Assembly: GCA_947500825.1 (NCBI GenBank)
Contig: CANMTR010000001.1
Location: 1-64,000, forward strand
DNA length: 64,000 nt
Direction of reading: 5' to 3'
DNA from: an uncultured Paracoccaceae bacterium
GTDB lineage: Bacteria > Pseudomonadota > Alphaproteobacteria > Rhodobacterales > Rhodobacteraceae
The translations under genes were made by a program, and so were the position numbers. Each line of letters starts with the position of its first letter. Positions within the stretch are counted from its first letter, which is position 1. Shown here piece by piece: positions 1 through 64,000 of this stretch. Below the pieces are notes generated by a model. That model did no database searches, was not told the DNA's origin, and saw only the letters and a program-made list of their open reading frames with translations.

Positions 1-2
1 CA

Positions 3-407
3 GACGGACTGATCAGCTCGGCCACGCCGACATCCGTCGGGCCTGCCATGAGCTACACCATGCAGTGGGACACGATCATCCACCTCGAGAAAGCGGTCCT
101 CGATCATATGGCCGAAGAGCACGACCACCTTCGCTTTTCCGCCGGCAAGAGGGTGGCTGAGCTGAGGGAAGACCTTGGTTCCCAGCGAGCCCAGATCCGA
201 GAGCTCCTCTTGCAGGTCGACGAGAAGGATAGCGAAATCGCTGCACTTGAAGGAGCGCGACACGACCTCGAACAGCGCCTGGCCACAGCATCGGCCGACG
301 TAGATTTGCTCAAGAACCGCCTCGTAGATCTTGATAAGGAACAAGACTTCCGCGCACAGATGTTCCGCTTGGTGAAGGAGACGCTGGCGGAAAATAGGGC
401 CTGTTAG
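3..407 (+). CDS. Coiled-coil hypothetical protein, possibly 5'-truncated by the window edge
   Basis: The first ATG is at 48 and gives 119 residues, but the frame stays open back to position 3 and there is no convincing Shine-Dalgarno before ATG 48, so the gene may start outside the window. From about residue 20 to 105 the protein is almost entirely E/K/R/L/A with heptad-like spacing, which predicts a long coiled coil. I recognise no domain. It converges on the large ATPase gene, so it is not part of that operon, although coiled-coil accessory proteins are common in defence islands. Function unknown. Confidence 0.5.
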   Translation, partial: DGLISSATPTSVGPAMSYTMQWDTIIHLEKAVLDHMAEEHDHLRFSAGKRVAELREDLGSQRAQIRELLLQVDEKDSEIAALEGARHDLEQRLATASADVDLLKNRLVDLDKEQDFRAQMFRLVKETLAENRAC

Positions 408-737
408 ACGTGCAAGTTCCTTTGCGCGCTGCTCGTCGGCACCGACGGTCGGCGTCGATGGTCACATCCGGCGTCCCGGCGCTAAGACGGCGTCGCGAAA
501 ATTGCGATCGAGCCCGCAGCGTTGCTGTGAGGCTCGCGAGAGCTATCACATTCGACGGACCCGGAACTGCCGGCGCGGGCTTGAAATTACCGCCCCCGCG
601 CCAACCCGCAAATTGCGGTGCCACGGCATCCGGTCATTATCTGCGACCCACGGGATTCCATTCCCGACCACCGCGGCTCGAGAGCCTTTCGGTCGGGCCC
701 GCCGCCAACGCTGCCGGCCAACCCGGCGCAGAGCGCT
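408..737. other. Intergenic gap between convergent genes
   Basis: No supported gene lies here; short open frames are GC-driven and have no ribosome binding site. There is one possible hairpin, GGCGCGGG at 572-579 with CCCGCGCC at 595-602 and a 15-base loop, not followed by a T run. It could act in termination between the converging genes, but the evidence is weak. Confidence 0.4.
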
Positions 738-3700
738 TCAGGCCGGCTCAAGCGCCTTACGCGCCTGGAAGGCCGCCGCCTGCACCAATCGGCCGAAAGC
801 GGAGAGTCGTAGGCGGCCCTCGTCCGGACTATAGGTCTGCACCAGGCCCAGCATCCGCAGGTCGGGAATGACATCCTCGGCCGTGCCGTGGCCCTCGCTC
901 GCCAGCAGATCCATCATCGCCTGGTAGTCACCCGCATCGTCGACATCCTCGAGCATCGAGAGTGCCCCGCCCAGAGATGCACCCGGCACATACTGCCCCG
1001 CATCGATCGGTTCGGCGGCCCGGGCGAGGCTCTCTGCCGTCACGCGACCATGCTCGCCGATTTGCGCCTTCACGATGTCGCAGATATGCGCGGGAATCCC
1101 GCCCGTCAGGCGCAGGATCTCGGTCCTGAGCTCGCGGCTGTCGAGGCTTAGCGCCTCCACCTCCTGCAAGTAGGCCCGCAGCATCTCGTGCCCCCAGGGG
1201 ATCAGCGCCGTCGCATCGCGCTTCACAGCCAGGTCACGCAGCACGTCATCGGTCGCATCAAGCAGGAAGATCGGCCGGACATCGCCCGACTTCACCTGAC
1301 CCCAGCGCTCAGCGAAGGTGACGAGATCACTCACTTGGGCCGCGCTCGGCTTGATAAAGACCAGCTTCATCCGCTTCGAACCGCGGGCGGCCTTGACCTG
1401 CTCAATCTCGCGGCGGAAGACCTTGGCGTTCGTCACCGTCACGACGGTGATGTCCTCGACCTTCCCCCAGGCGCGGCGCGGTCCCAGAACCTGCTCGATC
1501 GCGGTCGGAACCTCCCGGAGTCCCATGACCGGCAGACCGGTCACGAACCGGCAGCCTGCCCGCGCGGGATCGAGGAGGTCGCTGATCTGGCTGTCGCTCA
1601 ACGGCGAACGCTTCATCTGCGACACGTCGACCGGGCCTGTCGCTCCCTTGGGCTCGTAGGCGCGGCGGTAGCTCGGGGCGTCATAGTCTACCTCCGGCTC
1701 GCGATCCTGGATGTTGACCAGGGCCTCGATGATATCCGGCTCCTGTCCGAGCATCTGCGCCACCTGCCGGGTTCTTAGCACGTAGTGATACTGCGAGTTC
1801 CCGGAGATCTCGATACGGCCGAGGACCCCGAGTTCGAAGAGTTCGTCGAGCAGAACCCGGAAGCCCGCCTCGTCGACCGTCTGGATGCTCGCCGGCCAGT
1901 GCTTCATTGCCTCCTCGCGGATCTCGGTCGGCGCGAGGCCGGTGCGCAGCACCCGCTCTTCGCCGAAGTCGGTCCGGATCAAGCCGAGAACGTTGGCGAT
2001 CAGCGCGTAGCGCGGGTCGAGATCGAGCGTCAGCTGGAACTTCGAGCGGATCTCGCGCCGGATCTCGTCGAATCCTTCGCCCTTGAAGATCATGTCGTCG
2101 GGGATCTTCCAGAGCGGCCCCTCGCCGAGATCCTCCTCCTGGCGGTGCAGGAACTCGAGCAGCCCCTTGCAGAAGGTCTGCACCAGCGACGGATAGTCGT
2201 TGACGTAGGCCAGGATGTTCTCGACCGCCATCTCGTTCTCGAAGGTGAAACCCGCGGCCCGCATCGGCTCGATGATGAGGCGGCGCGCCGAGGCCTTGTC
2301 CTCGTGCGTGGCGTTGAGCGGGCCGATGCAGATCGGCTCGCCGAGATGCGCCAGCGGCGAGTTCGGCTCCTTGAGCATCCGGCGCACGTTGTGCAGGCCG
2401 GCGAAGACTACCTTGAAGTTGCGGTGAGTGGCCTCCATCAGTGCCTTGAGTGGGATGAGGTTCGGATAGCCGTTGCGCGCTTCTGAGCTCATGAACCGGT
2501 CGGTCTCGTCGAGCAGCAGGATGATGCGTCGCGAGCTGTCCATCTTCAGCCAGTCGCGAATATGCCGCGTCACGCCTTCCTCGGAGGTCTCCCCGGACGG
2601 GACAACTCCGTGATCGCCGAGCATTTGCGCGATCCGCGACCAGACATTCGACGCCGGCTCCGCCCGCCCGCCGAGCGAGTTCACCTCGCGCCGCTGCACG
2701 ATGATGCCCTTGTCGGGGTTGTGGTAACGCTCCTCGACATGGCTGAGGAGCGCAGACTTGCCGAGCTGGCGGCCGCCATAGACGAGGCAGCCATCGACCT
2801 CGCGGCGGTAGATCAGGCCGATCTCCCGCTCCCGCCCGAAGAACATCTCCGGCGGCAGCCGGCCCGCGGCGGTGGTGTAGGGCTCGACGCTCCCGAACGG
2901 CAGTCCGCAATCGAAGAGCGTCTCGAGACGAGACGTCGTCGAAATCGCGATGAACGCCGTCAGCATCTCATCGATCAGGAGAGCCGGCACACCCCGGCGC
3001 CGCAATCCGCGCGCGAACTCGCGGCGCTTCTCCACCGACATCCGCTCGTTCACGATGACGATCGTCGGCACGTCCTGCTCGAGGTGATCGTCGATCTGCT
3101 CGAAGAGCACGTTGGGCCCGATGATGAGCGCCTTGTAGCGGCCATGCGCTTTGGAGCCGAACTCCGGTGGGCAGAAGAAGTCCTTAAACTGGAAGCCCAT
3201 CCGCACCTCGTGCAAGCACGCCTGCCGCACGCCCGGAAGACGCACCACGTCGTGCACCTTGTCTACCGTGAAAGTCAGCGCCTCGAGGAAGCTCGCGAGT
3301 GCCGCGGGGCGGGTGACGTCCGACTGAAGCTGGCGCGCCATCTTAAACCAAGCCGATACCAGCTCGCCAGCGGGCGCGCGTCGTTCGGGCGCAATCCGGA
3401 GCTGTTCCCCTTCGGCCTCCGCCGAGAAGGCAGCCTCGTAGGCCTCGGCCGTCGACGGCCAGTCCTCGCGCCCCGCCGCCTCAACGAAGCCGGGGAAGAA
3501 GGCTACGAAGACACGCGACTTTCGATCCCTGACCTCCCCGATGGGCCGGCCATCGCGGATCAGGGCGAGGCGGTCCTCGACCATTTCCGGCGACATCGTG
3601 TCGATTTCAACCTTGAGGCTTTCGATCTCGCGCCGCATGCCCGTCCGGTCATGCGCAATCTGTTCGAGCCGCGCGATCTGGTCGTCTTTGATCGCGTGTT

Positions 3701-6700
3701 CGACCTCCTCGATCAAGCGCTCCGCGCCTGCAATGATGTCGGGGACCTGGAAGACCTCCAGAGGTCGCAGCATAACGGCCTCCGGTTCGATGACCGCAAC
3801 CGGGCCACGCCACTGGTTGATCCAGAAGACAATCTCGTCAAGTCGATCGATTTCCCGCGTGATCTGGTCCTGGAACTTCAGGTCAATCTTAGCGAGGTCC
3901 TTGAGCTTGCGACTGACTTCGCCAACCTCATGATCGAGGGAATTGAGTCGTTCCGAACGAGCCTCAGCGACCCGTGCCATCAAGGAGATCTGGCCCTCGC
4001 CTTCCTCGCTCAACCTCAGCGCAAGGCGCTCCGCAGCGGAAAATGCGCCTGCTGCGATCTTCTCCTCAAACGAATCCTTCGGCGTGAGGATTCGGCCCGC
4101 GAGCACCGCCTCGAGCACGCGCCGGTCCTCCTGGCGCAGCTGGCCTCTTTCAGCGGTCGCCGGATTGCCCTCCAGATTGATCCGGAGTGGGTCCGGCGAT
4201 AGCGGCTGGCATCCCGCCGGCAGAAGGTCGAGCTCGTCACCCAGGGCCGCAACGAGCGTGCCGTAGGTCTGGATGTCCTGGCCGGAGAGCATCTGGTCGA
4301 GCTCGTCGATCCGGCGCAGCACCCACTCGGCCAGGGTGCGGTCGAGGCCCTCCTCCGCTTCCTCCATCTCGGCGCGCAGGCCTGCACGCGCTGCCTCGAT
4401 CTTGCTCTGGAGCGCCGATGCCCGGCGGGGAAGCTGGTCGATCTCCGAACTCTTCCGCTTGCGATCCCGCTGCGCGACGTCGCGATACCGGATCAGCAGA
4501 TCGATCCCTTCGCCGATGTTGCGATACATGTATTGCAGCGAGATCTGCGGGAAGTGCCCCTTCGAACGCGTGCCGGTGCCCCGGTTGATCTCGCGGGCGC
4601 GCGTCTCGATCGCGCTGCGATCCGCAAAGCGCTCGATTACCGCGTCGATCGCATCGAGCGACGCCTTACCTGCGAGCACGTCGTCAACCACGCGGCCGAC
4701 CTCGCCGCTGCTGACGATCTTGTTCAACACGTAGGTGGAGGGCTGGCACGGCCCGCTGCGCATCTTGGCCTGCTCGTGCCATGCCACGAGCTCGCGGCGC
4801 ACTGCGTCGAGCCGCGAGACCTCCGGCTTGCCCGCCGCCTGCGCCAGGTCATCCACCTTCGGCGCGAAGTTGTAGTCCAAGTCCTGGATGGCCTCCTGAA
4901 GCTCAGCCAGCGTAGGCCCGTAGGAGCGCAGGTTCAGATCGCCGACTATCTGCCGGATCTGAAGTTCCCGCATCAGGATCGCCGGGCGCAGCAATCCCCC
5001 GAAGAGGAGGACATTGCGGCGCTCCTCGGTCTCCGCGTCGCCTGCCTTCTCTACGGACGCCGCGTTCACCAGCGTCGAGAAGGCCTGAACGCTGGTGTCG
5101 TAGGATTCGAAGGACAGCCGCGAGGCCGCCGTCGCCCGCAAGACATCGGCGCCGAGCCGCCCCGGGTGGCCGTGCGACTCCAGTGCGCCTGAAAACCTGG
5201 CCGCGATCGCCAGGCGATCGGCGTCGATCAGCGCGCGCAGCGCCGCCTCCACATCGCCCGCCGGCAGAACTTCCACCTCGACTGGCTCCGGCTCCGACTG
5301 CACTTCGGGCTCCCGCCCGTCGTCCGCCTCGTCCCTCTCATTCTCCCCCGATTCCGCCGATGCTTCGCTCGAACCCAGGTCCGAGGCGTCTTCCGCCGAC
5401 GTCACTTCGACGCCGGTATCTTCTTCCCGAACTACGACCCCGGAAGGCAACTCCGCTTCATCCGGCACCTCGTCCGAAGCATCTGTGGGATCGTCCTCAA
5501 CCTGCCCTTCTTCCGGAACAAGATTAACGCCTTCCAGCTCCGCCGGATCGTCCTCGCGTTCGACCCGGAGTTTTTTCTCCTCCGTCCAGACGAGGATGAG
5601 ACCCAGGGTTTCTTCTATCTCGCCCTGCGTCGCGAGCGCGGCGGCATCGAGCTCCCCAAGTCGCCCTCCGAGCTCGGCGATCTCGGTGGAGAGGCGGCCG
5701 ACCTCCGTCCAGGACTTGGCTGCAAGCTTTTCCTGGGCATCCGCCTCCAGTGCGGAGATGTCACCCCTCACCGCCTCGATCTCATCGTACTGGGTGCGGA
5801 GCCGCCGCAACAGATCGGGCAGAGCCTCCATGTCAGCCGGAACGAGCGCAGCAAGCCGTGCCTCGGCCTCGCCCACTGCGTCAGACACGAACGCCCCTGC
5901 GATTGCCTCGGACGCGATCCGACGCACCGGGTCATCCTGGGTGCGGGCATCTTCGGCGAGCCTCTCCAGCTCGCCAAGAAGCGTCAGGGCGTCGTCGAGG
6001 CGCCGGGCGTCGAGCCGATCTCCCATCTCCCCAGCCGCGTCCTCCAGCGCTGCACAGGTGCGCTGCCAGGCCTCGCGAAGCGCCTCCGGGATCGGGTGCG
6101 GAGCCGGCTCTTCCTCGTCCTCCTCCGGCTCGCCTTGGGCCTGCCCTTCGTGCGCGAAGACACTGTCGGGAGGGATGTCCTCCGGTTCCTCCTCCTTTAC
6201 CTCCTCCGCCGCCTTCCGCCGCTCGCGCATCTCCTCCTTTGTATCGGCGAGCTGCACCCGTGAGCTTTCCACGAGATGTTTCAGGAAGAGGTCGAACAGG
6301 GCCTCCGAGTAGTCTTCGCCGGATGCCGACTGGTATCTCTCCAGGAGGTCGCCATAAAAATCCTCCTGATTGCACACGCGCATATTGGCGCGCGGGCCCG
6401 GCGCCCGGCTTCGCTTGTTCTTCGGAATCGTCTCCACCACCGCGAGGTTGACGAGCAGAAACGCGCCCGGCCGCTCCTCGATGTAGCTGAGAAGGTTTGC
6501 GTAAAAGCCTTCCTCGTCTCGCGGGTCGATGTCGGGGTCGTCCTCCCTGAGGATGCGGACGAGCGCCTTGCGATGACGAACCGACAGCGGGACTATGGAC
6601 TTGAGGCGCTCAAGCGCATCGGGAACATATTCGCTGATGTAGAATGGAACCTTCGCCAGCCCCTCCAAGTCACTCGTGACCGCAAGGAGCTCCGGCGTGA

Positions 6701-6764
6701 TTTCGTCGGGCATGCTCATCTGAGCGTCTTCTGTCGGTTTATCTACCATCGGCTCCCTCGTCAC
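738..6764 (-). CDS. Giant coiled-coil P-loop ATPase (STAND/AAA-like), third gene of candidate defence operon
   Basis: A 2008-residue protein. The N-terminal half is acidic and rich in predicted coiled coil, with a strongly acidic low-complexity stretch near residues 400-500. A segment ending in a PEMFFGRERE-type motif (about residue 1300) leads into a P-loop NTPase: Walker A GGRQLGKSALL near 1330-1340 and Walker B ILLLDETDRF near 1416-1425. These are followed by winged-helix-like sequence and a second alpha/beta region. The GRE...GGRQLGKSALL layout resembles STAND-type sensor ATPases of conflict systems; that is a family inference. GTG start 6764 overlaps the helicase stop as GTGA. An ATG at 6749, preceded by GAGGGAG, is an alternative start. 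It is translationally coupled to the two genes upstream. No nuclease domain was recognised. Confidence 0.85.
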   Translation of the reverse strand: MTREPMVDKPTEDAQMSMPDEITPELLAVTSDLEGLAKVPFYISEYVPDALERLKSIVPLSVRHRKALVRILREDDPDIDPRDEEGFYANLLSYIEERPGAFLLVNLAVVETIPKNKRSRAPGPRANMRVCNQEDFYGDLLERYQSASGEDYSEALFDLFLKHLVESSRVQLADTKEEMRERRKAAEEVKEEEPEDIPPDSVFAHEGQAQGEPEEDEEEPAPHPIPEALREAWQRTCAALEDAAGEMGDRLDARRLDDALTLLGELERLAEDARTQDDPVRRIASEAIAGAFVSDAVGEAEARLAALVPADMEALPDLLRRLRTQYDEIEAVRGDISALEADAQEKLAAKSWTEVGRLSTEIAELGGRLGELDAAALATQGEIEETLGLILVWTEEKKLRVEREDDPAELEGVNLVPEEGQVEDDPTDASDEVPDEAELPSGVVVREEDTGVEVTSAEDASDLGSSEASAESGENERDEADDGREPEVQSEPEPVEVEVLPAGDVEAALRALIDADRLAIAARFSGALESHGHPGRLGADVLRATAASRLSFESYDTSVQAFSTLVNAASVEKAGDAETEERRNVLLFGGLLRPAILMRELQIRQIVGDLNLRSYGPTLAELQEAIQDLDYNFAPKVDDLAQAAGKPEVSRLDAVRRELVAWHEQAKMRSGPCQPSTYVLNKIVSSGEVGRVVDDVLAGKASLDAIDAVIERFADRSAIETRAREINRGTGTRSKGHFPQISLQYMYRNIGEGIDLLIRYRDVAQRDRKRKSSEIDQLPRRASALQSKIEAARAGLRAEMEEAEEGLDRTLAEWVLRRIDELDQMLSGQDIQTYGTLVAALGDELDLLPAGCQPLSPDPLRINLEGNPATAERGQLRQEDRRVLEAVLAGRILTPKDSFEEKIAAGAFSAAERLALRLSEEGEGQISLMARVAEARSERLNSLDHEVGEVSRKLKDLAKIDLKFQDQITREIDRLDEIVFWINQWRGPVAVIEPEAVMLRPLEVFQVPDIIAGAERLIEEVEHAIKDDQIARLEQIAHDRTGMRREIESLKVEIDTMSPEMVEDRLALIRDGRPIGEVRDRKSRVFVAFFPGFVEAAGREDWPSTAEAYEAAFSAEAEGEQLRIAPERRAPAGELVSAWFKMARQLQSDVTRPAALASFLEALTFTVDKVHDVVRLPGVRQACLHEVRMGFQFKDFFCPPEFGSKAHGRYKALIIGPNVLFEQIDDHLEQDVPTIVIVNERMSVEKRREFARGLRRRGVPALLIDEMLTAFIAISTTSRLETLFDCGLPFGSVEPYTTAAGRLPPEMFFGREREIGLIYRREVDGCLVYGGRQLGKSALLSHVEERYHNPDKGIIVQRREVNSLGGRAEPASNVWSRIAQMLGDHGVVPSGETSEEGVTRHIRDWLKMDSSRRIILLLDETDRFMSSEARNGYPNLIPLKALMEATHRNFKVVFAGLHNVRRMLKEPNSPLAHLGEPICIGPLNATHEDKASARRLIIEPMRAAGFTFENEMAVENILAYVNDYPSLVQTFCKGLLEFLHRQEEDLGEGPLWKIPDDMIFKGEGFDEIRREIRSKFQLTLDLDPRYALIANVLGLIRTDFGEERVLRTGLAPTEIREEAMKHWPASIQTVDEAGFRVLLDELFELGVLGRIEISGNSQYHYVLRTRQVAQMLGQEPDIIEALVNIQDREPEVDYDAPSYRRAYEPKGATGPVDVSQMKRSPLSDSQISDLLDPARAGCRFVTGLPVMGLREVPTAIEQVLGPRRAWGKVEDITVVTVTNAKVFRREIEQVKAARGSKRMKLVFIKPSAAQVSDLVTFAERWGQVKSGDVRPIFLLDATDDVLRDLAVKRDATALIPWGHEMLRAYLQEVEALSLDSRELRTEILRLTGGIPAHICDIVKAQIGEHGRVTAESLARAAEPIDAGQYVPGASLGGALSMLEDVDDAGDYQAMMDLLASEGHGTAEDVIPDLRMLGLVQTYSPDEGRLRLSAFGRLVQAAAFQARKALEPA

Positions 6765-9700
6765 ATCCGGCCCGGCAGGGCTGCTTCACCGGACAGGACC
6801 TGCTCCACCCACTCGAGCACCGGCTTGCGCTCGAAGTCCTGCCAGTTCTTCTGGTTTGAGTAGTCGTTGAGACACCGCGTGCATGACGTCGTGCAATGCG
6901 GGTTGCTGCAATCGAGCACGCTGCGCGTCGCTGTCAGGATCGCCTTCATGGAGAACCTCGCGTCCCGCGTCAGGCGCGTCGTGTAGCCGGCACCGCCGGC
7001 CACGGAGTCGTAGAGAACCACCACCGGTGCGCCTGCCATCCTCTGGTCCGTGGCGCGCAGGTCGCGCGAGTCCGTTTCCAGCATCCGACTCACCGCAAGG
7101 CGCATCGCCTCCCGCAGCGTCTTGCGCATCCGCTCCGTCGGTTCATAGGGAACCGCGCCAGGGCCGAGCGGAAGGGCGCGGACCAGGACGGTGCGCACGT
7201 CGGTCTCGAACACATGGCCGAGATCGACCGGCCGTGCCGTTCCCTGTAACTCGCACGGCTCATCCGTCCGCGGCGCGTTGTGCTCGGGCACCGGCTGATC
7301 CTGCTGCCAACCCACGCCGTTTCCCTCCACGGGCTCGGCATGCTCGCACCAGGGACACCAGATGTAGCCGCCGCCCTTGGGCCCCTTGTTGACCGAAATG
7401 ATCCGCCCCAGCTCGGGGTCGGGCGCGTTCGACCCCGGCGCGTGGAAGGTCAGGATGCCCTCGACATCGGTGCGCTCGTAACGTGAGAACGGCGCGTTCG
7501 TCAGCAGCCGGGCGTCGTCCGTGGCGCGTAATTTCACGCGCGCCGCGCCCGGGTCCTTGCCCTGTGCCTCGGCATAGGAGGTCAGGAAGCCGCGCGGACG
7601 GATGAACTTCCTCGGCTGGTTGAGCGGCGCAAAGGGCACGCCGCATTGCGGACACTCGTCGTGCTTGTCCTCGTCGAGACGCGTCACGTCAGGATAGGAG
7701 CACTCCTCGCAGACCCGCAGCCGGCCCTGCTCGACGAACGCATCGTCGCCAGAGAACTTGTCCTTGCGCACGATCCCCCGGCTGGTCCAGACGCGGCCGC
7801 CGGCGATGACCTCGCTGCCCGGGGCGTATTCACTGATCCCGATCGCGCCGTCCCGATCGAGCTCCAGGATCGTGTTCTCGCGCGTCTGCTTCTTGCTCGA
7901 GATCACCTCGAGCGACACCGAATGAACCGGGAAGCTGTAGGTCGGGATCAAGGCCCGCCGCGACAGTTGGTCGATCAGCATCTGCTTCATGAAGCGGGAT
8001 TGCTGAGTGCGCATGAAGTCGAGCTTGCGACCGATCTTCTGATGCAGGGCGTTGTCGGTGGAGGAAATTTCGACCTGCTGCTTCATCAGGCGCTCGACTT
8101 GCTCTTGGTAGGTCTGCCAGCGCCCCTCGATCGCGTCCCGAAAGTGCGTGACGCGGCGCTGAAAAGCCTCGACGAGATCTGCCCCTGACAGGCCGATCGT
8201 CCGCAGCTCCTCGGGCAGTGCGCCGATCAGGGTATCCGCGGCCCCGCGCGACCGGCTTCCCTCCTCGCTCGCGATCCAATCTGCGAGATCGGCCTCGAAC
8301 GCCTCGCGCGCGGCGTCGTCCAGCGTGCCACCGAACACGTCGTCGAGCCGCGGCGTGCCGCTGCGGGTCATTTCCCGCAACCTGTGACCGAGATAGCCCG
8401 CGAGCATCGTTGCCATCTGGTGACGGCGGAAGAAGTTCGCGTTGTCGAGCGAGAGATACGGCACCGACGGCTTCTCGGCGAGATAATCCTCGAACTCGCG
8501 GAACTTGGCCTGATCATAGCGCGACGAGCGCGCCGTCGTCAGCACGATCGGCGCCACCTGCGCGCGGCGCCCGGCCCGGCCGGCCCGTTGCTGGTAATTG
8601 GCGATGTTGGGCGGCACGTTCTTGCAAAGCACCGCTTCGAGATCGCCAAGATCGACACCCATCTCCATCGTCGTCGTGCAGGACAGGAGGTTGATCTCGC
8701 CTTCCTTGAACTGCTGCTCGATCATGCCGCGCACCTCGGTCGAGATCGCCGCGGTATGTTCCCGCGCAATGCCGAGGAGCGGCAGCTCTCGGTAGCGCCG
8801 CACGTAGTGGTTCGCTTCCTCGAAGGCGTTGCGCTCTTCCCGCGAGATCTCGCTCAGGGCGCCGCCGCACTTGTAGGACTGGCAGCGGCCGGCAGTATCG
8901 AACTGCGTCCGGGCGCCGCATCTCTGGCAGCGATAAAGCGGCACGTCGCGCCCGTCGGAGACGACGAGGGAGTCGTCGAGCTTTAACCCGAGCCCCTTGC
9001 CGTGCCGTACGCACATGCTGCGCGCCGAGCCGACGGCCCTGAAGAAGGCCTGGATCACGTCCCGTGCGTCGACCGGAGAGAGCCCGAGGCACTCCTCGAG
9101 AAACCAGGTGAAGCGATTGCTGCGCTTCGCCGCCGGCAGGTAACCCATGACGAGGTCGCTACGCGCATTACGCTCGAGCGCGATCGCCCGGTTCTCCTGC
9201 GCGAAGGCGCTCGTCCAGATCGAGTCGTCGTCGAGCCGGATGCCATGATCGGGCGTCTTGGAGATGGCGCGGTGGCCGCGCGCGGCCTTGAGGAAGAAGC
9301 GCGCGATCGCTTCCGCATGCGGCTTGAGGCTCTCTGGCAGCTTCGATGCGACCGCGTTTGCTGCGCGGTCGAGATGCGCGTAGTCGATCGAGATCAGACC
9401 GAAGCCTTCGAGGGAGTTGCGCAGTCGCGCGAGCACCGTGAGCTCGGCCACGATGAGCCCCTTAAGCCGGATCTCCTCGTTCTCGCCCGTTTCGCGCGAA
9501 GAGGTGAGCCCTCCCGAGTAGAGCCGCAAACCTTGAGCATCGAGTCGGCGCCGCACGGCCGTCGTCAGGTTCGGCAGATCGAGCCTTCCGCCCTGCTCCA
9601 CCGTCGCCAGAATCGCGGCGCGGATGGCCTGCTCCCGCGAAGTGCGCTCGAAGAACGGCGCGAAGAACGCCGCGTCCTGCCGGTTGTCCGAAAAGGTCAG

Positions 9701-11710
9701 AAGGTTGCGCGCCTTCATCGGATGATCCTCGGACGGCTTGCGCGCCGGCAGGGCCTCAAGGAGCGCCTGCCCGCAGACCGCGGCGAAGGCGTCGTCCCCC
9801 GGGTGGATGCCGGTGATCGGCTCGGCGTAGCGTCTCGGCGCATACCCGCAGGCGAGGCACTTCTTCATGTAGAGAACCCGCTCGTCCTGGTCCTCCTCGA
9901 GCGGCGCGGGCTCCAGAACCACCGCGTTCGGCTCGTCGGTCTCGACGATCACGCCCGTTGCCGGGTCGATCGCGACCGGCGGCAGCCGCTGGTCGGTATC
10001 GACGGGCCCTCCGGTCTCCTCGTCGATCTCGGACGCCTCCGGCCCATCGACCAGCCGCAGCACCATCCGCCGCGCATTCCGCTCCATCGCGGGCTTGAGC
10101 TCGCGCTCGACATGCCAGCCCTCGATATAGGGCTCGCCGCAGTTGCGGCAGACCATCAGCTTGTAGGCCGGGCTCTCACCGTCTTCGGCAACGAAACCGC
10201 CAACCACGACCTCTGAGGCATTCTCCGCCGCCTCGGCGTCGAGGGCGACCGCCACCGTCTCAATGCTGGAGGCGATCAGGTGATACCGCGCCGGCAAGAG
10301 CGGAAACACCGACTGGTTCTCCGAGATCGCCAACACGCCGACCGAGATCAGGCCGACAAGCGCCTCCTCGGCATCCTGCGGCTCAGCCTCGGGAAAGATC
10401 GTCTTCGCCAGATCCTTGAGATGCACGGAGCCATGCTCGAGCGCGTCGGCGAGACCGCAGATCTCCTTGAGGCGGCCCAGTGTCTCGATCAACCCCTCGC
10501 CGAGGGACTTGCCCTCGTCGATCCGGAGGGGTTCGAGCCCCTCGAAGTCGCACTCCCCGTTCCAGAAGGCCGCATCGACCGTGTTGCCGGCCTTGCGCTC
10601 CTCGTGCACCAGGCTCGGGAGGCTCGCGCCCTTGATCCATACCTCGGCGGAAAGGCCGCTCGGCACCGGGGCCGGCGAAAGGCTCGGATGGCGCTTGCGT
10701 GCCGCCGTGATGACGGATGTCTCGCCTCCGAAGGACTCGCCGAAGAGGTTGCCCGCGAAGTCCGCGAGCTCCGCTTTCCGCCCGGGATCGAGCGAGGCCG
10801 AGGTGCCAACACAGCGCAGCGCGCCGGGCGCGAGCCCAAGAAAGGCCTTGAGCCGGCGCAGCAGGAAGGAGACCTCGATCGCCTGCGCGCCGGCATAGGT
10901 GTGGATCTCGTCGAGAACGAGCCACTTGAGATCCGCGTTCGACAGCAGCGCCCGGTTGCGCGGCAGGAGCAGGATGTGCTCCAGCATCGCGTAGTTCGTG
11001 ATCAGGATATGCGGCGGGTCCTTCCGCATTTCCTCCCGGCTGAGACGCCAGTTGTCCGGCACCTCGTCAAAGCCCGGGAAATCCTCCTCGAAGGCCGGGT
11101 TCTGGAGCAGCTTGCGCATCTCCTCCTCTCGCGACGCGGTCGAGGAGACCTGGCCTGTATAGCGGCCGAGCGTGATGCCGGGATCGCCCAGATCGCGAAA
11201 GAGGAGCTTGGCGATCCGCGTGAGCTGGTCGTTGGCGAGCGCGTTCAGTGGATAGACCAGGATCGCGCGCACTCCTGGCCGGCCAAAGTCTTCCTGCCTC
11301 AGGATGTCGTCGATCATCGGGTAGAGGAAGCTCTCGGTCTTGCCCGAGCCGGTGCCCGTGGCCACCAGGAAGTTACCTTCACGACGGATCGCCGCATCCT
11401 GGTGCGCGTGCAGCCGCCGCTCGAAGATCGGTCCGCCTTCGAGTGCCTGCCACTCCGGCGCCAGAACGCCCTCGCTCACGAGCTCAGCGATCGAGGCGCC
11501 CTTCTCGAAGTCCGGCAGCGTTTCGATGAAGGGGCCCTTCACGAGCTCCCGCTCCGCCACGACCCGCGTCAGCGCGGCCGCGAGGTCGGGCGCGCGCAGG
11601 GACGAGACCGGCGAAGATGTGGAAATGAAGCGTCCGAGGACGTACTCCAGGTTATCCTTGAACGCGTTCGGGTCGAGATCGCTTGTGCCGACGTTTGTCA
11701 GGTTCTTCAT
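6761..11710 (-). CDS. DEAD/DEAH-box helicase with Cys-rich DUF1998/MZB-type C-terminus
   Basis: A 1649-residue superfamily 2 helicase. Motif I ATGTGSGKTE lies at about 117-126, motif Ia YPLNALAND at about 153, motif II DEIH at 267-270, and motif VI QRAGRAGRR near 1040-1050, following an EMGVDLGDLEAV motif V. Several paired-cysteine clusters are visible (CRNCGEPY, KKCLACGY, YRCQRCG with a second pair, CEECSYP...CPQCG). The C-terminal CTTSCTRCLNDYSNQ near residue 1605 is typical of DUF1998/MZB regions. Similar helicases occur in DISARM, Druantia (DruE) and Dpd, but none of the partner genes of those systems is here. AAGGAGG precedes ATG 11710. The start overlaps the upstream stop as ATGA and its stop overlaps the ATPase start. 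Confidence 0.92.
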   Translation of the reverse strand: MKNLTNVGTSDLDPNAFKDNLEYVLGRFISTSSPVSSLRAPDLAAALTRVVAERELVKGPFIETLPDFEKGASIAELVSEGVLAPEWQALEGGPIFERRLHAHQDAAIRREGNFLVATGTGSGKTESFLYPMIDDILRQEDFGRPGVRAILVYPLNALANDQLTRIAKLLFRDLGDPGITLGRYTGQVSSTASREEEMRKLLQNPAFEEDFPGFDEVPDNWRLSREEMRKDPPHILITNYAMLEHILLLPRNRALLSNADLKWLVLDEIHTYAGAQAIEVSFLLRRLKAFLGLAPGALRCVGTSASLDPGRKAELADFAGNLFGESFGGETSVITAARKRHPSLSPAPVPSGLSAEVWIKGASLPSLVHEERKAGNTVDAAFWNGECDFEGLEPLRIDEGKSLGEGLIETLGRLKEICGLADALEHGSVHLKDLAKTIFPEAEPQDAEEALVGLISVGVLAISENQSVFPLLPARYHLIASSIETVAVALDAEAAENASEVVVGGFVAEDGESPAYKLMVCRNCGEPYIEGWHVERELKPAMERNARRMVLRLVDGPEASEIDEETGGPVDTDQRLPPVAIDPATGVIVETDEPNAVVLEPAPLEEDQDERVLYMKKCLACGYAPRRYAEPITGIHPGDDAFAAVCGQALLEALPARKPSEDHPMKARNLLTFSDNRQDAAFFAPFFERTSREQAIRAAILATVEQGGRLDLPNLTTAVRRRLDAQGLRLYSGGLTSSRETGENEEIRLKGLIVAELTVLARLRNSLEGFGLISIDYAHLDRAANAVASKLPESLKPHAEAIARFFLKAARGHRAISKTPDHGIRLDDDSIWTSAFAQENRAIALERNARSDLVMGYLPAAKRSNRFTWFLEECLGLSPVDARDVIQAFFRAVGSARSMCVRHGKGLGLKLDDSLVVSDGRDVPLYRCQRCGARTQFDTAGRCQSYKCGGALSEISREERNAFEEANHYVRRYRELPLLGIAREHTAAISTEVRGMIEQQFKEGEINLLSCTTTMEMGVDLGDLEAVLCKNVPPNIANYQQRAGRAGRRAQVAPIVLTTARSSRYDQAKFREFEDYLAEKPSVPYLSLDNANFFRRHQMATMLAGYLGHRLREMTRSGTPRLDDVFGGTLDDAAREAFEADLADWIASEEGSRSRGAADTLIGALPEELRTIGLSGADLVEAFQRRVTHFRDAIEGRWQTYQEQVERLMKQQVEISSTDNALHQKIGRKLDFMRTQQSRFMKQMLIDQLSRRALIPTYSFPVHSVSLEVISSKKQTRENTILELDRDGAIGISEYAPGSEVIAGGRVWTSRGIVRKDKFSGDDAFVEQGRLRVCEECSYPDVTRLDEDKHDECPQCGVPFAPLNQPRKFIRPRGFLTSYAEAQGKDPGAARVKLRATDDARLLTNAPFSRYERTDVEGILTFHAPGSNAPDPELGRIISVNKGPKGGGYIWCPWCEHAEPVEGNGVGWQQDQPVPEHNAPRTDEPCELQGTARPVDLGHVFETDVRTVLVRALPLGPGAVPYEPTERMRKTLREAMRLAVSRMLETDSRDLRATDQRMAGAPVVVLYDSVAGGAGYTTRLTRDARFSMKAILTATRSVLDCSNPHCTTSCTRCLNDYSNQKNWQDFERKPVLEWVEQVLSGEAALPGRM

Positions 11711-14700
11711 CGTGCCCCCTCCTTCTCCTCTTGGGCGGCACGTTCGGTAAGCGCCCAGAACAACATGAAATACGCAAAGATCTCGCCGGCGACCTGGAGG
11801 GCCAGCGACGTGACTGGCGTCACATGCGCCACTGGAAGGCCGATCCGCCGCGCGACCGCCTCATGAAACTCTCTCGCCCGCCCTGCACGAGCGGCGCGCG
11901 CAAAGGAGGACAGGTAAGCCGCCAGTCGCACGCCGATCCGGTCGGACCCGGCGGCCTCATCGAAGGTCAGCAGCTCCTCGAGGCTCGAGGCATAGACATT
12001 AAGCGCAGCCTTGAGCGTCTGACCGACGGTCTCGTGCTCGAGACAGACAAGGAAGTCGCTCGCCTGCACGTGCTGCCTGTAGGCCAGGAAGGCCTGGCGC
12101 AGTGCATCCGCACCCAACTCGGGCGGGCACGTGACGTCGCCAGCGAGGTGGTCGAGCCAGCGCGGCAGAAGATCCTCCTCCGCTGCCAGCTCCACCAGCA
12201 GATTGGGAATGGGCATGACCTGCGCCTGTGTCATCGAACCCAGGTGCCGTGCGGACGGAACATCCGCGAGCCGTGAGAAGCAGCTCGCCTCGGCGCTGAA
12301 GAGCTCGGGTGCGAGATCCAAGTCGAGAAGGTCCAGCCGAGACAGGAAGGCTCCGCCGCCGTGCAGAGGCCGGGCGAAAGCCAGCGGCAGGAGCGGCGAG
12401 TAGAAGCGACGGGCCGCGATCGTGGAGATCGCCGACCGCATCCGTTCGTCGAATTCCTCCCGCACGACGACGTCGCAGTCTGGCTGGAAGCGCGTTGCCA
12501 TCACCCGTGCAAGGACCCCCGCGGCTCCCTCGGGGCGTCCCGCAAGTGGCGCGCAATCATGCGCGATGAGCGGCAGGGCGAAGACACGCCCTCGCGAGTC
12601 CTCCAGGCGGCCGAAGAGATCGGACCCGGTCTCGCGGATCTCGATCAAGCCGAGCCCGGCCCCACCTTGCCAGGCGCTCCGATCGATCCGGATCTCCACG
12701 ACCTCGGGATCGAGACCCAGAACGGCAGCAGAAAGCCAGGATGGCGGCGCCGTATCGACCGGCGCCGCACCGAGAGAAAGGCGTGCATGGGTCCCCTCCA
12801 AGCCGCGGCTCTCGTCCACGATCTCCAGGCCGATGCCGTCGCAGGAGACCGGCAACTCGAGGACGGCGCGTATCTCCGTCTCGTCGAGTTGGATCTCAAT
12901 ACGGTGCGGCTCGATCGGCCGGGACACGCGACAGAGCAGCTCGCGTCGACGGTCGGGAAACACGAGCGCGACCTGATCGCCGGAGGGACTTTCGGGATCG
13001 ATCTGGCTTGCCGGGATCTCCCACTCCGCTTGTCCGATGAACGGCCTGCGGATCACCGCGCCGCGCACATGCAGGTCCGCATGGCGCTCGCTCGACCGCA
13101 CGATCAGGGTATCCTGCCTGTCGGCATGCCCCAGCACCACAATGCTGCCGAGCGCGACCGGCACGCTGGATCGGGTCGAGATCATGTTGCGGAAGAGGCG
13201 CGTGCCGCGCACCGGGATCTCGAAGTCCCGCCGGCGCCCATCGATCTCGAGCGACAGGATCGCGTGCCGGAAGCCGTGGCTCGGATCGATCCAGAGTCCT
13301 GCCGCATCCTGGCCCAGATGTTCACTCGTGTTGGGCAGGTAGTTCCCCGGGGCCCGTCTCATCTCGAAGCGCGCCCCGGGGTCGAAATCGTCCGTGCCGG
13401 GCCAGACGAAGAACCGGGACACGATCTCCGCTCGCGCGCCCGGGCGCGCGTCGGCTCCCTTGACCAGCAAGACGATCTCGAGCCGTCCCGGATCTGCGCT
13501 GCTCGGGAGCTCAAGAGCCTCGAACGAAAGACGGGCGTGCCCCTCCGCGTCGAAGGCCACTCCCTCGACGAACCAGGTCTCGTCGCCAAATTTCAGGCGG
13601 AGAATGCGACCGATCTCCGCCGCCTGCGCGCCGGACGTCACCACCACCTCACTCGACGAGGCATAAAGCGGAAGGGCGCCGCTGCGACCGATGATGGCTC
13701 CCTCGGCCCGGATGCCCGGGTCCGTCTCCCTCTCGAGGGTAAGGCTGCCGACATCCGTGCGCACACACGCGCCACTGTCCCCGACCTCGGCCAGCGCCAC
13801 GTGCATGTCCCCCTGCGGCACGCTCGCCATATCCTGCCCGCCGTCCTCGACCGCGAATGTGCGGGCCGAAAGCACGAAGACCTCCCGGGCCGGAACGGCC
13901 AAGCGTCCTTCCGCCCGGCGCAGGCGCTTGACCAGCCGCTGCGTGTCCATCGCGAAAACGAGAACTTCCTCGCCCTGCGGTCTGATCCAAAGCAACTTCT
14001 TCGTGCCACCGCAGCTCCAGCCGAGGGTCTCGGGCCAGGGCGTCGGGATGCGCCAGGGAACGCCCGGCCGAAGCTGCTCCGGAACGCCATGGTGGGTGAC
14101 GATCTGCTGGTGCGATGACGGCGCGGCGGCCAGCGCAAGGCCGTGCGCGGTCCACATCAGGTGCGGCTCGGAGACGAGGCGGGACGGATCGATACCGAGG
14201 CTTTCGGCACAGGTCTCGAGCCCGCTGAAGAAGACGGCGCTCGACCGGTTCGAGGGCTGCTCGCCGGCACGCCAATCGCAGAAGAGCTGGGCATAGTAGG
14301 CAGTGCTGTCGTTGGCCAGCGCCGCCTGAAGGCGGGTATAGGTCTCGATGCCATCGCGAGTTGCCGCCCTCAGCCACTGCCTCAGTTCCGAGAGATCCTC
14401 CTCCGGCGGCGGGCCGAGGCGCTGGGCGCCGCGAAGAAGGCACTCGGCGAGCCGCGCACTCTGGGCGTCCGCGACCCCGAGGTTAGAAAAGAAAAGTCCC
14501 GTTGGTTGCGACAAGTGCTGAAGCCGCAGACCGATGCAGCGGCAGGCCGCTCGATAGGCCGACTTGAAACGTTCGCGGTCGGGATGATGTGAGAGGTCGA
14601 GCGAAAGTGCCGAGCCGATGTGGTCGTAGACCGAAGGACCGTCCTCGCCATAACTCTGCGCGAGGGCATGGAGCACGCACCAGGTGGAGGTGAATGGTGC

Positions 14701-14907
14701 GGACCGGAACACGCTCTCGCACCGATGCAGGCGACCGCTGATTTCCCCTCTGACCGCCGCCACCGCCTGCCTTTTCGTCGCCTCGTCAAATTCCAGTTGA
14801 CCAAGAAACGGGGACGCAGTCTGATTGCTCCACGCCCTGCGGACAAGATCTTCAGCTTGGCTCAAATGGATATCCGGGCGCGCAGTAGCCGCGCGTGTGT
14901 AGCTCAC
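11707..14907 (-). CDS. Large protein of unknown function, first gene of candidate defence operon
   Basis: About 1066 residues from GTG 14907, which sits 10 bases after AGGAG (14918-14922); a TTG at 14928 would add seven residues but lies upstream of that ribosome site. The N-terminal ~200 residues look helical, the middle (about 250-800) is rich in alternating hydrophobic/charged beta-strand patterns, and the C-terminal ~250 residues are helical. I recognise no catalytic motif, membrane segment or signal peptide. It is the promoter-proximal gene of the operon and overlaps the helicase start by 4 bases, which argues for a dedicated partner, perhaps a specificity or scaffold subunit (inference). 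It could be a divergent DruH-like or DISARM-like component, which I cannot show from sequence. Confidence 0.8.
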   Translation of the reverse strand: MSYTRAATARPDIHLSQAEDLVRRAWSNQTASPFLGQLEFDEATKRQAVAAVRGEISGRLHRCESVFRSAPFTSTWCVLHALAQSYGEDGPSVYDHIGSALSLDLSHHPDRERFKSAYRAACRCIGLRLQHLSQPTGLFFSNLGVADAQSARLAECLLRGAQRLGPPPEEDLSELRQWLRAATRDGIETYTRLQAALANDSTAYYAQLFCDWRAGEQPSNRSSAVFFSGLETCAESLGIDPSRLVSEPHLMWTAHGLALAAAPSSHQQIVTHHGVPEQLRPGVPWRIPTPWPETLGWSCGGTKKLLWIRPQGEEVLVFAMDTQRLVKRLRRAEGRLAVPAREVFVLSARTFAVEDGGQDMASVPQGDMHVALAEVGDSGACVRTDVGSLTLERETDPGIRAEGAIIGRSGALPLYASSSEVVVTSGAQAAEIGRILRLKFGDETWFVEGVAFDAEGHARLSFEALELPSSADPGRLEIVLLVKGADARPGARAEIVSRFFVWPGTDDFDPGARFEMRRAPGNYLPNTSEHLGQDAAGLWIDPSHGFRHAILSLEIDGRRRDFEIPVRGTRLFRNMISTRSSVPVALGSIVVLGHADRQDTLIVRSSERHADLHVRGAVIRRPFIGQAEWEIPASQIDPESPSGDQVALVFPDRRRELLCRVSRPIEPHRIEIQLDETEIRAVLELPVSCDGIGLEIVDESRGLEGTHARLSLGAAPVDTAPPSWLSAAVLGLDPEVVEIRIDRSAWQGGAGLGLIEIRETGSDLFGRLEDSRGRVFALPLIAHDCAPLAGRPEGAAGVLARVMATRFQPDCDVVVREEFDERMRSAISTIAARRFYSPLLPLAFARPLHGGGAFLSRLDLLDLDLAPELFSAEASCFSRLADVPSARHLGSMTQAQVMPIPNLLVELAAEEDLLPRWLDHLAGDVTCPPELGADALRQAFLAYRQHVQASDFLVCLEHETVGQTLKAALNVYASSLEELLTFDEAAGSDRIGVRLAAYLSSFARAARAGRAREFHEAVARRIGLPVAHVTPVTSLALQVAGEIFAYFMLFWALTERAAQEEKEGAR

Positions 14908-15559
14908 GTCGCGATCACTCCTAATCAATCAAAAATATTATGGAAAGTTTGCAGAGATCGCTTGAAGAAAGTGGCGAGGAGGCAAATCTACTCGATCCTG
15001 CCTCCCGCAATATCCCGAGAAAGCATAGAATAGAGCGGGGATTGCATGCTTTTGGTTAGGCACATGGAAGTATCGCTGAAGCGGATCGATCTGTGAGAAA
15101 CGCCACCGTTGTGATCGAAGCCGAAGGCTAACCTTCTTAATGAATCCGAGATAGATGGTTGCCTCCAAGACTCACAACTGTGAGCTGTTCAACAGATGCC
15201 ATATTCACTAAGAAGATCAGGTCGGGTGCAACAGGTCAACTGCCGGGATGTCCGAGAGAATTCGTATCTTGCGCAGAGTGAAGCTGAGTCATCTCGCTGC
15301 TCGACCGTCCTTGCGAAACTCCACTCGCGGCCGAGTCGCTGCCCACATCCAAGGTCACCGGCATGGCGCATCGTGGCCAATGGGAGCGCGAGGACCGCGC
15401 GCAATGCGTAGTGATCGATAAGCTTCCGCATGCGAGCACCGCGAAGGGCGCGGCGATCCGGACCACGGATCTGACCGCAATTCCGATCAGGCCTGTTCGA
15501 CGTCGACGCGGCCGCGGGGACGGTCAAGATCATAAGCAGACGGGTCGGAAGGCGTTTTA
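14908..15559. other. Upstream region of the operon; no supported gene
   Basis: About 650 bases of comparatively AT-rich DNA. On the minus strand CATAAT lies at 14937-14942, just before the first operon gene, and could be a -10 element; the matching -35 is poor. Short frames on both strands lack ribosome sites. Between about 15420 and 15559 plausible protein-like stretches appear in successive frames broken by stops at 15472 and 15533, which may be a decayed gene leading into the ORF at 15560. Confidence 0.4.
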
Positions 15560-15787
15560 GTGCTGATTAAAGGGACGACGGCCGGCCGCGATGGCGACGA
15601 CACCGAGGCGATGCTCTCGGATCTCTATCCCGACGTGTCGATCGTCAAGGCGCTGCTCGGGCCGGACGAGACCCTTACACAGGCGCAAATCTCCTGCCAG
15701 ACGATCACCGAACTCGAGCGGCCGGGCTCGAAGACCGTGGGCAAGCTCGAGACGCCTTTCCGGCAGGTGAAGAGCGCGCTGCGCTGA
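15560..15787 (+). CDS. Small hypothetical protein or remnant of a decayed gene
   Basis: A 75-residue frame from GTG 15560 that ends 5 bases before the ATG of the DUF6338 gene. The composition (acidic start, then a leucine/threonine-rich stretch ending PFRQVKSALR) looks protein-like, but I recognise no family. The start is uncertain and no Shine-Dalgarno is visible. Possible coding sequence continues upstream in another frame after a stop at 15533, so this may be the 3' part of a frameshifted gene. If intact it could be co-transcribed with the DUF6338 gene. Confidence 0.35.
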   Translation: MLIKGTTAGRDGDDTEAMLSDLYPDVSIVKALLGPDETLTQAQISCQTITELERPGSKTVGKLETPFRQVKSALR

Positions 15788-15792
15788 CCGTG

Positions 15793-16461
15793 ATGATCGA
15801 CTTGAACTCCCCCGAGATCTTCCAGACGGTCTTGACGCTTGTCGTGCCTGGACTGATCATCCTGTTCATGCGCGGGCAGTTTCTGACCGGGCGCGGCGGT
15901 AGGCATGCCGACGCCCTGCTCTCCTACATCACATTTTCGGCCGTCTATCTGATGGCGACGCTCCCGTTGTTCCGCTGGGCGGCAGCGCGGGAGGGCGCCC
16001 TGCCGAATCTGGCCCTGGCGGTTCTCGTCTTCGGTGGGCCCGCAGCCTTTGGTGTCGCGCTCGGGGTCAATGCCAGGAAGAATTATGCACGCAGGCTCTT
16101 GCGCTGGCTCGGGCTCAACCCCGTGCACCCGGTCCCCGCGGCCTGGGACTGGAAATTCGGTGACACGCCGGGAAGCTACGTGATCGTCACGCTCACCGAC
16201 GGGAAGTGCATCTACGGCTATTGCGGGGAGGCCTCCTTCGCATCGTCAGATCCGGCCGAGAGAGACGTCTACATCGAGAAGGTCTACGAGCTCGACGAGG
16301 ACAATGTCTGGCAGGATCCTGGCCCGCGCAGCATGCTGATCAAGGCGGCCGAGATCCGGTTTGTCGAATTCATCCCTCCAGAGACAGAAGGAGAAGGCAA
16401 TGGCGAAGAAACCCATCCCGCCGACGGCAATCCCACGCACCATTCCGTCGTCGGGTCATAG
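15793..16461 (+). CDS. DUF6338 family membrane protein
   Basis: About 222 residues with three predicted transmembrane segments in the first 100 residues (roughly 9-28, 46-65 and 74-97). A soluble C-terminal domain contains DGKCIYGYCGEASFASSD and a LIKAAEIRFVEF strand, the pattern I associate with DUF6338. GTG 15790 directly precedes ATG 15793 and either could be used. DUF6338 proteins are poorly characterised, and their biochemical role is unknown. The 3' end overlaps a second small gene in another frame (16400-16564). Its position between the helicase operon and an Abi-C gene fits a defence island, but a defence role is inference. Confidence 0.7.
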   Translation: MIDLNSPEIFQTVLTLVVPGLIILFMRGQFLTGRGGRHADALLSYITFSAVYLMATLPLFRWAAAREGALPNLALAVLVFGGPAAFGVALGVNARKNYARRLLRWLGLNPVHPVPAAWDWKFGDTPGSYVIVTLTDGKCIYGYCGEASFASSDPAERDVYIEKVYELDEDNVWQDPGPRSMLIKAAEIRFVEFIPPETEGEGNGEETHPADGNPTHHSVVGS

Positions 16462-16564
16462 CCGGGGGCACCAGCCCCGCAAGCCGCAGAGCGGTCACCA
16501 GCCCACGACCAGCGGCCCTCCGGCCGGCAAGCCTCCGAGCGGTGGCAGCGTCGTTAAGAAGTGA
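16400..16564 (+). CDS. Pro/Ser/Gly-rich basic microprotein overlapping the DUF6338 gene
   Basis: Fifty-four residues starting MAKKPIPPTAIPRT, with SGH, RKPQSGHQP and KPPSGGS repeats and a basic C-terminus. ATG 16400 has an excellent ribosome site (AAGGAG, spacing about 7) placed inside the 3' end of the DUF6338 gene, which it overlaps by 62 bases in another frame. The ribosome site and tight overlap support translation coupled to DUF6338. The sequence predicts an unstructured, probably cytoplasmic peptide. No family recognised; perhaps a partner of the membrane protein. Confidence 0.55.
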   Translation: MAKKPIPPTAIPRTIPSSGHSRGHQPRKPQSGHQPTTSGPPAGKPPSGGSVVKK

Positions 16565-16616
16565 GCGTTGGCAGCTGCCAACGCCCCAGATCCGGATGTG
16601 ACGAGTAGACGGACTG

Positions 16617-17864
16617 ATGCGTTACCTGAGCACGCGGCGAGAAATCGAAGGCGCGCTTCCGACCGTCGCCGAGCTCCTCCGGCGCAAGGAAGAGGCAGAC
16701 GCGCTCCGCGTCCTCTCGCAAGCCGAGATCGAGCTCCTCGAAACAGGTCACGACAACTGGAACGGCGGCACAGAGCTATGGACCGCCTATCTGCGCGTGC
16801 CCGTCGGCGTGTTCGTCCCGATCGAGGATCAGAGGGACAGTCTCTGCCAGACCATCTCAAAGAACCTCGAGACGGTCATCGGGAAGGATGCCGGCTTCTG
16901 GGTCAGCGTCGAGATTGCGCCGCGGCGGGCGGCCGCCCCAGGCGCCAAGACCCCGGACGGGAGGATCAGCGACCGCACCCGCGCGGCAGTTCTCGACGAG
17001 ATGCGGGCGCGGCGCACGGTCTGGTTCGGGGCGCTTGACGAGATCGGCTTCCTGAGCCGGATCTTCGATCTGACGACCATGAGGTCGCATGACAGCCGCT
17101 TCGAGACCGCCGAGGGCGACATCTGGCAGCACTGCATCAACAACGACGACTGGGATCTCGACTGGGTCTTCAGCGACCGGCGGTTTCGCCTCTATGCCGT
17201 CGAGCAGGAGACCTTCCTCAAGTTCATTGCGGAGGTCCTGCACCCTATCGTGCGCACGGATGCCGCCGAGCAAGCCCAGCTCGCGGCGGCCTTCAACGGC
17301 CACCTGCGCCGCGACGGCTGGGAGCTCGTCGAGGACGTCATCATTGATGGCCGACCGACATATGTTCCCGAGCGTAAGGTGCACGGGCTGGGCACCGCCG
17401 TTCAGCGGATCAAGGCGGTAGCCGCCTCGCTCGACTCCGACACGCTCTACGAGGACCTTCGCCGCCTCGAGCGGATCGGCGATACCGAGCCTGGTGAGGC
17501 GATCGCCCTGGCCAAGGAGATCGTCGAGAGCTGCTGCAAGCTCATCCTCGACGATCGGAAGGTCGGCTACCCCGAAAAGGCCGAGATCCCGGAGCTCCTC
17601 AAGCTGCTTCGGACCGAGATCAAGATCATGCCGGACGGGATCGACGAGAAAGCGCGGGCGGCGAACGAGATCCGGGAGGTGCTGACGAGCCTCGGGCGCA
17701 TCGCGCACTCTCTCGGGCCGATCCGGAATGCCTACGGCAAGGGGCATGGCCGCGGCCGCGACTTCCAGGGACTCGAGCCCAGGCACGCGCGCTTGGCCAT
17801 CGGCGCGGCAAGCACCTTCGTCGATTTCGTGCTCGACCGACACCTGAACCAACTGAAGACGTAG
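16617..17864 (+). CDS. Abortive-infection family protein with Abi-C-like C-terminal domain
   Basis: A 415-residue soluble protein. The C-terminal third (about 290-410) carries EIVESCCKLIL, then REVLTSLGRIAHSLGPIRNAYGKGHG and a helical ARLAIGAASTFVDFVL tail. This is the conserved pattern of the abortive-infection C-terminal domain (Abi-C) found in AbiJ-type and related proteins, whose conserved R-N...G.G.H-like segment may be catalytic. The N-terminal ~270 residues are not recognised and may be the sensor or effector part. It starts at ATG 16617, 52 bases after the microprotein gene, with only a weak ribosome site, and converges on the OLD nuclease gene. A phage-triggered growth-arrest role is a family inference. 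Confidence 0.7.
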   Translation: MRYLSTRREIEGALPTVAELLRRKEEADALRVLSQAEIELLETGHDNWNGGTELWTAYLRVPVGVFVPIEDQRDSLCQTISKNLETVIGKDAGFWVSVEIAPRRAAAPGAKTPDGRISDRTRAAVLDEMRARRTVWFGALDEIGFLSRIFDLTTMRSHDSRFETAEGDIWQHCINNDDWDLDWVFSDRRFRLYAVEQETFLKFIAEVLHPIVRTDAAEQAQLAAAFNGHLRRDGWELVEDVIIDGRPTYVPERKVHGLGTAVQRIKAVAASLDSDTLYEDLRRLERIGDTEPGEAIALAKEIVESCCKLILDDRKVGYPEKAEIPELLKLLRTEIKIMPDGIDEKARAANEIREVLTSLGRIAHSLGPIRNAYGKGHGRGRDFQGLEPRHARLAIGAASTFVDFVLDRHLNQLKT

Positions 17865-17934
17865 GCACTGGCAGCGTCCAGTGCGACCGCCCGCGTTGAA
17901 GCGGTGCGGCACTTCCGGTGTCATGTGCCTCGAC

Positions 17935-17960
17935 ACGAGGGCGAACGAGGGCGAACGAGG
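17935..17960. repeat. Short tandem repeat, 10-base unit
   Basis: GCGAACGAGG occurs twice in tandem (17941-17950 and 17951-17960) and is preceded by a partial unit ACGAGG. It lies in the gap between the convergent Abi-C and OLD genes (17865-18026). No function is evident. Confidence 0.7.
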
Positions 17961-18026
17961 TTGAGCAGAAGGCTCTCCGCGGAGGCGCTTAATCTCCTCG
18001 TTCACCATCTCGATCTCGACATCTCC

Positions 18027-20054
18027 TTAGTTGAATGGCTCCGCGCCACGCGAGATATGCTTCCCGAAACGGTCGTTGATCGCCGAGAACAGTCGCTCAA
18101 AACGAGCGACCGCCTCTTCCGACATGACGGAGGCTGGGTCTGTCCCCATTGTGTTCAGGAGGCAGCGTGTCGGACGCGTTTTGTGGAAATCGACACCCAC
18201 CTTCTTGAAGGCGGCCTCGACGCGCTTCGCCAGGCGTGGGATGCGGTTGTTGATATCCAGGGCCTTGCCCTCGAGCTCCTTCACGTAGCTCTCTCGCACG
18301 AGCCGCTCGTAGACTTCAGCATCGAGAAGGTCCTCGACGTCTGCCTCTGTCGGCCGAGCTGTCTGCTCGAAAGCGTCTCCGATCGAGAGCACATTCTGGT
18401 CGCGGAGGAGCTTGTCTTTGACCAAGCCTTCTCGTGTCGAGACGGCATCCTTCTCGAGGTCGAGCAGAACAAGAACATCCAGGTTTTCGGACACGAGAAG
18501 CGAGACCATATAGGGGATCTTCTGCGCCCCGCCGGCCGGAGTGATGGTCAGTCGTGGATCAAGGCTGACCCGCCCCTCACTCGCGAGGTATTCCGAGATC
18601 GCAGACAGAATCCAGAAATCAGTTACGCCCTCGACGACGAGGTTGCTCCCACCAAGGAACAGGCTTTGCGCGAGATCGTATCCCAGAGCGGCCTGCAACG
18701 GGAACAGCGTCTTAGAATCGCCTGTCGGGTCATTCGTGACCGCCGTGCCGTTCTCCTCCGAGATGTTGACGGTCCGCACCCAGTCGAGCCTGTGGGTCGG
18801 GACCATGAACGGTGAGTGGGTGGTGTAGAGGATCTGGTTCGAGAAGTCCTGCTCAAGGTGACGAAGGAGATCGCCTTGGGACTTGGCGTGCAGAAACAGC
18901 CCCGGCTCATCCAGCAGGAGGATCGCCCCTTCCTTGTCGCCACCGTCGGTGTCGGCCGCGAAAATCATGTAGAAGCCGAAGAACCACTGGAACCCGCGGC
19001 TGCGCTCGTCGAGATTCACCTCGACGTCGAAGTTCTTGGTTGAATCCGAGACGAAAGTCTCGAGGTGGTTGCCGTCAGGGTTGAAGCGGACCTTTAGCCT
19101 CCGATCGGTCCAGAGCTTTTGCAGCTCACCCGAGATGACGGCACTTGCACGGTTCGCGAGCTGGTTGCGCTCTTCGGTGTTCGAGTTGACCAGCTGATGA
19201 AGGCGCTGTGGGTCAAGATCCGCGACTTTGCACATCTTCTCGAAATTGCTATCAGCCGGGGTCGCACTGCCCTGCTCCGTGCGCTTGAGAAACGCGGCAA
19301 TGTCCTGGTGGCCTTCGATCTCAGGATACTCGTCGAGGTAGACGAAGATCGGCAGGTGTTCGATCACCCAGTTTCGAGCCTTCTTGTGGGCCTCCTCGTC
19401 CCCCGCGATATCCGTCGCCAAGTCGGAAAGCTCTGTCAGGAGTGCATCCTGCTTCTCTGTCAGTTCCGCGTCCGCCTTGGCCAGCGCAACGCCGAGCGCC
19501 TCAGAGGCCGCAACGGTCGCGGTCGCCCAGCCCGCCGAATCCTTTCCTGGTGAGGCTTCCTCGAAGAACTTGTCAGCAGCAGCTTCGAGCGGCGCCTTCT
19601 TCTCTTCAGCAAGATCCGAGGCGACCGCCTTTACCGCCTGCACAACCTTCTTCACCTTCGGAGCAATAGTCTTCGGATCGAACGACAGGGGCCTCGAGGT
19701 GATATCGACATACCGCCGCTCGGAGTATCGGCGACCCACCTCGATTTCATGACCTTTCTTCGCTCGAGGCCAGATCTCGAGCAGCTGCTCCCACTCGCCG
19801 TCATCGAGCGTCCAAGTCGAAACCACGACCTTCGTCGCGTCGGTGCATTCGCTCAGCTTCCGGTGCCGGGGAAAATCCTTTATCGGGGACAGTGCCTTGA
19901 ATCCCTCCGCTGGATTCAGGCTCGAGAGCGCTCGCAACAGATTGGTCTTGCCGCTCTCGTTGCGACCCAGGAGGGCCGTGATGCGCGAGGCGGAAATTTT
20001 CCCGCTGTCCGAGATCGAGCGGTAGTTCAGAATCCTGAAGGCTGAGAGCTGCAT
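18027..20054 (-). CDS. OLD-family ATP-dependent endonuclease (ABC ATPase plus TOPRIM)
   Basis: A 675-residue protein from ATG 20054, preceded by AAGGGGG; a longer reading frame to 20099 exists but begins before that ribosome site. Domains in order: ABC-type ATPase lobe with Walker A GRNESGKT (30-37), a helical insertion, then Walker B/D-loop ILLLDEPGLFLHA near 375-385 and the ILYTTHSPFMVP switch. A TOPRIM nuclease domain follows, with LVVEGVTDFW near 470 and LVLLDLEKDA near 530 as metal-binding acids. This is the layout of OLD (overcoming lysogenization defect) nucleases and of Gabija GajA. No UvrD-like helicase gene adjoins it, so it is more like class 1 OLD than Gabija. Probably an anti-phage DNA nuclease. 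Confidence 0.85.
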   Translation of the reverse strand: MQLSAFRILNYRSISDSGKISASRITALLGRNESGKTNLLRALSSLNPAEGFKALSPIKDFPRHRKLSECTDATKVVVSTWTLDDGEWEQLLEIWPRAKKGHEIEVGRRYSERRYVDITSRPLSFDPKTIAPKVKKVVQAVKAVASDLAEEKKAPLEAAADKFFEEASPGKDSAGWATATVAASEALGVALAKADAELTEKQDALLTELSDLATDIAGDEEAHKKARNWVIEHLPIFVYLDEYPEIEGHQDIAAFLKRTEQGSATPADSNFEKMCKVADLDPQRLHQLVNSNTEERNQLANRASAVISGELQKLWTDRRLKVRFNPDGNHLETFVSDSTKNFDVEVNLDERSRGFQWFFGFYMIFAADTDGGDKEGAILLLDEPGLFLHAKSQGDLLRHLEQDFSNQILYTTHSPFMVPTHRLDWVRTVNISEENGTAVTNDPTGDSKTLFPLQAALGYDLAQSLFLGGSNLVVEGVTDFWILSAISEYLASEGRVSLDPRLTITPAGGAQKIPYMVSLLVSENLDVLVLLDLEKDAVSTREGLVKDKLLRDQNVLSIGDAFEQTARPTEADVEDLLDAEVYERLVRESYVKELEGKALDINNRIPRLAKRVEAAFKKVGVDFHKTRPTRCLLNTMGTDPASVMSEEAVARFERLFSAINDRFGKHISRGAEPFN

Positions 20055-20622
20055 ACTGGTCACCCCCTTAAGAACGCTTCCGACGTAGGGGCATAGCACA
20101 AAACCTGCAAATTCATTGAAGAACCTGGAGGCGCGGTGTTGCCGCGCGTCCCCAGGAGGTTGGGATGGCCGATCTCACCTTGCGGGCCGACGAAGCTGGG
20201 AAACCATGGTCTCCAGCTCCAACCACCGTCACGACCTCGATCGGCCCCAACCTTCAGCGATCGGCCGATCGTGTCCTGGTTCGAGACGTCGCGGGCAAAC
20301 ACCGGCTCTCGTCATCACGTGACACAAGACGCGGCTGCCCGTTTGGTAGCTGCCAACATCGAGGTTTGCCTCCTTCCTCTCCCATCGGCGGTGAGTCTGG
20401 CTGCCGTTGATGCTGATCGTGTACCTGACGCTCTTCATGCCGTTCGTGGGGATGGCCCCTACCTCGGGCTCAATCGACTCGGCCGTGACTACCCCCGTCG
20501 CTTCCGGCTTTCACGTCCCAGACAGCATAGATCTACTGAGTTGGGGGTTGCCTGCTGCACCGTGGCCCACACCCTCAGTGGCTCCCTTGGCTTAGCAGGG
20601 GTAGAAATATGCTACGGATCTG
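20055..20622. other. Island-end intergenic region without a recognised gene
   Basis: About 570 bases between the OLD gene and the interrupted dusA start. GC is lower than in the core to the right. Short frames on both strands have no ribosome site or recognisable motif. This is probably the terminal non-coding DNA of the integrated element. A near-direct repeat AATGATTT lies just to the right at 20652-20659 and 20662-20669. Confidence 0.45.
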
Positions 20623-20745
20623 CTACGAAGCGGTGGGACGCTCATCAACCCAATGATTTAGAATGATTTCTCCGGTGTTTCTCCAATCCATCATCGGGGC
20701 GACGGACAGGCGGGCAGCGGTGCGGATCTGGCTTCTGTCGGGCAT
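20623..20745 (-). pseudogene. dusA: 5' fragment of dusA (tRNA-dihydrouridine synthase A), interrupted by the island
   Basis: Minus-strand ATG 20745 opens MPDRSQIRTAARLSVAPMMDW, the conserved N-terminus of DusA, in which RLSVAPMMDW is normally followed by TDRHCR. Here the sequence after Trp (codon 20683-20685) changes to RNTGEIILNHW and stops at 20623, leaving a 40-residue chimera. No further DusA sequence follows to the left. The 5' end of dusA is a recognised insertion site for mobile elements in Proteobacteria. In such cases the element supplies a replacement 5' end to the intact gene at its far side, which would lie outside this window. The fragment is divergent from pmbA, so it retains the original dusA promoter region. 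Confidence 0.85.
20676..20697. other. Probable attachment-site junction of the genomic island in dusA
   Basis: Identity to dusA ends at the codons for Met-Met-Asp-Trp (ATGATGGATTGG on the minus strand, 20683-20694). GC rises sharply to its right. TTTCTCC occurs twice close by (20667-20673 and 20678-20684). The exact crossover core cannot be fixed without the other end of the island. Confidence 0.6.
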
Positions 20746-20885
20746 CTGGGGCGCGACCTCCGAAGGCGGGACCGGGACCCGATATAGGGATCGGGGGCCC
20801 GGCGCGCCAGCCCGGCCACGTCGCGGCTTGGCAGGCCCGCCCCCGCGGCCTAGGTCGCCACCCAGACCGAAGGAATCCCGACACC

Positions 20886-22232
20886 ATGACCGACACACTC
20901 GAGACCCTGTCCGACCGGCTCCTCGCGGCGGCCCGGCGGGCGGGTGCCGACTCCGCCGACGCCGTGGCGGTGCGGGACGCCTCCCTCTCCATCGACGTGC
21001 GGGGCGCCGCGCTGGAACAGGCCGAGCGCGCCGAGGGCACCGAGATCGGTCTCAGGGTGCTGATCGGCCGGCGGCAAGCCTGCGTGTCGGCCTCCGACCT
21101 GTCGGACCGGACCATGACCGAGATGGCCGAGCGCGCGGTCGCCATGGCCCGCGAGGCCCCCGAGGACCCCGGCGCCGGCCTGGCCGACCCCGCCCAGCTC
21201 GCGCGCGACACGGATGCCCGCGTGCTGGAGCTGGCCGACCCCTCGGCCGAGCCGTCGCCGGGCCGCCTCGAGGAGCAGGCCCGCGCGGCGGAGGCGGCCG
21301 CGATGGGCGTGGAGGGCGTCTCGCAGGTGCAGGCGAGTGCGGCGTCCTGGGGCCGGAGGGAGCTGCACCTGGCGGGGACGAACGGTTTCTCGGCCGGGTT
21401 CGCGCGGACCTCGTCGTCGATCTCCTGCGTGGCGATCTCGGGCGAGGGGTCGGCGATGGAGCGCGACTACGCCGGCGAGAGCCGGGCCTTCGCCGCCGAC
21501 CTGCCCGGCCCCGAGGGGATCGGGCGGCTGGCGGGCGAGCGGGCCGCGGCCATGCGCGGCGCGCGCCGGGCCCGGACCGGTGCCTACCCGGTGCTCTACG
21601 ACGAGCGGATCTCGGCGGGGCTGATCGGGCACCTCCTGAGCGCGATCAACGGCACCGCCGTCGCGCGCGGCGCCTCCTGGGCGCGCGGCCTGATGGGAGA
21701 GGAGGTCCTGCCGCGGGGCCTGTCGCTGTCCGAAGACCCGCACCGCCCCCGCATCGCCGGATCGCGCCCCTTCGACGCCGAGGGCCTGCCGACGGGCCCG
21801 CGCGACATCGTCGCCGGCGGGGTGCTCCAGGGCTGGGTCCTGGACCTCGCCACCGCGCGCAAGCTGTCTCTCGAAAGCACGGCGAACGCGGTGCGCGGCC
21901 CCTCCGCGCCGCCGTCCCCGGCCGCGACCAACGTGACGCTGACCCCCGGCACCGCGACGCGCGAGGACCTGATCGCGCAGATGGGCACGGGCCTTCTCGT
22001 CACCTCCCTGATCGGGGCGACGATCAACCCCAACACCGGCGACTATTCCCGCGGCGTCTCGGGCTTCTGGGTCGAGGGGGGCGAGATCGCCCACCCGGTG
22101 ACGGAGGTGACCGTCGCGGGCAACCTGCGCGACATGCTGCGCCGGATCACGCCCGCCAACGACGCCCGGGATCACCTGTCGCGCCGCGTCCCCTCCCTCC
22201 TCGTGGAGGGTCTGACGCTTGCCGGCGAGTGA
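20886..22232 (+). CDS. pmbA: Metallopeptidase-family protein PmbA/TldE
   Basis: A 448-residue protein of the TldD/PmbA (TldE) family. It has the N-terminal alpha/beta region with a GTEIGLRVLIGRRQA segment and the C-terminal beta-rich domain with YPVLYDERIS, NVTLTPG, GLLVTSLIGATINPNTGDYSRGVSGFWVEGG. PmbA is the non-catalytic partner of the TldD zinc protease; the TldD/TldE pair processes modified peptides and CcdA antitoxin in E. coli. No HExxxH-type metal site is visible, as expected for PmbA. GAAGG lies upstream of the ATG. It is the first gene to the right of the island and is followed, with a 14-base overlap, by a cysQ-like gene. Confidence 0.92.
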   Translation: MTDTLETLSDRLLAAARRAGADSADAVAVRDASLSIDVRGAALEQAERAEGTEIGLRVLIGRRQACVSASDLSDRTMTEMAERAVAMAREAPEDPGAGLADPAQLARDTDARVLELADPSAEPSPGRLEEQARAAEAAAMGVEGVSQVQASAASWGRRELHLAGTNGFSAGFARTSSSISCVAISGEGSAMERDYAGESRAFAADLPGPEGIGRLAGERAAAMRGARRARTGAYPVLYDERISAGLIGHLLSAINGTAVARGASWARGLMGEEVLPRGLSLSEDPHRPRIAGSRPFDAEGLPTGPRDIVAGGVLQGWVLDLATARKLSLESTANAVRGPSAPPSPAATNVTLTPGTATREDLIAQMGTGLLVTSLIGATINPNTGDYSRGVSGFWVEGGEIAHPVTEVTVAGNLRDMLRRITPANDARDHLSRRVPSLLVEGLTLAGE

Positions 22233-22986
22233 CCTCACGCTCTTGATCGATGCCGCGCTGATCGCCGGCGACATCGCGCTGCGCCACTGGGGCGGGTCGC
22301 CCCAAACCTGGACCAAGGACGACGACAGCCCCGTCTCGGCCGCGGACCTGGAGGTCGACCGCGCCTTGCACGACGCGCTGGGCGCGGCGCGGCCCGCCTA
22401 TGGCTGGCTGAGCGAGGAAAGCCCCGACGACCCGGCCCGGCTGGAGCGGGAGCACTGCTTCATCCTCGACCCCATCGACGGCACCCGCGCCTTCCTGAAG
22501 GGAGAGAAGACCTGGGCCGTCTCGCTCGCGGTGGCGCAGGGCAGCGGCATCGCGGCCGGCGTCGTCCACATGCCCGCGACGGGGCGCACCTACACCGCCG
22601 CCGCGGGGCAGGGGGCGTGGCTGAACGGCGTGCCCCTCTCCGTGTCGGACCGGGCCGAGCCCGACGGCGCGCGGCTCCTCGCCTCGCGGCCCGTCTACGC
22701 CGAGAAGAACTGGCGCCGCCTGCCGGTGTTCGAGCGGATGTTCCGCCCCTCCCTTGCCTACCGCATCGCTTGCGTGGCCGAGGGGCGGGCCGACGCCGTG
22801 CTGACCCTGCGCCCCTCGTGGGAATGGGACATCGCCGCCGGAGCGCTCATCGCGGCCGAGGCCGGCGCCCGCGTCACCGACCGCCACGGCGCGCCGCTGC
22901 GGTTCAACTCCCCCACGCGCCGCAGCCCCGGCCTCCTCGCGGCGAATACGGGGCTCCACGGAGCGATCGGGCAGGCGCTGGCCTGA
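22219..22986 (+). CDS. cysQ: Inositol monophosphatase family, 3'(2'),5'-bisphosphate nucleotidase (CysQ-like)
   Basis: A 255-residue Mg-dependent phosphatase of the IMPase/FBPase-like fold. Metal-site motifs are visible: EES (about 65), DPIDGT (about 88-93) and the C-terminal WEWDIAAGALIAAEAG. The CysQ assignment (3'-phosphoadenosine 5'-phosphate hydrolysis) rests on overall similarity and length; a generic inositol monophosphatase is the alternative. TTG 22219 is supported by GGAGGG nine bases upstream. The start lies inside pmbA, indicating coupling. It heads the run leading into the Kdo/lipid A genes. Confidence 0.82.
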   Translation: MPASDLTLLIDAALIAGDIALRHWGGSPQTWTKDDDSPVSAADLEVDRALHDALGAARPAYGWLSEESPDDPARLEREHCFILDPIDGTRAFLKGEKTWAVSLAVAQGSGIAAGVVHMPATGRTYTAAAGQGAWLNGVPLSVSDRAEPDGARLLASRPVYAEKNWRRLPVFERMFRPSLAYRIACVAEGRADAVLTLRPSWEWDIAAGALIAAEAGARVTDRHGAPLRFNSPTRRSPGLLAANTGLHGAIGQALA

Positions 22987-23062
22987 GGCGGCGGCCGCGA
23001 CCACGCCTTGACCCGCGCCCGGGGCTGCCTAGGGTCGCGCGCGACATCCAGGAGACATCACC

Positions 23063-23305
23063 ATGACCCAGCGCCTGCATCTCGTCTTCGGCGGCGAGCT
23101 CGTGAAATCGTCGCAGAACGTGTTCAAGAACGTCGACGACATCCACATCGTCGGCATGTATCCCGATTACGCCAGCGCCTACGTCGCCTGGAAGGACGCG
23201 GCTCAGCGCACCGTCGACGAGGCCCATACCCGCTACTACATCGCCCACCTCCACCGTCTGCGCGACGAGGAGACCCCCGCCTCCCCCACCGAGGAGCTGG
23301 GCTAG
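23063..23305 (+). CDS. DUF4170 domain protein
   Basis: An 80-residue acidic soluble protein with YPDYASAYVAWKDAAQRTVDEA and RYYIAHLHRL, the hallmark of DUF4170, a small alphaproteobacterial family of unknown function. AGGAGA precedes the ATG. In Rhodobacteraceae this gene commonly sits just before the Kdo transferase and lpxK genes, as here, so a role linked to lipopolysaccharide assembly is inferred from context only. Confidence 0.88.
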   Translation: MTQRLHLVFGGELVKSSQNVFKNVDDIHIVGMYPDYASAYVAWKDAAQRTVDEAHTRYYIAHLHRLRDEETPASPTEELG

Positions 23306-23320
23306 GCCCGCTCTCGCGGC

Positions 23321-24451
23321 ATGGCGCTCTCCGTCTCCCTTTTCCGCCACCGGATCGCGGCCCGGTCCCGGGCCCGGCGGTCCGGTGACGAGCTTGCGGG
23401 AGAGAGGCCGCCGGGGCGCCTGATCTGGGTGCATTTCGGCCGCGACGCCGCGCCCGCCGGGGCGCTCATGGCGATCGAGCGGCTGGTCGCGGCCAATGGC
23501 GACCTGTCGGTCCTGACCACGGGGCGCGGCGAGGACCCGCCCGGCCCGGCCGACACCCCCCAGGCCGCGACGGGGTTCCTCGATCACTGGCGTCCCGACA
23601 TCGCGCTCTTCGTGGGCACCGACTTCTATCCCTGCCTCTGGGCCGAGGCGCTGGGGCGGGGCCTGCCGCTCTTCGCCGCCGAGACGCGGACGGCGCGCCA
23701 CCCGACGCCCCTCATGCGCGGCATGTCCGCCTTCGACGCCGTCATCGCCATCGAGAGCGACGCGCGGCTCGGCCCCGCGGGGCAGGCGCTGGGGCCGCTC
23801 TCCACCGTTCCGGCCCCTCCCCCCGCCGCCACGGGCGCGGTGGAGCGGATGAAGGAGGCGCTGGAGACACGGCCCCTCTGGCTCGCGCTCGACGTGCCCG
23901 CCTCGGAGGTCGCGGGGGTCCTCGTGGCCCATGCCGCCGCCGCGCACCATTCCCACCGGCTGGTCCTGATCCTCGCGCCCTCCGACGGTGCCGCCGGGGC
24001 GGCGCGGGAGGCGCTCGCGGCCAGCGGCCACCGGGTCGTGTCGCGCCTGCGCGACGAGCTTCCCGGCCCCGAGGACAAGGTGATCCTGGCCGACGCGCCC
24101 CAGGAGGCCGGGATCTGGCTGCGCCTGGCGCCCGCCACCTATCTGGGGGGCACGATCGCGGGGGAGGGGCCCGCGGCCTCTCCCTTCGGGCCGGTCTCGC
24201 TGGGCTCGGCGCTCGTGCACGGGCCCCGCACCGGCCGGGCCGAGGCGGTGCTGCGGCGCCTGCGCCGGGGGGGCGCGGCGCGGGCGGTGCCCGATGCCAC
24301 CGCCCTCGCCGAGGCGATCGACGCGTTGATGAGCCCCGAGGCGGCCGCCGAGATGGCCCGCGCCGGCTGGTCGATCACCAGCGAGGGGGCCGACGCCTCC
24401 GCCCGCCTCGTGGAGGTGATCGAGGATACCCTGGCCGGGATCGACGTGTGA
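23321..24451 (+). CDS. waaA: Kdo transferase-like glycosyltransferase (divergent WaaA/KdtA)
   Basis: A 376-residue GT-B type protein. The C-terminal half matches WaaA ([22 protein letters not shown], then [16 protein letters not shown] and [19 protein letters not shown]). The N-terminal domain retains LIWVH but lacks the usual catalytic SVGE segment after it: the sequence runs [10 protein letters not shown]. The GGHNP donor-site motif is also degenerate (GPAASP). WaaA normally adds Kdo to lipid IVA at the inner membrane. Position between DUF4170 and lpxK supports this role, but the missing glutamate suggests altered specificity or that another WaaA exists elsewhere. The stop overlaps lpxK. 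Confidence 0.78.
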
Positions 24452-25440
24452 TGCGCCCGCCCGCGTTCTGGAACGCCAGCCCCGACAGCCCCGGCTGGCA
24501 GGCCCGCGCGCTGGCGCCGCTCGCCGCTCTCTATGCCCGCGAGACGGCGCGGCGCGCGGCGAGGGGCGGCGTCCGGCCCGGGGTTCCGGTGCTCTGCGCG
24601 GGCAACCTGCACGCGGGCGGGACGGGCAAGACGCCCACCGTCACCGCGCTTCTCCAGCGGCTGTCGGGGCGCGGGGTCGCGGCCCAGGTGGTCAGCCGCG
24701 GCTACGGCGGCCGGGCGCGCGCGATCCTGCGCGTCGACCCCGCGCGCCACGACGCGGCCCTCGTGGGCGACGAGCCGCTCCTGCTCGCGGCCTTCGCGCC
24801 CGTCTGGGTGGGGCCCGACCGGGCGGCCTCCGCGCGGGCGGCGGTGGCGGCGGGCGCGCAGGCGATCGTCATGGACGACGGGTTCCAGTCCCCCGCCCTC
24901 GCCCGTGACCTTTCCATCGTCGTGGTGGACGCCGAGGCGGGCTTCGGCAACGAGCGCGTGCTGCCCGCGGGGCCCCTGCGCGAGCCCGTGGCGGCGGGTC
25001 TGGCGCGCGCCGACCTGCTGCTCTCCATCGGCGGCGAGGCCGCGCAGGCGCGGTTCGGGGAGCGGATGGCGGGACGGCTCCCGCTACCGCGGCTGATGGG
25101 GCGGCTGGAGCCTTTGCCCACGGGCATGCCCTGGGCGGGCCTGCGCGCCTTCGCCTTCGCCGGCATCGGGCGGCCGGAGAAGTTCTTCGATACCCTGCGC
25201 GGCCTGGGCGCCGAGGTGGTGGCGGCGCGGGCGCTCGACGACCACCAGGCCCTGTCGCCCGCGCTCCTCGCGCGCCTCGCGCGGGAGGCGGAGGCGGCGG
25301 GCGCGCAACTCGTCACGACGGAAAAGGACGCGGTGCGCCTGCCCGCGTCCTTCCGGGGCCGTGTGCTGGCCCTGCCGGTCCGTCTCGTGCTCGACGACGA
25401 AGGGCCGCTCGACGCCGCGCTCGGGCGCCTCGGCCTCTAG
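24451..25440 (+). CDS. lpxK: Tetraacyldisaccharide 4'-kinase LpxK
   Basis: About 329 residues. LpxK phosphorylates the 4' position of the lipid A disaccharide at the inner membrane. Visible features are the P-loop [16 protein letters not shown] near residue 50, [36 protein letters not shown], an LPAGPLREP loop and [10 protein letters not shown], all diagnostic of LpxK. ATG 24451 overlaps the waaA stop by one base (TGATG); GTG 24448 is an alternative. The stop codon overlaps that of the convergent dsbA-like gene within CTAG (25437-25440). Confidence 0.93.
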
Positions 25441-26141
25441 CCGTCGCTGCCTTCGCCGAGCTTCTCGTCGAGGATGGCGGCGAAATCCTCGTAGCTCATG
25501 TTGGAATACTGCTCGCCGTCGATGAGGAAGCTCGGGGTCGAGGTGACGTCGTCGGCCTCGGCGTTCCGCTCGAAGGTGGCGACCATCGCCTCTGCCTTGG
25601 CACCGTCGGCCATGCAGGCGTCGAGCCGCTCGTCGGTCAGCCCGGCCGTCTTGCCGATGCGGCGCAGGTTGTCCGCGATCTCGGCCGGCTCGCCCTGCGC
25701 CCAGTCGCGCTGGCGGTCGTAGATCATGTCGGCGATGGCGAAATACTTCTCCGTGTCGCCGCCGCAGCGCGCCAGCATCCCGGCCCAGAGGCCGTAGCGG
25801 TCGAAATAGACCTCGCGGTAGGTGAACCCGATCCGGCCCGTGTCGACGTAGGTCTCCTTCAGCTCGGGCCAGACCGTGTCGTGGAAATTGGCGCAGTGCG
25901 GGCAGGTGAAGGAGGCGTATTCGATCACCTGCACCTCGGCCTGCGGGTCGCCCAGCGTCATCTCGGCAACCTCGGCCTCGGACGACGCGGCCGCGTCGGA
26001 CCCGCCGGACCCGTCTGCGGCTTGGGCATGGGCCGCGGGGACCGGGGTCAGCCCCGGCTCGGACGGGTCGCCGGAGGCCAGGTACCAGCCGGCGCCGGCG
26101 AGGGCGGCCGCGCCGATGGCGAGGGCGGGAAGTCTGCTCAT
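25437..26141 (-). CDS. DsbA-family thiol:disulfide oxidoreductase, periplasmic
   Basis: A 234-residue protein with an N-terminal hydrophobic signal or anchor (about 5-23), a Ser/Ala/Asp-rich linker, then a thioredoxin fold. The active site is CPHC in [15 protein letters not shown], and the cis-Pro loop is [10 protein letters not shown] near residue 205. It probably oxidises or isomerises disulfides in the periplasm. ATG 26141 overlaps the upstream DUF721 stop as ATGA, and AAAGG precedes it. Such DsbA-like proteins (Pfam DSBA-like/Thioredoxin_4) often have specialised substrates; which one cannot be told here. Confidence 0.9.
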
Positions 26142-26662
26142 GAAGTGCCTTTCTTTGGCGTGTTCGAGGCTAGGACATTGGCGCCGAGCCGGTCGAGCGC
26201 GGCGCGCAGGTCGGGGTCGGCGACGCCCTCGGTCCGGTCGCGGGCCGCCTCGGGCGGCACCCCCGGATCGGCGCGCGGCGCGGCGGAGAAGGCCGGCGGC
26301 GCCTCGGAAAACCCCGTCGGCGCCGTCTGGGTGATGCGGACCCGGCGGATCGCCTGGTAGCCGTAGCAGGCGTTCACCTTCTCGCGCAGGCGCTCCTTCT
26401 GCATCTCGAGCATCGGGGCCTGGGCGCCGGTGGTCAGCACGGTGAGCGTGGCGCCCATGCCGCCCCGGGCGAAGGAGACGTCCACGGGCCGGGCCATGCG
26501 CGCGATCTCGGGGCCCGCCACCTCCTCCCACCGGGTCAGGAGGCGCGAGACCGCAAAGCCACGGCTTTCGCCCACCTCGCGGATCTGCCGTTCGAGCAGC
26601 GTGGCGGCGTGGACGGCCCCCTTGCGGACCCGGCGGCGATATGGCGTCTGGTTCTGGCCCAT
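26138..26662 (-). CDS. DUF721 domain protein (DciA-like)
   Basis: A 174-residue protein. The N-terminal ~100 residues contain the DUF721 core (RWEEVAGPEIARMARPVDVSF, then LTVLTTGAQAPMLEMQKERL and a VRITQT strand). The C-terminus is Pro/Ala/Asp-rich and probably flexible. DUF721 includes DciA, which interacts with the replicative helicase DnaB in many bacteria. Whether this copy has that role is inference. It is co-transcribed with the dsbA-like gene and divergent from mutY. Confidence 0.85.
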   Translation of the reverse strand: MGQNQTPYRRRVRKGAVHAATLLERQIREVGESRGFAVSRLLTRWEEVAGPEIARMARPVDVSFARGGMGATLTVLTTGAQAPMLEMQKERLREKVNACYGYQAIRRVRITQTAPTGFSEAPPAFSAAPRADPGVPPEAARDRTEGVADPDLRAALDRLGANVLASNTPKKGTS

Positions 26663-26725
26663 CGGCGCCAATCTAGGCGGTGATGCGGCCCACGAAAGCG
26701 CAATCCGGGAAAAGGGGCATAAAAG

Positions 26726-27775
26726 TTGCGTGACGCCGCCCTGAGCGACGACCTTCTGGCGTGGTACGATGCCCATGCCCGCGAGATGCCGTGGCGGGTG
26801 GGCCCCGCGGCCCGCGCCGCGGGCACGCGGCCCGATCCCTACCGCGTCTGGCTGTCCGAAGTAATGCTGCAGCAGACCACCGTGGCCGCCGTGGGCGCGT
26901 ATTTCCGCCGCTTCACCGCGCTCTGGCCGGATGTCCACGCGCTGGCCGGCGCCGAGGACGCGCAGGTCATGGGCGAATGGGCGGGCCTGGGATACTACGC
27001 CCGGGCGCGCAACCTGCTGAAATGCGCCCGCACCGTGTCGCGGGAACTGGACGGGCGGTTTCCCGACACGCGCGAGGGGCTCCTGCGGCTGCCGGGGGTC
27101 GGCCCCTACACCGCGTCGGCCGTCGCCGCGATCGCCTTCGACCGGGCCGAGGCGGTAGTCGACGGCAACGTGGAGCGGGTGATGGCCCGGCTCCACGATG
27201 TCCGCGATCCGCTCCCCGGCGCCAAGCCGCGCCTCGCCGCGCTGGCCGCCGGGCACACGCCCGCGCGGAGGCCGGGCGATTACGCCCAGGCGGTGATGGA
27301 TCTCGGCGCGACGATCTGCACGCCGCGCCGGCCCGCCTGCGGCATCTGCCCCTGGATGGGCCCTTGCGCCGCGCGGGCGGAGGGCGTCGCGGCGGAGCTG
27401 CCGCGCAAGGCGCCCAAGCGGGCCAAGCCCGTGCGCCACGGCGTGGCCTATCTCGTGCGTCGCCCCGACGGCGCCTGGCTTCTGGAGACGCGGGCGCCGC
27501 GGGGCCTTCTGGGCGGGATGCAGGGCTGGCCCGGCTCGGACTGGGCCGAGGTCGTTCCCGACCACGCGCCCCCCCTCGAGGCCGCGTGGCAAGACTTGGG
27601 CGAGGTGCGCCACACCTTCACCCATTTCCACCTGCGCCTGTCCTTGCGCGGCGCGGTGTCGCAGGCGGCCCCCGCGCGGGGCCGGTTCGTCCCGGCCGAG
27701 GCGTTCCGCCCGTCCGACCTGCCGACGCTGATGCGCAAGGCCTACGACCTGGCGCGGGGGCCCCTCGGGGGCTGA
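26726..27775 (+). CDS. mutY: A/G-specific adenine glycosylase MutY
   Basis: A 349-residue base-excision repair enzyme removing adenine mispaired with 8-oxoguanine. It shows WLSEVMLQQT with the catalytic Glu, the helix-hairpin-helix LPGVGPYTASAVAAIAF, the catalytic Asp in VVDGNVERV, and the [4Fe-4S] ligands of CTPRRPACGICPWMGPC (C-x6-C-x2-C-x5-C). A C-terminal NUDIX-like domain (about 235-340) with FTHFHL recognises 8-oxoG. The start is TTG 26726, preceded by AAGGGG. The 3' end overlaps the convergent DMT transporter gene by 34 bases. Confidence 0.95.
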   Translation: MRDAALSDDLLAWYDAHAREMPWRVGPAARAAGTRPDPYRVWLSEVMLQQTTVAAVGAYFRRFTALWPDVHALAGAEDAQVMGEWAGLGYYARARNLLKCARTVSRELDGRFPDTREGLLRLPGVGPYTASAVAAIAFDRAEAVVDGNVERVMARLHDVRDPLPGAKPRLAALAAGHTPARRPGDYAQAVMDLGATICTPRRPACGICPWMGPCAARAEGVAAELPRKAPKRAKPVRHGVAYLVRRPDGAWLLETRAPRGLLGGMQGWPGSDWAEVVPDHAPPLEAAWQDLGEVRHTFTHFHLRLSLRGAVSQAAPARGRFVPAEAFRPSDLPTLMRKAYDLARGPLGG

Positions 27776-28677
27776 CCGGGGCGCCGCGCCAGCGTCCGCA
27801 GCACCGACCACTGGCTGGTGGCCAGCCCCGCGAGGATCAGCGCCAGCGCGGCGAAGAAGCGCAAGGGCAGTGCCTCGCCCAAAAGCGTCGCGCCGAACAC
27901 CACCGACCAGAGCGGCACCTGGTAGTTCACCAGCGTCATGAAGACTGACCCGGCGGTGCGGATCACCCGCACCCGGATCAGGACCGCCAGGGCCGTGGGC
28001 ACCAGCCCCAGGAAGATCAGCGCCGCGTCCGCGATCCCTCCCGCGGGGCGGGGCAGGCCCTCGACGACGAGCATGAGGGGCGCCAGCGCCGCGGCCCCCA
28101 CCCCGAGGGTCACGGCCCCCAGGGTGATCGCGTCGATCGGCGGGCAGCGCCGCGTCAGGATCGAGGCGACGGCGTAGGAGAGGGCGGCCGTCAGGCAGGC
28201 GAGCTTTCCCGGGCCCGCCATCGGATCGGCCCCCGCCGCGTCCAGCCCCGGCCCGAGCAGGAGCGCCGCACCGGCGAAGCCGATGACCACGCCGGCCGCG
28301 CGCCGCCGCGACATGGGCTCGTCCGAGAAGAGATGTGCCAGCGGCAGGACGAAGAGCGGCAGCGCGGCCATCGACAGCCCCGCGAAGGCCGAGGGCACGT
28401 ATTGCTGACCCCAGGCCAGCAGGAAGAACGGCACCGCGGTGGAGAACAGCCCGATCGGGACGGCGAAGGCCCAGGCCCGGCGCTCCCGCGGCAGGCGCCG
28501 CCCCGCGAGGCGCATCAGCAGAAACAGGGCCAGCGCGCCGAGCGCGGTGCGCGCGCAGGCCACGGTGAGGGGGCCGTGGCCGCGCAGGGCGACGGTGACC
28601 ACCATGAACGTGCCGCCCCAGATCACCCCGAGGACGAGGATCGACAGCCAGTTCTCCAGGGTCGGGCGGGCGGTCAA
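27742..28677 (-). CDS. EamA/DMT superfamily transporter
   Basis: A 311-residue inner-membrane protein with about ten hydrophobic segments in two EamA repeats (VLGVIWGGTFMVVTVAL at the N-terminus; repeat two begins near residue 160). Such carriers export or import metabolites or drugs; the substrate is unknown. The TTG start (28677) overlaps the stop of an upstream small ORF as TTGA. The C-terminal RRPGQPPRGPRARS tail is basic and is encoded over the mutY 3' end. Confidence 0.88.
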   Translation of the reverse strand: MTARPTLENWLSILVLGVIWGGTFMVVTVALRGHGPLTVACARTALGALALFLLMRLAGRRLPRERRAWAFAVPIGLFSTAVPFFLLAWGQQYVPSAFAGLSMAALPLFVLPLAHLFSDEPMSRRRAAGVVIGFAGAALLLGPGLDAAGADPMAGPGKLACLTAALSYAVASILTRRCPPIDAITLGAVTLGVGAAALAPLMLVVEGLPRPAGGIADAALIFLGLVPTALAVLIRVRVIRTAGSVFMTLVNYQVPLWSVVFGATLLGEALPLRFFAALALILAGLATSQWSVLRTLARRPGQPPRGPRARS

Positions 28678-28964
28678 GGCCCGGTCGTCCGGGGTGCCGG
28701 CGGGGAGGGCCGTGCCCCGTCCATCGTGTCGTCCAGAGCCCCTGCGAGCCGGTAGGGCAACAGGACACCTTTGTCCTGGCCGGCGTCCATGGCACGACCG
28801 ATGGAGCGCACCGCGCCCATGTCGATGCGGCTCAGGCCGTCGTAGATCGCCATGAGCATCGCGCGGGCCGCGGCGAGGACCGCGCAGTGGCTGGACGCCA
28901 TCATCGGGATGAAGATGCCCCGCACCCCATCAATCGCCGTGTAGCGCATCGAGACCCCGTTCAT
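28674..28964 (-). CDS. Small hypothetical protein upstream of the DMT transporter
   Basis: A 96-residue frame with strong G/C third-position bias and a 4-base TTGA overlap with the transporter start, both arguing that it is translated. ATG 28964 or ATG 28949 could start it; neither has a good ribosome site. The first 25 residues (RYTAIDGVRGIFIPMMASSH) faintly recall the N-terminus of acyltransferase/OpgC proteins, but the rest does not, and only one hydrophobic stretch is present. It could be a remnant. No function assigned. Confidence 0.4.
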   Translation of the reverse strand: MNGVSMRYTAIDGVRGIFIPMMASSHCAVLAAARAMLMAIYDGLSRIDMGAVRSIGRAMDAGQDKGVLLPYRLAGALDDTMDGARPSPPAPRTTGP

Positions 28965-29120
28965 GCATCCGTGCGGGCGGGGTTAAGGCCGGGGTCCGAG
29001 GCGGCGCAAGCCGAAAGCGCGAGGAAGAGGGGTCGGCGACAATCGGGCGGCGTCGGGGGACCTGCCCATCACCCCGGGCGGCGCCGCGCCGGGAGAGGAC
29101 CCCCGGCGCGGACGGGGCGA

Positions 29121-30725
<1,605 letters not shown>

Positions 30726-30729
<4 letters not shown>

Positions 30730-31181
30730 GCGCGATCGACGACACCGACCGCGAGATCCTCCGCCTCCTGTCGGGCGACGCGACGCTGACATCGGCGGCG
30801 CTGGGCGAGCGGCTCGGCCTGTCGCAGCCCGTGGCGTGGCGGCGCGTGCGCCGGCTGGAGGGGCTGGGGATCCTCGCGGGGCGGCGGCTGGAGCTGGACC
30901 TCGCCGCGCTGGGCTTCGGCGTGACGGTTTTCCTTGGGGTCAAGCTGGCGGCAAGGGGGCGGCTCGCGCTGGGCGACTTCGAGCGCGCGATCACCGCGAT
31001 CCCCGAGGTGCAGACCGTGGAGCACGTGCTCGGCCTCTACGATTACCGCCTGCGGGTGGTGGCGCGGGACCTCGGCGATTTCGAGCGCGTGCTGCGTCGG
31101 CGGATCCTGACCCTGCCGGGGGTGGGCAATGTCGAGGCCAACGTGCTCCTGAGCGAGGAGCGGCGCCCGGGCCCGATCTAG
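30726..31181 (+). CDS. Lrp/AsnC family transcriptional regulator (second of tandem pair)
   Basis: A 151-residue paralogue of the preceding gene: helix-turn-helix IDDTDREILRLLSGD, then GERLGLSQPVAWRRVRRLEGLGIL, followed by the RAM domain (VEHVLGLYDYRLRVVARD). GTG 30726 overlaps the upstream stop by four bases, so the two are co-translated and may form mixed oligomers (inference). It is followed by a strong hairpin region at 31181-31214. Confidence 0.92.
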
Positions 31182-31244
31182 GGGGCTCCGCCCCCGCGCG
31201 CGCCGGGCGCGCGCTCCCCCGGGGTATTTCGCGAAAGGGTGAGG
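31181..31244. terminator. GC-rich double hairpin and dispersed repeat module between convergent genes
   Basis: The first stem is GGGGGC/GCCCCC (31181-31186 and 31190-31195). The second is GCGCGCGCC/GGCGCGCGC (31196-31204 and 31206-31214). CCCCCGGGGTATTTC (from 31216) and GAAAGGGTGAGG follow. Placement between the second Lrp gene and the convergent ubiH-type gene suits a bidirectional terminator, although no T run follows. A close copy of the last module is at 60052-60083. Confidence 0.6.
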
Positions 31245-31248
31245 GGGC

Positions 31249-32430
31249 TCAGCGCGTGCCCATTCCCAGCCCCATGATCCGGGTGCGCAGGGGGGCGATG
31301 TCGTGGACCGCCTTGAGACCGGTGCGCCGCAGCGCCTGCAGGGGCCCCCCGCCCGCGCTGCAGAGCCGGTTGTAGACGTCAATGGCCGCGGCGCGGGCGT
31401 GCATGTCGCCCTGCCGCGCGCGGGCGTAGCCGGCAAGTCCCGCGGGCGCGCCGGGATCGCCCGGGTCGATGGCGTCGGCCAGGGCGCGGATGTCGGCCAG
31501 CGACGTGTTGAGGCCCTGCGCGCCGATCGGGGGCAGGACATGGGCGGCCTCGGCCACGAGGGCGGTGCGTCTCGCGGTCATCGCGGTCGCGGTCTGGGTG
31601 ACGATGGGCCAGAGCCGGAACGGCGTGGCGCGCGCCATGGGACCCAGGACATGGAGCGCCCGGTCGGTGAGCTGCGCGTCGAAGTCATCCGCCTGTGACA
31701 GGGCGGTGGCGCGGGGGCCCGTGTCCATCCACACGATGGAGGAGGCCGGCCGGCCCCCCTGATCGGCGAGGGGCACGGTGACGAAGGCGCCGCCGTCGTT
31801 GTAGATCTCGGTCGACACGCCGCGATGCGGGTCGCGGTGGGTGCAGGCGAAGGCCAGCGCCTTCTGGCCGTAGCGGTGAAGGCGGGTGTCGATCCCCGCC
31901 GCCCGGCGCACCGGAGAGGCGCGGCCGTCCGCCCCGACCACGAGGCGCGCGTCGAGACGGCTGCCGTCGGTCAGCGTGATCCGGGCTCCGTCGTCGCGCG
32001 CCAGCATATCGGCGAACCCGACGCCCATGCGCAGGTCCACGCCCGGATCGTCGGCGAGGACGCGGGCCAGGGTATGCCGCGCCCGCCAGTTCATGACGTT
32101 GCGCCCGAAGGCGTCGAGCCCGAGGTCGCCCGGCGCGAAGGTGCGCGTCGCGGTCTGGCGCGGGGGCCAGCCCGTCGAATCCATCACCCGCAGGGCGGCG
32201 AGCGCGGTGGCGTCGGGGGCGAGGCCCTCCCACAGCCCCGCCTCCTCGAGGAGGGTGATGGAGGGGGCGAGGTAGGCGGTGGAGCGCAGGTCGGCGCCCT
32301 CCGCGTCGCCGTCGCCGGGCGGCGGTGCGGGGTCGCAGAGCGTGACGCGAAAGCCCCGCCGGGCCAGCAGGGCGGCGAGAACCATGCCGGCGATGCCGGC
32401 CCCGGAAACGAAGATGTCGGTATCGGCCAT
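31249..32430 (-). CDS. FAD-dependent ubiquinone-biosynthesis hydroxylase (UbiH/COQ6 family)
   Basis: A 393-residue flavoprotein monooxygenase. It has the dinucleotide fold VSGAGIAGMVLAALLARRG at the N-terminus, RARHTLARVL, LVVGADGRASPVRRAAGI, and the second FAD motif LVAEAAHVLPPIGAQGLNTSL. Family members hydroxylate the ubiquinone ring. UbiH, UbiF and UbiL types cannot be separated here, so no symbol is given. ATG 32430 is the only in-frame start before the FAD motif. It stands alone between the terminator region and purD. Confidence 0.88.
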   Translation of the reverse strand: MADTDIFVSGAGIAGMVLAALLARRGFRVTLCDPAPPPGDGDAEGADLRSTAYLAPSITLLEEAGLWEGLAPDATALAALRVMDSTGWPPRQTATRTFAPGDLGLDAFGRNVMNWRARHTLARVLADDPGVDLRMGVGFADMLARDDGARITLTDGSRLDARLVVGADGRASPVRRAAGIDTRLHRYGQKALAFACTHRDPHRGVSTEIYNDGGAFVTVPLADQGGRPASSIVWMDTGPRATALSQADDFDAQLTDRALHVLGPMARATPFRLWPIVTQTATAMTARRTALVAEAAHVLPPIGAQGLNTSLADIRALADAIDPGDPGAPAGLAGYARARQGDMHARAAAIDVYNRLCSAGGGPLQALRRTGLKAVHDIAPLRTRIMGLGMGTR

Positions 32431-32552
32431 GGGCGGTGATCTAGATGCGCGGAGCCGCCCGGAAAGCGTCCGCGCGCCGCCTGCGACACAAGGCTCGGGG
32501 TCCGGGGGGGGCTTTCCGGGGGCGGCAGAGGGCACAGGCGGTGGCGCGGGGC

Positions 32553-33818
32553 CTAGTCCAGGGCGCGCCAGCCGATGTCGCGCCGGAAGGTGCCCTGGGG
32601 CCAGTCCACCGCGTCGACCACGGCATAGGCCCGCTCGCGCGCCTGGCGCAGGTCGTCGCCCCGGGCGGTCACGCCCAGCACGCGCCCGCCCGCGGCCACC
32701 AGGGCCCCGTCCTCGAGCGCGGTGCCCGCGTGGAACACCACCTGCCCCGAGGAGGCCACGAGCCGCTCCAGCCCCCGGATCTCGGTGCCCCTGTCGTAGG
32801 CGCCGGGATAGCCGTCGGCGGCCATGACCACGCACATGGCGTGGTCGTCCGCCCAGCTCACCCGCGCGTCGCCCAGCCGCCCCTCGGCGCAGGCCTGCAT
32901 CGCGTCGAGCGCCTGGGCGCCGAGGCGGATCATCAGGCACTGGCACTCGGGGTCGCCGAAGCGGGCGTTGAACTCCACCAGCCGCGGCGCGCCGTCCTCG
33001 ATCATCAGCCCCACGTAGAGGACGCCCGAATAGGGCGTGCCGCGCCGCGCGAGCTCGGCCATGCAGGGCCGCACGATCTCGCTCAAGGCGCGCTCCGTCA
33101 CCCCCGCATCCATGATCGGGGCGGGGGAATAGGCGCCCATGCCGCCCGTGTTGGGGCCGGTGTCGCCCTCGCCGATGCGCTTGTGGTCCTGCGCCGTCCC
33201 GAAGGGCAGGATCTCCTCGCCGTCCACCAGCACGAAGAACGAGGCCTCCTCGCCCCGCAGCACCTCCTCGATCACCACGCGCGCGCCGGCCGCGCCGAGC
33301 GGTCCGTCGAAGACCGCGTCGACGGCCGCGAGCGCCTCCTCCACGGTCTCGGCCACCACCACGCCCTTGCCGGCGGCCAGCCCGTCGGCCTTGACCACGA
33401 TGGGCGCGCCCTGAGCCTGCACGTGCTCCCTGGCGGGGCCGGCCTCCTCGAAGCGGGCATAGCGGGCCGTGGGCGCGCCGGCGGCGTCGCACAGCTCCTT
33501 GGCGAAGCTCTTGGAGGTCTCCACCCGGGCGGCGGCCCGGTCGGGGCCCAGCACGGCGAGGCCGGCGGCGCGGCAGGCATCGGCCACGCCCGCGGCCAGC
33601 GATGCCTCCGGCCCGATCACCACGAGGTCGACCGCCGCCTCGGCGGCGAACTCCGCCACCGCCCGGCCGTCCTCGATGTCGATCCGGGCGGTCTCGGCGA
33701 TGCCCGCGATCCCGGCATTGCCCGGCGCCACGATCAGGCGGTCGCATTTGGGGTTCTGCAGCACCGCCCAGGCGAGCGCGTGCTCGCGGCCGCCGCCGCC
33801 GAGGATCAGGATGTTCAT
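32553..33818 (-). CDS. purD: Phosphoribosylamine-glycine ligase
   Basis: A 421-residue ATP-grasp enzyme of de novo purine synthesis (GAR synthetase). The N-terminal [37 protein letters not shown], the ATP-grasp [30 protein letters not shown] and [11 protein letters not shown] are all present. CGGAGGC precedes ATG 33818. Length is standard. It is divergent from xseA across about 110 bases. Confidence 0.97.
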
Positions 33819-33927
33819 CTGGCCGCCTCCGGTTGATCGGGGGCGCTGATACGCGGGCCGGGGGCCTTTGTGAAGCGCGCGGGCCCACCCTTTCGCCCGC
33901 TCCCCGCGCGGTCTAGTCTGCGCTCCC

Positions 33928-35463
33928 ATGGAGCTCTTCGACGAGGCAGGCCCCGGGGCCAACGCGCACGAATACACCGTGTCCGAGATTTCGGGCGCGG
34001 TGAAACGCGTGGTGGAGGGGGAGTTCGGCCGCGTGAAGGTGCGCGGCGAGGTGGGACGGGTGTTCCGCGCCCGCTCGGGCCACCTCTATTTCGACGTCAA
34101 GGACGACCGCAACGTGCTCGCGGCCGTGGCGTGGAAGGGGCAGGTCGCGGGCCTCACCCAGGTCCCCGAGGAGGGGATGGAGGTGATCGCCAGCGGCAAG
34201 CTCACCACCTTCGGCAGCCAGTCCAAGTACCAGCTCAACGCCGACGACGTGCGGCCCGCGGGCGTGGGCGCTCTCATGGCCATGCTGGAGAAGCGCAAGG
34301 CCGAGCTGGAGGCCGAGGGCCTCTTTGCCCCCGAGCGCAAGCGGCCCCTGCCGTTCCTGCCCCGGGTCATCGGCGTGGTCACCTCGCCCTCCGGGGCCGT
34401 GATCCGGGACATCCTCCACCGCCTGTCCGACCGCTTCCCGCGCGAGGTCCTGGTCTGGCCCGTGGCCGTGCAGGGCCGCGACTGCGCCCCCCAGGTGGCC
34501 GCCGCGATCCGGGGCTTCAACGCGCTGGAGGCGGGCGGCGCCGTGCCGCGCCCCGACCTGATCATCGTGGCGCGCGGCGGCGGCTCCATCGAGGACCTGT
34601 GGGGCTTCAACGAGGAGGCCGTGGCCCGCGCCGCCGCCGACAGCGACATCCCCCTGATCTCGGCCGTGGGACACGAGACCGACACGACCCTGATCGACTT
34701 CGTCTCCGACCGCCGCGCGCCCACCCCGTCGGCCGCCGCCGAACTGGCCGTGCCGGTGCGGCTGGAGCTGCGCGCCTGGCTCGACGGGCAGGCCGCGCGC
34801 CTGGGCCGGGGTCTGGGACAGGCCATCGGCCAGCGCCGCCAGCGCCTCGCGGACCTGTCGCGCGCCCTGCCGCGCGCGGAAGGACTGACCGCGTCCGCCC
34901 GCCAGCGGTTCGACTGGGCCGAGGCGCGCCTTCCCGTCGCCCTGGATGCAGGTCTGGCGACCCGCCGCGCGCGCCTGGCCGAGGCCGCGGCGGGCCTTGG
35001 GCCCGCGCGCCTGCGCGGCCAGGTTGCGGCGGCGCGCGACCGCGCCGCCCTGTCGGGCGGCCGGCTCGTCCCCGCCCTCGCGCGCCTCGTGCGCGACCGC
35101 CGCGCGGCGCTCGACGCGCGCCGGCTCGACGCCCGCCCCATCGCGCAGGCCGCCCGGCGGGGCGGCGCCGACCTCGCCCGCGAAAGGCACCGGCTGGAGC
35201 GCGCCTTCGACGCCCGCCGCGCCGCCGCGCGCGACCGGCTTGCCGCGCTCGACCGCCTGCACCGCACCTTGGGCTACGAGGCGACGCTGGAGCGCGGCTA
35301 CGCCATCGTGCGGGACGGCGACGAGGTCGTCACCGACAAGGCCCGCGCGCAGGAGGCCACGGCCCTGTCGATCGAGTTCCGCGACGGCCGGCTCCGGATC
35401 GGGGGGCAGAAGAAACCCCGCCGCACGCCCGAGGACCCGCCCGAACAGGGCTCGCTCCTCTGA
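33928..35463 (+). CDS. xseA: Exodeoxyribonuclease VII large subunit
   Basis: A 511-residue protein. An N-terminal OB-fold (YTVSEISGAVKRVVE...VKVRGEV, GHLYFDVKDD) is followed by the catalytic domain (VIGVVTSPSGAVIRDILHRL, ARGGGSIEDLWGFNEE, SAVGHETDTTLIDFVSD, RAPTPSAAAE). An Arg/Ala-rich coiled-coil C-terminus ends in the GYAIVRDG strand. With XseB (not in this window) it degrades single-stranded DNA. No ribosome site is obvious at ATG 33928. Confidence 0.95.
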   Translation: MELFDEAGPGANAHEYTVSEISGAVKRVVEGEFGRVKVRGEVGRVFRARSGHLYFDVKDDRNVLAAVAWKGQVAGLTQVPEEGMEVIASGKLTTFGSQSKYQLNADDVRPAGVGALMAMLEKRKAELEAEGLFAPERKRPLPFLPRVIGVVTSPSGAVIRDILHRLSDRFPREVLVWPVAVQGRDCAPQVAAAIRGFNALEAGGAVPRPDLIIVARGGGSIEDLWGFNEEAVARAAADSDIPLISAVGHETDTTLIDFVSDRRAPTPSAAAELAVPVRLELRAWLDGQAARLGRGLGQAIGQRRQRLADLSRALPRAEGLTASARQRFDWAEARLPVALDAGLATRRARLAEAAAGLGPARLRGQVAAARDRAALSGGRLVPALARLVRDRRAALDARRLDARPIAQAARRGGADLARERHRLERAFDARRAAARDRLAALDRLHRTLGYEATLERGYAIVRDGDEVVTDKARAQEATALSIEFRDGRLRIGGQKKPRRTPEDPPEQGSLL

Positions 35464-35519
35464 TCCTCTCTGCTGTCCCGAGTACGCCGGCCGCCGACCC
35501 CTGACGGGCGCGCGTGGCC

Positions 35520-35915
35520 TCAGACGCCGACCTCGGGGCCCAGGCACTCCAGCGGTTCGTCGGACGCCGCCGTCTCGTAGAGGACCGAGCCGCCGCCCTC
35601 GCCGGCGAAGCTCGCCCTGAGCCCGCCGCCCTCGCGCCAGAAGGTCCAGCAGCGCGGCCCGCCCTCCATGTCCTCGTAGACGAAGCAGATCCGGTCGCCC
35701 TGCGGGTACCAGCGCCCCTCCCGGCAGCGTCCATCCAGGAACGACCAGCGCACGTGGCGGCCGGGGCCGTATTCCTCCGCCCCGTAGGGCATCCCGTCGG
35801 CCGAGAAGGTCAGCGTGCGCCCCTGGGTATAGGCGGCGAAGGCCTCCGCCCCCATGGGCGTCTGCGCCGCGAGCGGCTGGGCCAGGAGCAGGAGGGAGAG
35901 GAGGGCGGTGCGCAT
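35520..35915 (-). CDS. Secreted hypothetical protein
   Basis: A 131-residue protein with a clear signal peptide (MRTALLSLLLLAQPLAA, cleavage after AxA). The mature part has PYGAEEYGPGRHVRWSFLDG, then four cysteines including GDRICFVYEDM and PRCWTFW. The small beta-rich form and paired Cys suggest a periplasmic domain; similar alphaproteobacterial proteins are unannotated. ATG 35924 would add three residues. It converges with xseA and diverges from ftsY. Confidence 0.75.
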   Translation of the reverse strand: MRTALLSLLLLAQPLAAQTPMGAEAFAAYTQGRTLTFSADGMPYGAEEYGPGRHVRWSFLDGRCREGRWYPQGDRICFVYEDMEGGPRCWTFWREGGGLRASFAGEGGGSVLYETAASDEPLECLGPEVGV

Positions 35916-36028
35916 GGGGACGATGCTGCCACGGCAGGCCCGCGCTGACCAGATCCCGCGGGGCGCTTTCACACCCGCGCGTTTCGGTCTAGGTGCGGGC
36001 GCGTGATCCCTGCGCGCCGGGAGGCCCC

Positions 36029-37393
36029 ATGTCGTTCTTCAACAAGCTGAAATCGCGCCTCTTCAAGTCTTCCTCCAAGCTCGACGAGGGGCTCGACGCC
36101 ATCGTCGAGGACGGTGGCGAGGTCTCCGAGGCCGAGCCTGCGCCCGAAACTTCGGCCGACCCCGGGGCCGGACCGGACGCTCCCGACCGCCCCGAGACGC
36201 CCGAAGCCCCGCGTCCCGAGACGCCCGAAGCCCCGCGCCCGGAAACGCCGGACCCGGCCCCCGCGCGCCCCGATCCCACCCCCGACCCCACCCCGCCCCC
36301 GGCGCCCCAGGCCCCGCCCGCGCCCGAGCCGTTCCCCGCCCCGCAGGACCCCGCGCCCGCGCCGCGCCCCCGGGAAGTCCCGCAGGAGACCCCGGCGGAG
36401 GTGCCCAAGGCCCCCACGCCCCTGGAGGTCCCCGACGACACGCCCCCCGGCGCGCCCCAGCCGAAAGGCGCCTTGGACGAGCCGAAGGGCGCCCCGAGCG
36501 CGCCGAAGGGCGGCCTCATGGGCCGGATCTTCCGCCGTGGCGGCGAGGGCGCGGTCATGCGCCGCCCGCTGGACGACGACATGCTCGAGGAGCTGGAGGA
36601 CCTGCTGATCGCCTCCGACATGGGCGTCGAGACGGCCGCGCGCGTCACCGCCAACATGGCCGAGGGGCGGCTCGGTCGCCGCATGTCCACCCGCGAGATC
36701 AAGGAGTTGCTGGCGTCCGAGATCGCCCGGATCATGGAGCCCGTGGCCGCGCCCCTGCCGCTCTATGCGAAAAAGCCGCAGGTCGTGCTCGTCGTGGGCG
36801 TCAACGGCTCGGGCAAGACCACCACCATCGGCAAGCTCGCCAGCCAGTTCCGCGGCGCGGGCAAGTCCGTCGTCATCGCGGCGGGCGACACGTTCCGCGC
36901 CGCCGCCGTCGAGCAGCTCCAGGTCTGGGGCGAGCGGGCGGGCGTGCCGGTGATGACCGCGCCCCAGGGCTCCGACCCCGCGAGCCTGGCCTTCGACGCC
37001 ATGACGAAGGCCGAGGCCGACGGAGCCGACCTTCTGATGATCGACACCGCGGGACGGCTCCAGAACCGCGCCGACCTGATGGAGGAGCTGGCCAAGATCG
37101 TGCGCGTGATCCGCAAGAAGGACCCGGACGCGCCCCACAACACCGTGCTGGTGCTCGACGCCACCACGGGCCAGAACGCGCTCAACCAGGTGGAGATCTT
37201 CCGCAAGCTCGCCGACGTGTCGGGCCTGGTGATGACCAAGCTCGACGGCACCGCGCGGGGCGGCGTCCTGGTGGCGCTCGCCGACCGCTTCGGCCTGCCG
37301 ATCCACGCCATCGGGGTGGGCGAGCAGATCGACGACCTCGATGCCTTCGACCCCCAGGACTTCGCCGCCGCGCTGACCGGGCTCGACAGGTGA
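36029..37393 (+). CDS. ftsY: Signal recognition particle receptor FtsY
   Basis: A 454-residue protein. It starts MSFFNKLKSRLFKSSSK (amphipathic membrane-binding helix) after a GGGAGG site, then has a 140-residue acidic Pro-rich linker with PETPEAPR repeats and the SRP54-type NG domain. This has the N bundle (MEELAK... region preceded by LLIASDMGVETAA), G1 GVNGSGKTTTIGKLA, AGDTFRAAAVEQL, DTAGRLQN, TKLDGTARGG. It docks SRP-ribosome complexes at SecYEG. The linker is longer than in many homologues. The downstream transporter gene follows within 16 bases. Confidence 0.96.
   Translation: MSFFNKLKSRLFKSSSKLDEGLDAIVEDGGEVSEAEPAPETSADPGAGPDAPDRPETPEAPRPETPEAPRPETPDPAPARPDPTPDPTPPPAPQAPPAPEPFPAPQDPAPAPRPREVPQETPAEVPKAPTPLEVPDDTPPGAPQPKGALDEPKGAPSAPKGGLMGRIFRRGGEGAVMRRPLDDDMLEELEDLLIASDMGVETAARVTANMAEGRLGRRMSTREIKELLASEIARIMEPVAAPLPLYAKKPQVVLVVGVNGSGKTTTIGKLASQFRGAGKSVVIAAGDTFRAAAVEQLQVWGERAGVPVMTAPQGSDPASLAFDAMTKAEADGADLLMIDTAGRLQNRADLMEELAKIVRVIRKKDPDAPHNTVLVLDATTGQNALNQVEIFRKLADVSGLVMTKLDGTARGGVLVALADRFGLPIHAIGVGEQIDDLDAFDPQDFAAALTGLDR
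36191..36250 (+). repeat. 24-base tandem repeat inside ftsY
   Basis: Two nearly identical 24-base units (36191-36214 and 36215-36238) plus a half unit encode PETPEAPR-PETPEAPR-PETP in the FtsY linker. They differ at a single base (cgt versus cgc), so the expansion is recent or conserved by slippage. Length polymorphism between strains is likely. Confidence 0.85.
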
Positions 37394-37409
37394 GCGTCCC
37401 GGCCATCCC

Positions 37410-38312
37410 ATGAGCTGGATCACGCCGCTGGAGGGAACGGAGGCCGGCCATGCCCTGGCACTGGGCCTGGCGCTCCTGGCCGCGTTCCTCCACGCGATCT
37501 TCGGCGCCCTGCAGAAGGGGCGCCACGACCCCTGGATCTCCCGCATGGCGATCGACGGCAGCTACGGGGTGATGGCCGCGCCGGTGGCGCTCCTCGTGGT
37601 GCCCTGGCCCGAGCCGCACATGTGGCCGATCTTCGCGGGCGCCTTCGGCATCCACCTGGCCTACAAGCTGGCCCAGGGCGCGACCTACGTGAAGGGCGCC
37701 TACACGGTGGTCTATCCGGTGGTGCGCGGCACCGCGCCGCTCTTTGCCGTGATCGGCGCGTCGATCGTGTTCGGCGAGCGGTTCAGCGCCGGGCAGTGGC
37801 TGGGCGTGGCGGTGCTCCTGTCGGGGATCTTCGGCCTGGCGGCCTACAATTTCGCGTTCCTCGACGTGCAGCGCGACACCTTGCCCGCGGCCCTTGCGCT
37901 CGCGGTCCTCACGGGCCTCTTCGTGGCCGGCTACACCACGTGGGACGCCTACGGCATCCGCGCGACAGCCGACCCGTTCACCTTCCTGGCGTGGTTCTTC
38001 CTGATCGACGGCCTGGGCTTCGCGCCGCTGGTGGCGATCTTCCACCGCCGAGCGGTGCGCGCGGTTGACGACTGGGGCGCGCTCCTGCGGCGCGGGGTCA
38101 CGGGCGGGCTGGTGGCCTTCGGCTCGTTCGGCGCCATCATGCTGGCCACCCGGCTCGACAAGGTGGGCGAGGCGGCGGTCCTGCGCGAGACCTCGACCGT
38201 CTTCGCGGCCTTGATCGGCTACCTCATGCTGGGCGAGAAGGTGGGGCCGCGGCGGCTGGTCCTGATGGCGCTGATCGCCGCCGGCGCCGTGATCGTGGAA
38301 TTCAGCGGATAG
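37410..38312 (+). CDS. EamA/DMT family transporter
   Basis: A 300-residue integral membrane protein with about ten hydrophobic segments and two EamA halves (ALALGLALLAAFLHAIFGAL, and the pair YPVVRGTAPLFAVIGASIVFGERF and LRETSTVFAALIGYLMLGEKVG at the repeat ends). Substrate unknown. It follows ftsY closely and precedes yciB by 7 bases, so the three are probably one transcript. Confidence 0.9.
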   Translation: MSWITPLEGTEAGHALALGLALLAAFLHAIFGALQKGRHDPWISRMAIDGSYGVMAAPVALLVVPWPEPHMWPIFAGAFGIHLAYKLAQGATYVKGAYTVVYPVVRGTAPLFAVIGASIVFGERFSAGQWLGVAVLLSGIFGLAAYNFAFLDVQRDTLPAALALAVLTGLFVAGYTTWDAYGIRATADPFTFLAWFFLIDGLGFAPLVAIFHRRAVRAVDDWGALLRRGVTGGLVAFGSFGAIMLATRLDKVGEAAVLRETSTVFAALIGYLMLGEKVGPRRLVLMALIAAGAVIVEFSG

Positions 38313-38319
38313 GACTCCC

Positions 38320-38922
38320 ATGTCGAAGAACGCCCTCAAGACGATCCTGGAGCTGGGCCCCGTGCTGGCCTTCTTCGTGGCCTACCTTCTCCTGCGCGAC
38401 CGCAGCTTCGAGGTGGCGGGAACGGAGTATTCGGGCTTCGTGCTGATCACCGCCGGGTTCGTGCCGCTGATCGCGCTCTCGACGTTCCTGCTGTGGCGGC
38501 TCACGGGCGAGGTCAGCCGGATGCAGATCGTCACCCTGGTCCTCGTCGTGGTCTTCGGCGGGCTGACGGTGTGGTTCAACGACGAGCGCTTCTTCAAGAT
38601 GAAGCCGACGCTCATCTACCTCATCTTCGGCGCGATCCTCGGCGTGGGGCTGTTGCAGGGCAAGAGCTACCTGCGGATGGTCATGTCCGAGATGATCCCC
38701 CTCGACGAGGCGGGCTGGATGAAGCTCACCCGCCGCTTCTGCGCCTTCTTCTTCGGCCTCGCCGTGCTCAACGAGGTGGTCTGGCGCACCATGTCCACGG
38801 ACGCCTGGGTCAACTTCAAGACCTTCGGGCTGACGGCGGCGATCTTCGTGTTCTTCATCGCCCAGGGAGGCCTGTTCAAGGCCCACGGAATCGAGCGTGA
38901 CGAGCCGGGCGGGGGCGCTTGA
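38320..38922 (+). CDS. yciB: Inner membrane protein YciB (septation protein A family)
   Basis: A 200-residue protein with five or six hydrophobic segments. It carries the YciB/IspZ pattern: LELGPVLAFFVAY near the N-terminus, VFGGLTVWFNDERFFKMKPTLIYLIFG, and the C-terminal LNEVVWR...WVNFKTFG. Homologues affect cell envelope and septation. Coupled to the preceding DMT gene. GGA precedes the ATG at short spacing. Confidence 0.93.
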   Translation: MSKNALKTILELGPVLAFFVAYLLLRDRSFEVAGTEYSGFVLITAGFVPLIALSTFLLWRLTGEVSRMQIVTLVLVVVFGGLTVWFNDERFFKMKPTLIYLIFGAILGVGLLQGKSYLRMVMSEMIPLDEAGWMKLTRRFCAFFFGLAVLNEVVWRTMSTDAWVNFKTFGLTAAIFVFFIAQGGLFKAHGIERDEPGGGA

Positions 38923-38957
38923 CCGGGCCGGGCAACCCTCCTAACGAGCGGGCACAT

Positions 38958-38990
38958 CGCGCCCCCGCCCGGGCCTCCGGGCCGGGCGCG
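38958..38990 (+). promoter_or_regulatory. Stable hairpin in the metZ leader, possible regulatory RNA
   Basis: An outer stem CGCGCCC/GGGCGCG (38958-38964 and 38984-38990) encloses an inner stem CCCGG/CCGGG (68-72 and 77-81 of 38900) with a short loop. It ends 18 bases before the metZ start. SAM-responsive leaders precede met genes in many alphaproteobacteria, but this sequence does not show the SAM-II or SAM/SAH core as I know it. It may equally be a terminator for yciB. Confidence 0.35.
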
Positions 38991-39008
38991 GCAACGAAAG
39001 GGCACCCC

Positions 39009-40190
39009 ATGAGCGACGATTGGTCCCCGCGCACCCGCGCGGTGCATGGCGGCATCCGCCGCAGCCAGTACGGCGAGGTCAGCGAGGCGATCTTCCTCAC
39101 CCAGGGGTTCGTCTACGACACCGCCGAGCAGGCCGCGCAGCGCTTCCAGGCGCTGGGCGAGGACGAGTTCATCTATGCCCGCTACGGCAACCCTACCGTG
39201 CGGATGTTCGAGGAGCGCCTGGCCGCGATCGAGGGCGCCGAGGACTGCTTCGCCACCGCCTCCGGCATGGCCGCCGTCAACGCCGCGCTGATGTCGATCC
39301 TGAAGGCCGGGGACCACCTGGTCTCGGCCCGCGCCCTCTTCGGCTCGTGCCTCTACATCGTGGAGGAGATCCTGCCCCGCTTCGGCGTCGAGGTGACGCT
39401 GGTGGACGGCACCGACCTCGACGCCTGGCGCGCCGCCATCCGCCCCGACACGGCGGCCGTGTTCATGGAGACGGTGTCGAACCCCGCGCTCGAGGTCGTG
39501 GACGTCGAGGCGATCTCGCGCCTCGCCCACGAGGTCGGCGCGACGGTGGTGTGCGACAACGTCTTCGCCACGCCCGTCTATTCCCGGGCCGTCGAGCTGG
39601 GCGCCGACGTCATCATCTACTCGGCCACCAAGCATATCGACGGGCAGGGCCGCGCCCTGGGCGGTGCCGTCCTGGGCAGCCGCGACTACGTCCGCAAGGT
39701 GCTGGAACCGTATCTCAAGCATACCGGCGGGGCCATGTCGCCCTTCACCGCCTGGGTGATGCTCAAGGGGATGGAGACGCTCGACCTGCGCGTGCGCGCC
39801 CAGACCGAGGCCGCCCATCGCCTCGCCGCCGCGCTCGAAGGCCACAAGGCGCTCTCCCGCGTGATCTATCCGGGCCTCGACAGCCACCCCCAGCACGGGG
39901 TCGCGGCGCGCCAGATGGGGGGCTTCGGCACCGTCCTGTCCTTCGACGTGAAGGGCGGGCAGGAGGCCGCGTTCCGGGTCCTGAACGCGCTGGAGATCGT
40001 CACCATCTCCAACAACCTGGGCGACGCGAAATCCATCGCCACCCATCCCGCCACCACCACCCACCAGCGCCTCTCCGAGGAGATGCGCGCCGAGCTCGGG
40101 ATCAGCCCGGGCCTCGTGCGCCTCAGCGTCGGGCTGGAGGCGGCGGAGGACCTCCTGGCCGACCTCGACCGCGCCCTGGCCGCCGCATGA
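39009..40190 (+). CDS. metZ: O-succinylhomoserine sulfhydrylase
   Basis: A 393-residue PLP enzyme of the Cys/Met metabolism fold. FIYARYGNPTVRMFEERLA, CFATASGMAAVNAAL, VCDNVFATPV and the PLP lysine in IYSATKHIDGQG are present. FETVSNP-type FMETVSNPALEVVD and the overall sequence fit MetZ rather than cystathionine synthase. It makes homocysteine from O-succinylhomoserine and sulfide. AAAGGG is the ribosome site. The stop overlaps the next gene as ATGA. Confidence 0.93.
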   Translation: MSDDWSPRTRAVHGGIRRSQYGEVSEAIFLTQGFVYDTAEQAAQRFQALGEDEFIYARYGNPTVRMFEERLAAIEGAEDCFATASGMAAVNAALMSILKAGDHLVSARALFGSCLYIVEEILPRFGVEVTLVDGTDLDAWRAAIRPDTAAVFMETVSNPALEVVDVEAISRLAHEVGATVVCDNVFATPVYSRAVELGADVIIYSATKHIDGQGRALGGAVLGSRDYVRKVLEPYLKHTGGAMSPFTAWVMLKGMETLDLRVRAQTEAAHRLAAALEGHKALSRVIYPGLDSHPQHGVAARQMGGFGTVLSFDVKGGQEAAFRVLNALEIVTISNNLGDAKSIATHPATTTHQRLSEEMRAELGISPGLVRLSVGLEAAEDLLADLDRALAAA

Positions 40191-40555
40191 GGCTGCGCAT
40201 CGCCCGCGACGGCGACGCCGACGGTCTCGCGCGGCTCACCGGCATGCCCGCCGAGCGCCTCGCCGCGCTCCACGTGGTGCTGGCCGAGGACAGCCACGGC
40301 ACCGCCGGCACCATGGCCCTGTCGCCACAGGGCCGGCTCGACCCGGTCTGGACCGCCGGCGGAGATCGGGGCAGGGCGGCCGCCACCGCCCTCTACGACG
40401 CGATCGAGGCCGAGGCCCGGCGCAGCGGCGTGGCCCGCCTGACGGCCGGCGCGGGGGGCGGCATGGACGCGTTCCTCGCCCGCCGCGGCTGGACGCCCAC
40501 GGGCCCCGAGGGCGCTCCCGACGGCATGGAAAGGCGCCTCGTCCCCGTCCAATGA
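40187..40555 (+). CDS. Small GNAT-like acetyltransferase domain protein
   Basis: A 122-residue protein starting MRLRIARDGDADGLARL, a GNAT-like first strand/helix, with LYDAIEAEARRSGVARLTAGAG and FLARRGWTPTG near the end, typical of the C-terminal half of N-acetyltransferases. It is short for a GNAT and lacks a clear R/QxxGxG/A acetyl-CoA loop (GGDRGRAAATAL is the nearest), so it could be degenerate. ATGA overlap with metZ implies co-translation. Confidence 0.6.
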   Translation: MRLRIARDGDADGLARLTGMPAERLAALHVVLAEDSHGTAGTMALSPQGRLDPVWTAGGDRGRAAATALYDAIEAEARRSGVARLTAGAGGGMDAFLARRGWTPTGPEGAPDGMERRLVPVQ

Positions 40556-40634
40556 GTGTGATTTGACGCATGCGCTGGAAACGGGCGAGTGTCGGTCATA
40601 CGTCTGGTCACCGGTAGCCCAAGGAGGTGGCGTC

Positions 40635-41723
40635 ATGAACATCCATCTGCGCGAGGCCGGAGCCGGGGCGTCCGAGGCCGCCGACCTGCTCGACCGCCTG
40701 CGCCGCTGGGCGGGGACCGCCACGCCCGACGAGATCGCGGCCCTCGCCCCCGCCGTGCGCGACCTGCTCCCCGCCGGGGCGGGGGAGGCGCCGCTCTCCT
40801 CGGACTATCCCCACGACTTCGCCGCCGACGCGGCCTACCGCGCGACCCTGCCCGACCTGCAGAACGGCCCCGAAAGCCTGATCCGGGGCGATCGGCGCCG
40901 GATCGAGCATGTTGGCATCTCCAATTTCCGCCTGCCGGTGCGATTCGCCACCCGCGCGGGCGACGTGATGACGCTGGAGGCCTCCGTCACCGGCACCGTC
41001 AGCCTTGAAGGCGACAAGAAGGGCATCAACATGTCGCGGGTGATGCGCAGCTTCTACGTCACCGCGCGCGAGGCGCAGTCCTTCGCCGTGATCGACCGCG
41101 CGCTCGACGCCTACATGGCCGACCTCGAGACCCGCGAGGCGCGGATCATGATGCGCCTGTCCTACCCGATGGAGGTCGAGAGCCTGCGCTCCGGCCTGTT
41201 GGGCTGGCAGTTCTACGACGTGGCGCTCGAGGTCCTGGCCGGGCCGGGCGGGCGCACGCGCATCCTCCATCTCGATTACGTCTATTCCTCCACCTGCCCG
41301 TGCTCGCTGGAACTCAGCGAACATGCCCGCCGGACCCGTGGCCAGCTCGCCACGCCCCATTCCCAGCGCTCCGTGGCGCGCGTCTCCGTGGCGCTCGGGG
41401 AGGGCGGCGACCTGCCCGTCGAGGACCTGGTCGAGATCTGCCGCGCCGCCGTCCCGACCGAGACCCAGGTCATGGTCAAGCGCGAGGACGAGCAGGCCTT
41501 CGCGGAACTGAACGCCGCCAACCCGATCTTCGTCGAGGATGCCGCGCGCCTCTTCGCCCGAGGGCTGGGGGCCGATCCGCGGATCGGCGACTTCCGCGTG
41601 GCGTCCAGCCACCAGGAGAGCCTGCACAGCCACGACGCGGTGAGCGTGCTGACCGAGGGCGAGACCTTCGCGGACCGCAGCCTCGACCCGGGCTTCTTCG
41701 CCTCCCTCCACCATCCCGGCTGA
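40635..41723 (+). CDS. folE2: GTP cyclohydrolase I type 2 (FolE2, COG1469)
   Basis: A 362-residue enzyme converting GTP to dihydroneopterin triphosphate for folate or 7-deazapurine synthesis. The family hallmarks are VGISNFRLPVRF, GTVSLEGDKKGINMSR, YSSTCPCSLELSEHAR with the metal/catalytic Cys, PHSQRS, and a C-terminal SSHQESLHSHDAV. A very strong AAGGAGG site precedes ATG 40635. FolE2 is often zinc-regulated (Zur) in other bacteria; no clear Zur box was identified in 40556-40634. Confidence 0.95.
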   Translation: MNIHLREAGAGASEAADLLDRLRRWAGTATPDEIAALAPAVRDLLPAGAGEAPLSSDYPHDFAADAAYRATLPDLQNGPESLIRGDRRRIEHVGISNFRLPVRFATRAGDVMTLEASVTGTVSLEGDKKGINMSRVMRSFYVTAREAQSFAVIDRALDAYMADLETREARIMMRLSYPMEVESLRSGLLGWQFYDVALEVLAGPGGRTRILHLDYVYSSTCPCSLELSEHARRTRGQLATPHSQRSVARVSVALGEGGDLPVEDLVEICRAAVPTETQVMVKREDEQAFAELNAANPIFVEDAARLFARGLGADPRIGDFRVASSHQESLHSHDAVSVLTEGETFADRSLDPGFFASLHHPG

Positions 41724-42320
41724 GTGACGCGCCCGGCGATCATCACGCGGCTCAAGGATGGCAGCCGGGCCCTCATCCGGGATGTCCAGCCCGAAGACGG
41801 GCCGGCCCTCCTGCGCGGCTTCGCCGAGCTCTCGCCGCAGAGCCGCGTGTTCCGCTTCCTGCACTACGTCGAGCGGCTCTCCGACGACGAGGTCGTGCGC
41901 TACACGACCATCGACCGGCCCAACCACGAGGCGCTCGGGGCGCTGGTGGGGGAGCCGGGCCGCGAGCTTCCGGCGGGCATCGCGCATTTCTTCCGGGCCC
42001 GGGGCGCGCGCGACCGGGCCGAGATGGCGCTGACCGTGATCGACCGCTTCCAGGGACGCGGCCTGGGCATCCTGCTGCTCGCCCGGCTCATGCGCCTGGC
42101 CACGACGCGCGGCCTGGTGCAGTTCGACGCGCTGGTCCATGCCCGCAACGACGGCATGACCCACATCCTTCGCAGCCTCGGCGCGAGCGAGCGGTTCGAG
42201 GACGGCATCCGCATCTTCCGCCTGCCGCTCCATGCCGACCCCGCGCGCTACCCGCGCACCCGGTCGGGCGATGCGGTCCGACGCGGCTACGCCCTGGCGC
42301 TCGACGGGGCGGCGGCTTGA
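41724..42320 (+). CDS. GNAT family N-acetyltransferase
   Basis: A 198-residue protein beginning at GTG 41724 directly after the folE2 stop. LIRDVQPEDGPALLRGFAELSPQSRVFRFL is the opening seen in Pat-type GNAT domains, and VIDRFQGRGLGILLLARLMRLAT is the acetyl-CoA binding motif (QxxGxG). An extra LVQFDALVHARNDGMTHILRSLG segment completes the fold. Substrate unknown; possibly protein lysine acetylation by analogy with Pat GNAT domains. Confidence 0.88.
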   Translation: MTRPAIITRLKDGSRALIRDVQPEDGPALLRGFAELSPQSRVFRFLHYVERLSDDEVVRYTTIDRPNHEALGALVGEPGRELPAGIAHFFRARGARDRAEMALTVIDRFQGRGLGILLLARLMRLATTRGLVQFDALVHARNDGMTHILRSLGASERFEDGIRIFRLPLHADPARYPRTRSGDAVRRGYALALDGAAA

Positions 42321-42351
42321 CAGGTCGCCCGGGCGCGGCCAAGCCACGCCA

Positions 42352-43800
42352 ATGATCGACCTGCGCCCCGTCGGATACGTGATCGGCCTCCTCGTCGCGT
42401 GCCTGGGCGCGACGATGGTCGTGCCCATGGTCATCGACCTGATCCACCAGAACGGCCACTGGAGGATATTCCTCAACGCCGGCGCCCTGACGGTGATGAC
42501 CGGCAGCGTGCTGTCGCTGGCCTGCGCCAACGCCAATACCGGGCGCCTGTCGCTGCAGCAGATCTTCCTGCTGACCACCTCCGTCTGGGCGATCCTGCCG
42601 GCCTTCGGCGCGATCCCGTTCCTGTTCGGGCCCATCGACGCGCGCCCTACCGACGCGTTCTTCGAGGCGATGTCGGGTTTCACCACCACCGGCTCGACGG
42701 TCTTCGCCGGGCTCGACGACTTCCCCGAGGGGATCCTGCTCTGGCGCTCGATGCTGCAATGGTTCGGCGGCATCGGCATCATCATCGTCGCCATGGTCTT
42801 CATGCCCGAGCTGCGCGTGGGCGGCATGCAGATCTTCCGCTCCGAGGCGTTCGACACGATGGGCAAGATCCTGCCCCGCGCGGCCGAGATCGCCAGCCAG
42901 ATAAGCTGGATCTACGTCGTCCTGACGCTCGCGTGCTTCCTGAGCTACCTCTCGCTCGGGATGACGAGCTTCGAGGCGATCAACCATGCCCTGACCACCA
43001 TCTCCACGGGCGGGTTCTCCACCACCGACATGTCCTTCGGCGCCTTCCAGGGCGCGCCGGAATACGTGGCCGCGGGCTTCATGATTCTCGCGAGCCTGCC
43101 CTTCGTGCGCTACATCCAGCTCGTCGCCGGCACGGCGCAGCCGATCCTGCGCGACGCCCAGGTGCGCGCCTATCTCGGCGTGATCCTCACCGTGGCCCTC
43201 GCCCTGTCGCTGTTCCAGGTGGTCTACGACGCCCGCGGCATCGAGGAGAGCTTCCGCGAGGCGGTGTTCAACGTCACCTCGATCATCTCCGGCACCGGCT
43301 ATGCCAGCGTCGACTACCAGGCCTGGGGCTCTTTCGCGATGGTGGCCTTCTTCCTCGTCGGCCTGATCGGGGGCTGCGCGGGCTCGACCTGCTGCTCGGT
43401 CAAGATCTTCCGCTACCAGATCCTGATGTCGGCGATCTGGTCGCAGGTGCGCCGCATCCATGCCCCCCACGGCGTCTTCGCGCCCCGGTTCGACGACCAG
43501 CGCGTCTCCGACGACGTGCTGTCGTCGGTGATGGCGTTCTTCGTGCTGTTCGTGGTCTCGCTCGGGGTCCTGTCCGTCGCCCTGGGAATGACCGGGCTCG
43601 ACATGGTCACCGCGCTGTCGGGCGCGGCCACGGCGATCGGCAATATCGGCCCCGGCCTGGGGCCGGTGATCGGGCCGTCGGGCTATTTCGGGCCGCTGAA
43701 CGACGGGGCGAAGTGGCTGTGCATCGCGGGCATGCTGGTGGGGCGGCTGGAGCTGATGGCCGTCTACGTGATCTTCACCGTCCGGTTCTGGCGCGCCTGA
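42352..43800 (+). CDS. TrkH/KtrB family potassium uptake protein
   Basis: A 482-residue membrane protein with four pore-loop repeats: SGFTTTGSTVF, TTISTGGFST, ISGTGYASVDY and ATAIGNIGPGLG, each placing a filter glycine. This marks a TrkH-type K+ channel subunit (TrkG/TrkH). It needs a TrkA regulatory protein, which is not in this window. ATG 42352 is chosen because a longer upstream frame overlaps the GNAT gene. The 3' end overlaps the convergent P1 peptidase gene by 37 bases. Confidence 0.92.
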   Translation: MIDLRPVGYVIGLLVACLGATMVVPMVIDLIHQNGHWRIFLNAGALTVMTGSVLSLACANANTGRLSLQQIFLLTTSVWAILPAFGAIPFLFGPIDARPTDAFFEAMSGFTTTGSTVFAGLDDFPEGILLWRSMLQWFGGIGIIIVAMVFMPELRVGGMQIFRSEAFDTMGKILPRAAEIASQISWIYVVLTLACFLSYLSLGMTSFEAINHALTTISTGGFSTTDMSFGAFQGAPEYVAAGFMILASLPFVRYIQLVAGTAQPILRDAQVRAYLGVILTVALALSLFQVVYDARGIEESFREAVFNVTSIISGTGYASVDYQAWGSFAMVAFFLVGLIGGCAGSTCCSVKIFRYQILMSAIWSQVRRIHAPHGVFAPRFDDQRVSDDVLSSVMAFFVLFVVSLGVLSVALGMTGLDMVTALSGAATAIGNIGPGLGPVIGPSGYFGPLNDGAKWLCIAGMLVGRLELMAVYVIFTVRFWRA

Positions 43801-44762
43801 GCGAAGCGCGCCGGCCACGCCGGCACCGCGTCCCCCGGCCACGCGCGCGCCAGCCACACCGCCCGCGCCACCGCCCGCGCCAGGCACACGGCCCCCGCAT
43901 GGCCCAGCAGCGCCAGGCCGGCGGCGTCCGGCGCGGGGCGCGCCTCCGTCGAGGCGGCGAACACCAGATCGCCGTCGAAGGGCGTGTGGGCGGGGATGAT
44001 GGCACGGGCCAGCCCGTCATGGGCGACGGTCGCCATCCGCGTGGCCTGCGCCTTGGTCAGGGCCGCGTCGGTGGCGACGATGGCGATGGTGGTCGCCGCG
44101 CCGGGCAGGGCGGCCTTCGTCTCCACCGCCGCGCGGTCCGGCGCGCCCATCCCGCCGAACTCGTCCCCCTCCTCGAACGGCGCGGCCCAGAACCGGCCCG
44201 TCTCGGGGCAGCAGGTGCCCCCCACGGGGTTCGCGGCCACCAGCGCCCCCACCGACGTGCCGTCCTCCAGCACCGCCGAGGCCGACCCGATCCCGCCCTT
44301 GAGCCGGCCCGCGACGGCGCCCGCGCCGGCCCCCACCGAGCCCATCGCCACCTCCCCCGAGGCGGCCGCCAGCGCCCGCCGGCCGAGGTCGCGGTAGTCC
44401 GCGCGCGCGCCGCCGCCACGAAGGTCGAACAGGATCGCCGCGGGCACGATGGGAACGCGGGTTCCGGCCACCTCGAAGCCGCGCCCGGCCTCGGAGAGCG
44501 CGGCCATCGCCCCGTCGGCCGCCGCCAGCCCGAAGGCCGACCCGCCCGACAGGACCAGCGCGTCCACCCGCTCCACCAGCCGGTCGGGGGCCAGCAGGTC
44601 CGTCTCCCGCGTGCCGGGCGCGCCCCCCATCACATGGACGCCCGCCACCAGCCCCGCCGCGCCCAGAAGCACGGTGGCACCGGTGCGGGCACCCTCGTGG
44701 GTGGCGTGTCCCACGCGCAGGCCGTCCACGTCGGCGATTGTGTTGAGCGGGCCGGGGCGCAT
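43764..44762 (-). CDS. P1 family peptidase (DmpA-like aminopeptidase)
   Basis: A 332-residue protein of MEROPS family S58. It starts NTIADVDGLRVGHATH, with LSGGSAFGLAAADG, GGARADYRDLGRRAL and VGALVAANPVGGTC. The latter lies near the autocleavage and nucleophile region; the classical nucleophile is Ser or Thr preceded by Gly or Asn (here probably near TTIAIVATDAAL). Members cleave N-terminal residues or beta-peptides. The C-terminal ~35 residues are Ala/Arg/Trp-rich and encoded across the trkH 3' end. Confidence 0.85.
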   Translation of the reverse strand: MRPGPLNTIADVDGLRVGHATHEGARTGATVLLGAAGLVAGVHVMGGAPGTRETDLLAPDRLVERVDALVLSGGSAFGLAAADGAMAALSEAGRGFEVAGTRVPIVPAAILFDLRGGGARADYRDLGRRALAAASGEVAMGSVGAGAGAVAGRLKGGIGSASAVLEDGTSVGALVAANPVGGTCCPETGRFWAAPFEEGDEFGGMGAPDRAAVETKAALPGAATTIAIVATDAALTKAQATRMATVAHDGLARAIIPAHTPFDGDLVFAASTEARPAPDAAGLALLGHAGAVCLARAVARAVWLARAWPGDAVPAWPARFAQARQNRTVKIT

Positions 44763-44938
44763 GGCAGGGAAGGTGGCCCGCCGCCCGCCGCGGGCAAGGC
44801 TCGGGGGCCCGCCCGCGACGCGAAGGGGCCGCCGGCGCGCGGTCCGGTTTCCGCCGCCTGCCGATTTTCGGTCCGAAAATCGTCCCGTCCCGCCTCCCGC
44901 GCCCTATCATCAGGCCGGCGGCAGGACAGGAGAGACCG

Positions 44939-45319
44939 ATGCCCTTCGACTACGACGACCAGAACGTCTTCGCCCGCATCCTGCGCGGCGAGATCCCCAA
45001 CGACACCGTGGCCGAGACCGAGCACAGCCTCGCCTTCAACGATATCGGGCCGAAGGCGCCGACCCATATCCTGGTGATCCCCAAGGGGCCCTATGTCAGC
45101 CACGACCATTTCGCGGCCCAGGCGAGCGACGCCGAGATCGCGGATTTCGCGCGCCTCACCGCCCGCGTGATCGCCGAGCGGAACCTGTCGCCCGGCACGG
45201 GCGGCGAGGGCTACCGCGTCATCTCGAACGCCGGGGCCCACGGCGTCCAGGAGGTGGCCCATTACCACGTGCATATCCTGGGCGGGCGGCCCCTGGGCCG
45301 GATGGTGGAGAGCGCCTAG
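44939..45319 (+). CDS. HIT family protein (HINT-like hydrolase)
   Basis: A 126-residue histidine-triad protein. FARILRGEIPNDTVAE and APTHILVIPKG precede the catalytic triad HYHVHILGGRPLG near the C-terminus. HINT proteins hydrolyse purine nucleoside phosphoramidates. ACAGGAGA sits at good spacing before ATG 44939. The convergent SpoIIAA-like gene stops within the last four bases. Confidence 0.95.
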   Translation: MPFDYDDQNVFARILRGEIPNDTVAETEHSLAFNDIGPKAPTHILVIPKGPYVSHDHFAAQASDAEIADFARLTARVIAERNLSPGTGGEGYRVISNAGAHGVQEVAHYHVHILGGRPLGRMVESA

Positions 45320-45714
45320 CGGTGCAGGTGCTCGTCTTCGGGCCGCGCGCCGACGAACTCCCAGCCCTCGGCCTCGGTCTCGAAGGTGCGCGCGTCCACG
45401 GGCATGATCCCGTCCATCGTCTCGATCATGCTGGCGGCCTTCTCCGGCGCGCCGACGACGGCGTATTTGTCGACATTGGTCAGGGAGCGGACGCGCGACT
45501 TGATCACGCCCCAGTCGAGGCTCGCACCGCTTTCGGCCCCGCCGTAGCGGTCGAAGATCAGCAGCATCGACACCTTGTCGTGGCGGTCGAACTGCTCGTT
45601 CATGTACTCGGCCATGGCCGACATGTCCTCGGCGCTGACCTCGCCCATGATGTGGAAGGCGAACACGCCCTCCCGATCGTTGGGCGTTTCGCGGACGGTG
45701 GGGGTCATCAGCAT
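45316..45714 (-). CDS. SpoIIAA-like STAS domain protein
   Basis: A 132-residue protein with the SpoIIAA-like (DUF3478) pattern: GVFAFHIMGEVSAEDMSAM, VSMLLIFDRYGG, KYAVVGAPEKAASMIETM and a C-terminal RTFETEAEGWEFV. The fold resembles anti-sigma antagonists and CRAL-TRIO-like proteins; the role is unknown, possibly membrane association. AAGGAGG precedes ATG 45714. Confidence 0.88.
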   Translation of the reverse strand: MLMTPTVRETPNDREGVFAFHIMGEVSAEDMSAMAEYMNEQFDRHDKVSMLLIFDRYGGAESGASLDWGVIKSRVRSLTNVDKYAVVGAPEKAASMIETMDGIMPVDARTFETEAEGWEFVGARPEDEHLHR

Positions 45715-45767
45715 CGGCGGTCCTCCTTGCGCGGGAAAATCCGGACGGGCCGCGCAAGTTCCCCCGC

Positions 45768-46724
45768 TCACCCGGTTTTCGCGCCGCCCGCCGCCACGGG
45801 GCGCGGCGCGGGAACGGGGCCCGCCCCGGCCGGCCAGCCCTCGCGCTGCCGGGCGCGGTCGCCGTCGGTCGCCTCGGTCTGGTCGTGGAACAGGATCATC
45901 CGGGTGGGGAAGGGCAGGTCGATGCCCGCGCCAACCAGCGCCTCGTAGACGTCGCGGATCACGTCGCCCCTGATCCGGACGGTGCTGGCGCGGTCGGACT
46001 TCGTCCACCAGCGCAGGCGGATCAGGGTGCCGTCGGCCTCCATGCCCCACGGAATCGCGTCCGGCGCGGGGTCGGCCAGCACGCCCTCCACCGTCGCCAC
46101 GGTCTCGCACATGATCCCCCGCGCCCGGTCGATGTCGTCGCCGCACCCGATCAGGATGTCGTATTGCGAGCGGGCGGTCTCGAACGCGGTCATCACCACC
46201 ACCGAATCGGTGTAGATGTCCGAGTTGGGGATCACCACGCGGCGGTTGTCGTAGGTGCGGATCAGGGTGGCGCGGGTCTCGATCCGCTCCACCGTGCCCT
46301 CGTGATCGCCCGAGACGCGGATCTGGTCGCCCACCTCGAAGGGCTGGCGGATCAGGATCAGGATGCCCGCCAGCATGTTCTGCAGGATGTCCTTGAACGC
46401 GAAGCCGATGGCCACCGACCCGATCCCGAGGAAGCCGAACAGGTCGGCGGGGCTGATCGACGGGGCCACCACCGTGACGGCGAGCATCGTGCCCAGGATC
46501 ATCACCATCCAGCGCAGCAGGGACGCGCCCACGTCGCCCAGGTTGACCCGCCCCCGGCGCGTCGCCGTGCGCCGGATCAGCGACGCCGCGGCGCGCGACA
46601 GCAGCCAGAACAGGATGAGGAGCACCAGCGCCACGACGAGATTCGGCACCAGGCGGAAGAAGCCGTCGACCCACTTGTCGAGCTTGGCGACGGCGTTGCC
46701 GGTGTCGGCGGTGATCTGGTCCAT
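45768..46724 (-). CDS. Small-conductance mechanosensitive channel (MscS family)
   Basis: A 318-residue protein: N-terminal transmembrane helix (LVVALVLLILFWLLSRAAA), a second (WMVMILGTMLAVTVVA), then the pore helix GIGSVAIGFAFKDILQNMLAGILIL. The cytoplasmic beta domain has FEVGDQIRV, VVIPNSDIYTD and an alpha/beta C-terminal domain. It releases solutes on hypo-osmotic shock. The C-terminal 30 residues are Pro/Ala/Gly-rich and extra to the fold. Confidence 0.93.
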   Translation of the reverse strand: MDQITADTGNAVAKLDKWVDGFFRLVPNLVVALVLLILFWLLSRAAASLIRRTATRRGRVNLGDVGASLLRWMVMILGTMLAVTVVAPSISPADLFGFLGIGSVAIGFAFKDILQNMLAGILILIRQPFEVGDQIRVSGDHEGTVERIETRATLIRTYDNRRVVIPNSDIYTDSVVVMTAFETARSQYDILIGCGDDIDRARGIMCETVATVEGVLADPAPDAIPWGMEADGTLIRLRWWTKSDRASTVRIRGDVIRDVYEALVGAGIDLPFPTRMILFHDQTEATDGDRARQREGWPAGAGPVPAPRPVAAGGAKTG

Positions 46725-46792
46725 GCGACAGCCCCCTCGTGCCGCCTCACAAGGCGGCCGGGGGGCGTTGGTTCCCCAGCTTCAGGCGGGCC

Positions 46793-47740
46793 TCACGCGG
46801 CGTCGGGCCGGGCGCGCGTCAGGTCCAGGAACACGTCCTCCAGGTGCGGCTCCTCGATCGACACGTCGGCGATCTCCACGCCCGCGTCGCGCAGGGCGAT
46901 CAGGATGTCGCCGGGCTTGGTCTTCGTCTTGGCGTAGTTGAACGCGATGCGCCCGTCGGCGCGGCGGTCCATCTCGACGTCGGGCGGCAGGGAGATATGG
47001 GCGGGGGCGGGGCCCTCGGGCTCGATCACCAGCGTCTTGGTGTCGATGCGGCTGATCAGGCGCTTCGTCGTGTCGCGCACCAGCATCTCGCCCTGGTGGA
47101 TGATGGCGATCTCGTCGCACATCTCCTCCGCCTCCTCGAGGTAGTGCGTGGTCAGGATGATGGTCTTGCCGCGCTCGTTGAGCTTGCGCACGTTCTGCCA
47201 CAGCATCTGGCGCAGCTCGATGTCCACGCCGGCGGTGGGCTCGTCGAGCACCAGGATCTGGGGGTCGTGCACCAGCGCCTTGCCCAGCAGCAGGCGCCGC
47301 CGCATCCCCCCCGACAGCGCCCGGGCATAGGAATCGCCCTTGTCCGACAGCCCGATCAGCTCGAGGATCTCCTCCGTGCGCCGCTGCGACTTCGGCACGC
47401 CGTAAAGGCCCGCCTGCACGTCGAGCGACCCCCTGGGCGTGAAGAACGGGTCGAGGTTCAGCTCCTGGGGCATGACGCCGATCGCCGCGCGCGACTGGCG
47501 CGGGTTCACGTCCTGGTCGAATCCCCAGATGCCCACCCGGCCGGAGGTCTTCGTCACCAGCCCGGCGAGGATGTTGATCAGGGTCGACTTTCCCGCCCCG
47601 TTGGGGCCCAGCAGGCCGAAGATCGAGCCCTGCGGGATGTCCAGATCGACGTTGTTCAGGGCGGTCTTGGCCGTCGCCTCGCCCTTCTGGGGGGCATAGG
47701 TCTTGGTCAGGCCCTCGATCTCGATGGCGTTGCCGCCCAT
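46793..47740 (-). CDS. ABC transporter ATP-binding protein (YadG-like)
   Basis: A 315-residue ATPase with Walker A GPNGAGKST, Q-loop VMPQELNLDPFFT, signature LSGGMRRRLLLGKAL, Walker B ILVLDEPTAGVD and switch LTTHY. A C-terminal ~80 residue extension (IDTKTLVIEPEG, SIEEPHLEDVFLDL) is typical of ABC-2 exporters of the YadG/CcmA kind. AGGAGG precedes the ATG. The permease partner is not adjacent: flanking genes are mscS and a zf-CHCC gene in the other direction. Confidence 0.92.
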   Translation of the reverse strand: MGGNAIEIEGLTKTYAPQKGEATAKTALNNVDLDIPQGSIFGLLGPNGAGKSTLINILAGLVTKTSGRVGIWGFDQDVNPRQSRAAIGVMPQELNLDPFFTPRGSLDVQAGLYGVPKSQRRTEEILELIGLSDKGDSYARALSGGMRRRLLLGKALVHDPQILVLDEPTAGVDIELRQMLWQNVRKLNERGKTIILTTHYLEEAEEMCDEIAIIHQGEMLVRDTTKRLISRIDTKTLVIEPEGPAPAHISLPPDVEMDRRADGRIAFNYAKTKTKPGDILIALRDAGVEIADVSIEEPHLEDVFLDLTRARPDAA

Positions 47741-47840
47741 GGTCGTCCTCCTGCCCTTGCCGCGGGCGGCGTGGTGCGTATCATTGCGCCCGACCTAGGC
47801 CGGCCCGCGCGGCGCGGCAAGCCAGCAAGGATCACCGCCC

Positions 47841-48056
47841 ATGTCCGAGAAGCCCGTCGACAACCAGGGCCCCAAGGCACCGACCGGCATCTACGATGCG
47901 CCCGAGACGGTCACCGTGACCACCACCCGCGTCTCCTGCGACGGCGAGATGACCCATCCGCGCGTCTGGCTCCAGATCCCCGAGGAGCGCGGCTGGGTCG
48001 AATGCGGCTACTGCGACCGCCGCTTCGTCCTGGAGGACGGCGCGGGCGGCCATTGA
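47841..48056 (+). CDS. Zinc-finger domain protein (zf-CHCC, NDUFS6-like)
   Basis: A 71-residue protein with [17 protein letters not shown] and [12 protein letters not shown]. The C...H...C..C arrangement forms the zf-CHCC zinc site shared with the complex I accessory subunit NDUFS6. Alphaproteobacterial members are probably complex I associated (inference). The stop overlaps the next gene by 4 bases. Confidence 0.9.
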
Positions 48057-48802
48057 TCCGCGCCGCGCTCCTGTGGCTCCTGACCGGGGCGGCCGCGTTC
48101 GGCCAGACCCCGGACCAGACCCCCGGCCAGGGCCTGATCGAGAATCGCACCGGCCTGCCCCTGACCCTGCCCCTGCAGGTCAAGATGCCCCAGGACCGGG
48201 ACGCCTACATCGTCCTGTCCGACGCGGAGACGGACGAGACGGCGGTGACCGCCTATGCCGGTGCGGGCCGCTTCTTCCGCCTGCTGGTCCCGCCCGGCAC
48301 CTACGTGTTCCGCGCCGCCCTGGGCACCGGCTGGCAGGGGCCGGAGGATCTCTTCGGCGAGGCCACCCGCATCTACCGCCACCCCGACCCGCTCACCTTC
48401 CGCGTGCGCGGCCTCGCCCGAAAGGAGGGCCACCTGATCGACCTGAGCGGCATCGACGACGCGGACGGGGTCGAGGCCAGCGCCCTCGCGCTCTGCCAGT
48501 CGTTCGGCCCCATGGCGCGCGCGCCCGCGCGGCAGGGTACGGTGCGGCCGGGCGACGCCCCCGGCACGCCCCGCTCGGTCGCGCCCGAGATCCCCTTCGG
48601 CTACCCGCTGCCGCCCGGCCCCCGCGATCCGGGCCTCGACGGCCGCCCCGATCTGGGGATGGCGTTCGGCAACCGCGTCGACGACGTGCCCCTCTGGCTG
48701 CGCCTGGGCGAGGGCGAGGACGACGCCCCCGCCACCGCCCGGCCATCCCCGCCCGCGCCCGCGCCCGCCCGGCCCGACCTGCGCCAGCGCCTCTGCTCGT
48801 GA
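48053..48802 (+). CDS. Secreted hypothetical protein with Pro-rich tail
   Basis: About 249 residues from a TTG that overlaps the zinc-finger stop (TTGA). A signal peptide ([16 protein letters not shown]) precedes a domain with [42 protein letters not shown] and [19 protein letters not shown], which reads like an immunoglobulin-like or carboxypeptidase-regulatory beta domain. The last 80 residues are Pro-rich. Probably periplasmic; no family recognised. The start codon is inferred from frame, signal peptide and coupling. Confidence 0.7.
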
Positions 48803-48863
48803 AGGGATGGCGGCCCGCGCGCCGATCTGCGACAAGCGCCGCGACTGTCCGGGAGAGCGACAC

Positions 48864-51800
48864 ATGAGCCAAGGCAAAGGCGGCTTCGGCAAGGGCGATC
48901 ACCTGCACCTGGTGGACGGATCGGCCTTCATCTTCCGCGCCTTCCACGCGCTGCCGCCGCTGACGCGCGCCTCCGACGGGCTGCCCGTCGGGGCCGTGGC
49001 GGGCTTTTGCAACATGGTCTGGAAGATGATCCAGTCGAACACGGGCGCCGACGCCCCCACCCATGCCGCGGTGGTGTTCGACAAGGGCTCCCACACCTTC
49101 CGCAACGACCTCTACGACCTCTACAAGGCCAACCGCGAGGAGATGCCGGAGCCCCTGCGCCCGCAGATCCCGCTCACCCGCGACGCCACCCGCGCCTTCA
49201 ACCTCGCCTGCCTGGAGCAGGAGGGGTTCGAGGCCGACGACATCATCGCCACGCTCGCGCGCCGGGCCGTCGAGGCGGGCGGGCGCGTCACCATCGTCTC
49301 CGCCGACAAGGACCTGATGCAGCTCGTCGGCCCCGGGGTCGAGATGCTCAAGCCCGGCATCCAGTCCAAGCCCGACGAGCTGATCGACGCCGTGGGCGTC
49401 GAGGAACGCTACGGCATCGGCCCCGAGCTGATGATCGACCTCCAGGCCATCGCCGGCGACGCCGTCGACAACGTGCCCGGCGTCAAGGGCGTGGGCGTGC
49501 CCACGGCCGCGCTGCTGCTGCGCCACGTGGGCCCGGTCGAGACCCTGTTCGACGAGGGCGCCCGCGAGGCCGCGCTCTCGCGCCTCTCGGAGGAGGTCGA
49601 GACCTACCTCGCCGACGCCGGGGAGCGGCTGGGCCGCAAGGTCAAGCTCGGCTCCAAGGCCGATGCGGGCGACCTCGTGCGCCTCGACGACGACAAGGTG
49701 GAGGGGGACCTCTCGCCCAAGGACGTGGAGACCCATGCCCGCGCGGGCAACGAGGCCGCCGCGCGGCTGCTGGAGGCGCGCGACCGTCACAAGGTCGTGC
49801 GCACCATCGCCCCCAAGGTCGCCGCGGCCGAGGACGACGTGCGCCTGTCGAAGCGCCTCGTCACGCTCGACGCGGACATGCCCCTCGACGTGGATCTCGC
49901 CGGCCTCGCGGTGAAGGCGCCCGACCCCGACACCCTCCTGGCCTTCCTGACGGAGATGGAGTTCCGCACCATCATCCGCCGCGTCACCGAGGACCTCGGC
50001 CTGGACCAGCCCGCCCTGTCCGAGACCACCCCCGGCGCGGGGTCCGAGGCCGAGGAGCAGCCGCCCTTCCCCGAGGACTACCTCTGGGTGAAGGACGAGG
50101 CGACGCTGGCGGACTGGATCGCGCGCGCCCATGCCCAGGGCTACGTCGCCGTCGACACCGAGACGACCGCCCTGAACGAGATGCAGGCGCTCCTGGTGGG
50201 CGTCTCCCTCGCCCTCGGCCCGGGCGAGGCCTGCTACGTTCCGCTGGCGCACAAGGCCCATGCCGAGGCCGACCTCTTCGCCACGGACGACCTGGCCGAG
50301 GGCCAGATCCCCATGGACCGCGCGCTGGAGATGCTCAAGCCGCTGCTGGAGGACGGCTCCGTCCTCAAGATCCTGCAGAACGCGAAATACGACATGAAGG
50401 TGCTGGCGCGCATCGGCATCGACCTCGCGCCCGTGGACGACACGATGCTCCTCAGCTACGCCCTCCACGGCGGGCTGCACGGCCACGGCATGGACACCCT
50501 GTCCGAGCGTTATCTCGGCCACCTGCCCATCCCCATCAAGGAGCTGATCGGGTCGGGCAAGTCCCAGGTCACCTTCGACAAGGTCGCGGTGGAGAAGGCC
50601 GTGCGCTACGCCGCCGAGGACGCCGACATCACCCTGCGCCTCTGGCAGGCGTTCAAGCCGCAGCTCCATCGCCGCCGCGTCACCACCGTCTACGAGACGC
50701 TGGAGCGCCCCCTCATCCCGGTCCTGGCGCGGATGGAACGCGCGGGCGTGCAGGTGGACCGCGACGTCCTCAGCCGCATGTCCGGCGCCTTCGCCCAGAA
50801 GATGGCCGGTCTGGAGGCCGAGATAACCGAGCTCGCGGGGCAGGACTTCAACGTCGGCTCCCCCAAGCAGCTCGGCGAGATCCTGTTCGACAAGCTGGGG
50901 CTGCCGGGCGGCAAGAAGGGCAAGACCGGCGCCTACGGCACCGGCGCCGACGTGCTGGAGGACCTCGCCACCGAGCACGAGCTGCCCCGCAGGGTGCTCG
51001 ACTGGCGCCAGGTCGCCAAGCTCAAGTCCACCTACACCGACGCGCTGCAGGACCACATCGACCCGCAGACGGGGCGGGTCCACACCTCCTATTCCATCGC
51101 CGGGGCCAATACGGGGCGCCTCGCCTCCACCGACCCCAACCTGCAGAACATCCCCATCCGGACCGAGGAGGGGCGCCGCATCCGCGAGGCCTTCGTCGCC
51201 CCGGAGGGGCGCACCCTCGTGGCCCTCGACTATTCCCAGATCGAGCTTCGCATCCTCGCCCACATAGCGGGCATAGAAGAGCTGAAATCGGCCTTCCGCG
51301 ACGGCCAGGACATCCACGCCGCCACCGCGTCGGAGATGTTCGGCGTGGCCCTCGAGGACATGACGCCCGAGATCCGCCGACAGGCCAAGGCGATCAACTT
51401 CGGCGTGATCTACGGCATTTCCGGCTTCGGCCTGGCGCGCAACCTGCGCATCCCGCGCGACGAGGCCCAGGGCTTCATCGACCGCTACTTCGAGCGATTC
51501 CCCGGCATCAAGGACTACATGGCCGACACCACGGCCTTCGCCAAGGAACACAAATACGTCACCACGCTCTTCGGGCGGCGCATCAACACGCCCGAGATCG
51601 ACGCGCGCGGCCCCGGCGCGGGCTTCGCCCGCCGCGCGGCCATCAACGCGCCGATCCAGGGAACCGCCGCCGACGTGATCCGCCGCGCCATGATCCGCAT
51701 GGAGCCCGCCATCGCCGACCTTCCCGCCACCATGCTCCTGCAGGTTCACGACGAACTTCTCTTCGAGGTCGACGCCGGGTCGGAGGAGGCGCTGATCGCC

Positions 51801-51905
51801 CGTGCCCGCGAGGTGATGGAGGCCGCCTCCCTCCCCGCCGTGGACCTCTCCGTGCCGCTTCTGGCCGAGGCCGGGCAGGGGGCGAACTGGGCCCAGGCCC
51901 ACTGA
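48864..51905 (+). CDS. polA: DNA polymerase I
   Basis: A 1013-residue three-domain polymerase. The 5' nuclease domain has HLVDGSAFIFRAFHALPPL, GFEADDIIATLA, VSADKDLMQLV and DAVDNVPGVKGVG. The 3'-5' exonuclease domain retains the metal-binding pair in VAVDTETTAL and NAKYDMKVL, so proofreading is probably active. The polymerase domain has DYSQIELRILAHIAGI, RRQAKAINFGVIYG and LLQVHDELLFEV. It is longer than the E. coli enzyme, mainly through a charged insertion at about residues 225-315. ATG 48864 fits the conserved N-terminus. Confidence 0.96.
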   Translation: MSQGKGGFGKGDHLHLVDGSAFIFRAFHALPPLTRASDGLPVGAVAGFCNMVWKMIQSNTGADAPTHAAVVFDKGSHTFRNDLYDLYKANREEMPEPLRPQIPLTRDATRAFNLACLEQEGFEADDIIATLARRAVEAGGRVTIVSADKDLMQLVGPGVEMLKPGIQSKPDELIDAVGVEERYGIGPELMIDLQAIAGDAVDNVPGVKGVGVPTAALLLRHVGPVETLFDEGAREAALSRLSEEVETYLADAGERLGRKVKLGSKADAGDLVRLDDDKVEGDLSPKDVETHARAGNEAAARLLEARDRHKVVRTIAPKVAAAEDDVRLSKRLVTLDADMPLDVDLAGLAVKAPDPDTLLAFLTEMEFRTIIRRVTEDLGLDQPALSETTPGAGSEAEEQPPFPEDYLWVKDEATLADWIARAHAQGYVAVDTETTALNEMQALLVGVSLALGPGEACYVPLAHKAHAEADLFATDDLAEGQIPMDRALEMLKPLLEDGSVLKILQNAKYDMKVLARIGIDLAPVDDTMLLSYALHGGLHGHGMDTLSERYLGHLPIPIKELIGSGKSQVTFDKVAVEKAVRYAAEDADITLRLWQAFKPQLHRRRVTTVYETLERPLIPVLARMERAGVQVDRDVLSRMSGAFAQKMAGLEAEITELAGQDFNVGSPKQLGEILFDKLGLPGGKKGKTGAYGTGADVLEDLATEHELPRRVLDWRQVAKLKSTYTDALQDHIDPQTGRVHTSYSIAGANTGRLASTDPNLQNIPIRTEEGRRIREAFVAPEGRTLVALDYSQIELRILAHIAGIEELKSAFRDGQDIHAATASEMFGVALEDMTPEIRRQAKAINFGVIYGISGFGLARNLRIPRDEAQGFIDRYFERFPGIKDYMADTTAFAKEHKYVTTLFGRRINTPEIDARGPGAGFARRAAINAPIQGTAADVIRRAMIRMEPAIADLPATMLLQVHDELLFEVDAGSEEALIARAREVMEAASLPAVDLSVPLLAEAGQGANWAQAH

Positions 51906-52173
51906 CCGCCGTGGCGGCCCCCTCCGGCCCCTCGCCACCCCGCCGCCGCGCGCCCCCGGCCCGTCGCGGCGCGGGCCGGGCGCATGTCCGGCGCCCGTCC
52001 GGCGCCATCGCCCACCGACGCTCGGCGCCCGGCCGGCGGGTGTCCGGCATATGCCCGGCGGGTGTCGGGCGGGGGGCCGGGGCCGCCCGTGCCTTCCTGT
52101 TTCCCCGACCGTGCCGGCGACCGGTCCGCCTCTCGCCCCCGCCGGCCGGGGCCCTGGCGACGGGACCCGGGCG
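51906..52173. repeat. GC-rich intergenic region with short direct repeats
   Basis: GTCCGGCGCC occurs at 51986-51995 and 51997-52006, and CCGGCGGGTGTC at 52033-52044 and 52055-52066 (22-base period). No ribosome site or gene is visible between polA and the RluE-type gene. The repeats could be slippage products or sites for a DNA-binding protein. Confidence 0.6.
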
Positions 52174-52767
52174 ATGAGCCGGCCCCGTCCCAGGCCCCGC
52201 AGGGCGACCGGCCCGGCCCGCCTCGTGGCCTTCAACAAGCCCATGAACGTCCTCAGCCAGTTCACCGACGACGGCCACTGGCCGGGGCTCGGCCGCCTTC
52301 TCGACCTGCCCGGCCTCTACCCCGCCGGCCGCCTCGACCGCGACAGCGAGGGGCTCCTGCTGCTGACGAACGACGGCGCCCTCCAGGCCCGCCTGACCTC
52401 GCCCAAGCACGAGATATCAAAGACTTATCTGGCCCAGGTCGAGGGCGAGTCGGACGCGGCCGCGCTCGCCGCCCTCACCCGGGGCGTGACGCTCAAGGAC
52501 GGGCCCACCCGGCCCGCCGAGGTCGCCCGCATCGACCCGCCGGACCTCTGGCCGCGCGAGCCCCCGGTGCGCGCGCGCAAGACCGTCCCCGACGCCTGGC
52601 TGCGCCTCACGATCCGCGAGGGCCGCAACCGCCAGGTCCGCCGCATGACCGCCCATGTGGGCCTTCCCTGCCTGCGCCTTGTGCGCTGGTCCGTGGGTGC
52701 GCTCCATTTGGACGACCTAACCCCCGGCCTCTGGCGGGAGGTCGACCCGAACGCGCCATTCGGCTGA
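52174..52767 (+). CDS. 23S rRNA pseudouridine synthase, RluE/RsuA family
   Basis: A 197-residue synthase. LVAFNKPMNVLSQFTDDG, the catalytic GRLDRDSEGLLLLTNDG (with Asp in RLDRD) and IREGRNRQVRRMTAHVGLPCLRLVR are the RluE/RsuA pattern. The lack of an N-terminal S4 domain and the length favour RluE (U2457 of 23S rRNA), so the symbol is probable but not certain. The N-terminus is Arg/Pro-rich. ATG 52174 follows GCGATG with no strong ribosome site. Confidence 0.88.
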   Translation: MSRPRPRPRRATGPARLVAFNKPMNVLSQFTDDGHWPGLGRLLDLPGLYPAGRLDRDSEGLLLLTNDGALQARLTSPKHEISKTYLAQVEGESDAAALAALTRGVTLKDGPTRPAEVARIDPPDLWPREPPVRARKTVPDAWLRLTIREGRNRQVRRMTAHVGLPCLRLVRWSVGALHLDDLTPGLWREVDPNAPFG

Positions 52768-52772
52768 TCCGG

Positions 52773-53117
52773 CTACTCCAGATCCTCCTGGATCCACTCG
52801 GGAGAGAGGTGGATCGCCGTGGTCTCCAGGCGCTCATCGCCCACCTTGGCGAAGCCGTGCGCCTGCCCGGCCGGGGCGAGCAGGACATCCCCGGCCACGG
52901 CCTCCACCGCCTCGTCGCCGACAGTGAACGTGGCGCGGCCGCGACGGAGGATGAAGACCTCGTCGTAGGGGTGCCGGTGCAGGCCGGGGCCGGCGCCGAC
53001 GTCGTCGAAGGTGGCGACGAGGACGGTGACGTCCGTTCCGAGGTCGCGGCCCAGGAAATGGCCCCACCAGCGATCGGGATCGGCCATCCAGTCGGACCGG
53101 GAGAGGTGTCGTGCCAT
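52773..53117 (-). CDS. Cupin domain protein
   Basis: A 114-residue single-domain cupin. PGLHRHPYDEVFILRRGRATFTVGD is motif 1 (two His and one Glu metal ligands), and DVLLAPAGQAHGFAKVGDE is motif 2. It may bind a metal and act as an enzyme or sensor; the substrate is unknown. GGAGG precedes ATG 53117. It is convergent with the RluE-type gene and divergent from the thioredoxin-fold gene. Confidence 0.88.
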   Translation of the reverse strand: MARHLSRSDWMADPDRWWGHFLGRDLGTDVTVLVATFDDVGAGPGLHRHPYDEVFILRRGRATFTVGDEAVEAVAGDVLLAPAGQAHGFAKVGDERLETTAIHLSPEWIQEDLE

Positions 53118-53225
53118 CGGGGGAGCCTCCTTGTCCGCGCGGCAGGGTGGCGTGGCATCGCGCCGCGTCAAGGGAACGGAACCGCCCCCCGGCGGCATTG
53201 CCCGGCAAACGCAGAAAGGACTTCC

Positions 53226-53747
53226 ATGCCCACGACACCGACTCCCGACGCCCAGGCGCCCGCGCTGAAGCTGCCGCTCATCATCGGCACCGACTGGGAC
53301 CTGGGCGACCAGAGCCCCGATACCTTCACCCAGGTCATCGTCTATCGCGGCCTGCATTGCCCCGTGTGCAAGCAGTACCTCTCGACCATGCGCGAACTCT
53401 ACGACGACTTCCTGTCCAAGGGGGTGGAGACGATCCACGTCTCGATGGACGACAAGGAGCGTGCCCAGCAGGCCCACGACGACTGGGGCCTCGACCCGAT
53501 CCCCATGGGATACGGCCTGAGCGAGGAGCAGGCGAAGGAATGGGGCCTCTACCTCTCCGACCCGATCCAGGACAGCGAGAAGGGCCGCTTCGCGGAACCG
53601 GCGGTGTTCTGGGTGCGCCCCGACGGGCGGCTCTATCTCGCCGCGGTGTCGAACTCGCCCTTCGCCCGGCCCGACCTGAAGGAGCTTCTGGGCAAGGTCG
53701 ATTTCATCCGCGAGAAGGAATATCCCGCCCGCGGCCGCGCCGCCTGA
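53226..53747 (+). CDS. Peroxiredoxin-like (AhpC/TSA) thioredoxin-fold protein
   Basis: A 173-residue protein. VIVYRGLHCPVCKQYLSTM gives a CxxC at the position of the peroxidatic Cys, followed by GVETIHVSMDDKERAQQ and EPAVFWVRPDGRLYLAAV. This fits the redoxin/AhpC-TSA family, probably reducing peroxides or disulfides. AGAAAGG is the ribosome site. No signal peptide, so cytoplasmic. Confidence 0.88.
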   Translation: MPTTPTPDAQAPALKLPLIIGTDWDLGDQSPDTFTQVIVYRGLHCPVCKQYLSTMRELYDDFLSKGVETIHVSMDDKERAQQAHDDWGLDPIPMGYGLSEEQAKEWGLYLSDPIQDSEKGRFAEPAVFWVRPDGRLYLAAVSNSPFARPDLKELLGKVDFIREKEYPARGRAA

Positions 53748-53823
53748 CGGGCGCCGAGGCCGGGCGCGGACAGCCGCGCCCGGCCCCCTTTGCGGTTCCG
53801 TGCGCTTCGTGGGAGAAGGCGCC

Positions 53824-54735
53824 ATGCCGCACGACCACGGTCATCACCATCACCACCACGTCGACCCCGAGGCGGGCGACGCGCGCATGGTGGCCGCCGT
53901 GGGCGTCAACCTCCTGCTGACGGTGGCCCAGTTCGCGGGGGGGCTCGTCTCCGGCTCGCTGTCCCTGGTGGCCGACGCGATCCACAACCTGTCGGATGCC
54001 CTGTCGCTGGTCATCGCCTTCGCCGCGCGCCGGATCGCACGCCGCCCCGCCGACGACACCATGACCTTCGGCTACGGCCGAGCCGAGATCGTGGCGGCCC
54101 TGGTCAACCTCACCACCCTGATCGTGATCGGCCTGTTCCTCATCTACGAGGGTGCTGCGCGCCTGTTCGATCCGCCCGAAGTGGAGGGCTGGATCGTGGT
54201 GATCCTCGCCGCCGTGGCGCTGGTGGTGGACCTGGCCACCGTGCTGCTGACGGTGAAGATGGCGAAGTCGAGCATGAACATCCGCGCCGCCTTCCTCCAC
54301 AACGTGGCCGACGCCATGGGCTCGGTCGCCGTGATCGTCGCGGGGACGCTGATCCTGCTCTATGACTGGCGGCTGGTGGACCCGATCGTGACGCTCCTGA
54401 TCGCCGGCTACATCCTGTGGCACGCCGGCGCGGAACTGCCTCCGGTGATCCGGCTCCTGATGCTGGGCGCGCCGGGGGAGCCGGGCATGGACGAGGTGCG
54501 CCGGGTCCTGGCGCAGGTCGCGGGCGTGGAGGGCGTGCACCACGTCCATCTGTGGCAGATCGACGAACGGCGCCGATCGGTCGAGGCGCATCTCGTCGTC
54601 TCGGACCTCGCCCGCGCCCCCCGAATCGTGGGCGCGGCCAAGGAGGCGCTGGCCGAGCGGTTCGACATCGGCCACTCGACGCTGGAGGTCGAGCACCGCG
54701 ACGGCGCCTGCGCGGGCCCCGCCATGCGCGCCTGA
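53824..54735 (+). CDS. Cation diffusion facilitator family metal exporter
   Basis: About 303 residues from ATG 53824, preceded by GGAGAAGG; an upstream ATG at 53800 lies before that site. A His-rich N-terminus (HDHGHHHHHH) precedes six transmembrane helices. The metal-site pairs HNLSD in TM2 and HNVADAMGS in TM5 are typical of zinc CDF proteins. A C-terminal cytoplasmic domain ends VEHRDG. Exports Zn or similar divalent metal (family inference). Confidence 0.94.
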   Translation: MPHDHGHHHHHHVDPEAGDARMVAAVGVNLLLTVAQFAGGLVSGSLSLVADAIHNLSDALSLVIAFAARRIARRPADDTMTFGYGRAEIVAALVNLTTLIVIGLFLIYEGAARLFDPPEVEGWIVVILAAVALVVDLATVLLTVKMAKSSMNIRAAFLHNVADAMGSVAVIVAGTLILLYDWRLVDPIVTLLIAGYILWHAGAELPPVIRLLMLGAPGEPGMDEVRRVLAQVAGVEGVHHVHLWQIDERRRSVEAHLVVSDLARAPRIVGAAKEALAERFDIGHSTLEVEHRDGACAGPAMRA

Positions 54736-54740
54736 GGGGC

Positions 54741-55307
54741 CTAGTCGCCGGGCAGATCGGCGGCGGGGATGATCGGGAAGAACGTGCCCGAGGAGACGAT
54801 CCCGAACCAGTCCTGCCCCTCGTGGGGCCGCGTCTCGCCCAGGTCCACCAGACGGTAGAAGCTCTTGCGGTCGATCAGCGCCTCGAGGCCGTCGCGCACG
54901 TGGATGTAGGGGGCGGGCTCGCCCGTCGCGTCGCGCTCCACCCGGATCTGGTGCTCCGGCCCGGCGACCGCCCGGTCGCCCACGTTGGTCACGAAGTCGA
55001 GCGCCTCGCCCGTGTCGGTGAAGTCCACCGCGACGAAGGGCGCGTCCTCCACTGTGATCCCGACCTTTTCCGCGGGCGTGACCAGGAAATAGGCCTCTCC
55101 CTCGCGCTTGAGGATGGTGGAGAAGAGCCGCACCAGCTTGGGCCGCCCGATGGGGGTGCCCTCGTAGAACCACGTTCCGTCGCGGGCGATCCGCATGTCG
55201 AGATCGCCACAGAAGGGCGGGTCCCACTTGTGGATCGGCGGCATGCCGCCCCCGGAGGCGGCGCGGGCCGCCTCTTCGAGAGCCGCGGCGTCGGGCTTCA
55301 CAGCCAT
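54741..55307 (-). CDS. DUF1285 domain protein
   Basis: A 188-residue soluble protein with PPIHKWDPPFCGDLDMRI, FSTILKREGEAYFLVTPAEK and DGLEALIDRKSFYRLVDLG, the DUF1285 pattern. The family is common in Proteobacteria and of unknown function. GAGGTGGGA precedes ATG 55307. It is divergent from moxR, sharing an 88-base control region. Confidence 0.92.
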   Translation of the reverse strand: MAVKPDAAALEEAARAASGGGMPPIHKWDPPFCGDLDMRIARDGTWFYEGTPIGRPKLVRLFSTILKREGEAYFLVTPAEKVGITVEDAPFVAVDFTDTGEALDFVTNVGDRAVAGPEHQIRVERDATGEPAPYIHVRDGLEALIDRKSFYRLVDLGETRPHEGQDWFGIVSSGTFFPIIPAADLPGD

Positions 55308-55395
55308 TTGTCCCACCTCGTGTTTTGCCGATTGTGCGCATCGGGATAGGTGTCCATCGTCCAGGGAACGATCTAGCCGCCCGAGGAGCCTTGTC

Positions 55396-56397
55396 ATGTC
55401 CGACCCCATTCTCGACGAGATCGACGCCCTCGGGGCCAAGCTCTCGGAGGCGCGGGAGAGCATCACGCGCCGGTTCATCGGCCAGACGCGGGTGGTGGAC
55501 CTGGTGCTGTCGACGCTGCTGTGCGGCGGCCACGGCCTGCTGATCGGCCTTCCGGGCCTGGGCAAGACCCGCCTGGTGGAGACGCTCTCGACGGTGATGG
55601 GGCTCGACGGGAAGCGGGTGCAGTTCACCCCCGACCTGATGCCCGCCGACATCCTCGGGAGCGAGGTTCTGGAGACCGGCGCCGACGGGGCGCGGGCCTT
55701 CAAGTTCATCGAGGGGCCGATCTTCACCCAGCTCCTGATGGCCGACGAGATCAACCGCGCCAGCCCCCGCACGCAGTCGGCGCTTTTGCAGGCCATGCAG
55801 GAGAAGTCGGTCACGATCGCGGGACAATCCCACGCCCTGGCGGCCCCCTTCCACGTCCTGGCGACGCAGAACCCGATCGAGCAGGAGGGCACGTATCCCT
55901 TGCCCGAGGCGCAGCTCGACCGGTTCCTCGTCCAGATCGACGTGCCCTATCCCGACCGCGACACCGAGCGCGACATCCTGCTGGCCACCACCGGCGCCAC
56001 CGAGGAGGCGGCGCGGCCGGTCTTCACCGACCACGAGCTGATCGCGGCGCAACTGCTGCTGCGGCGGATGCCCGTGGGCGATGGGGTGGTCGACGCGATC
56101 CTCGACCTGGTGCGCGCCTGCCGCCCCCACGAGGCGGAGGCGCCGGCCGCGATCCGCGAGCACGTGGGCTGGGGCCCCGGCCCCCGCGCGGCGCAGGCGC
56201 TGATGCTGACGGTGCGCGCCCGCGCGCTGCTGCAGGGGCGGCTCGTGCCCAACGTGGAGGACGTGGCCGACATGGCCGGGCCGGTCCTCGTCCACCGCAT
56301 GGCGCTGACCTTCGCGGCGCGGGCGCGGGGCGAGCGGCTGGAGCGGCTGATCGACGAGAGCGTGGAGCGGACCTTGCGGATCAGGTCGGCGGCGTGA
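55396..56397 (+). CDS. MoxR-family AAA+ ATPase
   Basis: A 333-residue AAA+ protein with Walker A LIGLPGLGKTRLVETL, Walker B LLMADEINRASPRTQSALLQAMQE, sensor-1 VLATQNPIEQEGTYPLPEAQLDRF and C-terminal lid. MoxR ATPases chaperone von Willebrand factor A-type partners in envelope or metal-centre assembly. GAGGAGCC lies upstream of ATG 55396. It heads an operon with DUF58 (GTGA overlap) and DUF4159 genes. Confidence 0.94.
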   Translation: MSDPILDEIDALGAKLSEARESITRRFIGQTRVVDLVLSTLLCGGHGLLIGLPGLGKTRLVETLSTVMGLDGKRVQFTPDLMPADILGSEVLETGADGARAFKFIEGPIFTQLLMADEINRASPRTQSALLQAMQEKSVTIAGQSHALAAPFHVLATQNPIEQEGTYPLPEAQLDRFLVQIDVPYPDRDTERDILLATTGATEEAARPVFTDHELIAAQLLLRRMPVGDGVVDAILDLVRACRPHEAEAPAAIREHVGWGPGPRAAQALMLTVRARALLQGRLVPNVEDVADMAGPVLVHRMALTFAARARGERLERLIDESVERTLRIRSAA

Positions 56398-57266
56398 GCG
56401 ATCCCGCCCGCCTCCGGGGCGCGGCGGAGGCGCTCGGCGCGCCGATGCCGGCGCTTCTCGCCGGGGCGCGGCACCTCGCGGCCTCGGTCGTCCTGGGGCG
56501 GCACGGGCGCCGGCGGCCGGGGCAGGGGGACGAGTTCTGGCAGTACCGCCCGGCGATCCCCGGGGACGAGGCGCGCGAGATCGACTGGCGTCGCTCGGGG
56601 CGCTCCGACGCCCACTTCGTGCGCCAGAAGGAGTGGCAGGCGGCGCAATCGGTGATGCTGTGGGTGGACCCGTCCCGGTCGATGGACTTCGCCTCCACCT
56701 CCGCGCTGCCGCGCAAGGGCGACCGGGCGGCCGAGCTGTCGCTGGCGCTGGCGATCCTGTTGATCCGGGGCGGCGAGCGGGTCGGTCTGTCGGGCCGCGA
56801 CCTGCCGCCGCGCACCGGCGAGGTGCAGCTCATGCGCCTCGCCGAGGCGCTGGGCCATGCGGACGAGGCCGAGTACGGGGCGCCGGCCGCCCGCGAGATG
56901 CCGTCGCGGTCGCGGGCCGTCTTCGCATCGGACTTCCTGGGCGACATGGGACCGGTGCGCGACGCGCTGACCGAGGCCGCCGACCGGGGCGTGTCGGGCC
57001 TGCTCCTGCAGGTCCTCGACCCGCAGGAGGAGGCGTTCCCCTTCGACGGGCGCACGATCTTCGAGAGCATGGGCGGCACGATCCGCCACGAGACCCTGAA
57101 GGCCGGCGACCTGCGCGGCCGCTACCTCGCGCGGCTGGCGGAACGCAAGGCGGAGCTGGCCGAACTGGCGCGGATCACGGGGTGGCAGGTTCATTGCCAC
57201 CACACGGACCGGGCCGCGTCCACGGCGTTGCTATGGTCCTACACCGCCTTGGAACGGGTGGTCTGA
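56394..57266 (+). CDS. DUF58 domain protein (VWA-like partner of MoxR)
   Basis: A 290-residue protein. WQYRPAIPGDEAREIDWRRSGRSD is the DUF58 core and VMLWVDPSRSMDF a metal-ion-dependent adhesion-like D-x-S-x-S motif of the VWA fold. GTG 56394 overlaps the moxR stop by four bases. It directly abuts the DUF4159 gene. Proteins of this kind work with MoxR; their client is unknown here. Confidence 0.92.
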   Translation: MSDPARLRGAAEALGAPMPALLAGARHLAASVVLGRHGRRRPGQGDEFWQYRPAIPGDEAREIDWRRSGRSDAHFVRQKEWQAAQSVMLWVDPSRSMDFASTSALPRKGDRAAELSLALAILLIRGGERVGLSGRDLPPRTGEVQLMRLAEALGHADEAEYGAPAAREMPSRSRAVFASDFLGDMGPVRDALTEAADRGVSGLLLQVLDPQEEAFPFDGRTIFESMGGTIRHETLKAGDLRGRYLARLAERKAELAELARITGWQVHCHHTDRAASTALLWSYTALERVV

Positions 57267-60026
57267 ATGCTGGTCCTGGGCCCCATCGGCTTCACCGCGC
57301 CCTGGCTCTTGCTGGGCCTCGCGGCGCTGCCGATCCTGTGGCTGGTCCTGCGCGCGGTACCGCCCGCGCCGATCCGGCGTCGCTTTCCCGGCGTGGCGCT
57401 GCTCCTGGGCCTGTCGGACGAGGCGCAGCAGAGCGACCGCACGCCGTGGTGGCTGCTGCTTCTGCGCGCGCTGGCGGTAGCGCTGCTGATCCTGGGCTTC
57501 GCCGGCCCGGTCCTCGACCCCGAGCCCGGGCAGGGCGGCTCCGAGCCGCTCCTGGTGCTGATGGACGGGACATGGGCCGACGCGCGCGACTGGCCGCGCC
57601 GTATCGAGCGCGCCGACCGCGCCCTCTCCGAGGCGGCGCGCGACGGGCGTGCGGCGGCGGTGGTGGTGCTGACCGACCCGCCCGAGGGCGACCTGCCGTT
57701 CCGCGCGGCGGGCTCCTGGGTGGCGGAGTTGCCGGGCGTCCGGCCGGCGCCTTGGGCGCCCGAGGGCGCCGGCCGCTGGGCCGCCGGGCTCGAGGGCGGG
57801 TTCGACACCGTCTGGCTGTCCGACGGGCTGGCCTACGACTGGCGCGAGGAGGTCCTTTCGGAGCTTGAGGGGCACGGCGAGGTGCGCGTCTTCGAGAGCC
57901 CGCGCCCGGTCTACGGGCTGCGCCCCCCTACCTACGAGGACGGGGCCATTGCGCTGGGCGCGGTGCGGGCTCGCGCCGAAGGGCCGGCGGAGGTGACCGT
58001 CTCGGCGCACGGCCGCGATCCCAACGGTGTGGAGCGGGAACTGGCCGCCACCGACCTCTCCTTCGTCGAAAGCGCCGCGGAGGCGGAGACGACCCTGTCG
58101 CTACCGCCCGAGCTCAGGAACCGCATCACCCGGTTCGAGATCGCGGGCCTTCGCTCGGCCGGGGCGGTGAGCCTGACCGACGATGCGCTGAAGCGCCGCG
58201 AGGTGGCTCTGATCGCGGGCACGGAGGATCGCGAGGGGCTGCAGCTTCTGTCGCCGACCCATTACCTCGAACAGGCCCTGGCCCCGGTGGCCGGCCTCGT
58301 GGACGGGAGCCTGTCGGAGGTGCTGCTGGCCAACCCCGACGCGATCGTGCTGGCCGACGTGGCGACGATCCCCGACGCCCAGGAGGATGCGGTCGCGGAG
58401 TGGGTCGAGGACGGCGGGCTGCTGCTGCGCTTCGCCGGGCCGCGGCTGGCGGCCTCGGACGTGAGCCGCGAGCGGGAGGACGTGCTGATGCCGGTGCGGC
58501 TGCGCTCGGGCGGGCGCAGCGTGGGCGGCGCCATGAGCTGGGGCGAGCCCAAGGACCTGCGTGCCTTTGCCGAGGAGACGCCCTTTGCCGGCCTGGAGAT
58601 CCCCGCCGACGTGGCCGTGAACGCCCAGGTCCTGGCCCAGCCCGATCCGACCCTGGCGGATCGCACGATCGCCTCGCTCGCGGACGGCACGCCGCTGGTG
58701 ACGCGCAAGCGGATCGGGGCGGGGCAGGTGGTGCTGTTCCACGTCACCGCCAACGCGGACTGGTCGACCCTGCCGCTGTCGGGGCTGTTCGTGTCGATGC
58801 TGGAGCGGCTGGCCGTGTCGACGCGCCCGGCCGCGCCGGAAGCGGCCGACCTCGCGGGGACGACGTGGCGCCTGGAGACGGCCGTAACCGCCTTCGGCGA
58901 GGTCGAGGCGGCGGGCACCCTGCCGGGCGTGGCCGGCGAGGACCTGGCTGGCGCCGATCCGGCACCGGCGACGCCCCCCGGCCTTTACGTGGGCGAGGAG
59001 AGGCGCATCGCTTTGAACGTGATCGGGCCGGAGACGGAGCTGTCGCCGGCGGCTTGGCCCGGCCGGATCGCGGTAGAGGGCCTGGCGGGCGCCGAGGAGC
59101 GCCCTGTCGGCGGCCCCCTCCTGTCGGCCGGGCTGGCGCTTCTCGCCCTCGACGTGCTGGCGGCCCTGTGGCTCGGCGGGCGCCTGTCGGGTGCGCGCGG
59201 GGCGGCGACGGTGCTGGCCCTGGCGCTCGTCGTGCCGGCGGCCTCGGACCTTCACGCGCAGGAGGGCAGCGCGGCCGCCGTGGCCGCCGCGAGCGAGGTG
59301 ACCCTGGCCCATGTCCTGACCGGCGACGCGCGGGTGGACCGGATCGCGGAGGCCGGCCTCCAGGGATTGTCGCAGACCCTGTTCCGCCGAACCGCCGTGG
59401 AGCCGTCGGCCCCCGCGGGGGTGGACGTGGAAGAGGACGAGCTGGCCTTCTACCCGATGCTCTACTGGCCGGTGACGCCCGGCCAGCCGGTGCCCTCGGA
59501 CGCGGCCTATGCCAGGCTCAACGCCTATCTCAGGACCGGGGGGATGATCGTGTTCGACACCCGCGACGCCGACGTGGCCGGCGCGGGGGGCGGCACGACG
59601 CCCGCCGGGGGCAAGCTGCAGGAGCTGGCCCGGCCGCTCGACGTGCCGCCGCTGGAGCCGATCCCGCCGGACCACGTTCTGACCCGGACCTTCTACCTGT
59701 TGCAGGACTTCCCGGGCCGCCACGCGGGCGGCGCGCTCTGGGTGGAGGCATCGCCGCCGGACGCGGCGCCGGTGGAGGGGATGCCCTTCCGCGACCTCAA
59801 CGACAACGTGACGCCGGTGGTGATCGGCGGCGGCGACTGGGCGGCGGCCTGGGCGGTGGACGCGGCGGGTAACCGCATGGTCCCCGTGGGGCGGGGCTAT
59901 GGCGGCGAGCGGCAGCGCGAGATCGCCCTGCGCTTCGGCGTCAACCTGGTGATGCACGTGCTGACGGGGAACTACAAATCCGATCAGGTGCACGTCCCCG
60001 CCCTGCTCGACCGGCTGGGGAATTGA
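57267..60026 (+). CDS. BatA-like membrane protein with C-terminal DUF4159
   Basis: A 919-residue protein. The N-terminal double-transmembrane region (LLLGLAALPILWLVLRAV, then LLLRALAVALLILGFAG) is typical of BatA/Aerotolerance N-terminal domains. A long extracytoplasmic region, a TM segment near residue 625-640, and a final DUF4159 domain (EEDELAFYPMLYWPVTPG, LRTGGMIVFDTRD, and ending LTGNYKSDQVHVPALLDRL) follow. It is probably the membrane-bound client or partner of the MoxR/DUF58 pair. It starts one base after the DUF58 stop. Confidence 0.9.
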   Translation: MLVLGPIGFTAPWLLLGLAALPILWLVLRAVPPAPIRRRFPGVALLLGLSDEAQQSDRTPWWLLLLRALAVALLILGFAGPVLDPEPGQGGSEPLLVLMDGTWADARDWPRRIERADRALSEAARDGRAAAVVVLTDPPEGDLPFRAAGSWVAELPGVRPAPWAPEGAGRWAAGLEGGFDTVWLSDGLAYDWREEVLSELEGHGEVRVFESPRPVYGLRPPTYEDGAIALGAVRARAEGPAEVTVSAHGRDPNGVERELAATDLSFVESAAEAETTLSLPPELRNRITRFEIAGLRSAGAVSLTDDALKRREVALIAGTEDREGLQLLSPTHYLEQALAPVAGLVDGSLSEVLLANPDAIVLADVATIPDAQEDAVAEWVEDGGLLLRFAGPRLAASDVSREREDVLMPVRLRSGGRSVGGAMSWGEPKDLRAFAEETPFAGLEIPADVAVNAQVLAQPDPTLADRTIASLADGTPLVTRKRIGAGQVVLFHVTANADWSTLPLSGLFVSMLERLAVSTRPAAPEAADLAGTTWRLETAVTAFGEVEAAGTLPGVAGEDLAGADPAPATPPGLYVGEERRIALNVIGPETELSPAAWPGRIAVEGLAGAEERPVGGPLLSAGLALLALDVLAALWLGGRLSGARGAATVLALALVVPAASDLHAQEGSAAAVAAASEVTLAHVLTGDARVDRIAEAGLQGLSQTLFRRTAVEPSAPAGVDVEEDELAFYPMLYWPVTPGQPVPSDAAYARLNAYLRTGGMIVFDTRDADVAGAGGGTTPAGGKLQELARPLDVPPLEPIPPDHVLTRTFYLLQDFPGRHAGGALWVEASPPDAAPVEGMPFRDLNDNVTPVVIGGGDWAAAWAVDAAGNRMVPVGRGYGGERQREIALRFGVNLVMHVLTGNYKSDQVHVPALLDRLGN

Positions 60027-60030
60027 GGGG

Positions 60031-60083
60031 CGGGGGCGTCCCGCCCCCGTGCCCCCCGGGGGTATTTCTGGAAAGGGTGAAGG
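60031..60083. terminator. GC-rich hairpin plus dispersed intergenic repeat module
   Basis: The stem CGGGGGCG/CGCCCCCG (60031-60038 and 60042-60049) has a 3-base loop. It is followed by CCCCCCGGGGGTATTTC and GGAAAGGGTGAAGG (60052-60083), nearly the same module as at 31213-31244. It lies between two same-strand genes of the cluster, so it may attenuate rather than end transcription, and its last bases supply the ribosome site of the next gene. Confidence 0.6.
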
Positions 60084-60093
60084 ACATTCCTGC

Positions 60094-62148
60094 GTGACCG
60101 AAACCGTGATCTTCGATCCTCTCGTGCCCTGGGCGGTGCTGGCCGGGCTGGGCCTGGTGGCCGCGCTGGTTGTCGGGCTGGCGCTGTGGCGGCGGTTGGC
60201 GGGCTGGTGGTTGCGCGGCCTTGCGGCCCTGGCGCTCCTGGCGGCCCTGGCGGGACCTTCCCTCCAGCGGGAGGACCGCGCGCCCCTGTCGGACATCGTG
60301 GTGGCGGTCGTGGACGAAAGCGCGAGCCAGCGCATCGACGACCGCCCGGCCCAGTCCCGCGCGGCGCTCGACCGGCTGGAGGCGGAGGTGGCGGGGCTCG
60401 AGAACACCGAGCTGCGGGTCGTGCGCATGGGCGACGGGCCGGAAGACGAGGGCTCGCTGCTGATGACGACCCTCGCGGAGGCCATGGCCGAGGAGCCGCG
60501 GGCGCGGCTGGCCGGCGCGGTCCTGATCTCGGACGGGCGGCTCCACGACGTGGAGCGCGCGCCCGACCTGCCCGCGCCCCTGCACCTTTTGACGACGGGT
60601 CACGACACGGACTGGGACCGTCGGCTGGAGATCACCACCGCGCCGGCCTTCGCCATCCTGGGCGAGCCGGTGGCGCTGCGCCTCAGGGTGGAGAACCAGG
60701 GCCGGGTGCCGGCGGAGGAGGAGGGCCGCGTCGAGCTCCTGATCGCCGTGGACGGGGACGAGCCGCAGAGTTTCGACGTGCCGGTGGGCGAGGAACTGGA
60801 ACTGCCGGTGAACCTGAGCCATCCGGGGATGAACGTGATCCAGTTCCGGGTTCCCGCGGCCGAAGGCGAACTTACCGACCGCAACAACGAGGCCGTGGTC
60901 CAGATCAACGGCGTGCGCGACCGGCTGCGCGTTCTCCTGGTGTCGGGCGAGCCGCATCCCGGCGAGCGGACCTGGCGCAACCTGCTGAAATCCGACGCCA
61001 GCGTGGACCTGGTGCATTTCACCATCCTGCGCCCACCGGAGAAGCAGGACGGTGTGCCGGTGACCGAGCTGTCACTGATCGCCTTTCCGACGCGCGAGCT
61101 GTTCCTGGAGAAGATCGACGAGTTCGACCTGATCATATTCGACCGCTACCAGCGGCGGGGTATCCTGCCCTCGATCTATCTCGACAACGTGCGGCAATAC
61201 GTGGAGGACGGCGGCGCCGTGCTGGTCGCCGCGGGCCCCGACTTCGCCTCCGCCGCCTCGCTCTACCGTTCGCCGCTGGGAGAGATCCTGCCAGCCGCGC
61301 CCACGAGCCGTGTGATCGAGGAGCCGTTCCTGCCGCGCCTGACCGAGACCGGGCGCCGCCACCCGGTGACCCAAGGGCTGGGCGGGGGCGGCGAAGAGCC
61401 CGACTGGGGCCGCTGGCTGCGCCAGATCGAGCTGGAGCCGGTGCGCGGGCAGACGGTAATGACCGGGGTGGGCGACGCACCGCTCCTCGTGCTCGACCGG
61501 GTCGGGGAGGGGCGCGTGGCGCTCCTCGGGTCGGACCATGCCTGGTTGTGGTCGCGCGGCTACGAGGGGGGCGGGCCGCAGCTCGACCTGCTGCGCCGGC
61601 TCGCCCATTGGTCGATGGAGGAGCCCGAGCTCGAGGAGGAGGCGCTGACCGCCACCGCCGAGGGGCAGACCATGACCATCACCCGCCGCACCCTCGACGA
61701 GGAGACCGGCCCGGTGGAGATCGAGGGGCCGGACGGCACGGTGACGTCGCAGGAGCTGGAAGAGGTCGCGCCGGGCCGTTTCGAGGCCACCTACGAGGGC
61801 CCCGAGATCGGGCTCTACCGCCTCTCGCAGGGGGAGCGGAGCGCGGTCGTGGCCCTGGGCCCCCAGAGCCCGCGCGAGTTCGAGGAGACCGTGGCCAGCG
61901 GCGATGCGCTGGAGCCGGTGATCGAGCCCACCAACGGCGGCGTGCGCGCCATCGAGGACGGGCTTCCCGACCTGCGCCAGGTGCGCGAGGGGCGTCCGGC
62001 CGCGGGGCGCGGCTGGATCGGGATCACCCCGCGCGGGGCCTATGTCACCGCCGACGTCACGGCCGTGCCGATGCTGCCGGCCTGGCTGTGGCTCGTGCTG
62101 TCGGCGGGCCTGGCGATCGGCGCCTGGCTGCGGGAGGGACGCCGTTAG
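60094..62148 (+). CDS. Membrane-anchored protein of the MoxR cluster
   Basis: A 684-residue protein with two N-terminal transmembrane segments (VLAGLGLVAALVVGLALW and GLAALALLAALAGPSL), a beta-rich extracytoplasmic region (about 70-640) and a C-terminal TM (PAWLWLVLSAGLAIGAWL). VAVVDESASQRIDDRPAQS recalls a VWA domain, and a class-I-like glutamine amidotransferase fold (LVSGEPHPGERTWRNLL, VEDGGAVLVAAGPDF) fits the BatB-like/glutamine-amidotransferase proteins of such clusters. GTG 60094 has AAGGA upstream. The function is not established. Confidence 0.8.
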   Translation: MTETVIFDPLVPWAVLAGLGLVAALVVGLALWRRLAGWWLRGLAALALLAALAGPSLQREDRAPLSDIVVAVVDESASQRIDDRPAQSRAALDRLEAEVAGLENTELRVVRMGDGPEDEGSLLMTTLAEAMAEEPRARLAGAVLISDGRLHDVERAPDLPAPLHLLTTGHDTDWDRRLEITTAPAFAILGEPVALRLRVENQGRVPAEEEGRVELLIAVDGDEPQSFDVPVGEELELPVNLSHPGMNVIQFRVPAAEGELTDRNNEAVVQINGVRDRLRVLLVSGEPHPGERTWRNLLKSDASVDLVHFTILRPPEKQDGVPVTELSLIAFPTRELFLEKIDEFDLIIFDRYQRRGILPSIYLDNVRQYVEDGGAVLVAAGPDFASAASLYRSPLGEILPAAPTSRVIEEPFLPRLTETGRRHPVTQGLGGGGEEPDWGRWLRQIELEPVRGQTVMTGVGDAPLLVLDRVGEGRVALLGSDHAWLWSRGYEGGGPQLDLLRRLAHWSMEEPELEEEALTATAEGQTMTITRRTLDEETGPVEIEGPDGTVTSQELEEVAPGRFEATYEGPEIGLYRLSQGERSAVVALGPQSPREFEETVASGDALEPVIEPTNGGVRAIEDGLPDLRQVREGRPAAGRGWIGITPRGAYVTADVTAVPMLPAWLWLVLSAGLAIGAWLREGRR

Positions 62149-62232
62149 GCCGCGCGTCCGGGAACGGGACGGGCGTCGGCGTGTTCGCGGCGCAATTGGC
62201 GCCCGCCGGGCGCGACATTCCAGAGGATACCG

Positions 62233-63009
62233 ATGATCGACCTTCTGGCCTCCCCGCAAGCCTGGGCCGCCTTCGCTGCACTGGTGACGATGGAAATCGT
62301 CCTGGGCATCGACAACCTGATCTTCATCTCCATCGTCTCGGGCAAGCTGCCCGAGCGGCAGGCGCTTCTGGCCCGGCGGATTGGCATCGCCCTGGCGTTG
62401 ATCCTTCGCTTGGCGCTCCTGTCGGTGATCGCCTGGATCGTGGGCCTGACCGCGCCTGTCTTCGACCTCGGGATCGCGGGCGCCTCGGGCGCGCATGGCG
62501 AGCCGTCCTTCGAGACGGCGTTCTCCTGGCGTGACCTGATCCTGATCGGCGGCGGCGTGTTCCTGTGCGTGAAGGCGACGCAGGAGATCCACCACAAAGT
62601 CGCGGGCCCTGCCCACGACGACACGGGCACCCGCGTCGCGGCCTCGCTCGCCGGGGCCATCGCCCAGATCATCGCTCTCGATGCGGTGTTCTCGGTAGAT
62701 TCGATCCTGACGGCCATCGGCATGACCGACGAGCTGCCGATCATGGTGGCGGCGGTGGTCGTGGCCGTGGCGGTGATGTTCGCCGCCGCGGGGCCGGTGA
62801 CGCGCTTCGTCAACGACAACCCGACAGTGGTGATGCTGGCGCTCGCATTCCTGCTGATGATCGGGATGGTCCTGATCGCGGACGGGTTCGGGCGCCACGT
62901 GCCCAAGGGCTACATCTACTCCGCGATGGCCTTCGCGGTGGCGGTCGAGGTCCTGAACATGCTGTCGCGCCGCCGTCGCCGGGCCCGGCAGGTCCGGGCC
63001 GGGGGCTGA
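62233..63009 (+). CDS. TerC family integral membrane protein
   Basis: A 258-residue protein with seven or more hydrophobic segments. The conserved acidic intramembrane motifs MEIVLGIDNLIFISI and ALDAVFSVDSILTAIGMTDEL are present. TerC proteins are linked to tellurite resistance and to Mn2+ efflux or metallation of exported proteins. AGAGGA precedes ATG 62233. Confidence 0.93.
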   Translation: MIDLLASPQAWAAFAALVTMEIVLGIDNLIFISIVSGKLPERQALLARRIGIALALILRLALLSVIAWIVGLTAPVFDLGIAGASGAHGEPSFETAFSWRDLILIGGGVFLCVKATQEIHHKVAGPAHDDTGTRVAASLAGAIAQIIALDAVFSVDSILTAIGMTDELPIMVAAVVVAVAVMFAAAGPVTRFVNDNPTVVMLALAFLLMIGMVLIADGFGRHVPKGYIYSAMAFAVAVEVLNMLSRRRRRARQVRAGG

Positions 63010-63126
63010 GGCGACGTCGCGGTGGCCGTTGCGGCCGCCGACCCGGGCCACCGAACGCCGATCGAACGATCTGTCATGGCCGCCTTGTCATGGTCGCACG
63101 GGCGATCAACCAGGAGCGGCGGCGAG

Positions 63127-63405
63127 ATGACGATCCGGACATCCTTCTTCAACTTTCGGTGGCTTCGGCGGCTCTTTCGCAGGCGGCCTTCGCGCCAGAG
63201 CACGCGCTACGCGACGGCTGCGAACGAGATGGCCGGGCGCAACCTCAGGAGCGCGCTGCGCCCGCGGGGCCAGCGCCAAGAGGCGGAGACGATCGCCTCC
63301 TGCCTCGAGTCGTGCTTCCCGGTGCCGGACGACGACGATGCCTCCCAACGGTTGCGCGACGCGATGGCGCGCCTGTCGGGAGACGGGAAGCCGCCACGCT
63401 CGTGA
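63127..63405 (+). CDS. Small basic hypothetical protein
   Basis: Ninety-two residues from ATG 63127, preceded by AGGAG at good spacing; an upstream ATG at 63022 lacks a ribosome site. The N-terminal FFNFRWLRRLFRRRPSR is aromatic and basic, possibly a membrane-surface helix; the rest is polar. No domain recognised. Confidence 0.55.
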   Translation: MTIRTSFFNFRWLRRLFRRRPSRQSTRYATAANEMAGRNLRSALRPRGQRQEAETIASCLESCFPVPDDDDASQRLRDAMARLSGDGKPPRS

Positions 63406-63435
63406 GCGACGGCTTCCCGGGGGACGGAGATCCGC

Positions 63436-64000
63436 TCAGGCGAAGATCACGTAGGTCGAGGCGACGACCAGCACGATGGCCGCCCCCATCGGGACCGCGA
63501 AGGGCCAGCGCGTGAGCTCCACGTCGCCCGAATCGGCGGCGACGTAGTCGCTGTCGCGCGGGCGCATCCAGCCGATCGCGAGCATGACCGCGACGTTGAA
63601 CAGGAACAGGATCGCCATGACGTGCAGGTAGTGGGGGTAGTTCTCGGCCCCCACGACGAACGGCTTCAGCACGAACTGGCTGAAGATGTAGAGGCCCACG
63701 CCGGAGGCGAGCCCGATCTTGGCCGCGATGGGCGGGACGCGGCGGGTGAAGATGCCCACGAGGATGATCGTCAGGATCGGGATCGAGTAGCAGCCGTTCA
63801 CTTCCTGGAGGTAGCCGAAGAGGCCCTGGGGCGCGTTGGCGATGAACGGCGCGATGGTCATCGCGGCGATGGCGAGCAGGGCGCCGAAAAATTTGCCCGC
63901 CCGGATCGTGGATCGCTCGCCCGCGTCGGGCTTCATGAACTGACGGTAGATGTCGACGCCGAACAGGGTCACCGAGGAGTTCAGGGCCGAGTTGAACGAG
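63436..64000 (-). CDS. Sodium:solute symporter (SSS family), C-terminal part, cut by window edge
   Basis: The frame is open to the right edge. It encodes SFNSALNSSVTLFGVDIYRQF, the conserved SSS segment with the Na+-site Ser/Asn, then five transmembrane helices including FFGALLAIAAMTIAPFI and IPILTIILVGIFTRRVPP. This matches SglT-like sodium/sugar symporters, so a sugar or related solute is likely. The N-terminal part lies outside the window. Confidence 0.88.
   Translation of the reverse strand, partial: SFNSALNSSVTLFGVDIYRQFMKPDAGERSTIRAGKFFGALLAIAAMTIAPFIANAPQGLFGYLQEVNGCYSIPILTIILVGIFTRRVPPIAAKIGLASGVGLYIFSQFVLKPFVVGAENYPHYLHVMAILFLFNVAVMLAIGWMRPRDSDYVAADSGDVELTRWPFAVPMGAAIVLVVASTYVIFA

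What the first reader, a model, noticed from the sequence alone, without database searches (positions are those of the whole stretch)
738..14907. Candidate undescribed three-gene defence-like operon: orphan large protein, DUF1998-type helicase, giant coiled-coil ATPase
Three very large genes (about 1066, 1649 and 2008 residues) are translationally coupled by ATGA (11707-11710) and GTGA (6761-6764) overlaps and occupy 14 kb of an island integrated at dusA. The helicase resembles the large helicases of Druantia, DISARM and Dpd, and the ATPase resembles STAND-like sensors, but none of the marker partners of those systems (methyltransferase, PLD nuclease, DpdA-type TGT, PglZ) is visible. This looks like a multi-subunit DNA-sensing or translocating machine with no recognised nuclease. 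The defence function is inference from architecture and context.
Basis: partly seen in the sequence, partly recalled or inferred. Interest (0 to 1): 0.88.

Follow-up and report, generated by a model that had tools for sequence, protein, structure and literature searches.

The report
Druantia-like defence trio with giant ATPase
Three linked bacterial genes look like a new branch of the Druantia anti-virus systems, in which the helicase lacks the possible DNA-cutting end of its nearest relatives and a giant ATPase gene is present instead.

Summary
The three genes are real and at the stated coordinates. The middle gene is a DruE helicase (PADLOC DruE1, E=4e-173), so this is a relative of Druantia. 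The "orphan" protein evolves fast and is predicted (AlphaFold2 pLDDT 88) with helical ends around a string of Ig-like domains. That is the published layout of DruH, the proposed sensor of Druantia III, but profiles do not link the two. The third protein is a giant coiled-coil protein with an ORC/STAND-type AAA+ ATPase.

A scan with the helicase gave 75 loci. Twenty-two genomes besides the window's carry the same three genes in the same order, with no common fourth gene. In this clade DruE ends just after its zinc module. In 41 related loci DruE has a further ~350 residues with a PLD-like fold (39 with an FHDR-type motif), and none of these has the ATPase. Tail and ATPase thus exclude each other, but on one clade only; whether the tail was lost or gained, and whether it cuts DNA, is not shown. 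A homologous ATPase is fused to a pPIWI-RE protein elsewhere.

Defence function and mechanism are inferred. Integration at dusA is not supported. Verdict: a new, apparently unnamed Druantia III-like variant.

The parts
11707..14928 (-). Gene 1 (P0003, 1073 aa; alternative GTG start at 14907): DruH-position protein, likely phage sensor
   Evidence: No Pfam, PADLOC or NCBIfam hit at E<=1. AF2 pLDDT 88 with helical ends and an Ig-like beta string; Foldseek finds Ig-like strings. A family member is found in 70 of the 75 loci.
14197..14871 (-). N-terminal helical region of gene 1 (residues 20-244)
   Evidence: AF2 secondary structure
12565..14163 (-). String of Ig/FN3-like beta-sandwich domains of gene 1 (residues 256-788)
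   Evidence: AF2, Foldseek
11713..12534 (-). C-terminal helical region of gene 1 (residues 799-1072)
   Evidence: AF2
6761..11710 (-). Gene 2 (P0002, 1649 aa): DruE-family (YprA-like SF2) helicase without a C-terminal tail domain
   Evidence: PADLOC DruE1 4e-173; PDB helicase chain 9tu7_Y 1.2e-58 (that it is DruE is inferred from its name and from the neighbouring entry 9tud, called DruH); 25 residues from position 1625 to the end
11330..11362 (-). Walker A of the helicase (residues 117-127)
   Evidence: Translation; invariant columns
10901..10912 (-). DEIH box of the helicase (residues 267-270)
   Evidence: Translation
6869..7114 (-). DUF1998/MZB zinc module of the helicase (residues 1533-1614)
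   Evidence: Pfam MZB
738..6764 (-). Gene 3 (P0001, 2008 aa): giant coiled-coil ORC/STAND-type AAA+ ATPase
   Evidence: Pfam AAA_22 1.3e-6; AF2 of residues 1060-2008 pLDDT 76; Foldseek ORC/Cdc6, CED-4, TnsC, NRC
2742..2780 (-). Walker A region of the ATPase, YGGRQLGKSALL (residues 1329-1341)
   Evidence: Translation; conserved
2499..2525 (-). Walker B region of the ATPase (residues 1414-1422)
   Evidence: Translation; D1419 and E1420 conserved

Best explanation
This is a Druantia III-like anti-phage system in which the helicase DruE has no C-terminal PLD-like tail and the operon carries a third gene, a giant ORC/STAND-type AAA+ ATPase, in its stead. Shown: the three genes form one heritable unit; gene 2 is DruE; gene 1 sits where DruH sits and is predicted with the same order of helical, Ig-like and helical parts; the PLD-like tail and the ATPase gene exclude each other among the relatives that have gene 1. 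Inferred: gene 1 senses a phage protein through its fast-changing Ig-like string; this licenses DruE to load on 3'-tailed or forked phage DNA; the ATPase serves the output step, by oligomerising on DruE-held DNA through its AAA+ core and coiled coils and so blocking phage replication (or by bringing in a host nuclease, or killing the cell). That the tail of the relatives is a nuclease, and that it was lost here rather than gained there, is also inference.
For: Gene 2 is DruE. Twenty-two other genomes have genes 1-2-3 in the same order, with frames (from their first possible start) overlapping or within 73 bp in each. No ORF >=120 aa recurs in more than two of the 22 flanks except a resolvase-like one in 4. 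Of 69 gene-1-type helicase rows, 23 short-tailed have the ATPase (window included), 5 short-tailed lack it, 41 long-tailed lack it; 29 of the 41 have at least 6 kb of DNA downstream. The short/ATPase rows lie in one clade of 24 (SH-aLRT 99), 23 with the ATPase. The long tail is PLD-like: MITD1 2ymb E=4e-4, Pfam MIT_C 6.7e-5 in one of 7 tails scanned, FHDR-type motif in 39 of 41. No ORF of a trio locus matches the tail profile. Pairwise identities of the three proteins run in parallel (Spearman 0.95-0.97, 231 pairs) and gene 1 is less conserved than DruE in 231 of 231, as published for DruH against DruE (PMC13192584 section 13). Window neighbours are defence genes: AbiJ/Abi_C and an OLD-like AAA-TOPRIM protein.
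Against: No profile link between gene 1 and DruH: hhalign E 0.11-0.12 full length (reversed control 0.37), N-terminal part 0.065 (0.51), beta part 0.055 (0.053), C-terminal part 0.69 (0.43). Foldseek finds only generic Ig strings at high rmsd. No profile link either between the PLD-like tail and the tails of three canonical-type DruE: E 0.21 (reversed 0.66), while a positive control gave 2e-29; those tails lack the FHDR motif, and the tail profile does not find the solved DruE. So loss of the published DruE nuclease is not shown, and the unrooted tree cannot tell loss from gain. The exclusion rests on one clade, i.e. one event; L068 (short, no ATPase, ~10 kb downstream) and L040 (short, inside the long clade, no ATPase) break the rule. 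No defence assay exists. The N-terminal half of the ATPase was not modelled and could hide an enzyme.
Confidence: 0.55

Rival explanations
1. The ATPase, not gene 1, is the sensor: it works like an Avs/STAND receptor whose variable N-terminal half recognises a phage product, and gene 1 with DruE are its downstream DNA effector.
For: Foldseek of residues 1060-2008 hits ORC/Cdc6, CED-4, plant NRC and, lower (rank 38, E 2e-3), Avs3. The first 500 residues are the least conserved part measured (median identity 27%).
Against: The variable half reads as coiled coil and acidic low-complexity sequence rather than a repeat sensor (my reading). Sensing by the partner of DruE has published support. The gene 1 family occurs with and without the ATPase.
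Confidence: 0.2
2. An ordinary but divergent Druantia type III-like pair (gene 1-DruE) with an ATPase passenger that has its own separate function.
For: DruE with no nuclease is already reported as most frequent in a 'Druantia Type III-like' branch (PMC12458937). In Methylocystis a related ATPase lies upstream of a true DruH-DruE pair, with a small gene between. L068 has gene 1 and short DruE without the ATPase.
Against: Same order in 22 other genomes with tight coupling, parallel divergence, absence from the 41 long-tailed loci.
Confidence: 0.15
3. A divergent Druantia type II/IV (DruE with DruF and DruL, or with DruG and DruM).
For: Type IV is also a three-gene set with one unannotated protein, DruL (PMC8565338).
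Against: No PADLOC model of such a name appears for P0001 or P0003 at E<=1 (HMMER's filters drop most matches above ~0.1). The DruF4 model is 692 positions long and hits another contig of this genome, next to a second DruE, not P0001. DruE4 scores 1.6e-99 against 4e-173 for DruE1.
Confidence: 0.04

Closest known systems
Druantia type III (DruH-DruE)
   Same: DruE helicase; large upstream partner of ~1.0-1.17 k residues with helical ends and Ig-like centre; upstream partner evolves faster than DruE
   Different: No PADLOC DruH match, no significant profile link; DruE lacks any C-terminal domain where type III has PLDi/PLDa; extra 2000-residue ATPase gene
'Druantia Type III-like' / III-B branch of PMC12458937
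   Same: DruE often without any nuclease domain
   Different: The main text has the word ATPase once, in the reference list, so no ATPase partner is described there; supplementary tables were not readable here, and the same branch may be meant
Gene 1 + long DruE systems (41 rows here; gene 1 unknown to PADLOC in the relatives scanned)
   Same: Homologous gene 1 and DruE
   Different: DruE carries a ~350-residue PLD-like tail; no ATPase gene
pPIWI-RE three-gene islands
   Same: A homologous giant ATPase (C-part 28% identity to P0001) is fused to the pPIWI-RE protein in Azospirillum, beside pPIWI_RE_REase and pPIWI_RE_Z genes
   Different: No DruE or gene 1 hit in that stretch; RNaseH/PIWI and REase are present
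STAND/ORC-type ATPases (CED-4, NRC, Avs, TnsC, ORC/Cdc6)
   Same: AAA+ core with winged helix by Foldseek
   Different: Long coiled-coil N-terminal half; partner of a helicase; no recognised effector domain

Membership tests
Druantia (any type) | DruE helicase | tested here: met
   PADLOC DruE1 4e-173, DruE3 8e-159 for P0002
Druantia type III | DruH by sequence | tested here: not met
   No PADLOC DruH hit for P0003, P0004, P0008, P0009 or 7 further relatives; hhalign of the family against 8 DruH not significant
Druantia type III | DruH-like fold: helical ends flanking three Ig-like domains | tested here: inconclusive
   Same order of segments in the AF2 model as in the text on DruH; no direct superposition, 9tud is not among the 50 Foldseek rows shown
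Druantia type III | PLD nuclease domains at the C-terminus of DruE | tested here: not met
   25 residues from position 1625 to the end, no HKD or FHDR motif
Druantia type IV / II | DruF with DruL, or with DruG and DruM | tested here: not met
   No such PADLOC name among the hits of P0001 or P0003 at E<=1; that the library holds DruL, DruG and DruM models is recalled, only DruF4 was seen by name
Druantia type I | DruA-DruD beside DruE | tested here: not met
   P0001 and P0003 hit no Dru model; beyond the three genes only a resolvase-like ORF recurs in more than two of the 22 trio loci
DISARM / ARMADA | PglX-like methyltransferase and BrxHII-like helicase partners (DISARM also DrmC PLD) | tested here: not met
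   Right-hand neighbours scanned are DUF6338, AbiJ/Abi_C, OLD-like AAA; left side lies beyond the contig. DrmA scores 1e-15 against 4e-173 for DruE
Dpd / BRIGADE | DpdA-type TGT and deazaguanine genes | tested here: inconclusive
   Not among the window neighbours scanned, but the left side is not visible; DpdJ only 2e-27
Anti-phage defence system | Phage protection in vivo | not testable with these tools
   -

The most novel reading that the evidence does not exclude
The giant ORC/STAND ATPase is a portable defence module without a nuclease that is plugged into different DNA-recognising machines (in operon with a tail-less DruE, fused to pPIWI-RE, beside small possibly HEPN-like proteins). In the Druantia branch it stands for the output step that a PLD-type nuclease serves elsewhere, so that immunity is exerted by an ATPase assembly on phage DNA instead of cutting.
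Probability: 0.25. Interest if true: 0.82.

Novelty: new variant of a known kind. Interest (0 to 1): 0.6.

Why it matters
Druantia III has just been explained as a sensor (DruH) plus a helicase-nuclease (DruE). Here nature offers a DruE that ends before any nuclease could begin, in 23 of 24 rows of its clade beside a giant ATPase that the tailed relatives lack. This makes a clean question testable: what does a Druantia helicase do when it cannot cut, and can an ORC/STAND-type ATPase be the output? If the ATPase is a module shared with pPIWI-RE systems, it would connect two defence families not linked in the papers read here. Gene 1 and the ATPase are also marker families that the PADLOC v2.0.0 search did not recognise.

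Tried and rejected
Integration at dusA: rejected, Dus genes are on other contigs. Druantia IV reading: rejected. Homology of gene 1 to DruH by sequence: tried with PADLOC, a PDB profile search (no hit) and hhalign with reversed controls; not shown. Homology of the PLD-like tail to canonical DruE tails: tried, not shown; an earlier wording of mine, that this clade 'lost' the DruE nuclease, was withdrawn for that reason and the confidence lowered from 0.60 to 0.55, the novel case from 0.30 to 0.25, and the passenger rival raised from 0.12 to 0.15. Phage baseplate J-like similarity of gene 1, as reported for DruH: the viral fold search gave generic Ig-like strings, one low row being a host-specificity protein J, so neither confirmed nor excluded. 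Single-sequence scans with gene 1 found nothing in genome contigs or viral contigs; the helicase profile was needed. A conserved fourth gene: none found. The HEPN label of the small partner in Thiodictyon and Salinibacter is below Pfam's cut-off (E 0.017 and 0.03) and is only a hint. P0007, the ATPase of G019, has a weak PADLOC hit PDC-M57B (0.0054 over 41 residues), not followed. A Fisher test (8e-14) ignores relatedness; the tree shows one clade, so I do not use it as evidence of many events.

Rows dropped before counts: L003 (same place as L069, judged by equal contig length and coordinates); four distant helicases (L008, L032 second copy, L066 second copy, L087 second copy) before the 69-row count; helicase ORFs of 1500 aa or less (for example L013/L049, L046, L052, the split L060 and L083) were not in the alignment. 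Of the five short rows without ATPase, L042 ends inside the helicase at a contig end, L030 has 445 bp left, L081 is split and its PLD-like tail lies in the next ORF, and L040 and L068 are real exceptions. The scan kept the best 80 of 99 relatives. L016 was left out (short ATPase ORF). Of nine DruH-bearing loci, L108 was left out of A8 because its gene is cut.
Full report
What is there. Three ORFs on the minus strand overlap by four bases each: gene 1 (P0003) 11707-14928, 1073 aa; gene 2 (P0002) 6761-11710, 1649 aa; gene 3 (P0001) 738-6764, 2008 aa. They lie at the very start of a 494-kb contig, so the far end of the island is not visible. On the other side lie a DUF6338 gene, an AbiJ/Abi_C abortive-infection gene (16617-17864) and an OLD-like AAA-TOPRIM gene (18027-20099), then TldD/PmbA and other housekeeping genes. 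Neither of the two Dus genes found in this genome is on this contig.

Gene 2 is DruE. PADLOC gives DruE1 at 4e-173 and DruE3 at 8e-159, against 2e-27 for DpdJ and 1e-15 for DrmA. The best solved relative is a 2108-residue helicase chain, 9tu7_Y (1.2e-58), which I take to be DruE because the nearby entry 9tud is named DruH. The helicase core and the MZB/DUF1998 module are intact, but only 25 residues follow from position 1625 to the end.

Genes 1 and 3 have no family. Gene 1 has no Pfam, PADLOC or NCBIfam hit at E<=1 and no PDB sequence relative. Gene 3 has AAA_22 over its cut-off and only sub-threshold or weak hits besides. A search with gene 1 found it in 2 of 60 relatives (one is the window's own genome) and, with a two-row profile, in 3 of 385 genomes of the class (again one the own genome). 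Scans of genome contigs and viral contigs with gene 1 alone found none.

The trio is a unit. A scan of genome contigs with the helicase profile found 99 relatives, of which the best 80 were kept as 75 loci. Profiles of the three families, iterated over the ORFs of these loci, find gene 1 in 70 of the 75; of the other five, four have their helicase at or near a contig end and L046 holds only a helicase fragment. Twenty-two genomes besides the window's have gene 1, DruE and the ATPase in the same order, with frames overlapping or within 73 bp (L003 and L069 are one place). By record title they are mainly Rhodobacterales with some Rhizobiales; one record labelled Chloroflexi is a near copy of the Salipiger locus on a very short branch and is probably misbinned. 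In L016 the ATPase ORF has only 1032 aa. Degenerate, IS-interrupted copies of genes 1 and 3 lie on a Sinorhizobium medicae plasmid. Apart from a resolvase-like ORF in 4 of the 22 loci, no ORF of 120 aa or more recurs in more than two flanks. In 21 loci plus the window the pairwise identities of the three proteins run in parallel (Spearman 0.95-0.97, 231 pairs); medians are 47% for gene 1, 70% for DruE, 46% for the ATPase (70% in its ATPase core, 27% in its first 500 residues).

A PLD-like tail and the ATPase exclude each other. Of 69 gene-1-type helicase rows, 41 carry a tail of about 350 residues and have no ATPase in the locus (29 of them with at least 6 kb downstream); 28 have a short tail, 23 of them (window included) with the ATPase. 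Of the five others three are cut or split and two (L040, L068) are real exceptions. On the tree the short/ATPase rows lie in one clade of 24 (SH-aLRT 99), with L068 the exception inside it, so this is one event and not a repeated one. The tree is of the quick kind, some branches are long, and it is not rooted by the data, so it cannot say whether the tail was lost or gained. The tail is PLD-like: its profile (19 tails) matches the MIT_C domain of MITD1 (2ymb, 4e-4), which Pfam calls phospholipase D-like; one of 7 tails scanned reaches MIT_C at 6.7e-5, another 0.09, and five give no PLD family; an FHDR-type motif is in 39 of 41 tails.

Limits of that point. MITD1 is not known to me as a nuclease (recalled), so that this tail cuts DNA is inferred from the PLD nuclease reported at the same place in DruE (PMC13192584 section 9). 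Against it: the tail profile does not find the solved DruE among PDB chains at E<=10, the tails of three canonical-type DruE lack the FHDR motif, and hhalign does not link the two kinds of tail (0.21, reversed control 0.66; a left-out member of the family gave 2e-29). No ORF of any trio locus matches the tail profile, and the two PLD-type motifs are absent from the window proteins.

Gene 1 compared with DruH. The AF2 model (65 sequences, mean pLDDT 88.4) has a helical N-terminal region (20-244), a string of beta-sandwich domains (256-788) and a helical C-terminal region (799-1072). The text on DruH describes helical N- and C-terminal regions and Ig-like domains at 257-464, 465-631 and 632-748. 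Position in the operon, size and faster evolution also agree. But no PADLOC DruH model hits it or the ten relatives scanned, its family profile finds no PDB chain at E<=10 and profile comparison with eight DruH is not significant, the beta and C-terminal parts being no better than reversed controls. Foldseek against PDB and viral models gives Ig-like strings at high rmsd; DruH 9tud was not among the 50 rows shown. I therefore say it is built and placed like DruH and leave membership open.

Gene 3. The AF2 model of residues 1060-2008 (22 sequences, pLDDT 76) hits ORC/Cdc6, CED-4, NRC, TnsC and, lower, Avs3: an initiator/STAND-type AAA+ ATPase with winged helix. The region after it, with a TGGIP motif, looks like a second, degenerate copy (my reading, not tested). 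The N-terminal half was not modelled. Relatives of the ATPase occur in 27 plasmid records, none covering 80% of the query. In Azospirillum it is the C-terminal part of a 3256-residue pPIWI-RE protein beside pPIWI_RE_REase and pPIWI_RE_Z genes. Microvirga and Bradyrhizobium hits carry the same 'RNaseH domain' name but were not scanned. In Thiodictyon and Salinibacter it stands with a ~380-residue protein with a sub-threshold HEPN_Swt1 hit. In Methylocystis it lies upstream of a true DruH-DruE pair. A profile search found the ATPase core in 9 of 299 genomes of the phylum, own genome included. A term search in the 2013 pPIWI-RE paper finds no ATPase, AAA+ or coiled-coil in its text (passages only).

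Literature. PMC12458937 (abstract, results parts 1 and 2 of 3, figure legends, term hits) reports a Druantia III-like branch whose helicases most often lack a nuclease; the word ATPase occurs once, in the reference list. PMC13192584 (abstract, sections 9 and 13) gives DruH as likely sensor and DruE as helicase-nuclease, and found no stable DruH-DruE complex. PMC13316683 (passages) reports that DruH and DruE must interact and that a minor tail protein activates the system. PMC8565338 (passages) defines Druantia IV. The rows listed by paper searches (129 and 141 showed 15 of 37 and 12 of 212) hold no title or abstract opening that describes this trio, and search 109 for pPIWI-RE with ATPase and defense found no paper; subscription journals and the supplements are not covered.

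Conclusion. I file the operon as a new, apparently unnamed Druantia III-like variant: DruE without a tail domain, a DruH-like but unproven sensor, and a giant ORC/STAND ATPase where related systems have a PLD-like tail. Defence and mechanism are inferred.

Noticed in passing
window 16617-17864 (+) and 18027-20099 (-): AbiJ_NTD3/Abi_C abortive-infection gene (1.1e-56) and an OLD-like AAA-TOPRIM gene beside the trio: a defence island.
   Followed up: partly
G000 contig C22, 8573-16850 (+): The same genome has a second DruE (1851-aa frame) next to a DruF4-like protein (3.6e-30), i.e. a separate Druantia II/IV-type locus.
   Followed up: no
L007 7128-16898 (Azospirillum oryzae plasmid): A 3256-residue protein: pPIWI-RE (X, MID and RNaseH domains) fused to the giant ATPase, with the REase/Y and Z genes upstream.
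   Followed up: partly
L005 10605-17878, L006 10764-17683: Giant ATPase followed within 3 bp by a ~380-residue protein with a weak HEPN_Swt1 match; a possible two-gene system.
   Followed up: no
L115 6614-15159 (Euzebya plasmid), L112 5698-13211 (Agrobacterium plasmid): ATPase homologues followed directly by large unannotated partners (895 and 529 aa) with different weak Pfam hits.
   Followed up: no
L003 1311-6167 (-), G019 (probably the Loktanella contig of L069): A 1618-residue protein on the other strand beside the trio; its start resembles a GHKL/sacsin-type ATPase and its end a DUF3883-type domain (recalled labels, not scanned).
   Followed up: no
L040 10001-14941: A DruE inside the long-tail clade without the PLD-like tail and without an ATPase, followed by genes that read like an HTH regulator and a PIN toxin (my reading).
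   Followed up: no
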